DNA of 64,000 nucleotides, from NCBI GenBank assembly GCA_023053685.1, contig JALIGW010000021.1:15091647-15155646 (forward strand), given 5' to 3'. Under the pieces are notes generated by a model. That model searched no databases. It was not told the origin of the DNA and was given only the letters and a program-made list of their open reading frames with translations. Below are positions 1-64,000 of this stretch, in pieces (the stretch's first letter is position 1; every line of letters begins with the position of its first letter). The position numbers and the translations under genes were made by a program. The DNA is from Diadophis punctatus similis. Taxonomy: Eukaryota > Chordata > Lepidosauria > Squamata > Dipsadidae.

Positions 1-3000
1 AATTCCTTGCTCTCTCAAAATTTCAATCTCTTTTAGGTTTCCTTGTTCATCTAATATTTCTTCATACTTGACCATTTTATGTATATCTGTTGTGGTGGGA
101 TAGGTAGTCGCCTCCATGCTTGAAAACCATATCGGGATTTCTTTGTAGTGTTGATGTTTTATCTTGGCCCATATTTTATATAATGACTCTCTGGTTTTAT
201 GTTTTTGAAAATAGGAGTGTGTTTTGTGTTTTTCATCCCATAACAATCCAAGCCATCCTACCTGTAGATCATGTCCCTCGAGCGTTAATATTCTTTTATT
301 TTGAATTTGAATCCAATCAGTTACCCATTGCAATATTGCTGCTTGATAATAAGTTTCCCAATCTGGAAGTCCAAAGCCCCCTTGCTCTTTATTATCCTGT
401 AAATATTTTAGTCTAATTCTTGCCTTTTTCCCTGCCCAAAAAAATTTGGATATCATTTTATTTAAATTTTCAAAATATTTTCTATCTAATTTAATTGGTA
501 TCGTTTGGAACAGGTACAATATTTTTGGTAACACTGACATCTTAATAGTCGAAATCCTCCCTATCAATGAAATGGGTAGTTTGGTCGATTTTTCCAAGTC
601 TTTTTCTATTTGTTTATTCAATTCTATATAATTATCATTCTTGATTGTTGTGCATTTAGCCGTTAGTGTTATACCTAAATATTTAGTTTTCTTAACAACT
701 TGGATTCCTAATTTATCTTCTAATTCCTGAATTTGTTTATTTGGCAAATTTTTTGTTATTATTTTGGTTTTATTTTTATTAATTTTTAAGCCTGCTACTT
801 TTCCAAATTTATTTATTTCTTCTAATAATTTTGGTCCAACCTCTACCGGGTTTTCTATATTAAAGACCATGTCGTCCGCAAAAGCTTGGAGTTTGTTCTC
901 TTGTCCTCTAATTTTAAGTCCTTCAATGTTTGGGTTTTGCCTAGTTTGCTGTAGTAACGTTTCTAGAGTGAATATAAATAGCAAGGGGGACAGTGGACAT
1001 CCTTGCCGTACTCCTTTTTGAATATCAAATTTATCTATTATATCTTGATTTATAATTATCTTAGATGTTTGTTTCGAATATAGAGTTCTAATCATCCTAA
1101 TATATTTGGGGCCAAAATTTGTAATCTCTAATTTTTTTATGAGAAAGTCCCAATTTAAATTATCGAAGGCTTTTTGGGCATCGAGGAACATGAGAGCTAC
1201 AGGTTTTCCTGGATTTGTCTTATAGTACTCTAATATACCCATGATCGTTCTCGTGTTGTTTCTAATATTTTTGTTTGGAAGGAAACCGTTTTGGTCAGGG
1301 TGTTTTTATTATGTTTTTTAATCTTTCCGCCATTATTGTCATGAAAATCTTATAGTTCACATTCAGCAGCGAGATTGGCCTGTAATTTTGTATCTTCTGC
1401 TTTCCTGTTTTGTCTTTGGGAATTAGTGATATTGTTGATTCTGCCCAGGTTTTGGGAATTCCCCCTTTGTTTAAAACTTCATTGTATGTTACTAGTAATA
1501 GTTGTTTTAAAGAGTTCTGTAGTTCTTTGTAGCACTCAGCTAATATACCATCTGGTCCAGGTGTTTTATTGTTTTTTTGTTTTTTATGGCTTTTTCCAGT
1601 TCTGAAAGTGTTATTTCTATCTGAATCTGTTATTGGTGTATCATTAGCTTGTTGCAAATATGTTTGTATATCATCTTCCCTTATTTCCTCTTTTTTATAT
1701 AATTCACTAAAGTATTTGAGTATTATATCTTTTTTCTCCTCTATCATTATTTTTACATCACTGTTCTCATCTTCTAATTGTTGTATGTGTCTTTCTTCTT
1801 TTTCCTTTCGTAATTTATAAGCTAACCACCTGCCTGGCTTATTGGCATTTTCAAAATAATTTTGTTTTGCTGTTTTAATTTTCTGTGCCACTTCCTCTTG
1901 TGTCAATAAGTTAATTCTATGTTTAATTAAAACCTTTTCTTCTCTAATTTTATCGTTTAATGGTTCAATTTGTTGTTTATATTTTAATTCTCCCATCTTT
2001 TTTTGCAGTTCATTAATTTGTTTATATTTATTTTTATTTCTCCTTATAGTGTATGTTGTAGTTACTCCTCTTATATAAGCTTTTGTAGTGTCCCATAAGT
2101 TCTGAATCGTGTTATCATTATTCCAATTCTCCTTCATAAAAAAACCTAACTCTTTTTCCATGTAATTAATATAATTCTTTTCTTTTATTATCACCTGGTT
2201 CATAAACCATCTCTTATTTGCCCTTTTCCTCCCTTTTATTGTGAAAACTATAGGATTATGGTCTGCCCATATATTTGGTTTTATTTCAATTTCTTGCATA
2301 TTATTCAGTGTTTCTATATCGGTCCAAACCATGTCTATTCTCGACCAGGAGTTTTGTGGGGTAGAGTGGTATCTATATTGATTTTCATATAGATGGTTTT
2401 CTCTCCAGGCATCTCTAAGATTAAGTTCCCTAGCCAAATCAAAAAATTCACATGGTAATGTCTTTCTTTCGTGGTATTTTTTATTCACTGATTTATAATC
2501 CAGTTTATTGTCTAGTACAGCATTGAAATCTCCCACTATACAAATATTTTCTTTCTCTAGTTTAACTATTTGTTCATGTAATTCCTTGTAGTATTCTTTT
2601 TGTTTACTATTAGGGGCATAAATAGTTATAACTAACATTTTTTTTGGTTTATTGAAATCTCTATCATAAGTGTTCTACCTTCTTTATCTTGAAATATTTG
2701 TTTTGGTTGTAACCAATCTTTAACATATACTGCAATTCCTCTTTTTTTTTAAATCATCCAATGATGTAAACAATTTCCCTAGTTTTTGTACTTCTAATAA
2801 TTTAACATGTTCTTTTTTGACGTGTACCTCCTGCAAACAAATTGTGTCTAAATTTTGTTTTTGTAGTTTATTGAAAGTTTGTCTTCTTTTAATCAGCGAA
2901 TTGATTCAATTTATATTGACTGATAGGATTTTAGCTACATTTTCCATTTTATTGTTTTACTGTTGCTCTAGTTGTTCTTACGCTCCGAGTCTCTATTTGG

Positions 3001-5400
3001 GTCTTACTTTGTGCTTTCTCTAACTTCTCTCTTTCTTCTGTACTTTGTTCCTCTTGACTTTGTGTTTCTATTTCTGTACTACTCTCTCCTTCTAATTCTA
3101 GGTATTGCTCAATAAATTGATCTGCTTTCTCCAGTGTGTCTATTCTTATTTTTTTATCCTTCCATGTGACCAGAAGTCCTTCTGGCACTAGCCATCTAAA
3201 TGGTATTCCTCTTCTTATTAATTTTACTGAGAGATATTGAAAGTCCCTCCTTTTGTCCCTTATTCTTTTTGGTATCTGTTTCAATATTATAATATCCTTT
3301 CCTTTGTAATTTATTTGTCCTGTCCTTGTAATTCTATAAATCTCATCTCTTATGTGCTTTTTCGTAAATTTAACATTGATTTCTCTAGATAATTTATGTT
3401 TCCTTATATAGTTATTCTGGACTCTATAAATCTCATCAATGTTAGTTTTTATTCCTTCTTTATCTACTTGAAGGACTTCTGCAAGGATTTCTGACAGTAA
3501 GTTTAAAGTATCTTCTTCCTTTTCTTCTAAAACATTTTGAAATCTCAGATAAGATGCTTTTTCGAATTCGAGCTGTGAAATTGCCCCCTCCAACTCCCTA
3601 TTTATCATTCTCAATTTTTCTTGTTGCTTCCTGTCTTTTTTCCACCTTCTGTTTTTTCCACTATTGTTTTTATTTGTTGTTCATGATTAGCTACTATTTC
3701 TTCTGTATTTTCCATTTTATTATCTAATTTCTTAATATCTCCCTTGACCTCTTCAAAATTCCCTTTCGTTTCCTCATGGTTGTTTTCTATTGTTTCTTGT
3801 GTTTTTGTCATTTTTCCCTGTGATGCAATCATAAATTCCTGTATTCTATCAAGTGAGGCCTGCATAGATTATAAGGATGGTACATGTCCCTGTTTCTCTA
3901 TTGTTGTCATTTCTGTTAATAGTCTTTGTCCTGCCGGTGATGGTGCTGTTGAAGCTGTTCTCTTTATAGTTTTTGTCACCGTAGTTGAGGACATTTGTAC
4001 TTTTGTAAAGAAATTATAATTTTTAAATAAATTATTCCACACTTTCATATAACCTCTTCGTGACTTCCATTTCTCCTTTCTTTCTATTAATTATTGACTT
4101 ATGCCCTTTTATATCTTATTCACCAATCAATAGCAATATTCTGAGTCCACGATTAACAATATTAACAATATTCTAATTATTGTATTATTTATAATTCTTA
4201 ATTCCAAATTCCTATATATTGTTTTCTAAAACAATTAATCAAATCAATCAATTTCTATGGTTATCAATCAATCAGTCAGTCTATCAATACAGTATCTTAC
4301 AATTACTTATCACTATATATTAAATTTAACCTTTGATAAATGCTTCAATGTTTCTTTTAAACCAATTGAAAATAGCTATATTGTTATTATTTTGTTACTC
4401 AGTTAAACATTAAGTATAAGTCAAAATTATATATTTCAATCACAAAGAGTTCCTTTTCTTTTCCTTATACAACTATTGTCCAGAGATGTATTCTTTTTTT
4501 CCCCACAAAAAAAATCAATATATTCTCAGTTAGTTTTTCAAAATGTCGTCTGTTTCAAGAACTGCAGTCACTGTCTTTTTTGTGTGTGTGTTCTCAAATT
4601 GTGTTCCTTTATTTGTCTCTGGAGTGTATCTCCTCTTTCTGTAGCAAATCAAAAATTAAGCAGCAGTCTCAAATGCAAGTTTCGAATGCAATAGTTTCAA
4701 GTGTGTATTCCAATCTTTATATCAATCTTCGGCCATAGTTGTTAAAAAGTATCTCCTTTTCTAGTCTTCAGCTCTTTCCAAGATGTCGCTGTCAGAAAAC
4801 TCAGTGTCACTGTTACAGTCTCTTTCTTACCGGCTTGCTTCCACAGAAATAACAAAGTCAATGCTTTCACTGTTCTTGCGTTTTCCTTATTATTCAAACC
4901 CCAAAAGGTCTCGATATTAAAGTTAACAACATTTATTTTTTAATCCTTCTCCAATCCTTTTTTTTTACAATATCCTCTCTTATAACTCCTTACCGCTCAT
5001 GTGCCGCCCGTTCCTCTCAGGAGACTATCACTTTTCCGCCTTTGCTGTTCCGTCTCCGATTCCAGTGGGTTTCAGCACTTTCGAGGCTTGGTAGGAAAAG
5101 TTTGTCAAGCGTTTACCGTTTTACTCTCGCTTTTCTTCCTCTACGTCAAGATCAAAACGCCATGTCTCTGGATCGTCTTCAATCGCCAATCTCTTTCGTG
5201 CCTGTTATCGGGGTTTCCACCTATTACAGCGGGAAATAGCACCATCCCTCGCTGCAGTTCAGTGTCCCCCTTCTTTCTGCGATATTCTCCAAAGAATCGC
5301 ATGCCGCTTTCGGCTTCCAGAAACACAAAAAGTCAGGGCAAAGTTCGCAGTTAGCTTTCTTCGCTCCGCTCCATCATAGCGCCGCCCCGGAAGTCCCTGC
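1..5400 (-). mobile_element. L1-type LINE (5' end to mid-ORF2; cut by window edge)
   Basis: A minus-strand non-LTR retrotransposon in an SLBP intron. 5395-3870 is a GC-rich to AT-rich 5' region. ORF1 covers about 3865-2949 and is broken by a frameshift near 3611; it has a charged N-terminal part and an RNA-binding part with RRGIPFRWLVPEGL. ORF2 starts before 2638 with an APE-type endonuclease (GDFNAVLD near 2520, ADHNPIVF near 2250). It continues into reverse transcriptase: NYRPISLLN near 1370 and FADDMVF near 870. The RT frame is broken near 1295. It is a degenerate copy; whether the 3' end survives is not visible. Confidence 0.9.
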
Positions 5401-5653
5401 CAGATGGTAATACTCTTTCCCACGTTCCCCTGACTTACTAGATTTATCCAGAAGAACTAGCTTTTTTATAGCACATTCTCCAACTCGTCTTACAGCATAA
5501 AAATGTTTTCTATTTTGAAGGCAAAAGTGTATGCCACACTGAAAAGGGGTAATAACTTCCCTACCTTACTAGATCTCCCTATCACAAAGAATAAAGATGT
5601 CTTTTTGACCTTAGGTAAGACAAATTGAATTTAAACAAATTGCAGCTCTGTAC
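5401..5653. other. SLBP intron sequence left of exon 3
   Basis: Unique-looking sequence between the 5' end of the L1 and SLBP exon 3. No other feature seen. Confidence 0.5.
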
Positions 5654-5758
5654 CTTGCCATTTCTCGGTTGACGTTAGTCCTCATTTCATCTTCTTCAAC
5701 TGCACTCCCCCAGTCCGAGCATCTCGAATGGGGCTTGTGACCCTCTGGGGTTCTGAAA
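5654..5758 (-). CDS. SLBP: SLBP exon 3
   Basis: 105 bp, acceptor ttcacag, donor ATGGCAAG|gtacag. It encodes FRTPEGHKP and then [20 protein letters not shown], ending REMA plus AG (human continues RYKRKLL). This is the segment around the phospho-degron of human SLBP (SFTTPEG). The TP threonine is kept; the preceding threonine is replaced by arginine. Confidence 0.93.
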
Positions 5759-8700
5759 CTGTGAACACCAAGTTGCAGGAAAAACAAAGTAGCAGCTTTG
5801 TCATAATATTTAAAACACACAACATAGCGTACCCCATCTCAACTGCGTCGCAGGTGAAGCAACACAATCCACAATGTATTACTTAACCCTTCATGTATCA
5901 TGAAGTGCTTTTGACTTACTCTAGGCAGAACAGTGCTTATCATCCATCATCTGTTTGGGATACCACCAGTATGCTACTTTAAAATATTTAGTAGTGTTAA
6001 AATATTAACAGGAACTTAACATTTTATGGCCACCTCTGCCTTATGTAGAACTTAACTATGCTTAATAGTGAGGAATTATTTCTGTACACCCACCTCTCTG
6101 ATCTGCCATCTGCCAGACTGTACGAATCGTAGTCAGTAGTTGGGTCACTGGGCTCGTGCGTATTCCTGTGCGTCCCATCTGCATCGCGCTTCCTGCCTTG
6201 ACTCCATGAAGCGGTTGATCTGCGAAGAGGCAATGAAAAAGAACAAACAGTCAGGGAAAAGAAGTTACAATTCATCGGTCCTCCAAATTAGAAGCAAAGT
6301 TGCAGAAGCTATATAGGTCAAGCTGGCCTGGGGATCAGCCATTTTGAATTGTTCCCAGCTCTTGAATCCAGGCAGTCCTCGACATATGATCACAATTGAG
6401 CCCAACATTTCTTAATAGTGCTTAATAGTGAGGAATTATTTCTGTACACCCACCTCTCTGATCTGCCATCTGCCAGACTGTACGAATCGTAGTCAATGGT
6501 TGGGCCACTGGGCTCGTGCGTATCCCTGTGCTTCCTGCCTTGACTCCATGAAGCGGTTGAACTGCGAAGAGGCAATGAAAAAGAACAGTCAGGGAAAAGA
6601 AGTTACAATTCATCGGTCCTCCTAATTAGAAGCAAAGTTGCAGAAGCTACATAGGTCAAGCTGGCCTGGGGATCAGCCATTTTGAATTGTTCCCAGCTCT
6701 TGAATGCAGGCAGTCCTCGACTTATGACCACAATTGAGCCCAACATTTCTTAATAGTGCTTAATAGTGAGGAATTATTTCTGTACACCCACCTCTCTGAT
6801 CTGCCATCTGCCAGACTGTACGAATCGTAGTCAATGGTTGGGCCACTGGGCTCGTGCGTATTCCTGTGCTTCCCATCTGCATCGCGCTTCCTACCTTGAC
6901 CCCATGAAGCGGTTGATCTGCGAAGAGGCAATGAAAAAGAACAGTCAGGGAAAAGAAGTTACAATTCATCGGTCCTCCTAATTAGAAGCAAAGTTGCAGA
7001 AGCTACATAGGTCAAGCTGGCCTGGGGATCAGCCATTTTGAATTGTTCCCAGCTCTTGAATCCAGGCAGTCCTCGACATATGATCACAATTGAGCCCAAC
7101 ATTTATTAATAGTGCTTAATAGTGAGGAATTATTTCTGTACACCCACCTCTCTGATCTGCCATCTGCCAGACTGTACGAATCGTAGTCAATGGTTGGGCC
7201 ACTGGGCTCGTGCGTATTCCTGTGCTTCCCATCTGCATCGCGCTTCCTACCTTGACCCCATGAAGCGGTTGATCTGCGAAGAGGCAATGAAAAAGAACAG
7301 TCAGGGAAAAAAAGTTACAATTCATCGGTCCTCCTTATTAGAAGCAAAGTTGCAGAAGCTACATAGGTCAAGCTGGCCTGGGGATCAGCCATTTTGAATT
7401 GTTCCCAGCTCTTGAATGCAGGCAGTCCTCGACTTATGACCACAATTGAGCCCAACATTTCTTAATAGTGCTTAATAGTGAGGAATTATTTCTGTACACC
7501 CACCTCTCTGATCTGCCATCTGCCAGACTGTAAGAATCGTAGTCAATGGTTGGGCCACTGGGCTCGTGCGTATCCCTGTGCTTCCTGCCTTGACTCCATG
7601 AAGCGGTTGATCTGCGAAGAGGCAATGAAAAAGAACAGTCAGGGAAAAGAAGTTACAATTCATCGGTCCTCCGAATTAGAAGCAAAGTTGCAGAAGCTAC
7701 ATAGGTCAAGCTGGCCTGGGGATCAGCCATTTTGAATTGTTCCCAGCTCTTGAATGCAGGCAGTCCTCGACTTAACGACTGCAATTGAGCCCAACATTTC
7801 TTAATAGTGCTTAATAGTGAGGAATTATTTCTGTACACCCACCTCTCTGATCTGCCATCTGCCAGACTGTAAGAATCGTAGTCAATGGTTGGGCCACTGG
7901 GCTCGTGCGTATCCCAGTGCTTCCTGCCTTGACCCCATGAAGCGGTTGATCTGCGAAGAGGCAATGAAAAAGAACGGTCAGGGAAAAGAAGTTACAATTC
8001 ATGGGTCCTCCTAATTAGAAGCAAAGTTGCAGAAGCTACATAGGTCAAGCTGGCCTGGGGATCAGCCATTTTGAATTGTTCCCAGCTCTTGAATGCAGGA
8101 AGTCCTCGACTTAACGACTGCAATTGAGCCCAACATTTCTTAATAGTGCTTAATAGTGAGGAATTATTTCTGTACACCCACCTCTCTGATCTGCCATCTG
8201 CCAGACTATACGAATCGTAGTCAATGGTTGGGCCACTGGGCTCGTGCGTATCCCTGTGCTTCCTGCCTTGACTCCATGAAGCGGTTGATCTGCGAAGAGG
8301 CAATGAAAAAGAATAGTCAGGGAAAAGAAGTTACAATTCATCGGTCCTCCTAATTAGAAGCAAAGTTGCAGAAGCTACATAGGTCAAGCTGGCCTGGGGA
8401 TCAGCCATTTTGAATTGTTCCCAGCTCTTGAATCCAGGCAGTCCTCGACATATGATCACAATTGAGCCCAACATTTCTTAATAGTGCTTAATAGTGAGGA
8501 ATTATTTCTGTACACCCACCTCTCTGATCTGCCATCTGCCAGACTGTACGAATCGTAGTCAATGGTTGGGCCACTGGGCTCGTGCGTATCCCTGTGCTTC
8601 CTGCCTTGACTCCATGAAGCGGTTGAACTGCGAAGAGGCAATGAAAAAGAACAGTCAGGGAAAAGAAGTTACAATTCATCGGTCCTCCTAATTAGAAGCA

Positions 8701-11700
8701 AAGTTGCAGAAGCTACATAGGTCAAGCTGGCCTGGGGATCAGCCATTTTGAATTGTTCCCAGCTCTTGAATGCAGGCAGTCCTCGACTTATGACCACAAT
8801 TGAGCCCAACATTTCTTAATAGTGCTTAATAGTGAGGAATTATTTCTGTACACCCACCTCTCTGATCTGCCATCTGCCAGACTGTACGAATCGTAGTCAA
8901 TGGTTGGGCCACTGGGCTCGTGCGTATTCCTGTGCTTCCCATCTGCATCGCGCTTCCTACCTTGACCCCATGAAGCGGTTGATCTGCGAAGAGGCAATGA
9001 AAAAGAACAGTCAGGGAAAAGAAGTTACAATTCATCGGTCCTCCTAATTAGAAGCAAACTTGCAGAAGCTATATAGGTCAAGCTGGCCTGGGGATCAGCC
9101 ATTTTGAATTGTTCCCAGCTCTTGAATCCAGGCAGTCCTTGACATATGATCTCAATTGAGCCCAACATTTATTAATAGTGCTTAATAGTGAGGAATTATT
9201 TCTGTACACCCACCTCTCTGATCTGCCATCTGCCAGACTGTACGAATCGTAGTCAATGGTTGGGCCACTGGGCTCGTGCGTATTCCTGTGCTTCCCATCT
9301 GCATCGCGCTTCCTACCTTGACCCCATGAAGCGGTTGATCTGCGAAGAGGCAATGAAAAAGAACAGTCAGGGAAAAAAAGTTACAATTCATCGGTCCTCC
9401 TTATTAGAAGCAAAGTTTCAGAAGCTACATAGGTCAAGCTGGCCTGGGGATCAGCCATTTTGAATTGTTCCCAGCTCTTGAATGCAGGCAGTCCTCGACT
9501 TATGACCACAATTGAGCCCAACATTTCTTAATAGTGCTTAATAGTGAGGAATTATTTCTGTACACCCACCTCTCTGATCTGCCATCTGCCAGACTGTAAG
9601 AATCGTAGTCAATGGTTGGGCCACTGGGCTCGTGCGTATCCCTGTGCTTCCTGCCTTGACTCCATGAAGCGGTTGATCTGCGAAGAGGCAATGAAAAAGA
9701 ACAGTCAGGGAAAAGAAGTTACAATTCATCGGTCCTCCGAATTAGAAGCAAAGTTGCAGAAGCTACATAGGTCAAGCTGGCCTGGGGATCAGCCATTTTG
9801 AATTGTTCCCAGCTCTTGAATGCAGGCAGTCCTCGACTTAACGACTGCAATTGAGCCCAACATTTCTTAATAGTGCTTAATAGTGAGGAATTATTTCTGT
9901 ACACCCACCTCTCTGATCTGCCATCTGCCAGACTGTAAGAATCGTAGTCAATGGTTGGGCCACTGGGCTCGTGCGTATCCCTGTGCTTCCTGCCTTGACC
10001 CCATGAAGCGGTTGATCTGCGAAGAGGCAATGAAAAAGAACGGTCAGGGAAAAGAAGTTACAATTCATCGGTCCTCCTAATTAGAAGCAAAGTTGCAGAA
10101 GCTACATAGGTCAAGCTGGCCTGGGGATCAGCCATTTTGAATTGTTCCCAGCTCATAAATGCAGGCAGTCCTCAACGACTGCAATTGAGCCCAGCATTTC
10201 TTAATAGTGCTTAACAGTGAGGAATTATTTCTGTACACCCACCTCTCTGATCTGCCATCTGCCAGACTGTAAGAATGGTAGTCAATGGTTGGGCCACTGG
10301 GCTCGTGCGTATCCCTGTGCTTCCTGCCTTGACTCCATGAAGCGGTTGATCTGCGAAGAGGCAATGAAAAAGAACAGTTAGGGAAAAGAATTTACAATTC
10401 ATCGGTCCTCCTAATTAGAAGCAAAGTTGCAGAAGCTACATACGTCAAGCTGGCCTGGGGATCAGCCATTTGGAATTGTTCCCAGCTCTTGAATGCAGGC
10501 AGTCCTTGACTTCTGACCACAATTGAGCCCAACATTTATTAATAGTGCTTAATAGTGAGGAATTATTTCTGTACACCCACCTCTCTGATCTGCCATCTGC
10601 CAGACTGTAAGAATCGTAGTCAATGGTTGGGCCACTGGACTCGTGCGTATCCCTGTGCTTACTGCCTTGACTCCATGAAGCGGTTGATCTGTGAAGAGTC
10701 AATGAAAAAGAACAGTCAGGGAAAAGAAGTTATAATTCATCGGTCCTCCTAATTAGAAGCAAAGTTGCAGAAGCTATATAGGTCAAGCTGGCCTGGGGAT
10801 CAGCCATTTTGAATTGTTCCTAGCTCTTGAATGCAGGCAGTCCTCGACTTAATGACTGCAATTGAGCCCAGGCTTTAAGTTGCTAAGTGAGAAATTTGTT
10901 GAGTTACGTTTTGCCCATTTTACGATTTTTCTTGCCACGTTTGTTAAGTGAATCCCTGCAGTTGTTAAGTTAGTAACCCGGTTGTTAAGTGAATCTGGCT
11001 TCCCCATTGGTCAGGAGGTCGCAAAAGGGGATCACATGACCCTGCGACACTGCAACGGTCATAAATATGAATCAGTTGTCAGGCATTAGAAAATGGATCG
11101 CGTGACCGTTTTTGATCCCCCCAAAATGCCCCTTTTTGGGGGGGGTGGCTTATTATTTTCGGGGTGCAGGCGGGGCTGGCTGCAGGACACACCACTTACT
11201 GGAGTTTGGCAGCTCCGTGGTCTCCCGGCTAATCTGTTTATTAGGGGAAAAAATGTTGCATATTACAGAAACTCTTCTCGGGAGGCAAGCAATTAACAAG
11301 TTATTGCAGCGAGAAGAGTTTCTGCAGTATGTCTTCCTGGCGGTGCTTGGCTGTTTAAATAGATTGGGAAGAGAGTGCACGGCTATCTTTCCCCCCCCCC
11401 TGCCACCGTGAGACTTGCAAAAAAGTCTTCCTGGGGGCACTTGGCTGTTTAAATAGGTTGGGAAGAGAGTGCACGGTTTTCTCTCTCCCACCCGCCATCC
11501 CCCCCCCCGGCTCTCGAGCGAAGCGGGAGGGGCAAGAAACTCTTGCAGGCTGCCTGAGGAAGAACTGACAGCCAAACTTCTAGCTCAGTGGCAGAAGCAG
11601 CCAGGCACGCACTTCCTTGTCCACCCCCCCCCTCTCTCTCGTGTGCCCCTCTCTCTCGGCAGTGAGGAAGGTGGAAGAGTGCATGTAAGACAAAGCACCA

Positions 11701-14700
11701 GAAGGAACCTTTTGGCTGAATGCACGAAATTTTTCCCCTTTCGCTCCAAGAGTCTCACGAACACTCATTTTTGGCAGAGTTTTGAAAAGAAAGATTTCTT
11801 GCATTCAGCATGTTTGGAAAAGACAAGGAAGCGCAGAGAGCGAGCAAGGGAGGAGGCAGCGGAAGGCAGAGATGAAGGGGCGGCAAAAGGAACGGGCTGG
11901 ATGTGCCCGTCTGCTGCTCAAGCCCTGCGCTTTGGCTCTCTGTACCTGACCGGCCTCGGAGACAGGAGACAGCCCCTCTGCCGAGAGAGAGGAGGCACAT
12001 TTGGAAGAGACAAGCATGTGCCCAATTGCTTCTGCCGCTGAGCCCGGGTGGAAGTTTGGCTTCTAGCCGGGCTCAGGCGAGGAACGGGTGGCTGTTTCTA
12101 AAGGGGATTCCCATGCCACTCTTTTGGCCGGGGGAGAGAGAGCAAACGAGCGGCGGCTACCCGTACATCCCGTGGGACTGGCTCGGCTGCTCTGGGCTGC
12201 CTCTGGCAGTGTTTTGAAACGCGCTCCTGCCTGCGTGGAGGCAGGGATCGATGCTCCCCCCCTTTTCCTCACGGGCAGAAGCGCGTTTTAAATTGCTGTA
12301 GGCAGATTCCAGAGGAGCCGAGCTGGTCCCGCGGGGTGTGCACACACCCACCTCTCGCTTGCTCTCTCTCTCTCTCTCTCTCTCCCGGCCAAAAGAGTGG
12401 CCGCCCCACAAAGAGCGGCTCCTGGCTTATTTCAAGGCATGTCCCGAAAAACCCCATGGGGCTTATTTTCAGGACATGTCTTATTTTCGGGGAAACACGG
12501 TAGACTCCTATCAGTCTGTTTCAGGCTCGGCTACAGTACAGAAACTGCCTTGGTCGCCCTGATGGATGATCTCTGGCAAGCCCGGGATGGGGGAAATTCC
12601 TCCATCCTGGTGCTACTTGACCTTTCAGCGGCTTTCGATACCATCGACCATGGTATCCTTCTGCATCGTCTCGGCGAGTTGGGAGTGGGAGGCACCGTTT
12701 TGCGATGGGTCTCTTCTTATCTCGCCGACAGGATGCAGTCGGTGTTAACAGGAGGGCAGAGGTCGTCTCCTAGGCCCCTGACATGTGGGGGTGCCTCAGG
12801 GCTCGGTCCTCTCGCCCATCCTGTTCAACATTTACATGAAACCACTGGGGGAGATCATCCGTAGACACGGGGTGAGTTTTCAACAGTACGCTGATGACAC
12901 CCAGCTGTACATCACCACCCCGTCTCAATTCAGGGAGGCAGTCGATGTAATGTGCCGATGCCTGGACGACGTTAGGACCTGGATGGGGAGAAACAGACTC
13001 AAACTCAACCCCAACAAGACTGAATGGCTCTGGATATTGCCTCCTAAGGACTATGACAACTGTCCCTCCTTGGTTCTTGAGGGAGGAAAATTAACTCCCT
13101 CGGAACAGGTTCGCAATTTGGGAGTCCTCCTAGATCCACAGCTAAAATTAGACCAACATCTTGCAGCTGTGGCTAGGGGGGCTTTTGCACAGGTTCGCCT
13201 GGTGCACCAATTGCGACCATACTTGAAGAAGGAGGCTCTGCTCACGGTCACTCATGCCCTTGTCACCTCGATTGGACTACTGCAATGCGCTCTACATGGG
13301 GCTACCCTTGAAGAGTATTTGGAGACTCCAGCTGGTGCAAAATGCGGCTGCGCGTGCTGTGGTGGGTGTGTCAAGATACACCCACGTAACACCCATACTC
13401 CGCCAGCTGCATTGGCTGCCCATTGGTCTCTGGGTACAATTCAAGGTGTTGATCATCTTTAAAGCCCTACATGGCTTAGGACCAGGCTACCTCCAGGACC
13501 GCATTCTGCCTCACACTTCCCTCCGACCGGTTAGGGCCCACAGAGTGGGTCTCCTCCAGGTCCCGTCAGCCAAACAATGCCGGCTGGCGGGCCCTAGGGG
13601 GAGGGCCTTCTCTGTGGGGGGGCCCGTGCTCTGGAACCAACTTCCCCCAGAGATCCGAATTATCCCGACCCTGCCGGAAAGCCGTCAAGACACGGCTCTT
13701 CCTGCAGGCAGGGGTTTGAGACTAGTTTTTATCCGAGATCTCCCCCTGTATGTATGTTGTTGAATGTCTTAACTTTTTTAATTTTTAAAACTGTTTTTAA
13801 ATGAAGTTTGTTTAGTGTTCTTTTAAAATGTTGTATACGCTGCCCTGAGTCCTTAGGGCAATGGTTCCCAACCTGTGGTACGTGTACCACTAGCGGTACG
13901 CGAGGGCCTTCCAGGTGGTACGCGAACACTTTCGGGGTCATGAACGATTTTTAGTTAGTTATTTTTTACTTCACAAAAATGTTTACTGCCTAACACAAGA
14001 TAATCTGGCAACGATTTGCAACTGTTGTCACATGCCACCCACCTGGTCCCAGTGGCCCGAGAATCCAGTTGCTGGATGCGCGGGGCCAAAAAAGGAACGG
14101 TACAATTATCGAAATAAAGTGATATCTGATCAAATTTAGTTTCTCTGGAACCAGGTGGTACGCGGCGACTGTACGGGACCTCAAAGTGGTACTCGATCAC
14201 AAAAAGGTTGGGAACCACTGCCTTAGGGAGTAGGGCGGCATAGAAGAACCTAATAATAAATAAATAAATAATAAGCCGCCACTGGAACCAGAATTTATGT
14301 CGCTGAGTGAGACAGTTGACAAACAAGTAGTCCCGTGCTCGTATCCAATTCTGTCGTGGTCGCTAAGCGAATCAGGTGATTGTTACGTGAATCCAGCTCT
14401 CTCCATTGACCCTGCTTTGTTTTTAGGGCGATTGTAACTTCCAATGGTCACTAAGGGAGCGGCTGTAAAGCGAGGACTTCCTTATAATGAGGGCTTTGTG
14501 GAGGGGGAAAAAGCAGAAGTGGGAGGGAGGCCAAAAGAGAAACGCATTTTCAGCAGCAATTCCTCCTCTTCCTCCTATAAAGTCCTACACACAGTTTTTA
14601 TGAACTACCACCCAGAGCCGGGCAGCTTAAATAATAATAAATTTTTAAAACTTTCCTCCCCAAAGAAAGCTCTGGCCGTGTTTCCCCCCCACCCCCTCAG

Positions 14701-15217
14701 CCTGCATCTTTTGGGCGAGATGCGATCCATCTTGAGGGGGTTTTTTTGTTGTGTTTTACCTCACCTGACGGCTCTCTATTGTATCCACTTAGGATTGTGT
14801 GTATATACGTGTTTGTACACACACACATACACAGAGTTTTTATCTGAATTTAAATCAAGCGACTGTCCAGCTTTTGGCATCCAAGGCCTGGCATCCGAGA
14901 CCCCCCCCCCAACAACCACCCTGTGAGGAAGGGGCGACCCCCCCATTAACCAGAGGATCGAGGTTTGAGGGGGTGTTTCGACACGGGGCTCTCCTCGGGC
15001 AATCCCCGCCAATATCGGGCTGAGCTGAGGCGCCTCATTTGGGTCACAAGGAAGAGAGAGGGGGGGAGGAAAGGCCTCCGGACCTCCGCGGACGGAAGAA
15101 GGCCGATAGAGCCCCTCCGAGGCAGCCACAGGACGTCGAGGCTCCACGCGGCGACCCTCCCGGCCCTTACCTGCTACGAGTGCGGCCGGCCAAGGGGCTT
15201 CGCTGGCGAAACGACAT
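5654..15217 (-). CDS. SLBP: SLBP, histone RNA stem-loop binding protein (exons 1-3, 3' part off the left edge)
   Basis: SLBP binds the 3' stem-loop of replication-dependent histone mRNAs and acts in their processing, export, translation and S-phase-limited expression. Only the N-terminal regulatory region is here; the RNA-binding domain exons would lie to the left of the window. Seen: exon 1 encodes [15 protein letters not shown] (human starts MACRPRSPP), exon 2 encodes [11 protein letters not shown] (human WSLGRKRRADG), and exon 3 encodes [20 protein letters not shown] (human [20 protein letters not shown]). All junction phases agree: exon 1 ends AG, exon 2 is A...AG, exon 3 is T...AG. Exon 2 occurs in 14 tandem, splice-competent copies. 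An L1 lies in the intron after exon 3, in the same orientation. Human residues are recalled from memory; identity is secure from exon 3, and exon 1 follows from residue pattern and phase. Confidence 0.88.
6094..6219 (-). CDS. SLBP: SLBP exon 2 copy 1 (long form, nearest exon 3)
   Basis: 126-bp copy with the acceptor CTTCGCAG and donor AGAG|gtgggt. It encodes [16 protein letters not shown] followed by an acidic, Tyr/Ser-containing stretch ending LADGRSE. It differs from the other copies at SDPTT (others SGPTI). It is 335 bp from exon 3 and is the last copy in transcript order. The long form resembles human SLBP most, so it is probably the ancestral length. Confidence 0.85.
6454..6561 (-). CDS. 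SLBP: SLBP exon 2 copy 2 (short form)
   Basis: 108-bp copy with first base T (junction codon S); open frame, intact splice signals. Confidence 0.8.
6792..6917 (-). CDS. SLBP: SLBP exon 2 copy 3 (long form)
   Basis: 126-bp copy, open frame, intact splice signals. Confidence 0.8.
7148..7273 (-). CDS. SLBP: SLBP exon 2 copy 4 (long form)
   Basis: 126-bp copy, open frame, intact splice signals. Confidence 0.8.
7504..7611 (-). CDS. SLBP: SLBP exon 2 copy 5 (short form)
   Basis: 108-bp copy, open frame, intact splice signals. Confidence 0.8.
7843..7950 (-). CDS. SLBP: SLBP exon 2 copy 6 (short form)
   Basis: 108-bp copy with R to W (KHWDTHE); open frame, intact splice signals. Confidence 0.8.
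8182..8289 (-). CDS. SLBP: SLBP exon 2 copy 7 (short form)
   Basis: 108-bp copy with a synonymous TAC/TAT difference in the SYS segment; open frame and intact splice signals. Confidence 0.8.
8520..8627 (-). CDS. SLBP: SLBP exon 2 copy 8 (short form)
   Basis: 108-bp copy whose first base is T instead of A, giving S instead of R at the junction codon when preceded by AG. Counterpart of copy 2, which has the same change. Confidence 0.8.
8858..8983 (-). CDS. SLBP: SLBP exon 2 copy 9 (long form)
   Basis: 126-bp copy with RDADGK, open frame, intact splice signals. Counterpart of copy 3. Confidence 0.8.
9214..9339 (-). CDS. SLBP: SLBP exon 2 copy 10 (long form)
   Basis: 126-bp copy keeping the RDADGK codons; open frame and intact splice signals. 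Counterpart of copy 4. Confidence 0.8.
9570..9677 (-). CDS. SLBP: SLBP exon 2 copy 11 (short form)
   Basis: 108-bp copy, open frame, both splice signals intact. Counterpart of copy 5. Confidence 0.8.
9909..10016 (-). CDS. SLBP: SLBP exon 2 copy 12 (short form)
   Basis: 108-bp copy, open frame, acceptor CGCAG, donor gtgggt. Counterpart of copy 6. Confidence 0.8.
10243..10350 (-). CDS. SLBP: SLBP exon 2 copy 13 (short form)
   Basis: 108-bp copy with open frame and both splice signals; D to H in the DYDSY segment. Counterpart of copy 7 in the 2066-bp duplication, with 5 bp missing from the adjacent unit. Confidence 0.8.
10581..10688 (-). CDS. SLBP: SLBP exon 2 copy 14 (short form, nearest exon 1)
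   Basis: 108-bp exon copy, first in transcript order. The acceptor is CACAG rather than CGCAG. Changes include R to S before KHRD and P to S in HESSGP. The frame is open and the donor is gtgggt. It is the most diverged copy at the exon-1 end and is followed on its upstream side by a longer MITE remnant rather than another unit. Confidence 0.8.
10834..11095 (+). mobile_element. Truncated TA-type palindromic MITE next to the array
   Basis: Starts CAGGCAGTCCTCGACTTA, like complete copies elsewhere (for example 31734-32117), and runs through the typical internal sequence (TTGTTAAGTGAATC, GGTCGCAAAAGGGGATCAC), but lacks the closing inverted end. The first 40 bp of this element are what every exon-2 unit carries at its right side. 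Confidence 0.75.
11096..12503. repeat. GC-rich composite sequence with internal duplication and a MITE end
   Basis: Contains a near-duplicate of about 60 bp (11331-11390 and 11425-11485, around CTTGGCTGTTTAAATAG), C and G runs, a (CT)n run at 12362-12384, and at 12441-12503 a DNA-element end (CTTATTTTCGGGGAAACACG) that abuts the LINE. No gene recognised on either strand. Confidence 0.5.
12504..14270 (+). mobile_element. L2/CR1-like LINE, reverse transcriptase and 3' end
   Basis: Degenerate ORF2 with RT landmarks in order: [15 protein letters not shown] (about 12535), [15 protein letters not shown] (12620), [17 protein letters not shown] (12785), [11 protein letters not shown] (12885), [10 protein letters not shown] (13005), and a C-terminal [12 protein letters not shown]...[12 protein letters not shown] block (13270-13370). 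Frames change several times (near 12785 and 13254), so it is dead. The 3' end is GGGCGGCATAGAA with an AATAAATA tail at 14270, after a 362-bp insertion. Confidence 0.85.
13859..14220. mobile_element. hAT-type MITE nested in the LINE 3' end
   Basis: 362 bp with terminal inverted repeats CAATGGTTCCCAACC and GGTTGGGAACCACTG, flanked by a perfect 8-bp duplication CCTTAGGG (13851-13858 and 14221-14228). The LINE sequence continues on both sides. Confidence 0.9.
14271..14930. other. Spacer with a degenerate DNA-element end
   Basis: 14290-14490 contains motifs of the TA-type MITE family (GTCGCTAAGCGAATCAGG, GTCACTAAGGGAGC, GCGAGGACTTCCTTATA). The rest, including a short CA run near 14815, shows no gene. 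Confidence 0.4.
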
Positions 15218-15700
15218 GACGAGAGTGACGATGCTCCCCCGACGCCTCCAACCTCGCAACTGAGGCGCGTCAGGTAGCGCCGCGCGCGCCAACCCAACCG
15301 GGCGCTACCACCTCGAAAAAGGGGGGGATCCTAGAAGGGAGCCTTTTCTCCCTTTCACTGCTCTGGGACGGAAGACCCAGCCGCCTTCCTCCGAAGAAAT
15401 TTTCTGCGCTTCCGAGTTCTTACCCTGAGGTAGAAAAGGCCTCGGGGCGGCTTTTATCCTCCTCTCTTCAGAACCAGAATCCCCCCTATAAGCGGCGTGG
15501 CGATGGTTTTCTCCGCCGCGCGGAGCCCCGCCCCCCTCTTCCTCCCGCCCTCCTTTTGCCTGTTTGAGCGAACGGCGCTTTGGCGGGAAAAGTTTGCAAG
15601 CCCGGACGGGTCTCTGCAACACAATGTTCTTCGCGGCTTTGCGGGATCCCCCCTGCCCCGCTCGCTTGCTTTTCTCGGCTGAAGCTGCTTCCCGACGAGG
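14930..15700 (-). promoter_or_regulatory. CpG-rich SLBP promoter / 5' UTR region
   Basis: GC- and CpG-rich block around and upstream of SLBP exon 1. At 15579-15590 is TTTGGCGGGAAA, a textbook E2F site, about 360 bp upstream of the ATG. E2F control fits a gene needed in S phase. The transcription start is inferred, not seen. Confidence 0.6.
15171..15217 (-). CDS. SLBP: SLBP exon 1, coding part
   Basis: An ATG at 15217-15215 opens 15 codons plus AG, followed by the strong donor CAG|gtaagg (gt at 15170-15169). It sits in a CpG-rich block and its phase fits exon 2 exactly. The RxRSP start resembles human SLBP. The 5' UTR boundary is not defined. Confidence 0.75.
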
Positions 15701-15959
15701 GATCCATTGCTCGTTCCTCATTGAGCAATTTTGCCCATTTTTGTCTTTGTCTCCCAAGGCTTTTTGCGAACGGGATATTCCTGCACGCTTTGGAATTCTG
15801 CCACCTTGCTAATATTTCGTGTTTGCAAGAAAACGGGGCTACGGGCAGGCAGAATCATTGCATGCTGGACCCCGAAAGGGTGGTCGCATGCCCAGCTGCT
15901 GCTGCTGCAGGAGTCATGCGGATATCACCACTGTCAAACTATTCACTAAGGCTGCATTG

Positions 15960-16215
15960 CAAGAGCCGAGGTGGCACAGCGGTTAGAGGCAGTACTGCCG
16001 GCCACCTTAGCTGGCTGTGATCCACAGGACACAGCGGTTCAAATCTTACCGGCTCAAGGTTGACTCAGCCTTCCATCCTTCCAAGGTAGGTAAAATGAGG
16101 ACCCAGATTGTTGGGGGCAATATAACTATACATTGCTCACTGGTGTAAACCGCTTAGAGAGTGCTTGCACTGTGAGGCGGTATATAAATGTCACTAATAA
16201 ATAAATAAAATAAAT
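15960..16215 (+). mobile_element. tRNA-derived SINE
   Basis: Starts GAGCCGAGGTGGCACAGCGG (box A-like) with box B GGTTCAAATC at 16036-16045. It continues with AAAATGAGGACCCAGATTGT and AAACCGCTTAGAGAG and ends in GGTATATAAATG plus an AATA-rich tail. Confidence 0.85.
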
Positions 16216-16224
16216 TGCTATTAC

Positions 16225-16500
16225 TATTAGTCTTCTCATCGTTCCTATCCCATCTCCTCCCACTTATGACTGTATGACTGTAACTTGTTGCTTGTATCCT
16301 TACGATTTATATTACTATTGTTTTCCTGATTGCTTATTTGTACCCTATGACAATCATTAAGTGTTGTACCTCATGATTCTTGACAAATGTCTCTTTTCTT
16401 TTATGTACACAGCATATGCACCAAAGACAAATTCCTTCTGTGTCCAATCACACTTGGCCAATAAAGAATAAAGAATTCTATATAGAATAGAATAGAATTC
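16225..16500 (+). mobile_element. LINE 3' tail
   Basis: A non-coding 3' region ending CACACTTGGCCAATAAAGAA followed by a short TAGAAT-type tandem tail, as in squamate LINE 3' ends. Family not assigned. Confidence 0.55.
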
Positions 16501-16539
16501 TAGGGTTAAATCTTTCTATATATTGTGAAATTAAAGATT

Positions 16540-18780
16540 TTTTGTCATGCCTTCTGACTGCCAGTTCTGGTTACCTTCTGGAACCAGGCTATCAAAGAAA
16601 CAACCCAACCTCTCACAAGGGAAGCTGTGTAAGGACTTTACTTAAGAAGATGAGCCCAAACATACTGCAGGAACCCAGAACACCAGAAAAAGAAAATGGA
16701 GCATCTATACAACACATTCCACCCAAATGGATACCCACACAACTTTATCAAAAAGTCCCTGAAACCAAAAGAGCCAGCAACCCCAGAAGAAAAAAAACAG
16801 CAGTCATGTACAACATACAATGTAAGGACTGCAACAACCACTGTGTAGGACAAACTGGCAGAAGGCATTCACAAACACCAACTGGCCATCAGAAGGCATG
16901 ACGAAAATTCTTTCATTTCACAACAGACAGGCAGATTTAAACCTAGTTTCAATTGGGGAAAATGTGACACTGTAGGGATTGGGGCCCTGTAAGGGTGTGT
17001 GTGCAAAAAACTCCCTGCCCTAAACAGCCCCTCATGCCTACATGAGATCACTCAGTTCACACGGCCAGAATGATTTACCTTCTCTGGCTGGTACGTGATC
17101 TCATCTAGGTTGCAACAACACAATGCTCATTAAAAAGTTGGTGGGGGGAAGATGATGGGGGGGATTCACCAATGAGAATGCTGTTTCTCTTTCCTACCTT
17201 TTGCTGCTTGGAAAACTATATAAGCAATAAACACTGCGAAGGCAGTTAGACATCTCAACACCCTGGAATGATTTGTCTCTAATTCCATCATGACACAATC
17301 CTAGACCAGGCCAAGTCCAAAAATGCCAGAGAATTTCTAGAAGCCTGGCATCCTGACAAATCAGCCATCAATAGACACATAGACATCAATAACCATCAAT
17401 AGACTATGCAAAAGAGATAATCAACCAGCCCAAAAGAGAACAAAAAAACTCCAGCACCTCTCCACCAGTAATTAGCACTCAGATCAGCATAAATTAACTC
17501 CAAGGTCAATTTCAGATCAACAGTCAAGTACCTTATTTTTCGGAGTATAAGACGCACCTTTTTACCCCCCAAAAGAGGGTGAAAACATGGGTGCGTCCAA
17601 TATGCCGAATGTAGCCCCACCGAACCACCTCCACCCTTTGGCCTCTGCCTCCCAGCAATTTACCTCCTTGCAGCAAGCAATTGATTATCAGCTTCCTGAC
17701 TGTCAGCTGAGTGAAGCTGCAGGCTGGCCGGCCAGGTGCTAAACTGAAACTAATATAAAGCTGCAAGGAGGTAAATTGCTGGGAGGGAGAGACAGGCAGA
17801 ATTTTATTTTCTTGTGCTATTCAGACTGCTGAAACTGGATGCAAGGAGGTAAGTCAATAACTATAAATGTCTGTAGAATGTTCAAATTATTAGACTTATT
17901 TTTAGACTACTTTATTATTGTTCTAGACAACTTAACAAAATGAAGAAGCTTTTTAAAATAAATTCTTGCTCTGAAGAGGCCCAGTGCTTTTGTATCTTCT
18001 TTTAAATAGCAGAGAATAATGTATACTTCCAGAAAGCCACATCAATTTTAACAGTATCTGTACAAGTATAGTCTGAAATGTAACAGTGTCCTGTTTTAGT
18101 ATTAAGATAAGGCAGCTGAGTTAAATCCTGACTTAGTCATGTTTGGAGTAGATCTATTTAAATAATTGGGAGGAGTTAGTGTGACTATATAAGAAAACTT
18201 TCTGGCATTAATATACTGCCATAATGTACATTTCTCCAATTCTTTGCTATTTCTATGGGTCAGGCACACATGCACAGAAATACCACAGCAAAGTGTATAT
18301 CGTCTGTACTGTTTGCTGTTAGCCAAATTGCTGGAAGGCAGAGGCAGAATTTTTCTCCCTTGTTTTCCTCCCCCAAAACTAAGGTACGTTTTATACTCTT
18401 TAAGTATATATTTATACTTAAAATATGGGTAAGCAATACCTCAATCAAGAAACTGCCAAAGAGCCATCAGTAAACAGCCCAACGAAATAATCTCTAAGAC
18501 TGCCTCCACCCACACAGACAGGCAAGTCACCAGAATATAAACTGACAGCAAACAGCATAATGTTAATGTTTTGATGTTTGATTTTGTAATGATAATGGTA
18601 CCTAGTTTGGGTAATGAAAATCTGAAAGAAAACAAGGACACTCAGAGAGCACCAAGGACCCCACAGTCCTCTTTCTCCCCCTCCTCCACTCCACAATCCC
18701 CATTCCCTTGTAGCACTGATGACGTTACCTAGTTGGGTCATGAAACGTCTGCAAGAAAACAAGCAAGCTCAGGAAGCACG
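16540..18780 (+). mobile_element. Penelope-like retroelement, 3' part with GIY-YIG module
   Basis: 16542-16900 reads RKKTAVMYNIQCKDCNNHCV followed by GQTGRR, the start of a Penelope GIY-YIG endonuclease (YxIxCxxC...YVGQTxR; the Y of YVG is C here). At about 17285-17380 a broken frame reads LDQAKSKNAREFLEAW then H-DKSAINRHIDIN. The element is interrupted at about 17530-18410 and ends with the tail GATGACGTTACCTAGTTGGG at 18718-18780. Degenerate. Confidence 0.75.
17530..18410. mobile_element. DNA-type element with degenerate inverted ends, inside the Penelope copy
   Basis: The left end reads GGAGTATAAGACGCACC...ACCCCCC and the right end, in reverse, AAGAGTATAAAACGTACC...GGGGG. About 870 bp. 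No transposase frame. Exact ends and target duplication are uncertain. Confidence 0.55.
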
Positions 18781-19180
18781 CAGCAGCCCTCACTCACATT
18801 AGTGTGTTATTGTGCCATGATGTAACATAAACTACCAGAGCTTAATAATATGAACTTCTGTACCTTTGAAAGATTAGTGAGCCCTGAATATCCCAGCCAC
18901 CATTCCTCCATTTTCAAAAGATTTTTTTTGCAATGTTTATTTCAATATTTACAGTTCTAGAACTTCTAGATTTAATGTTGGAGAGCTATTGCTCCTCAAA
19001 CTTTTGTTCTAGCTTTAAAAAACGCCCTGCATTCATTTGCCTGCTTCCATCCATTTATTTATTCATGTATGTTTAAGCCACTCATCTCCACCTGCCAGAT
19101 TGCCAGTTATAAAATAATAAATACCGTAAAAACAAATTAAGAAGCATATGTGTTTTAATCTCGGAACTGGACCACGCACG
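18781..19180. other. Spacer before the TACC3 promoter
   Basis: A short LINE/SINE-like tail near 19050-19130 (CATTTATTTATTCATG...AAGCCACTC); otherwise nothing recognised. No TMEM129 exon seen. Confidence 0.4.
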
Positions 19181-19562
19181 CGCAAAACGCACACAGGCGT
19201 CAAACCGCTCGCCGCTTCCGGCCTTCCGCATCTAACTGCGGGCCACGCCTCCCTGGCAAGCTCCTCCCTCCTCCGGGGAGGGGGGGTTTCGCGGATGTCG
19301 TTCGGCGCATGCGAGAGCGCCTGGGCGGCTCCGCCCCGGCGCCCCATGCGTGACGTCAGTCCATTCCTGGCTCGCCATTGGCGGAGAAGCGGCGACGTTC
19401 AAATTTGAAACGGGAGCTGGCGTTGAGGGAGGAGGGTCGGGCAGCGGCGTTCGGTGAGGGAGCCTGGCTGAGGCGAGTCTCCGGGCCATTCCCAGGTCGG
19501 TTTCTTCCCCCGCGTCCCCGCCCCCGGCTGAGGGTGGAGGGGCTCCGAGCCCGCTTCCTCAG
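19180..19562 (+). promoter_or_regulatory. TACC3: TACC3 promoter and non-coding exon 1
   Basis: CpG-rich. It contains a CRE TGACGTCA (19351-19358), an inverted CCAAT box ATTGG (19377-19381) and a palindromic CHR, TTCAAATTTGAA (19398-19409). CCAAT plus CHR is the known arrangement of G2/M genes bound by NF-Y and DREAM/MuvB, and suits TACC3, a mitotic gene. Exon 1 ends CTCAG|gtgagt at 19562; its start is inferred to lie shortly downstream of the CHR. Confidence 0.75.
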
Positions 19563-20110
19563 GTGAGTTCGTGGCGCGGCGCCTCGGGCGGACGGGGCTC
19601 GCGGGTCAAGCGGGTCGTGTGAAGGCAGCACCGGACTTCCCCCCCCCCGCTCTCTGGCCCCCCGTGTCCGTCGCCCAGGCCCCGAGGCTGTCTAACAAGC
19701 GGGGTTCCCCCTTGGGAAGAGCCGTGGGGATCCTGCTGGTGTGAGCAGACTCGGATGTCCTAAAATTATATATATACATTACATACATACATACGCATAA
19801 TTTTAATGTAAATATAATATAATATAATTACAAAATTTATATGGTCGCCTACTCACACATCGCAGGCTACTCAAGGCGGCTTACAAAGATATAGAAACAC
19901 CATATAAAAGAAATTAAACAATAAAAAGAAAAATGATAAAATAGTAACCCTACACACAGACAGAGCCTGGTGACAACACACATTCCCGCAAAGCATTGAA
20001 TGGGCTCCATCCCTGCCTCTGGGTTCTAATTCAGCAAGAATGGAGGCTTGCAGCACTTGAAAGAAGGGCCACCTCCTGCCCGAGAAAATGGTGCAAATTG
20101 TTTATAAGTA

Positions 20111-20812
20111 CAGGTAGTCCTCGACTTACAACTGTTTGTGACAGATGTGAGCATTAATCTCACAGAGGAGATGTTTCATCTTTTCCCAGACATCAGGCAT
20201 TAGAAATGAAACCGCAGTTTAAAAGTCTAAGTAAAAATATTTATTTCGGTACAAAAACAATAAATCCTCATTTGTTTACATCTCTGATATAAAAATGTGT
20301 GTCTTCTCTCAATGGAAGACAGAGCAAGAAGGGTAGAGCGGAGATTGGAATGCACACATACATACAAGAACATATCAATCACGTGCTCAGGGATAAACCA
20401 TTATATTGAATAGGGATGCATCTCCCTGCATATACATGTAACAGGCAATAATCACACCGTGACAGCTTGTTTCGTGACCGTTGAAAGTTATAAGGGGCTT
20501 ATGACCATTTTTCACACTTAATGACCGTTGCAACCTTCCCCACGCCACCATCATGTGATTTATATGCAGATTTACATTCCACATTTATGACGGTCGTGGG
20601 GGTCACTGGAACCGTTTTGCAACCTTCTAACGAACAAGGTCCATGGAGGAAGTCAGATTCTCTTAACCGTGTTAACTAATTTAACAACTGCAGTGATTCG
20701 TTAATCAACGATAGCAAAGAAAGGCGTAAAATGGGGCAAAGCTCGCAACCAAATTCTCACTTAGCAACATACATGTTGGGCTCAATTGTGGTCGTAAGTT
20801 GAAGGCTTCCTG
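20111..20812 (+). mobile_element. TA-flanked palindromic MITE with an inserted element
   Basis: Ends CAGGTAGTCCTCGACTTA and (reverse) CAGGAAGCCTTCAACTTA, flanked by TA at 20109-20110 and 20813-20814. Interrupted at 20140-20462. Confidence 0.85.
20140..20462. mobile_element. Unclassified ~320-bp repeat, copy A
   Basis: Same family as 30769-31090 and 51648-51955. Starts with the stem TGTGAG/CTCACA and ends CACACCGTGA. Lies inside the MITE, with an imperfect 8-bp flanking duplication (CTGTTTGT / CAGCTTGT). Confidence 0.75.
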
Positions 20813-21480
20813 TACATTGAAAAAATGACCACCTCCTGCCCAACAAAGTTATGCAAATTATTTATAAATATCAAAATACTCGTAATTTATATATTTATAA
20901 ACTTGTAGCATACAGTAGGAGTCCTTGCTGCTCTTGGAACTTGGTTATTTTCTTGCAGGCATTTCATTAGCCAAACTAGGTAACATCACCCGTGCTAAAT
21001 GTATAATTATGAAAATTATTGTTACCTTGAATTAAGAGATTACAGAGTTGTAAAAAGAGAGTATTGTTGCCAATAATTTTCTTCCTGACCACAGAATGTA
21101 TTCTCCTCCAGGAAAATACCCTTAGGAAAAGAATCTGGCTCAAGCTAGAATTAGTTATTTTCCATTCTGTGTTTTAAAGGAGCATGGAGCCTTTGCTGAA
21201 AGGCCCTGTCCTGACCGCTGATGGGGAAAGCTTATTAATGCTGCCATCTTTGCAAATCTGAAGGGGATGCAGGTTTTTCATTCCTGCTCTTGAGTCCGGT
21301 TTCAAAACTGCTGCCAGCGGTGAATTAATTTAAAGAAATGAGGCGCCTGTCTTCAGAAGTTGTTGCATTCCGATGCTGCTAACCTGGACAGACAGAATTA
21401 TGAATCTGGGGATCTGGACTCCATCTGCTATCCTGAAGCAAAATTCTCAGATAATGTGCTTTACATGCTTTGCCTTTTAG

Positions 21481-21607
21481 GATGAATCGACCTGCTTTCA
21501 GTGGAGAAAATGCCGGTGAGGACATGGCGGCCACAGGCAGGACTTCTATCCTCCGGCTGTCACAGAAAGAAAACGTCCCTCCCAAAGGAATAGTGAAGCC
21601 TATGAAG
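21481..21607 (+). CDS. TACC3: TACC3 exon 2 (start codon at 21482)
   Basis: Acceptor CCTTTTAG; one base precedes the ATG. 42 codons ending in frame at AAG|gtacgc. Contains [11 protein letters not shown] with a KEN degron. Confidence 0.95.
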
Positions 21608-24600
21608 GTACGCATTGATGTCTAGCAGAGCCATTTTATACCAGAAGCAGTAGGGAAAAAGGCATCTTCGGTTTTGTAGCTATCATCTTATCTGTCTATC
21701 TATCTAATCTATCGAGAGAACGCTGTATCCCAGAAGGTTCGGCTGAGTACCAGGTTAGAAGAACATAGTAGCTGGGGGTTTACAAGAGATGCATTTAGGC
21801 CCAAGTTGGCTTGGATAATTGGTATCAGCATGGGTGGGTTTTTTGTTTTGTTTTGTTTTTTAAATTTATTTGCAACTCACTTTTATTGTTTTTAGAAATA
21901 ATTCAGGGTGCCAAACATATCCAACACACTTTCCTCTTCTTATTTTCCCCACAACAACCCTGTGAGGTGGATTGGGTTGAGAGAGAGAGAAAGTGGCCCC
22001 AAATCACTCAGTTGGCTTTCGTGCCTAAAGTGGGGCTTGAACTCCCGCTTTCTAGCCTAGTGCCTTTGCCATTAGACCAACTGGCTCTAACTGTTGTGTT
22101 AGCCCAGCCACTGACACTGTAGAAGACACAGGGATACAAATAAATATTTATTGCTTAGTTTTTACTTTAGATCTGGTTTGTTTGTTTTTTAAAGTTTTCT
22201 GGATTTTTTTTAATGTGCTGGAACTTTTAACAGAACTATTTTGGCCTCCTGGTTTGAGTGTCTGTCAGCAATGGAATAGCTGAATATTAATATCCTTTTA
22301 AATATGTTTAAAAATGCAGTTGTAAGTTTTTCCCCTGCTATTCTGAACAGGGTTATTCTCTCCCCCCCCCCTTTTTTTTTTTTGCAGGTAACTTTCCAAA
22401 CACCACTGCGGGATCCTCAATCTCGCAGGATCTTGAGTCCAGATAGAAAGAAAAACTCTGAAATTTCTCTTGTCGCAGAGATTTCAGACAATCTTCTCTT
22501 GCCTACATGCACTGCTATGTGAGTAATGACTTCTCTAATACGTGTTTGGAGAATTTTTAGACCAAAAAAGTGGCAAGACTGTCTATTTTCCCAAAAGCAT
22601 GTCATTCCCTTGCAGATTTCACCCTTTGAAACAAGGAAGAGCTTCTTTCCTGTAGAAATTGGCATTTTTATCCCTTGGAAGCCTATGCGGAGAAGTAGGG
22701 ACTTGTGCTAAAAATACTTAATTGCTTAAAAACATTTTTAAATATGGTGGCTAGTCTTTGCCTTTAGATCTGGAAAGGATGGTTGCCTTAGCCTGGACCT
22801 TCTGTGGTCCAAAAATTTTGATGCTTCGTGCCTTCTCTCTGATGGGCTACGTGAAGACCCTCAACAACCAGTTGTTGAGTTGGCGTGAAGGCCTTTTTTG
22901 TTTTTCCACATATGTCAGGATTCTTTTAAGATCGTTAGTGAGTTGAGTCTAGGAACGGGTTATGCAAGGATGGTTTATATTCTGTTTTGAGCTGTTCGTT
23001 TTTACTTTACTAGACCGAATACTCTTTCTATAGAAATTAATAAAGTTCTGGACTAATAGTGGGAAGATTTCAGTTACAGCCTGTCTTAGGTATGAAGCCA
23101 CCTGTATGACTTTGCACCAGTCATTTTCATAGGTTTCTCCATGTAGTCGCCAGAGACATGTCTAATATAAAGATCCGAGAAAAATATTGTACCTTTTTGT
23201 CTTCCAGAGAAACAGTTCTTAATCTTAACATTTGGCCAATCATGTTTTCAAAATTTTAATATAGAACTTTAATATAGAGCTTTTCCGGGGGGGGGGGGGG
23301 GGATGGGATATTATGATCCTGTCTTGAAAACTGCACCAATGCATCAGATTCAGAAATTGGAGCATAATTATTCAATGTGCTACCTATATATTTGGTGTAT
23401 ATCTGTAGGGTCATCATGGTCTAGGGCAGTGGTGGCGAACCTTTTTCGGCTCGCGTGCCGAAAAAGGGGGGGGGTGCTCACGCGCGCTCGCATGCCCACA
23501 CCCATTCCCTCGCCCCCACGCATGCGCACAACACCCCCCCCATGCTGCCTCCTGCGCATGCGCACACCCCCCCACCCCCGCACAGGCCCACTTACCGGAG
23601 CCTGGAACGACGAAACGGAGCCTGGAACGATGAAACCGGCAAAGCGGAAGTGCGAAAAAACGCACTTCCGGTTTGCCGGTATGCTGTTTTTTGCACTCCG
23701 GAGGGTTCAGGGAAGCTCCCTGAAGCTCCGGAATGCAAAAAACTACAAAACGGACAAACCGGAAGTGTGGAAAAGTGCACTTCTGGTTTGTCCGTTTTGT
23801 AGTTTTTTGCATTCCGGAGCTTCAGGGAGCTTCCCTGAACCCTCCGGAGTGCAAAAAACAGCACACCGGCAAACCGGAAGTGCGTTTTTTCACACTTCCG
23901 GTTTGCCGGTGGGAACCCTCGCGTGCCGGCTTCTATGGCTCCGCGTGCCATCTCTGGCACGCATGCCATAGGTTCGCCACCACGGCTCTAGGGTCTCCAA
24001 CCTTGGCCACTTTAAGATCCGTGGACTTCAGCTCCCAGAATTCTGAGGCAGCTTGCTGGAATTCTGGGAGCTGAGGTCCACGGATTGTAAAGTGGCCACA
24101 GTTGGATAACCCTGCTCTGTGAGGTTTGTTGTTTTCTTGCAGCTGTTTCATTCAATATTTATTTCCAAATTATTCCCATGGAGTTCAGATCAGATCAGCT
24201 ATAGGTGTTCCAAAGAGTACAATCAAAGCATCCAAGGAAACAAATTCCCTGCTTCAAAAGAGACACTCAGAAGTGGGTAGCGTATGTCCTGGTCAATAAA
24301 CAGCGGACCCCATGACTGACAGCCTCTTCTCCTTGGTCTTCCTGAGTGCCAAGCAGAAGCCTCCTTTCATTCAATTTTGGTATCCTCTAAAACTAAGTAA
24401 AATGAACACTGTGTATCTTTTCAGCAGGAGTCAACCAACTATGACCCCCGAGATTACTTCAGGAAAAGAGAAGGTGCCAACAGAAGGAAAAGTCCTGATT
24501 CCTGATCTGTCAGATGATCTAAACTTCCTGTCCGCTGTCCATGAAGTTGAGCCATTTCGGAGCTCAGGCGGCCTCCTGAATTTCTCTAACGGCCAAAAAC

Positions 24601-27600
24601 TCTCCCTTTTGGAAGATTTTACTGGAGATGAAGAGCAAGATGGATTTTCCCTTTCATGTGGTTCGCTTTCCTTGCCTCAAAGCGTTCCTGAAAATACTCC
24701 CTCTGAGGAAGCAGGCTGCACAACCAGGAATCGTTTCTCCCTCCTGGACTCCTCACTGCACGATGATGACGTCTCCGAGCAAATTCTAACTTGCGATCGT
24801 ACCCCAAACCTTGTTTCTAACAGAACTTGCAGCCCTGAGCCCGTACCAATATTCTACTTACAAAATCCTCCCTTGCAGCCGGTTCAAAAATTCGGGAGCT
24901 TTGAAAATCTCAACAATGACGAAATAATGAACATTGAAAAGGAGACCAGCGCTGAAACGAGAGGGAACCGGGGTCCCAAACTCCCTGACTGCATGATCTT
25001 TGATTCTGACTTCGACAGTTTTGGGTGTGCGCCCAACATTCCAGCCACTGAATGTCCTGCACCCGGTTTAGAGAAATCTGATGTCCCAAAACATGAAGCA
25101 GAAACTCCGCAAACACAGGAACCGAAAGCACCAGATACATTTGAGACAATGGAATTAATCCCCAGCAGCCTGTAAGTATTCGGGGACTGCAGCCGGATGA
25201 ATCTTAGCCTTGAAATATAGCATGGATTGGTGAAGCACTGGTCATCAGGGAAGGCCAGAAATTTACCTTTGGGTGCAAATGAAGTGGTGTGCATCTAGTC
25301 AATTGTTCTGAGTTGCATTATCAGATTTTTTTCCCCATTTTGCTCAATATCTAGTTCTTTAGCCAGTCCAAAGTTTTGTTTAACTTCATTATGCATAGAT
25401 TTTGTCCAGTTTTTAGGAATAAACACATTTTATCAATATTGTAAACAATGTTTTCTTTTGAGCTGGAACAAACCTCTCCGCATGGAAAGTTTTAATCTGT
25501 TGGAACATATAGAACATTCTCTAAACTAGAATATTTTTTGTGTGTTTTACCATGGGAAACAATTAAGCCTCTGCTCCTTTATTTAGATTTCCAACATCAC
25601 AAAAGTAGATCAATTGATAGTACCTTCCTAGTGTTGCCTGCTGTCTAATTTTTTGAAAAAAATGGTCAGAGGGCTTATTTGAATGAAATGCTCTGCCCCA
25701 TGAAAAGGGGGAACCTGGTGGCTTCCTCTGAGCTCAAGAGTACTTAAAACCATGGTTCTGAGCCTAGAACAGCGATGGCGAACCTTTTTTGGCTCAGGAG
25801 CCAAAAAGGTGCATGCACGATAGCATGCGTGCGCGTACCCACACCCATAATGCAATGCCCTCCCCCCATGCATGTGCACAACCCCACCAACCCCCCGCTG
25901 CCCCCCCCCCCCCCATGCACACAGGCCTCAATGAAGCCTCTGGACTTCCGGTGGGCCTGTTGGGCTGTTATTGCTCTCCCAAGGGTTCAGGAAAGCCTGA
26001 AGCCTGGGGATGGCGAAAAACGGGCCAACCAGAAGTTTGGAACCAAAATGGAAGTGGAGCTGCCTTACTACTTACCTTCAGATAGTTGTAACCAGACCTC
26101 GCACACCTTTGCCCATTTCTTCTGCAGCTGGCAAGAGCTCTGGATCAATCTGGAGCTCTGTTATCGGCTGCAGAGGCCTTCAGGAAAGCCTTGCCGGCTG
26201 CAGAAGAAATGGACCGAGGTGTGGGAGGCCTGGTTGCAACTGTCCAAAGCCAAAGAAGTTCCTGAAAACCTCTGACAGGGAAAAGGAGGCTGTGGGTGAC
26301 GCACACAAGTGAACTTCCGGTTGGGCTGTTTTTCGTCGGCCCCAGGTTTCAGGAGGCTTTCCTGAAGCCTGGGGAGAGCGAAAAGAAGGCCGAAAATCAG
26401 CTGGCGCACTGGAGCTGACATAGGGCAAAGCCTCGCGTGCCCTCAGATATGGCTCCGCGTGCCACCTGTGGCATGCGTGCATAGGTTCGCCATCACTGGC
26501 CTAGAACATTTGGGGCATGCTAGTAATTTACACCGCCAGATATTTGAAAAAAAGCAAATTTCCCCCCAAATCTTACATAGAGGTAGAATGCAGAGAAAGC
26601 AGGAGAACCACAGATGTGTTGAATTGCAGATGACTTACTTAAAAAGCACAAAAGATTTGCCAGCCACCTGCAGTCCCTTGGTTGAATTTAGTAGCTACAG
26701 GAATGGAATAAAATGAAATATCAAACATTGTTGCTGTCAGGCGTTCGAATATCAACCTTCTGTGTTGCACAGGAAAGAGATTAAAGATTGGATTTTAGCG
26801 AAGAGACAGACTGTGGCTGAAAACGATGCCGGAAGTGAACCTTCAGAAGAAACCGAGGTATCGTCCCTAAAGTCATAGTTGTGTTTATGCCAGGCGGGCC
26901 TTGCAGGGAGAGAGAACGGCCACTCTCTCTGATCCTCCAATACCTGGCTCTCCACGGGCTCCCAGCAAATCACTCGATTCGATTGATTCCATAGCTGTGC
27001 ATCGGGTTGTTTGACACGTTCTCCACAGTGAAGTGGTGCTTGAGCTTGTGCTTCTGCTGATTTCAGGAGAGGCAGGGGGCTCGTCTGTGGGATTGGCCAA
27101 GCGAGATTAGCAGGACAAGACTTCTGCTAGGAAAATCTGCCTGCAGTGGAATAACCGGCCATTGTGCTGTTATAGCACCGCTCAGGCAGAGGTTTAGCCA
27201 TGTGTGCGATTGGAACTAACCGCTCTGCCTGCTGAACATGTGTCGCCCCCGCCCCCCAATATTGTTTACTTAGGGAAAGCCAAAGAGCATCTTATCTGAG
27301 GCCTCGGACCAAGAACACGTGCCTCTGAATGGGCAGCTGCCTGCAGGTGACCTATTGCCCAGGGCCCTTTGCGGAAGGACAGAACCCGGGAGCGAGAGTA
27401 ACCAGCTCTTTACAGGAGACGAAGAGTTTAGACCGGCCATGGAAGGTAGGTGTGAGTCTCAAGTGAAGATTGGAAGGTTCCCATGAGCAAAACTAAGTAA
27501 ATAGTCACATGGCCCTTTGTTTATTTGTTTTTGCTTGTTGTGTTTCAAAGAAGTTTGAAACATTATTTATACAAAGCGCACCGAAACCTTGTAGACAATA

Positions 27601-30600
27601 GCAACCAAACTAATAAACCAAAAGATTTTGCCCACTGTTTCAAAATGGAGAAGAAAACGAAGAGCTGCAACAATAACCCCGGGCAGTTTCACCAGGCAAT
27701 TTTAATGAAGGTGAAGTGAGCCACCAGGAGAAAGCCATGGTCATTTCCTCATTTAGAGAAGCAGTCGTGTTAAAGCTGTTAATCCACATTAGTAATGATT
27801 TCAGAATCGTCTTTGATTGGAAACTTTGGCAAAGTAGTTTCTGTTTGGTAACAGCAAATAGTGAAATGGATGGAATGGCCAATGGGAAGAAAGCCGGCTG
27901 TCAATTGCAGGAAGGGTTTACTTTTATTTGTCTCTGAAAGTAATTTATTCTGCAACAAATTTTTGACCTGTATTGCTGTTTCTCCTCCTAGTTCTCGGAA
28001 CCCAAATAGACTATCTGGAGCAATTTGGAATGGCCTCGGTAAGTAAGATGACTTGTTCAAGGACACTGCCCTATGCACAACCGCCCACACACACACACAC
28101 ACACAGGTGGAAAGTGGCAGCCTGTGTCGACTTCACAAGTGCGTTTCTTCCAGCTGCAAGAATCTGTCTTGAGAAAGCAGTCCCTGTTCCTGAAGTTTGA
28201 CCCTCTGCTCAGAGACAGCCCTCAGAAGGCCGGCCCTGATGCTGACCGAGCGGCTTTTCCGGTAGCTGCATTGCTTCCAAATGGGTAGGGGTTGCCTTTA
28301 TTTTGTTTTGTTTTTAGAGAGAATTTCAGAAGCTCATTTAAAGACCTCTTTAAATGCAGTATTTATATTTCAGAGTTGCCTTTCTATGACTTAAAATCTG
28401 GAAGGCCCGGACTCTCTCCTGTAAGGCACAGGTCGTCCTTGACTTATGACCCATAATTGAGCCCTAAGTTTATGTTGTTAAGTGAGATGTTTGTTAAGTG
28501 GGTTTTGTCCCATTTTACGACTTTTCTTCCCGCAGTTGTTAAGTGAATCTGTTTTCCCCATTGGCTTCGCTTGTCAGGTCACAAAAGCTGATTGCATGAT
28601 TCCCCCCCCCCCCCAGAAATTGCAACTGTCGTAAGTGTGAAAAATGGTCGTAAGTCACCTTTTTCATTGCCGTTGTAACTTTGAACGGTCACTCAATGAA
28701 CTGTTGTAAGTCGAGGATGACCTGTGCATCTAGAGAACACGGTGGCCAAAATCAAGAGTTGAAACAACCTAGTCCAGAAATGAAGTGGAATGACATGGGG
28801 GGCTTCAGCTGCCACCTTCCGGCCATCAGCCCCAGGGTTGGTCTTCCAGGGTCCGGGCCCCTGTAAGGGCTCCACAGCTGCCATCCTAGGCAGTCGGGGG
28901 CCAGACTCAGCGACCTCAACGAGGAGGATAAGCAGAAGTGTTCAAAGCCCTCCGGCTTGGCTGGCTTCCTCTTGTGAGCCAGGCAGCGTTGCCCGCTTGA
29001 CGAAGGCAAGAGACGCTGGTGTGAGAATAGAGGGTTGGCTGGTTTTGAACCATTGACCTTCTGAACCAAGTTGGAGACAGGCGGGTGCTCTTGCTACTTT
29101 CAATCACACCTGATCTACCACGTGTCTGCCATTGTTTCTTTCTGAGCAGAACTTCTACAATACCTGCCTCCACTGAAGAACAGGAAGGAAAACTGGTGGA
29201 GCTGGACTTCCTCATTTCCCCAGATCTGGTAAGTGACATCCAAATATTTCTGGAGGTTTCTTCCCTTCCATGTTTGTAGAGTGGAAGCCAACACATTTGT
29301 CAGACTTGCCTATGGAGATTCTCCGTCCTCCAGGTCATGGTTGTCCCAAAGGGGCTTTTTTCAAGGGGCATCTGGGCTTTCTTGGTTTTTCTTGGAAGAC
29401 GTTTCACGTCTTCAGCTCTTTATCATTCCTTCCATCCTTCAACATCCAGTCAGAGCTGAAGAAGCTTCTTGGGCTGAGAAGCGAAACGTCTTCCAAGAAA
29501 AACCAGAAAGTCCAGTTCCCTCTTGGGGGGGGGAAGCCCCCTTTGGGGCATTCTCAGGTTTAAAACAGCAAGGTATTGATGACAAATGAAGTTTGGCCTT
29601 CGTGCTTCCCATTTCATCCTACAGAAGATCCCAGAAGCGTCCTTAGATCTGCTCAAGACAATTGGGCAAACCTCTATTCCCACATGTGAAGATGCAAGAG
29701 ATTAGGGTTCAACTATTGGTAGTCCTTGACTTATGACCACAATTGAGCCCAACATTTCTGTTGCTAAGCGAGGTGTTTGTTCAATGAGTTTTGCCCTGTT
29801 TTACGACCTTTCTTGCCACAGCTGTTAAGTGAATCACACTGCGGTTGTTAAGTTTGTAATGCAGTTGTTAAGTGAATCTGACTTCCTCATTAACTTTGCT
29901 GGTCAGAAGGTCGCAAAAGGGGATCACGTGACCCCGGGACACTGCAACCGTCATAAGTACATGCCAGTTGCCAAGCCTCTGAATTTTGATCATATCATGA
30001 GGATGCTGAAATTGTCGTAAGTGTGGAAAGCGGTCATAAGTCACTTTTTTCAATACCGTGGTCACTAAATGAACTCTTGTAAGTCAAGGACAACCTGTAT
30101 GCCATTGAGTAAATGAGCTTTTCTTGAATAATACTGTAGATGTTCTTATAAATGGGACGTGCGTTCTGTTTCTGGCCACAGGCAAAGGCACCTGCGGGCA
30201 TCCCCACCAGTCACGAGGTGCCACCGTTCTCCTGCGCTCAGCCTTCGGAGGCTGTTGCAGATCTGCTGAGATCCACGGAGGAAGCTTTGCAGCAGGTGAA
30301 GCTTGAGAGGGATGCTACTGTCCAAAACCTTACTGCCAAGGTAAGAACTTCACTCTTGGTTTCGAACCTCCCTCCATGCCCATTCTACTGGAAATTAATA
30401 CTTCATTTTCTTACGTAAATACCATTCAATGGGTGGAGCCATCCTTTAGGCCAGGAGTCTCAAACTTGGCAACTTTAAGACTTGTGGACTTCAGCTCTCA
30501 GAATCCCCCAGCCGGAAGACTTGTGGACAGCATGTGGCGGCTGGGAAATTCTGGGAGTTGAAGTCCACAAGTCTTAAAGTGACCAAGTTTGGATACCCCT

Positions 30601-33600
30601 GCTTTAGACCAGACCTGACCATTCCATGGCCCCCCTGGGCTATATCAACCCTTTGGCTGTCCCCATCCAGCCCATGGCGGGGGCCACAGTAGCAGCGTCC
30701 CTATTGATTGGGCCCCTTGGGAAAATGAATTGGCCCCTCCTGCTCCATACCAGTTCAATGCAAGCCATGATGGAGTGAGAATAAATCTCACAGAGGTGAT
30801 GTTTGATCTTTTCCCCGGAATTCAGACATTAGAAATAAAACCGTAGTTTAAAGTTCTAATTAAAATATTTATTTCGGTACAAAACCAATAAAATCTCATT
30901 TGTTTACATGTCTGATATAAAATGCGACTTCCTCCATTGGAAGCCAGAAGAAGAAGGGAAGAACGGAGATTCAGGAATGCACACATGCGTACAAGAACAT
31001 ATCAATCACGTGCTCAGGAATAAGCCATTATATTAGATAGGGATGCAGCTCCCTGCATATACATGTAACAGGCAATAAATCACACCGTGACAAGCCATTC
31101 TGCCTTTGCCTGTAAGGTGTTATCGCTCTAAATTCTGGAAACCCCAAAAGACACAGGAACGTCTTCCGCTCGCTACTGGCTCGTTTTGCAAAGGCATCCA
31201 ATTCCTTGGCTGCCATTTGGTCCCCTCCTTGGTATGCTCAAGGGCCTTGTGGTAGATGTTTATATCATAGCAGTTTTATCACGTTCCCCCAGTGGGATTT
31301 CCATGAGAAAAGGTGGTCTCAAGAGTGCAGCTTTTCAAAGGAAGGAAGGCTGCAGTCCTAGGACTCTGCTTCTGTTGGACAAAAGTTAGGGAGGCCAGAT
31401 GAGAAGCGCTGCTCCGCTACGTTTCTTTCATTCCCTCCCTCCCTCCCTAAATCCGACAACCCACCTCCTCTTCTTGCTAAGGCCTTCTCTCTGTTTCAGC
31501 TCCAGGGAAAGGAAAAGGAGGCTCTGGAATGGAGGAAGAAGCATGACAAAATGTATGCTGAAAAGAAAGAAATGGAGTAAGTAGAAGTGGCCACGTTAGA
31601 TTTGCTTCGCAAGAGAGGCTGGGCTTTGCCTTGTTTCTTTGCTTTGAATATCTCTTTTATTGGTTGGGCTTTGCCTTGTGATGAGCAGGAGAAAGAAACT
31701 CAGCACATCTGCACCTTGGCTGAGGTTTTAGTACAGGCAGTCCTCGACTTACAACCACAACTAAGCCCAAAGTTTCTGATCTTAAGCGAGACACTTATTA
31801 AATGAGTTTTGCCTTGTTTTATGACCTTTCTTGCTAAGTGAGTCACTGCAGTTCTTAGTAACACGGTTGTTAAGTAAATGTGGTTTCCCCTGTTGACTCT
31901 GTTAGTCAGAAGGTCATCAAAGATGATCACGTGACCCCCAGGACACTGTAACTGTCATAAGTGCATGCCAGTTGCCAAGCCTCTGAATTTTAATAATATG
32001 AGGATGGGGGTGCTACAACGGTCGTAAGTGTGAACAATGGTCAAAAGTCACTTTTTTCACTGCCGTTGTAACTTTGAACGGTCACTAAACAAACTTTTGT
32101 AAGTCAAGGACTACCTGTATACGAGGGGAGGAAACTCGAGCATAATTAGACCATGCAGCAGCAATGAAAGGCGCCTTCGTTTAATCCTGCTGTCCGAAGA
32201 GCTTTGGTCTAGTTTTGGGATGCAATGAAGAATTGGCGTTTCTTTCCACAAATACCAGCAAAAGGTTCAGCCTTGGCTAACGATGGCTGGGAGGTTGCCT
32301 GCTTTTTGCTTTGCATTCGGTTATTCCAGAGATGGCTGTATTTCTATCCCTCCTTTCTTATTTTTATACCTAACCCTCCTTCCTCCTATTTTCCTCACCA
32401 CAACAACCCTGTCAGGTGGGTTGGACTGAGAGTGTCCGGCCCAATGTTACGCAGCCGGCTTTCGTGCCTTAAGACGGGACTAGAACTCCCAGTCTCCAGG
32501 TGATTGGCCCAAAGTCACCCAGCTGGCTTTGATGGCTAAGGCAGGACTAGAACTAGCCAAGTGCCTTTAACCCCCCCTGGGTTTACTCTTCCTTCTCTCA
32601 CCAGTAATCTGTAAGAGACTGTAGATGCTCCTCCTGTTTCCATTTTGGAAATTGTTTGTCTTGTCCTTCTTTTGTTTTGAGAGGACAAATAACGTTTCTT
32701 CCTTTATCTTCTCTTGATCTCCTTCTCCGCCTGGAAGGGAAAGGAATCCCCGTCTTCAGAGAATGACCATGTCTGACACTTGATGAAATATCCTGATGGC
32801 ATGTTAAAATAAATGTCTTTTGTTTTCAGAAAAATTGTGGCTGAGTTTGAGGACATCATAGTACAAGTGATGGGTAGGTTCAGATTACATGTTATAAATA
32901 CCTATTTCTGAGGAAGGAGCAACGCCCCACAGTCGCCTCTGGACTTGGCATTTTGTGCCTGAGACTTGAACACAGGAAGCGGCCTCCTCTGCAGTCGACT
33001 AGGAAACAGACTGGATGGCCAGATTGAGGGGCTGTGACGCCACACAACTTGTAGTGCCAAGTTGTTACGATCAGGGCTAAGGAAGGCTGGGAACATAATT
33101 CAGTGACACTGGGAGGGTTTCAGATCTGGAGACCCTGAGAGAGAGCCCCCTGCCCAAAATTTCTAGATTTTAAGATGTCCAGTTCCCAAGAGAGGTTGGG
33201 GGCTCCTGTCCTGGAACGTTGTGCCAATTTAACTGACTTGTTTTCCGCAGAGGATTGTCAGACCCAGAAAGAACTTGGGAAGAAAGAGCTGCAGAAAGCC
33301 TTGGATGAAAAACAGCAGGCAGTCTCTGACCTGAATGCCTTGGAAAAGTCCTTCTCTGAATTCTTCAACCGGTTTACAAAACAAAAGGAGGCCATAGAGG
33401 GCTATCAGAAGGTGAGCGGTTGGTTGTTGTTTTGGTTAAATATCTCCTGGTTAATTACACTAATTGGTCAGAAGAGAAGGGTGTCACTAAACGAACATTT
33501 ATTTTAAACAAATTCCAGTTTCTGTATCTGATCAGATATCTGGGTTTGCTCTACTGGAGAAAAACAGTTTTGCCTCAAGAAAGTTTTTGCCTCAAAAACA

Positions 33601-34478
33601 GACAAAATGCTACCTTAAATATCCACATAAGAATGTTTAAGAATCTAATTACCAACAGGTTAGCAATGGTGGTGATGCTGGTGAAAGGAGCTAGGACCTG
33701 CATTTTGTATTTCGAAATCTAAGTGCTTATTAGCAGAGCCAGAATTGAAGGCCTCAAACTGAACAAATATTCCCATTCAAAGAAAGAGAATTGTTTTGTG
33801 TGATGGCCAAGCAGTGGCTTTGTGTTGAAGAAGACAATGGGGAAGGAGGGGACTTGTCCTTGGCCGGTGAAATCCAAAGACTTGATCTCGTCCTCTAGAA
33901 TGAAGACACGCTGAAGAAATGCGTGGAGGATTACCTGGAAAGAATTAAGAAGGAAGAGCAGAGATACCAGGCCCTGAAGGCTCACGCAGAAGAAAAGTTG
34001 GATCAGTGAGTCGGGCCTCAGGGTCCTTCCGAGTTGGGGAGGAGAAGAAGAAAAACCTTGGATGAGTTAACGTGCATGGCTGTGTTTTTTCTTTCTTCCC
34101 ACGCAGAGCAAACGAAGAGATCGCCCAGGTCAGAAGCAAAGCCAAATCGGAGGTGGCTGCCCTCGATGCCAACTTGCGCAAAGAACAGATGAGGGTCCAG
34201 TCGCTGGAGAGCAGCATTGAGCAAAAGGTCAGTTCAACCGACCGAGAGTGACCGCTCTTTCAAGCAAGGAGGCGAAACTTTCTTCCACGCTGGTGTGGGG
34301 GGGGGGGACCCCTGTTCCTATGAAGGAGAACTCCGCTCATATAAATGTTCCTTTCTAAATTGTATTTATGCAACATCTAGCACGTGATGCTTTCTTTTTG
34401 TCTCTTTAACAGGTAAAAGAAAACAAGGAACTCACAAAAATCTGTGAAGAATTGATTTCTAAGATGGAAAAATTGTGA
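21482..34478 (+). CDS. TACC3: TACC3, transforming acidic coiled-coil protein 3 (complete)
   Basis: TACC3 works at the mitotic spindle with ch-TOG and clathrin, crosslinking kinetochore-fibre microtubules; Aurora A phosphorylation creates the clathrin-binding state. Fifteen coding exons joined by GT-AG introns give 2253 nt, 750 codons plus stop (human about 838). Residues 27-35 SQKENVPPK hold a KEN box and residues about 43-60 match human [10 protein letters not shown]. Exon 4 is a long, acidic, poorly conserved region. The TACC domain starts near DYLEQFG (exon 7). Exon 8 has [18 protein letters not shown]446 corresponds to the Aurora A site and L454-L455 to the clathrin dileucine. Residues about 540-750 form the terminal coiled coil, ending ISKMEKL. 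The gene is intact, with no frameshift. It converges with FGFR3. Confidence 0.96.
21885..22090 (+). mobile_element. SINE (ancient, CORE/MIR-like appearance)
   Basis: CCCCACAACAACCCTGTGAG then GTGGCCCCAAATCACTCAGT and ATTAGACCAACTGGCTC. A further copy lies at 32385-32560. Confidence 0.65.
22388..22518 (+). CDS. TACC3: TACC3 exon 3
   Basis: Starts [18 protein letters not shown], very close to human; ends in phase 2 (AT|gtgagt). Confidence 0.95.
23287..23302. repeat. Poly-G run
   Basis: About 16 consecutive G in TACC3 intron 3. Confidence 0.9.
23427..23985. mobile_element. hAT-type element with a 276-bp internal palindrome
   Basis: Ends CAGTGGTGGCGAACC and GGTTCGCCACCACGG with flanking 8-mers GTCTAGGG / CTCTAGGG. 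23634-23909 folds back on itself almost completely. Confidence 0.85.
23990..24115. mobile_element. Short palindromic MITE (TCTCCAACCTTGG family)
   Basis: Arms TTAAGATCCGTGGACTTCAG and CTGAGGTCCACGGATTGTAA around AATTCT. Related copies: 30450-30602, 57553-57643, and halves at 41330-41390, 43378-43432 and 59360-59415. Confidence 0.8.
24425..25171 (+). CDS. TACC3: TACC3 exon 4 (large acidic exon)
   Basis: 747 bp, low conservation, rich in E, D, S and P. The acceptor is a tandem TTTTCAG|CAG, so a 3-nt shorter start at 24428 is possible. Ends CT|gtaagt. Confidence 0.93.
25770..26498. mobile_element. hAT-type element with perfect target duplication
   Basis: Ends CAGCGATGGCGAACC and GGTTCGCCATCACTG, flanked by GCCTAGAA at 25762-25769 and 26499-26506. 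No transposase frame. Confidence 0.9.
26773..26857 (+). CDS. TACC3: TACC3 exon 5
   Basis: 85 bp, [19 protein letters not shown]..., phase 2 in and 0 out. Confidence 0.88.
27274..27445 (+). CDS. TACC3: TACC3 exon 6
   Basis: 172 bp starting [15 protein letters not shown]; acceptor TTACTTAG, donor ATGGAAG|gtaggt. Confidence 0.88.
27992..28038 (+). CDS. TACC3: TACC3 exon 7
   Basis: 47 bp encoding [16 protein letters not shown], matching human EVDYLEQFGTSS at the start of the TACC domain. Confidence 0.94.
28154..28284 (+). CDS. TACC3: TACC3 exon 8 (Aurora A / clathrin site)
   Basis: [20 protein letters not shown]...; carries the serine equivalent to human S558 and the LL clathrin motif. Phase 0 in, GG|gtaggg out. 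Confidence 0.95.
28428..28724 (+). mobile_element. TA-type palindromic MITE
   Basis: Begins CAGGTCGTCCTTGACTTATG and ends GTAAGTCGAGGATGACCTG. Confidence 0.85.
29150..29228 (+). CDS. TACC3: TACC3 exon 9
   Basis: 79 bp, ...[15 protein letters not shown]; human EAKLVEFDFLGALDI. Confidence 0.93.
29333..29560. mobile_element. Penelope-type terminal repeat fragment
   Basis: Inverted pair around GAAGAAGCTTCTTGGG with GAAACGTCTTCCAAGAAAAA and a CCTTTGGGGC end. Further copies: 39880-40130, 44875-45075, 51130-51300 and 63340-63515. Confidence 0.55.
29717..30097 (+). mobile_element. TA-type palindromic MITE
   Basis: GGTAGTCCTTGACTTATGAC to GTAAGTCAAGGACAACCTG; about 380 bp. Confidence 0.85.
30182..30340 (+). 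CDS. TACC3: TACC3 exon 10
   Basis: 159 bp, in phase 0 on both sides; the end ([19 protein letters not shown]) starts the coiled coil. Confidence 0.92.
30450..30602. mobile_element. Short palindromic MITE (AACTTTAAGACTTGTGG family)
   Basis: Two arms (AACTTTAAGACTTGTGGACT and AGTCCACAAGTCTTAAAGT) in TACC3 intron 10. Confidence 0.85.
30769..31090. mobile_element. Unclassified ~320-bp repeat, copy B (perfect 8-bp target duplication)
   Basis: Flanked by CAAGCCAT at 30761-30768 and 31091-31098. Starts with stem GTGAG/CTCAC, ends CACACCGTGA, no terminal inverted repeats and no ORF. Confidence 0.85.
31500..31576 (+). CDS. TACC3: TACC3 exon 11
   Basis: 77 bp of coiled coil, [19 protein letters not shown]...; ends GA|gtaagt. 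Confidence 0.93.
31734..32117 (+). mobile_element. TA-type palindromic MITE (complete reference copy)
   Basis: 384 bp, CAGGCAGTCCTCGACTTACA to GTAAGTCAAGGACTACCTG, TA at 31732-31733 and 32118-32119. Near-palindromic throughout, as expected for a Tc1/mariner-type MITE. Confidence 0.9.
32385..32560 (+). mobile_element. SINE, same family as 21885-22090
   Basis: CACCACAACAACCCTGTCAG then a repeated CCCAAAGTCACCCAGCTGGC portion. Confidence 0.6.
32830..32873 (+). CDS. TACC3: TACC3 exon 12
   Basis: 44 bp, [15 protein letters not shown]; human KIMDRFEEVVYQAM. Confidence 0.93.
33251..33411 (+). CDS. TACC3: TACC3 exon 13
   Basis: 161 bp including [20 protein letters not shown], close to human MEKSFSDLFKRFEKQKEVIE. 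Confidence 0.95.
33899..34005 (+). CDS. TACC3: TACC3 exon 14
   Basis: 107 bp, [20 protein letters not shown] then [14 protein letters not shown], nearly identical to human. Confidence 0.96.
34107..34227 (+). CDS. TACC3: TACC3 exon 15
   Basis: 121 bp, [19 protein letters not shown]..., close to human. Confidence 0.96.
34413..34478 (+). CDS. TACC3: TACC3 exon 16 (stop codon 34476-34478)
   Basis: [20 protein letters not shown] then L and TGA; human ends ICDDLISKMEKI. Confidence 0.96.
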   Translation, partial: VKENKELTKICEELISKMEKL

Positions 34479-35040
34479 TAAGATCTCTGCATTCCTCTCA
34501 TTTTGTTCTGTTTTCAAATTTTGGGGTAGATTATTTATTAAATGCATTTCTACGCTTCAGTGTCACTAGTTTGAGTAATATTTGATATGAAATAGTTTCT
34601 ATTCCCAGTTTCTGTTTCTAAAATGTAGTTTTTAGAAAAAAAAGTAGTTTTTAGAAGGCCTATTAAAAAGTGGCTCTTCTGTGGATAGCAAGGTTTGGGG
34701 TATTTTTGTTTTTAGCCTGCGGTCTTTAAACTACCCAGTGTTTGAGAAGATATTTTCTCCATTCTTCAACTCAACTTTATTGCTTCTTATATGTTACTGA
34801 CAGCCAGCAAGGAAAAGTTCATTTTGTATGAAACAAAGAAAATTTATCTTTCATTTTTTAAAAAATGAATGCTTTTTATATATTGCACAGACTCTATAAT
34901 AAAAATTGTTTGTTAACAATTTGTTCTATTCATACAAATCAGTATGCTGAAATTGCAAAATATTTTGTCTCTGGTTGTTGAGCCATTTATGTCTCCCTTT
35001 CTCTCTCTGGTCTTTAAAATAAAAATGTTTCATTAAATTT
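34479..35040 (+). other. TACC3: TACC3 3' UTR with candidate poly(A) signals
   Basis: AT-rich, repeat-free sequence after the stop. AATAAA at 34898-34903 and 35018-35023; either could be used. Confidence 0.6.
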
Positions 35041-35199
35041 TTAAATTTACTGAGTTGTATATTTTATAACTAAATAAATAAATAGTATGTATTTAATGCA
35101 AGTAGGAAACTCAATTTATAACTCCTAATTTTTTAAGACCATGTCAATATTTGTTAGGGACGTTGAGATTTGTTTCAAATTTTTCCTAGCAAAGAACAT

Positions 35200-36060
35200 A
35201 GCATAAAACTAATAATATTATTTGTTTGCCGCCTATCTCGTCATGGGGCTACTTTAGGCGACTTATAACAATAAAAGGAAATGGAAAGAATGAAAGCCAT
35301 AACAAAAGTAAAATAATAGAACAATAGAGCCAATCAAAGGCACTCTGAGTAGGAGAGGCTGGCCCTAGCGGGATGAGGGGCCTCATCAGGTGGCCTGGAG
35401 CTCTGCCATTAAGGGCTCTGAAGGTCATAGCCAACACCTTGAACTGCACCCGGAAGCAGATGGCTAGCCAGCAAAGTTTGTGTAGCAGAGGTGTATTAGG
35501 GGCCATCAAAGATGGCTCTCGCTGCCGTAGTTTGCACCAGCTGGAACTTCTGAATGGATTTCAAGGGTAGCCCCATGCAGAGTGCATTGCAGTAGTCCAG
35601 ACAAGATGACTGAGCTTTGAGTAACTGAGCACAGGGAATCAAGATCCAGGAAAGGTCACAGCTGGTGCACAAACGAGCTGTGCAAAAACCCTCCTAGTCA
35701 CGCTGAGTCCAGGAGAACCTCTAAGTTGCAAAGTGGATCTGAACAGGGTAATGCAACCTGTCCAGAATGAAAGATGACAAAACCCTGGATCATGAGGTTC
35801 CATGCCTTCAAAGCCATTCAGTCTTGCCAGGCAGAGTTCACTTGAAACCTCTTAGTCCCCCAATCCCAGGTCCTTACAACTTCCAAGCACCACAAAAAGG
35901 TAGTGTGACCTTATCACTCTGGGTATCAGGTGTGGAGCTGAGTATCATCCGCACAATGATGATACGTCAACCCATAGTGACGGATTATCTGGCCCAGCGG
36001 CTTCATGTAGATGTTGCACAGAGAGAGTGCCACAAGTGAGCAGTCAGGACCTGGATCTCT
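35200..36060 (-). mobile_element. LINE fragment (L2/CR1-like 3' coding part)
   Basis: Minus-strand reading gives LHKLCWLAICFRVQFKVLAM and RALNGRAPGHL, the conserved C-terminal block of L2/CR1 ORF2, with stops. Right of it is LINE-like DNA without a clean frame. Confidence 0.65.
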
Positions 36061-37205
36061 CGCTTCCTGTTACTGATTGGAATAGCCGTGGAGAAAAGAA
36101 CTGAACCAGCATCAACTCAGGAAGGATGTGAGTTGAAGTCCACAGATCTTAAATCCTGATCTATAGTATTCATTATTTCATTACTACATTTTAACATTCA
36201 CAATATACAATGGAAAACCAGAGAAGTTAGATACTGTATTTATCAAAAGAAAGTGTTGGTGAATCTAAGATTCACACACACACACACACACACACAAAAT
36301 AAACTTTAAAATAAAATTCTGCTTAAAATAATCTAAATTGTTTTGGGAAAAATATTCTTTTTCTCAGGAAAATATGTTAGTTTAATGCGATGGGTCGGAC
36401 ACGACTTTGCAACTAACGCCAACAACAAATGTTAGTTTCAGCTTTAGCAAGAAATAAGAATATTGCCCCACAGGTATAATAGTCTTCATCTGAGATAGGC
36501 TTCTGTTTAACAAGATTGAAAAGAAAGCAAAGAGACAAATTTCCTATTATAGCATAATTACGCTATTATACAGTTAAATTATTATTCTGTTCCCAACCAG
36601 TAGATGTCACTGTTGCCACACTGATCATCTTTTGATTCCTCAAGATAGGAAGGGATCTCTATTCTACTTAGTAAGCAAAACCCCCATTGATTTCTAAGAT
36701 TATAAAATTGATCTTATTTCCTACAGATCCTCAGGAATTTAGAGCATCAGATCTATATTCTGTGTAACACAAATGCTATAAAGATTTTTTTTATTATAAC
36801 ATCCATATTATTTTACAAATCAGCATTCATGCATTTCCCGCTTTTGCCTAAAGTTTTCAAGTCCATACCGGAGAGATGAGGGATGTTTGCAGGTAGGCAT
36901 TCAACAGATGCAGTTCCACCATTATTTCAAAGAGAAGCTCTTGGTTGATTTGTACCTGAGATGGTCACGTAAAGCAGAACACTTACCCAAATCCATCTCT
37001 ACCTCTGGTTAACCAACAGAAATTCCACAAAATTACAATTTATTTTAAAGATGGGGAATAACCGCATGGGAAAGGACTCATTTTATCCCTTCAGTTTCAA
37101 GATTACTAGTGAAAAAGTCTGGTGGCACAAACTGGGTTTTGTTTAGACTTCAAAATGGGCCAATGTGCTGGAGAAGAAAATGGAGTGGGATACTTTGTAT
37201 GAAAC
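36061..37205. other. Intergenic sequence with (CA)n and a BovB/Sauria-type tail
   Basis: (CA)n at 36266-36298. At 36385-36430, GATGGGTCGGACACGACTTT followed by CAACAACAA matches the 3' end shared by BovB LINEs and Sauria SINEs. No gene seen. Confidence 0.55.
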
Positions 37206-37215
37206 CACTTTTTAT

Positions 37216-37350
37216 ATCATAGAATAAAAGGGTTGGAAGGGACCTTGGAGGTCTTCCAGTCCAACCCCTTGCTCAAGCAGGAGAGCCTATACCATTCCAG
37301 ACAAATGGCTGTCCAGTCTCTTCTTGAAACCTCCACAACTTCTGGAGGAA
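37216..37350 (-). mobile_element. CR1-type LINE 3' end
   Basis: CATAGAATAAAAGGGTTGGA then TCTTCCAGTCCAACCCCTTG, reverse of the CR1 3' end. Also at 39235-39410 and 42905-43370. Confidence 0.75.
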
Positions 37351-37429
37351 AGGTGTATGTGTCTACATCCTATGGGACATGGGTTACCTCCGTCCTAGCA
37401 GATCAAACTGTTGGTTACGGTGGTGTTTG

Positions 37430-38145
37430 GTGAACAGCTATAAGAACAATCTAAAAATGTTCATTGCACATCCGGCCAGAATCTTCCAAGGTTCCCCCCC
37501 CCCCCCGTGATTAGCTTGAAAGAATTGCTCTGCCCAACTCTAAGATCATTGGTCCCCAAGATGATTCCGCTTGATGTCCCATTGCCTGTTACTAATTCTT
37601 CTCTACTCCTGGATCAGACCACAATCCAAAGGCTAATCTGTAGTTGGGGCCTTGTTTTTTCCTCCCAAATTCTCTTTTCTTTCTCTGATAGATAGATTAA
37701 ACCTCCTGTGACAGGAGGAATATTAAATAATCCAGTTTTTTTCCTCCCTGCGGCGTCTTTGGTGCCCTCTGAACTCGGTTGAAACATTTCATTACCCCAC
37801 TAGGTAATCTCATCAGTCTAGAAGGGAGTGAGATTTGCTCTAGCAAAGCCTCCTAGCACTGATGATAATGTTGTCTAGTTTGGATAATGAAACATCTGCA
37901 AGAAAACAACCATGCTCAGAGAGCACCAAGGAACTTTCCTTTCCTTTCCCCTCATTTCCTTTCCTTTCCCCCTTTCCTTTCCTTTCCTTCTTTCCTCCTT
38001 TCCTTTCCTTCCCTTCCCTTTCCTCTTCCACCTCCCCCTCCTCCTCCTAGCAAATCCTACTCCCTTCTAGCACTGACGATGTCACCTAGTTGGGCAATGA
38101 AATGTCTGCAAGAAAACCGCCAGCTCAGAGAGCATCAAGGACCCC
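37430..38145. repeat. Penelope-type tails and a pyrimidine-rich tract
   Basis: Two Penelope-tail copies (37855-37925 and 38075-38140, ATGAAACATCTGCAAGAAAA / ATGAAATGTCTGCAAGAAAA) flank a CCTTT-type tract at 37930-38048. C run at 37494-37506. Confidence 0.6.
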
Positions 38146-39014
38146 GCAGTTCAACCCTGAGCTATAAATATTCGCTTCTATCAGTACCAATTTTTTTCTT
38201 TCATTCAAATGACCAGCTTTGTCCAACCTGCAAAATTAACTGGAATGTGTGAAAGAATCAAGAGGTGAATGCTTATCTGATTCATACTTCCAACTCCTAA
38301 ATCTGACCGCTTGCATGAGAAAGTTGTTTTCCATTTAGAAGCTGCTTGTATCAATGGGGTGTTGTTCAAACTGCTTTCCCCACACTTGGTTGAATGTGGA
38401 TGGTGGTTGCATGCTGGTTTGAAACAAATCAGGTGACTTTAGGAAGAGATCAGAGAGATTCATGGAGGTTAAACCTGCTCTTTCCTCTAAAATGTGTTGA
38501 TAACAGATCTGAATTGGTTCGGTGCTTGGTACCTGTTGCTAGGCGAGGAGGGTACGAGGGTAAATTGTATTTATATTTTGCTGATCTATTTTCCAGGCTT
38601 TGCTATTACAGCTGCTTATAATAACAGAATGTTGGCTTAGAAAGGCTTGGATCTGGTCCTACAGGTTGCCACGGCTTTGTTGCTGTGCTTTGCTCTGTGG
38701 AAAGTGAAAATATTGGAGGTGTGTTCTTTTTAACGTTTTTCACTTCTGGAGTTATATTTAGGAAAGGTGTATGCTGTGTGTATTCATTTTATACTTTAAA
38801 AAAACACCTTTGGGTAATTTCACTTTTTAACTGAGCAAATGTTCAAAGGACTTTTAATGTGGGCTGGTTCCAACATCCCAAAATTATTATTATTATTTTT
38901 TGATCCCTCAGAATAACTGGGTGTGTACCCAGTTTCTACCTTGCAAGAAACAGCTTGCCTTTTCCAGTGTAATGTTGATGTTACCTTTTGCCAGGGAGAT
39001 GCTCCAGAGAGATG

Positions 39015-39015
<1 letters not shown>
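38146..39015. other. Intergenic sequence, nothing recognised
   Basis: No conserved exon, repeat family or RNA gene seen. Confidence 0.4.
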
Positions 39016-39017
<2 letters not shown>

Positions 39018-39086
<69 letters not shown>

Positions 39087-39137
39087 GCATATATAGGGGT
39101 GGTTAATTAAGTAGGGAAGGGGGGGGGGGGGGAGGGG
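39018..39137. repeat. (CA)n microsatellite and poly-G
   Basis: About 33 CA units at 39018-39083, then a G-rich run at 39118-39137. Confidence 0.95.
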
Positions 39138-39234
39138 GACCGGTAGAATTCTGTTCATACATGTCTTAAAGGAAAAAAATAATAATAAAAAGAGCAAGGT
39201 TTCAATTGGAAATGAACTGTGGTGTTTAGGGAAG

Positions 39235-39410
39235 AGAAGAGAAGGAGTTGGAAGGGACCTTAGAGGTCTTCTAGTCCAACCCCCTGCTCAGGCAGGAAAC
39301 CCTACACCACTTCAGACAAATGGTTATCCAACCTCTTCTTAAAAACTTCCAGTGTTGGAGCATTCACAACTCCTGGAGGCAAGTTGTTCCACTGTTAATT
39401 ATTCTAACTG
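39235..39410 (-). mobile_element. CR1-type LINE 3' end
   Basis: GTTGGAAGGGACCTTAGAGG then TCTAGTCCAACCCCCTGCTC. Confidence 0.75.
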
Positions 39411-39493
39411 TCAGGAAAATTATAAAATTATTATAAATAAAATACTGATTAATAAACCTGAGCATTTCTATACTTTTCAAAGTGTTCAGCACT

Positions 39494-39830
39494 AGGCAGT
39501 CCTTGACTTATTTAGTGACTGTTTGACATTAAGAAGGACTTCCCTATGTGTACTTACGACCCAGCTCCAAAACTCTGATGCCCTCCTCCAATTTTCAGCA
39601 TCTTCCAGTCACGTGACCGTGTTTTACGACATTTTGCCAAAAGTGGCATTTATCTCCAGTTTTTGGCAAAACCAGCCCACAGTGAACCATTGGTTCACTT
39701 AATGATCATAGCAGTCACTTAATGATTGCTGTATTAAAAAAGTCATAAAATTGGGTTGGTTACATGGGTGACGGGATTTATGGCCATCACGACTTACTCT
39801 CCGTTACACTTGTAAATCAAGGGCTATCTG
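39494..39830 (+). mobile_element. Degenerate TA-type MITE variant
   Basis: Starts AGGCAGTCCTTGACTTA and ends AAATCAAGGGCTATCTG; the interior differs from the main family. Confidence 0.6.
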
Positions 39831-39879
39831 CAATGCACCAATGTCAGAAGGGGATAAATTTTGCACAATTAGGGATATG

Positions 39880-40130
39880 TCTATGGAGATTCTTAATCAT
39901 CCAGGTCATGGTTGTCCCAAAGATGCTTTTTTTCAAAAGGCAATTGGACTTTGTCTTTTCTTGGAGAAGTTTCGCTTCTCATCCAAGAAGCTTCTTCGAT
40001 TCTAGAACTGAGCTACAACTAGAACTCTTCAACTAGAGCTGAAGAAGCTTCTTGGATGAAAAGTGAAATGTCTTCAGGGGAAAAAACAAAGTTGCCTTTT
40101 GAAAAAAGCCCCTTTGGGAGAATTAGGGAT
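39880..40130. mobile_element. Penelope-type terminal repeat fragment
   Basis: GAAGAAGCTTCTTGGATGAA, flanked by inverted TTTCGCTTCTCATCC and CCTTTTGAAAAAAGCCCCTT. Confidence 0.55.
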
Positions 40131-42904
40131 ACGCTTGACAAATTGTGCTCAAGTAATCTTGTTTTCGTCTTTACAACGCATCTCAATTTGGTTTCTTTGG
40201 CTGATCTTAGACTTTCACCCAATTTTACATCTCTACAACTGTTTTCACAAAGGAGTACAGACAAAGAGGAAGATGTAGAGAGTAGTGCCAGGTTTTTGTG
40301 AGTAACCTGCTCTTCAGTGGCTCTTATTTCTTCAGATTTCAAGGAAGATTAAATAGCCATGGTTTTAAAACTGCATCCTTGAAGATTCCACTTGAGGAAT
40401 GATGGACAAGTGCAGCATTAGCTTCAGAGTTGCATCGTTCAAATATGTTCAAATAAATGTATGTGTGCATTTGTACATTTCGTATCAAATATTGTTCGTG
40501 CTGAAAGTATTTGCTAGCAAGGAGCCCATTAATCAACCTGGTTTTCCTGTTTTGCCAGCAGCAACTTAATATTAAAGCAAGTGAAACTGTTTTTAAGAAT
40601 TTGCTTCAAAAACAAGTTATACCAATTTGATCATCGTTTAATTAAAAAATAAATGATTTATCTGCCTGGGCAAGGAACCAAATTGTTATGTGTGTAGTAA
40701 GGATTAACTCCTTGCTTTCATAACAAGTTTGAGGAGAACATCCTGCCAGTCTGAAATACGTATTTCCAATTTGTGTTGTTTCCTCAGCTTTCCCGCTGTG
40801 TGTTTCGAAATGGTGCGGTTGCCGTCTTCTCTAGCGGTGTGTCACAAAGGGATGTGGAAACCACTAGGGTGTTGTCATAATGTCTGCTTCTCTAAGGAAG
40901 ATTCCAGTGTCTTTGGGGTCACAATAGCTCAAGCTTGGGTACCATTTAACAAAGGTCACAAAATCTGCTCAACCAAATGTGATGTGTGAGCCTGTTGTGT
41001 GAACTCAGTGAGGGGAACCATGGGTGAACCGAGGGTGTGTTGATGTGCAGAGATGTCATGATGATGACTGCACTGCGTGATTGACACCCTGCCCCTTTTT
41101 AAAGTGTGTGTGGGGCATGCAAAAGGGCAGAGATTTTTATAATTTTTATTTGATCCTCTATTAATAATCAGCCAGATATGTTGTCATGGACTGCAGAGGC
41201 CCCTGGAGTGAAACGTGAACCCAAATATATTTAGATCTATATTTCATCACGCTTCTGAACTCAGGTAGAGTTAGATTTCTCTCACCTTGCTGTATGGGGG
41301 AAAAAAAACCCAAGATGGCTTAATCCAAAGGTGTCCACCTTGGCAACTTTAAGACTTGTGGACTTCAACTCCCAGAATTCCCCAGCTAGCAGGAACATGG
41401 CTTTTGATGGTGACTGAGGATTCAACAGAGCATTGAATTGGGCTGGGTGTCATTATTGTCATTCAGCAATTTTTAAACTATTTCCTTGTTTTTTTGGGGG
41501 GGCTTGTTAGCTGCTCAGAATCACTGCAGTCGGAAAGGTATACAAGTTGGAACAATCACCATTTGATGACAAGTGTTTAAGGATGACATTTGGGGGGGGG
41601 GCAAAACAGACCTGAACTTGTGCTTTTTGTGCCTGATGGTGGGAATAGGTAACCGAAGGACTTGGCCTCCAACCCTAGCAGCCCCAGACCCCATCACTAA
41701 TGGCGAGGGACTGAGGGATGTGTTGCTAGGTCAGGTACTTGTGTAGTTGTATCTCTGGAGGACAGGAGCTGAAACCAGCCAGTCTGACAAAAGCCCTAAC
41801 GTGTTTCTGTGGGTTCTGCACACATCTGTACACACGTATGAATATCCCAAAGAAGCAAGATCTTGTTGTATGTTGCTGTCTAAAAGCAGATGGAGATGTG
41901 GAAGCCCTTGGTGGAACCCAACAGTTGAAGACGATGCCAATCTTTCCTCCCAACAGAATCTCCTGGAGGACAGGCTGAGGTTTTGCTGCTCCAGCTGTAG
42001 GCCTTGGAAGTCAACGGAAGGAGGATGTTGTGCACCAATAAGAGAAGGTCCCAGAGAAGGAGACCTTTCCAACTCAACCAAGGCTGCTCGTCTTAGCAAG
42101 CGTCAGGGCCACGTTTGGGTTACTGTTCAGATGGGAGATCTCCAGAAAATTCTACGGAGTTGGGCAAGACCGGGAATCTGAAAATGCATCCAGGATGGCG
42201 CAACGGCCAGGATGAAAAGCCAAGCTTGTATTCCAAGTCAGTAGGAGCCAACCTTGACTTGAAAGAAACTTGTTAAAAAGTTCCATATCTCAGAGCTATC
42301 AGTGTTCGGCAGTTCCAGAAGTCCCGATTAAACACTCTCCTTTATTAAACCATCTGTTTACTATGCAAAGCAAGCATGGCTGGAGGCAAAGTGCAATTAT
42401 TACAAGATAACACTTGTGGGGAAGAAAAAGCTTGACAAGAGTATTAAAGTGTATCAGATGTAGAGATTTCAGCGCAAAATACAGAAGCATCGACTGGTTC
42501 CAGATAGCAGCAGATACAACCTCTGATGAGGAGGGCGTTGGCACCATTTATCCTCCAGAGGCACAGCAGGAAGCCAAGAGATAACCCCAGGGCTTCAGTC
42601 ATTTCTCCCTGACTTGCAGCCAGAGAGAAATTCTGAGTTTTCCTACCTGCGACTCAAGAACCAGAAGCTTTCTGACCTCCCTAGGTTCTTATTTTGCGCT
42701 AAAATTGGGGAAGGGTTTTCCTGGTGCTGCAGAGAGGAAGATGGCTACCTTGGGAGGCCTCCACAGAAAATACTTTTGCACCCCGACAAAAAAAGAGCTC
42801 TGTCTTGTAAAAAAAATGCCCTCCTCTTGTCTCAAAAGGGTTGATTTGAAAAATGATAAGGAATTACAAGGGAAAAGGTTTGGAAAAGGCTTAAAAAGGA
42901 GGGA
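40131..42904. other. Intergenic sequence with no recognised gene
   Basis: A half-copy of the short palindromic MITE lies at 41330-41390. Open frames at 41731-42181 on both strands have no family features, and no splice-consistent conserved exon was found. Confidence 0.4.
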
Positions 42905-43432
42905 AGTCAGAATAAGAGAGTTGGAAGGGACCTTGAAGGTCTTCTAGTCCAACCCCCTGCCCAGGCAGGAAGCCCTCTACCATTCCAGACAAGTGCCTGT
43001 CCAATCTCTTCTTAAAAACTTCCAGTGTTGGAGTATTCACAACTTCTGGAGGCAAATTTGAATTGTTCCCACAGTCAGAAAATTTCTCTAGGTTGCTTCT
43101 CTCCTTGATTAGTTTCCATCCATTGCTTCTTGTCCTGCCTTCAGGGGCTTTGGAGAATAGCTTGACTCCCTCTTCTTTGGGGAAGCCCCTGAGATACTGG
43201 AAGACTGCTATCATGTCCCGTTCCCCCGCCCCGATCCTTCTTTTCACTGAACTAGGCATTCCCAATTCTGACAACCATTTGTCTTACGTTTTAGCCTCCA
43301 GTGTCCTCATCATCTTTGTTGCTCTTCTCTGCTCATCTCTAGAGTCACATTTGAAGCTTTGCATCTATTTATACCAGCATTTCTCAAGCTTGGCAACTTT
43401 AAAATGGGTGGACTTCAACTCCCAGAATTCCC
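42905..43432 (-). mobile_element. CR1-type LINE 3' part plus half a palindromic MITE
   Basis: GTTGGAAGGGACCTTGAAGG...TCCAACCCCCTGC and, reading minus, a long CR1 3' region. 43378-43432 is a MITE half (CTTGGCAACTTTAAAATGGG). Confidence 0.7.
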
Positions 43433-43527
43433 AGCCATGAAATTCGGGGCCCTTTTGTGTCTTTGAAAGTCGCTAAACAAAGGCTTGTAAGTCAACAACT
43501 ACCTCTATTCTTTTCCAGCTTTGTACA

Positions 43528-43904
43528 CAGGTGTTCCTTACGACCACAATTGAGACCAAAATTTCTGTCACCAAGCAAGACAGGCAAGTGAGTTGTGCCC
43601 CATTTTATGACTGTTCTTGCCTCAGTTGTTAAGTGAATCACTGCAGTTGTTAAGTTAGTAACACGGTTGTTAAGTGAATCTTGTTTCCCCGTTGACTTTG
43701 CTTTTCAGAAGGTGGCGAAAGGGGATCATGTGACCCTGCAACCGTCATAAGTACATGCCAGTTGCCAAGCGTCTGAACTTTGATCACATGACCACGGGGA
43801 TGCTGCAACAGCCGTGTGAAAAATGGTTATAAATCATTTTTTTCCAGTGCCATTGTAACTTTGAACAGTCACTAAAGAAACCCTTGCAAGTCAAGAACTA
43901 CCTG
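43528..43904 (+). mobile_element. TA-type palindromic MITE
   Basis: CAGGTGTTCCTTACGACCAC to GCAAGTCAAGAACTACCTG. Confidence 0.85.
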
Positions 43905-46900
43905 TAGATATAAAATCTTAAAAGATTCACTCATAAATTAAAGGCAGGAGTGACAATAAATTATGTTTAACTTTTTATTTTTATTTTGGGGCCAGGTAAG
44001 CAAAAACAGAGTAAGTTTTCCTTCCTTTTTTTGTTTCACATCTTCTAAAATGTTCAAAAGCAATACAGAAGCTGTAAGACGCAGAACTGGGAAAATGTTC
44101 CCCAAAATGTCACAATTTACAAGCTTCTTGACTGCAACGTGGACAAGAATAAAGGTTGAAAGAAACATTCAAGTTTTCAAGCCCTGGCTTTAAAATTATA
44201 TAAGAAATATACCTTTGTAAAAAAATTTCATAAATATATTATATATGAATATATAATATATTTCAGGTAATAAATGAAGCTGGAAGAGTGATTTTCAAAT
44301 GCTTGGGATGTACAAAACAGGCATTGTAAGAAAATAGCGCATTTTTTTATTCCACCCCCAAAAGTATGTGCCTATAGAAATCTATTTTAAAAAAACCTTT
44401 TCGAAACTTCATTTCTATAAAGTAACTGTTTTGAAACCATCTTGTAATATTGCAAAAATATGCTGAATATTGATTTGGAATGGTGTCATCTAATGTGTGT
44501 GAATGAACCCAATTGATGCCAGTCCTTTCCGGTAAACCAGATAAAAAATTCAGCTAAAGGAGCTAATTCTGTTTTACTGTAAAGTTATATTAACAGCGTC
44601 TTGCAAGTCTGAAGGCACAAATTTCCCACCTGCAGTTTTAACCGCCTGATCAGTTAAGGCGAACCTTTCCGAAGTTTATTTCTCTAACCGTTTGGGAGCA
44701 ATTTCCAGGCAAGAAGCTATTATTTATTACTTACTTATTTATTTATTAAATTTCTGTGCTGCCCATTCTCCCCGTAAGGTGACTCTGGGTGGATAACAGA
44801 TTATAAAAAAAGATCAATAGAAATTAAAATATTAAAACTATGCCAATTATAAAGTTTAAAACTACACACACTTCCCGCGGAGATTCTCAGTCATCCAGGT
44901 CATGTTTGTCTCAAAAGTTGCTTTTGAGTTGCTGGAGTTTATTTTTCCTTGAAGACGTTTGCTTCTCATCCAAGAAGCTCCTTCAGGAACTCAAGAAGCT
45001 TCTTAGATGAGAAGTGAAACACCTTCAAGGAAAAACAAAGTCCAGTTGCCTTTTGAAATACCACCTTTGGGATATACAAACGTCCCCCAGGACATCTGTC
45101 CATTCCATTACAAATGGGGCTCATCTTCCTTAGTAAAATTGCTGATATGTAAAATGGCTACAAGGTAGGTTCTTGCGCCCAACTTCCTCCTTAATCCGAG
45201 TTCCAGAACTAGAACCCTGGTCTTACTCCGTTTTATATATCCCTGTTTTTTACTTCCTTATCCAACAGGTATGCCCTTGGTCCAGTCGGTCCATCGCTTT
45301 GGGGTCAGCTCTGGACCTGATGGGTTCCATGAAGTCGTCTTCAAAATCGATTCGTAGCAGAATCACCATCTTCCGTTCACTTGTGGTGGTTCTGCAGTCC
45401 TTGGAGGACATCCATTTCCTTGCGCAGGGGAACGTCTGCCTCCTTGCTTTGAGACCTAAGCTGGCCACTACATGCCCACCCACCCAAATTAAAGGCTCAA
45501 CCTCTTGATCCTGGAATCTGTTTTCCTGTTTCCATGAGCTACTGGGGAAAACAATTCTTTGCGAAGTTGCTGACTTGCTTCCATTTCATTTTCACAAGTC
45601 TGGGGGCTTTTCAGTGCAAGAAAGGAATGTTGGAGAGGAAGCTGGGAAGCTTACCGTGGACTTCCGTGCTTTTGTTGATTTTTCAGTGTTTAACGATGAG
45701 CTTCCCACTCCACAGCAACCTCTCAGATTGGAATTTAGCAAGCTACCCAACGCACATCAACAGATGGAATGAAAAAATGCGGAGGGGAGCTGTGGATGCT
45801 CTCCTCTTAATGAATGTGAAACAGGGCGGGGGGGCTTTTTGACCAGTGATAGATCAGGAAGTTGGGAATTGATTAGATTATGTCCTTTGGATTCTCCTAA
45901 GGGTCAACCAGAGGAAAAGACAGGAGGGGCCCCTGCATTTTCATGTTTTGGGACCAGCAGGAATGAAAATCAGCCTTCCGTTTCAAATTGTTATGTGAGG
46001 CACTGGAACTGCTCCTGAGGAATCTAAAAAAAATCTTGCAACAACTCTTTAAAATGCTATCAAGAGAGGTTTGACTGACCTATCCACAAAACCTAGCATT
46101 TTCCCAAGCAACATGTGAGGTTCGAAGTCTATCTACAATCGTCAGAACTTTCTCTGCATATATTTTGAGATATTATTTTGTTTGGATCCTTTTCTCTACC
46201 GTAAAAAAATGCGAATTGGAGCACACACATGTAGTGGACTAATCATTTGCAGTCAACATTCAGCTCTGCCACATATTTGATATTTTTTCAACCATGAAGA
46301 ACACCTTCATTCAAAGAAAGAAAAAACCTGGGGGGAAAATCCCTCCATCTTAATGCACAGAGGCAAAAGTGATGAAAGATTTCTTAGCTGTCACAGAGAT
46401 GGAAAAAGGATTATTTTGGCTGTCAAATGTTTGGATTTAATGTTAACATATTACAGAATGCATGTCCTGATAATTGTTGCAACTCAGGAAAAGCAGTATT
46501 TTTTTGTTTTTTTATAAAGAAAAATTAGTATTAAAGTAATGTGTTGAAGGACTATACATTTTTCTAAGATTTCTCAGGAATTCAGAAAAACAATCTTGAA
46601 TAATCTTCCTCTATTTTTAATAAGTTAAAATCCTTGAATCTGATGAAAAAATTAAATGTATACATTAATGAACATATGTTAATATCTATAAATAATTTTA
46701 CAAATATACATGTTAAAATATAATTTTTTTAAAACAAAACAAGTTGACAAGATAAAAGAAAACCTTTGCCTAAATCAGTATGTCCTACTCTGGAAGAATT
46801 CTTAACTGGAATAAATTCTTCTTCAGTCTTGTCAGCCATGTTAATATCAAAGATATTATATACACACAAGAGCTATTTATAGATATATGCACAATTGTAG

Positions 46901-46955
46901 GAAATAAAACTTTGTGATTCGTTGAAAGGTGTTTGACTTTGGGGTACCCGTAATA

Positions 46956-46986
<31 letters not shown>

Positions 46987-47839
46987 CTCTCCAAGTGTTT
47001 GATAATAGATTTCTGGGGAAAATTTATGGACCTCCGTTACAAATATATTTAAACTTTATCTAAAAAAAACTCACCCAGAAAATAGCTAAATAAATGTAGC
47101 AAATAGCAGAATTTCGGTTTGATGCACATTACAGTTCATAGAAACCCCCTGGAAAAGTTAGCCAAAGTCACTGCTACATGCTCATTAACAAACGACACAC
47201 ACGCACACCCCAACACACACACAATTTTCTAGAGCTTGCAACACCTCCAGGCCTTCACGTCTCATCTTGCCTGCACACACTCACTTATCCAGCCATTAGT
47301 GCAAGAGGCGGTGTACTTCCCACCGTGAGAAAAGTGAAGGCAACTTTGAAAGAGGTTTAACGCTTTCGAGAGTGATTAACTCCTCAGAATGGCTTTGAAA
47401 GCATCCTTAAGTAGATGGCGACATTTTATATTTATTAAATATAAAACCAGTACTTACTTAAGATTCCCTGCAGGCAGCGTGGCTGCGGAGCCCTACCAAA
47501 GGAGAGTCGTGTATGTATTGCACAACGGCAACGTTTCCTACATTCTTTGCACATGGGGTTGTTTGTTTGTTTGTTTTTTTGTCATTTTCCCACCCACTCC
47601 TAGAATTTTCAGGCACAGAAAACGGACTCAAAGGCTGGAGGTGCCCCATCCTCTCCTTTGCCTTTCAAGGTTTCTGGGGGTTTGACAAGAAAAGTAGGAA
47701 GAAAGTACGTTCGGTGTGCCGCAGCAACGCAGGCCTCCGTGCCGTGGAGCAGAACGACGCCTCTTCCTGCTCAGGATCTCGTTCCGGAGTTCCCCTCAGA
47801 CATACATTCACGAATCTCGGTTTTGAGGCTCAGTGTCTG
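43905..47839 (-). other. Region downstream of FGFR3, possibly including its 3' UTR
   Basis: AT-rich, largely unique sequence following the FGFR3 stop. Minus-strand AATAAA motifs occur (for example near 47430 and 43975), but none can be chosen from sequence alone. Interruptions: LINE/SINE tail at about 44720-44870, Penelope fragment 44875-45075, CTCTTT run 46956-46993. Confidence 0.4.
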
Positions 47840-63998
<16,159 letters not shown>

Positions 63999-64000
63999 AG

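Follow-up and report, generated by a model that had tools for sequence, protein, structure and literature searches.

Human SLBP exon 2 is a cassette exon that is skipped in frame under replication stress and that carries the RKRR of the nuclear import signal, while KRKL serves as the cyclin/nuclear-import motif of the protein (PMC3764509, the part available). Tandem copies of an exon have been described in OBSCN, NEB, UGT1A and Drosophila hydra, and most of the duplicated exons of hydra are flanked by the transposon DINE-1 (available part of PMC9013439). In the KIV-2 array of LPA, whole exons and introns are repeated head to tail within the gene, in frame, with copies homogenised in subtypes (PMC11201333, as far as accessible). 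Dscam-type mutually exclusive exons are likewise tandem homologous exons lying between constant exons. Nothing was found in the open-licence papers searched on SLBP in snakes, nor on exon duplication in stem-loop binding protein.

The exon 2 array

The window analysed here is a stretch of 64,000 nucleotides from Diadophis punctatus similis (contig JALIGW010000021.1). An exon scan of it located 14 head-to-tail copies of SLBP exon 2 on the minus strand, running from 10688 to 6094, in a gene copy that we refer to as B. This is an intragenic exon-intron tandem array that in structure matches the LPA KIV-2 kind, every unit holding a whole exon of symmetric phase with its splice sites. Its features, in window coordinates, are as follows.

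15171..15217, minus: SLBP-B exon 1; 47 nt coding (15 residues plus AG), donor CAG/GTAAGG; 16/16 residues identical to Naja naja P0160 by tblastn
10581..10688, minus: exon 2 copy 1, 108 bp, acceptor CACAG
10243..10350, minus: exon 2 copy 2, 108 bp
9909..10016, minus: exon 2 copy 3, 108 bp
9570..9677, minus: exon 2 copy 4, 108 bp; same as copy 10 in the columns compared
9214..9339, minus: exon 2 copy 5, 126 bp
8858..8983, minus: exon 2 copy 6, 126 bp
8520..8627, minus: exon 2 copy 7, 108 bp; same as copy 13 in the columns compared
8182..8289, minus: exon 2 copy 8, 108 bp
7843..7950, minus: exon 2 copy 9, 108 bp
7504..7611, minus: exon 2 copy 10, 108 bp
7148..7273, minus: exon 2 copy 11, 126 bp
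6792..6917, minus: exon 2 copy 12, 126 bp
6454..6561, minus: exon 2 copy 13, 108 bp
6094..6219, minus: exon 2 copy 14, 126 bp; adjoins exon 3 and matches copy A's single exon 2 from about 49 nt upstream onward
5654..5758, minus: SLBP-B exon 3, 105 bp, SFRTPEG..., donor AAG/GTACAG
6262..10154, minus: higher-order repeat of six units; 6262-8088 recurs at 8328-10154, shift 2,066 bp
10834..11110, unstranded: dispersed repeat element bordering the array on its 5' side (in gene sense); each unit carries about 40 bp from it

The array exons measure 108 bp in 9/14 copies and 126 bp in 5/14 (copies 5, 6, 11, 12 and 14). Their acceptors all end in CAG (CGCAG in 13, CACAG in copy 1), the donor reads gtgggt in every unit, and the 1,602 nt that they total contain 0 stop codons. 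Symmetric 2-2 phase and lengths of 108 or 126 bp preserve the frame for any copy number, the frame is open across all 14 copies, and exon 1, which ends in AG, and exon 3, which starts with T, are in phase with them. The initial annotation had described 14 tandem, splice-ready, frame-preserving copies of SLBP exon 2 whose entry and exit phases fit exons 1 and 3; gene, exon, splice signals, absence of stops and phase hold in 14/14 units. Introns that it had put at about 230 bp, long enough to splice, span 226-234 bp from the exon scan coordinates, and neither phase nor intron length forbids the inclusion of several copies, which the annotation expected to yield isoforms of graded length if inclusion were variable. 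Its figure of 1602 nt added by full inclusion is right as an exon total, whereas the gain over a one-copy gene with a 126-bp exon is 1,476 nt (492 aa).

TRF reported a single array (6188-10870, period 338, 13.6 copies), and a repeat search recovered 14 copies with a start-to-start spacing of 334-356 in the first family. The unit is about 338 or 356 bp long and comprises, in 14/14 cases, a whole exon 2 with its splice sites and flanking intron. Fourteen near-identical exon copies are packed into 4.7 kb, the units diverging from one another by up to 6.9%. We note that the six-unit higher-order repeat, which the initial annotation did not mention, shows 9 differences in 1,827 columns. The counterpart of human RKRR is RKRD or RKHR in most of the 14 array copies. 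Rfam gave no match at gathering threshold, and there was none in a plasmid collection, a search that is uninformative for a snake.

Three tandem SLBP copies

Searches of the animal's own genome revealed three tandem SLBP copies (B, C and A), all on one 16-Mb contig, with the 14-unit array in copy B; copy A, copy C and exons 4-7 of copy B lie outside the window. Copy B as the only SLBP gene of the animal is ruled out by these searches, and for annotators SLBP in Diadophis punctatus similis is at least two genes. Full exon-bearing units also occur at C124:15081023-15081326 and 15071214-15071539, both outside the window. Copy B consists of exon 1, the 14 copies of exon 2 and exons 3-7, free of stops and frameshifts, for 727 codons through exon 7 with all 14 copies; within intron 7 the copy is broken off and fragment C follows, made up of exon 1 and a single exon 2 of 108 bp. 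At a distance of about 34 kb, copy A contains all eight exons, exon 2 only once, with a frame of 251 aa (756 nt with stop), and is most likely the working SLBP gene. The exon 2 units number 14 in B, one plus part of a second in C and one in A, as counted in one assembly. All splice dinucleotides inspected are intact, those of copy B included.

Could the three copies, or the unit number, have been created by alleles or by collapsed or expanded repeat reads set side by side in the assembly? Tandem arrays are easily miscounted, and copies 4 and 10, like copies 7 and 13, show zero differences across the columns compared. We nevertheless regard such an artefact as very unlikely: the units differ by up to 6.9% and A from B by about 2-9% over aligned stretches, the copies share one contig, neither the window nor the 50 kb retrieved contains an N, and B is without exon 8 while C is a fragment.

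No exon 8 was found behind copy B. In the 70 kb searched, the exon had one place among the 25 matches listed, behind exon 7 of copy A (E = 0.002), the next best lying elsewhere (E = 0.40). The 1,707 nt from copy B exon 7 to fragment C exon 2 contain no AATAAA or ATTAAA, four of which occur less than 1 kb after the copy A stop. The initial annotation's placement of the array in the animal's SLBP gene is therefore to be revised: it sits in a duplicate, B, for which these two elements were not found and whose coding differences from A stand at 14 nonsynonymous to 4 synonymous (14 N : 4 S), A being complete with one exon 2. Transcripts starting at B might still end at exon 8 of A, which would join the array to a complete C-terminus; the end of exon 7 and the start of exon 8 fall on a codon border, so that exon 7 of B would join exon 8 of A in phase; both are on one strand, with about 17 kb between them. 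The acceptors of C exon 2 and of A exons 2-7 intervene, however, and splicing of B exon 7 to any exon 2 is out of frame, which makes a read-through gene extremely unlikely.

Divergence and splice-readiness of copy B

The 14 N : 4 S coding differences between A and B through exon 7 compare with an expected ratio of about 2.9:1 without constraint. Polarised by eye against the Naja, Crotalus and Python proteins (the Crotalus model is without exon 4), 12 of the 14 amino-acid changes are assigned to B and the other 2 to A. Conserved residues are lost from copy B in exons 4-5; exon 5 has 7 amino-acid changes, and the KRKL motif of exon 4, kept in A, is KRKP in B. A Thr to Arg change in exon 3 relative to the three snake proteins (P0160-P0162) is common to B and A. 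Array copies among themselves differ by 10 N : 4 S (classified by hand; expected 2.5-3.3), and sites vary at 14/108 in the array exons vs 33/188 in the upstream intron (P = 0.33), so that purifying selection on these copies as protein was not seen. The absence of stops in the array is weak evidence by itself because, given 14 substitutions, such an outcome has P = 0.49-0.59 without selection. To judge from these ratios, the coding exons of B appear to drift without detectable constraint.

The donor side behaves otherwise: the intron does not vary over the 23 nt that follow each copy (0/23 vs 33/188, P = 0.029). The longest run without variation covers 53 columns across exon end and donor and exceeds chance (P = 0.015 when gaps are collapsed and 0.0008 when they are not; for a 49-nt run in a previous version of the comparison, P = 0.0096). 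This invariance could reflect selection on splicing.

Directly observed are the array, the presence of three copies, the lack of exon 8 behind B, the integrity of exons and splice sites, and the substitution ratios. On this basis we consider it probable, though by no means certain, that the exon-intron tandem array lies in an SLBP paralogue, B, which is relaxed and truncated at its 3' end, with copy A supplying ordinary SLBP. Because it sits in a shortened, drifting duplicate with a complete copy nearby, the array is more likely a peculiarity of the genome that is tolerated than the source of a giant new protein; it would persist because it costs little. Splice sites would have been kept so far if the units are young or homogenised by exchange, or if donor-only loss would poison transcripts.

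Counting against relaxation of copy B are its open frame through the 14 copies and exons 3-7, its intact splice dinucleotides, an exon-1 region 97.7% identical to that of A, the open exons 5-6 of the RNA-binding domain, of which exon 6, its core, is identical to A, and the invariant donor side. With an intact promoter-side region, symmetric exons, and introns of 226-234 bp posing no obvious bar to splicing, the same features would suit a functional second SLBP gene whose product has a long repeat domain, several exon 2 copies or all of them being spliced in, for up to 727 residues through exon 7. Its product would end in intron 7 (14 further codons) or splice to a distant exon and, devoid of KRKL and the C-terminal tail, might be a stable or decoy histone-hairpin binder. 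The missing terminal exon and nearby polyadenylation hexamer, the neutral substitution ratio and the residues lost in exons 4-5 speak against it, as does the lack of any snake-named protein among the 120 matches listed of 406 (some nameless) at 257-817 aa, a search whose scoring was restricted to the 7,989 candidates with the most words in common and whose range leaves out ordinary snake SLBP (about 250 aa), which came from the search at about 178-565 aa. We hold this working second gene to be unlikely, if credible. A fuller version, in which B would be expressed with up to 14 nuclear-import modules at its N-terminus, freed from cyclin control by KRKL loss, its copy number set by unequal exchange and splicing, and act as a length-variable histone mRNA regulator or decoy, is speculative and quite doubtful.

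Alternatively, the array may be transcribed and read as one exon, one copy (e.g. the last) being picked and the others skipped, for a product near normal size. Consistent with this, in human SLBP exon 2 may be left out without loss of frame (PMC3764509, the part available), all 14 donors score equally on a position matrix, and the Naja, Crotalus and Python database proteins recovered carry exon 2 once in each (3/3). Nothing enforces a single choice, however, the exon lengths being multiples of 3 and the introns not short, and copy B would have to be used at all; we judge this reading quite unlikely.

Origin of the array and its relation to known systems

The dispersed element at 10834..11110 recurs at 7 other places in the window outside the array (E 9e-9 or better), its core of ~46-50 bp matches many other contigs, and the junction alignment places a duplication breakpoint in its interior. 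Such an element would have landed just upstream of exon 2, supplying one breakpoint of the unit, and the array would then have grown by unequal exchange, one unit at a time as well as through a six-unit block. The unit of copy A is a mosaic, copy 1-like upstream and copy 14-like from about -49 onward, as either an ancestral single unit or a collapsed array would be expected to look; two substitutions that A has in common with copy 14, but with none of copies 1-13 nor with Naja or Crotalus, speak for collapse or conversion rather than for a simply ancestral exon 2 in A.

If B is silent, the locus clearly illustrates in nature the beginning of a tandem exon array (at a breakpoint in a dispersed element), its growth by higher-order blocks and its lasting readiness for splicing despite coding drift, with the single-copy sister gene A beside it as a control. 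Expression of B, on the other hand, would bring into histone mRNA control a protein whose size depends on the number of repeats.

Judged as a working gene, copy B has the RNA-binding domain exons present and open, no terminal exon or polyadenylation hexamer was found in the stretches searched behind it, and its KRKL is changed, while copy A has all eight exons and an open frame. The amplified exon is the human cassette exon in the same phase, present once in human and 14 times in the duplicate gene here. In LPA a unit of about 5.6 kb holds two exons and translation of the copies is established, whereas the SLBP-B unit measures 338/356 bp, holds a single exon and sits in a truncated, putatively coding paralogue. 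The duplicated exons of hydra and UGT1A are first exons with alternative starts, whereas that of SLBP-B is an internal symmetric exon in many near-identical copies. Mutually exclusive choice imposed by frame or a short intron, as in the Dscam type, does not apply to SLBP-B, where two exons together stay in frame and introns of 226-234 bp leave neither frame nor intron length to force a single choice.

An exon 2 array in one of three SLBP copies

The exon 2 array of SLBP-B, whose units are numbered from 1 on the exon 1 side to 14 on the exon 3 side, exists and is laid out as the initial annotation described, with 14 copies listed by the repeat finder (TRF: span 6188-10870, period 338, 13.6 copies). 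Its proposed splice-readiness also holds: read on the minus strand, all 14 units carry an exon with CAG as acceptor and gtgggt as donor; these exons, nine of them 108 bp long and five 126 bp, sum to 1,602 nt without a stop codon, are separated by introns of 226-234 bp and are compatible in phase with exon 1, ending AG|, and exon 3. Naja, Crotalus, Python and lizards have the 126-bp form, from which the 108-bp form differs by the absence of 18 bp located between two GGAAGC words. Snake SLBP proteins (Naja, Crotalus, Python) are the closest matches to exons 2-3. A search of the assembly (1.78 Gb, 419 contigs) located the exon 2 unit outside the window as well, at 15081023-15081326 and 15071214-15071539 of C124, the contig whose positions 15091647-15155646 make up the window, and the 50 kb read downstream brought the number of SLBP copies to three, all on the minus strand.

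SLBP copies and their exons
Window 15217-15171, minus: SLBP-B exon 1, 16/16 residues identical to the Naja naja SLBP model
Window 5758-5654, minus: SLBP-B exon 3, starting with T
C124 15106863, array, 15097404, 15090463, minus: SLBP-B exon 1, exon 2 array, exons 3 and 4
C124 15090145, 15089117, 15082829-15082745, minus: SLBP-B exons 5, 6 and 7
C124 15082084 and 15081144, minus: SLBP-C, a fragment; exon 1 and a single 108-bp exon 2, then the start of a second unit
C124 15072981 to 15065410, minus: SLBP-A, complete; exons 1-8 with a single 126-bp exon 2

No additional SLBP-C exon was detected before copy A at E < 0.5. Downstream of B exon 7, about 300 bp resembling A intron 7 are followed by the promoter side of C, and a search of 70 kb for exon 8 returned that of A alone (E = 0.002; next best 0.40), with none behind B exon 7. 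In the rest of the genome, the protein search (26 matches in total) turned up just a more distant relative of SLBP, located on another contig (C112:185933317-185933750), presumably the oocyte-type SLBP2, whose RNA-binding exons are ~68-70% identical to copy A. SLBP RNA-binding domains also occur in "uncharacterized" songbird proteins of 592-809 aa (P0121, P0135, P0136, P0138, P0142, P0143, P0145), P0121 (Geothlypis trichas, 809 aa) having three consecutive SLBP-like domains.

The duplicated block seems, from sequence matches, to extend past SLBP, since the interval between C and A holds, at C124:15077214-15078652, pieces 98.8% and 88.1% identical to window 18404-19572, a GC-rich stretch interpreted as the TACC3 promoter side. 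TMEM129, which in human sits between SLBP and TACC3, has no similar sequence in window 15217-21500, from SLBP exon 1 to the presumed TACC3 start (window-wide best E = 1.3). Low-complexity tracts (long TCTC, GAGA-rich, GGAG) occupy window 57951-58568, 49125-49467 and 49969-50140.

Coding state of copies A and B

The SLBP-A frame encodes 251 residues with a Naja-like tail, and SLBP-B is open through exon 7, with 235 codons if one exon 2 copy is counted and 727 with all 14. Exons 1 and 6 are identical between the two, and non-coding stretches are 90.7-98.1% identical. Their coding sequences differ at 18 sites, 14 non-synonymous and 4 synonymous, the unconstrained expectation being ~2.9 to 1; polarised by eye with three snake proteins, the Crotalus model lacking exon 4, 12 of the 14 non-synonymous changes fall in B and two in A (two-sided binomial ~0.013). 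Those in B include KRKL to KRKP, KRKL being described in PMC3764509 as the cyclin-binding and nuclear-import element of SLBP. The same paper gives TTP as the SLBP degradation site; in place of the FTTPEG of Naja, Crotalus and Python, both A (C124:15070894-15070790) and B (window 5758-5654) have SFRTPEG, the first Thr being replaced by Arg, such that TTP is absent even from the intact copy.

Origin and constraint of the array

Every unit includes ~40 bp of a dispersed element found at seven further places within the window, the larger part of which lies at the gene-5' edge of the array:

Window 10834-11110: larger part of the dispersed element

The unit junction joins the interior of this element to sequence that flanks exon 2 on its downstream side, which places the duplication breakpoint inside the element. 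Duplication of a six-unit block (2,066 bp; 9 differences in 1,827) is a later event. Divergence between the edge copies, 1 and 14, is 6.9%. SLBP-B also harbors an L1-like, reverse-transcriptase-bearing repeat in intron 3 (window 1295-3680) and an RVT_1 reverse-transcriptase fragment in intron 1 (window 12782-13459).

The exon 2 unit of A is a mosaic, copy 1-like upstream and copy 14-like from about -49 on, barring sites unique to copy 14 or A; the SLBP-C unit clusters with copy 1 (support 0.83); and A shares with copy 14 two changes missing from copies 1-13. Together these suggest that the array may predate the present state of A, a copy that may itself result from collapse or conversion. Conceivably, A's exon 2 is instead the ancestral single unit. 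At the first of the two changed sites, the Naja and Crotalus residue is that of copies 1-13; at the other it is Val or Ile.

Exon sites are as variable as those of the upstream intron (14/108 versus 33/188; P = 0.33). Of the 14 substitutions in the exon, classed by hand from the alignment, 10 are non-synonymous and 4 synonymous (neutral expectation 2.5-3.3 to 1). The chance probability is 0.49-0.59 for zero stops and ~0.55 for an unchanged 4-nt splice core. Counter to neutrality, the first 23 intron bases 3' of the exons are invariant (P = 0.029), as is a stretch of 53 columns that runs from the exon end across the donor (P = 0.015 with gaps collapsed and 0.0008 without collapsing; in an earlier version, a run of 49 nt, P = 0.0096). 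This invariance is suggestive only, because sequence exchange among the units makes the columns non-independent.

Predicted expression and comparison with known systems

The array most likely arose as a by-product when a spare gene underwent unequal exchange. Were B transcribed, its splice signals would permit inclusion of many exon 2 copies; donors score 4.9 in the array, 7.4 in exon 1 and 0.1 in exon 3 with a position matrix. The transcripts would probably be unstable or terminate within intron 7, since neither exon 8 nor a polyadenylation signal lies nearby. Human SLBP normally retains exon 2, with skipping of the exon under replication stress (PMC3764509).

Searches of the open-licence literature for SLBP in snakes and for exon duplication in stem-loop binding protein retrieved no paper. 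The array shows neither the frame nor the short introns that would make its exons mutually exclusive. It is of the same kind as the LPA KIV-2 array (PMC11201333) and belongs with tandem exon duplications, which in the Drosophila gene hydra include duplicated exons flanked by a transposon (PMC9013439).
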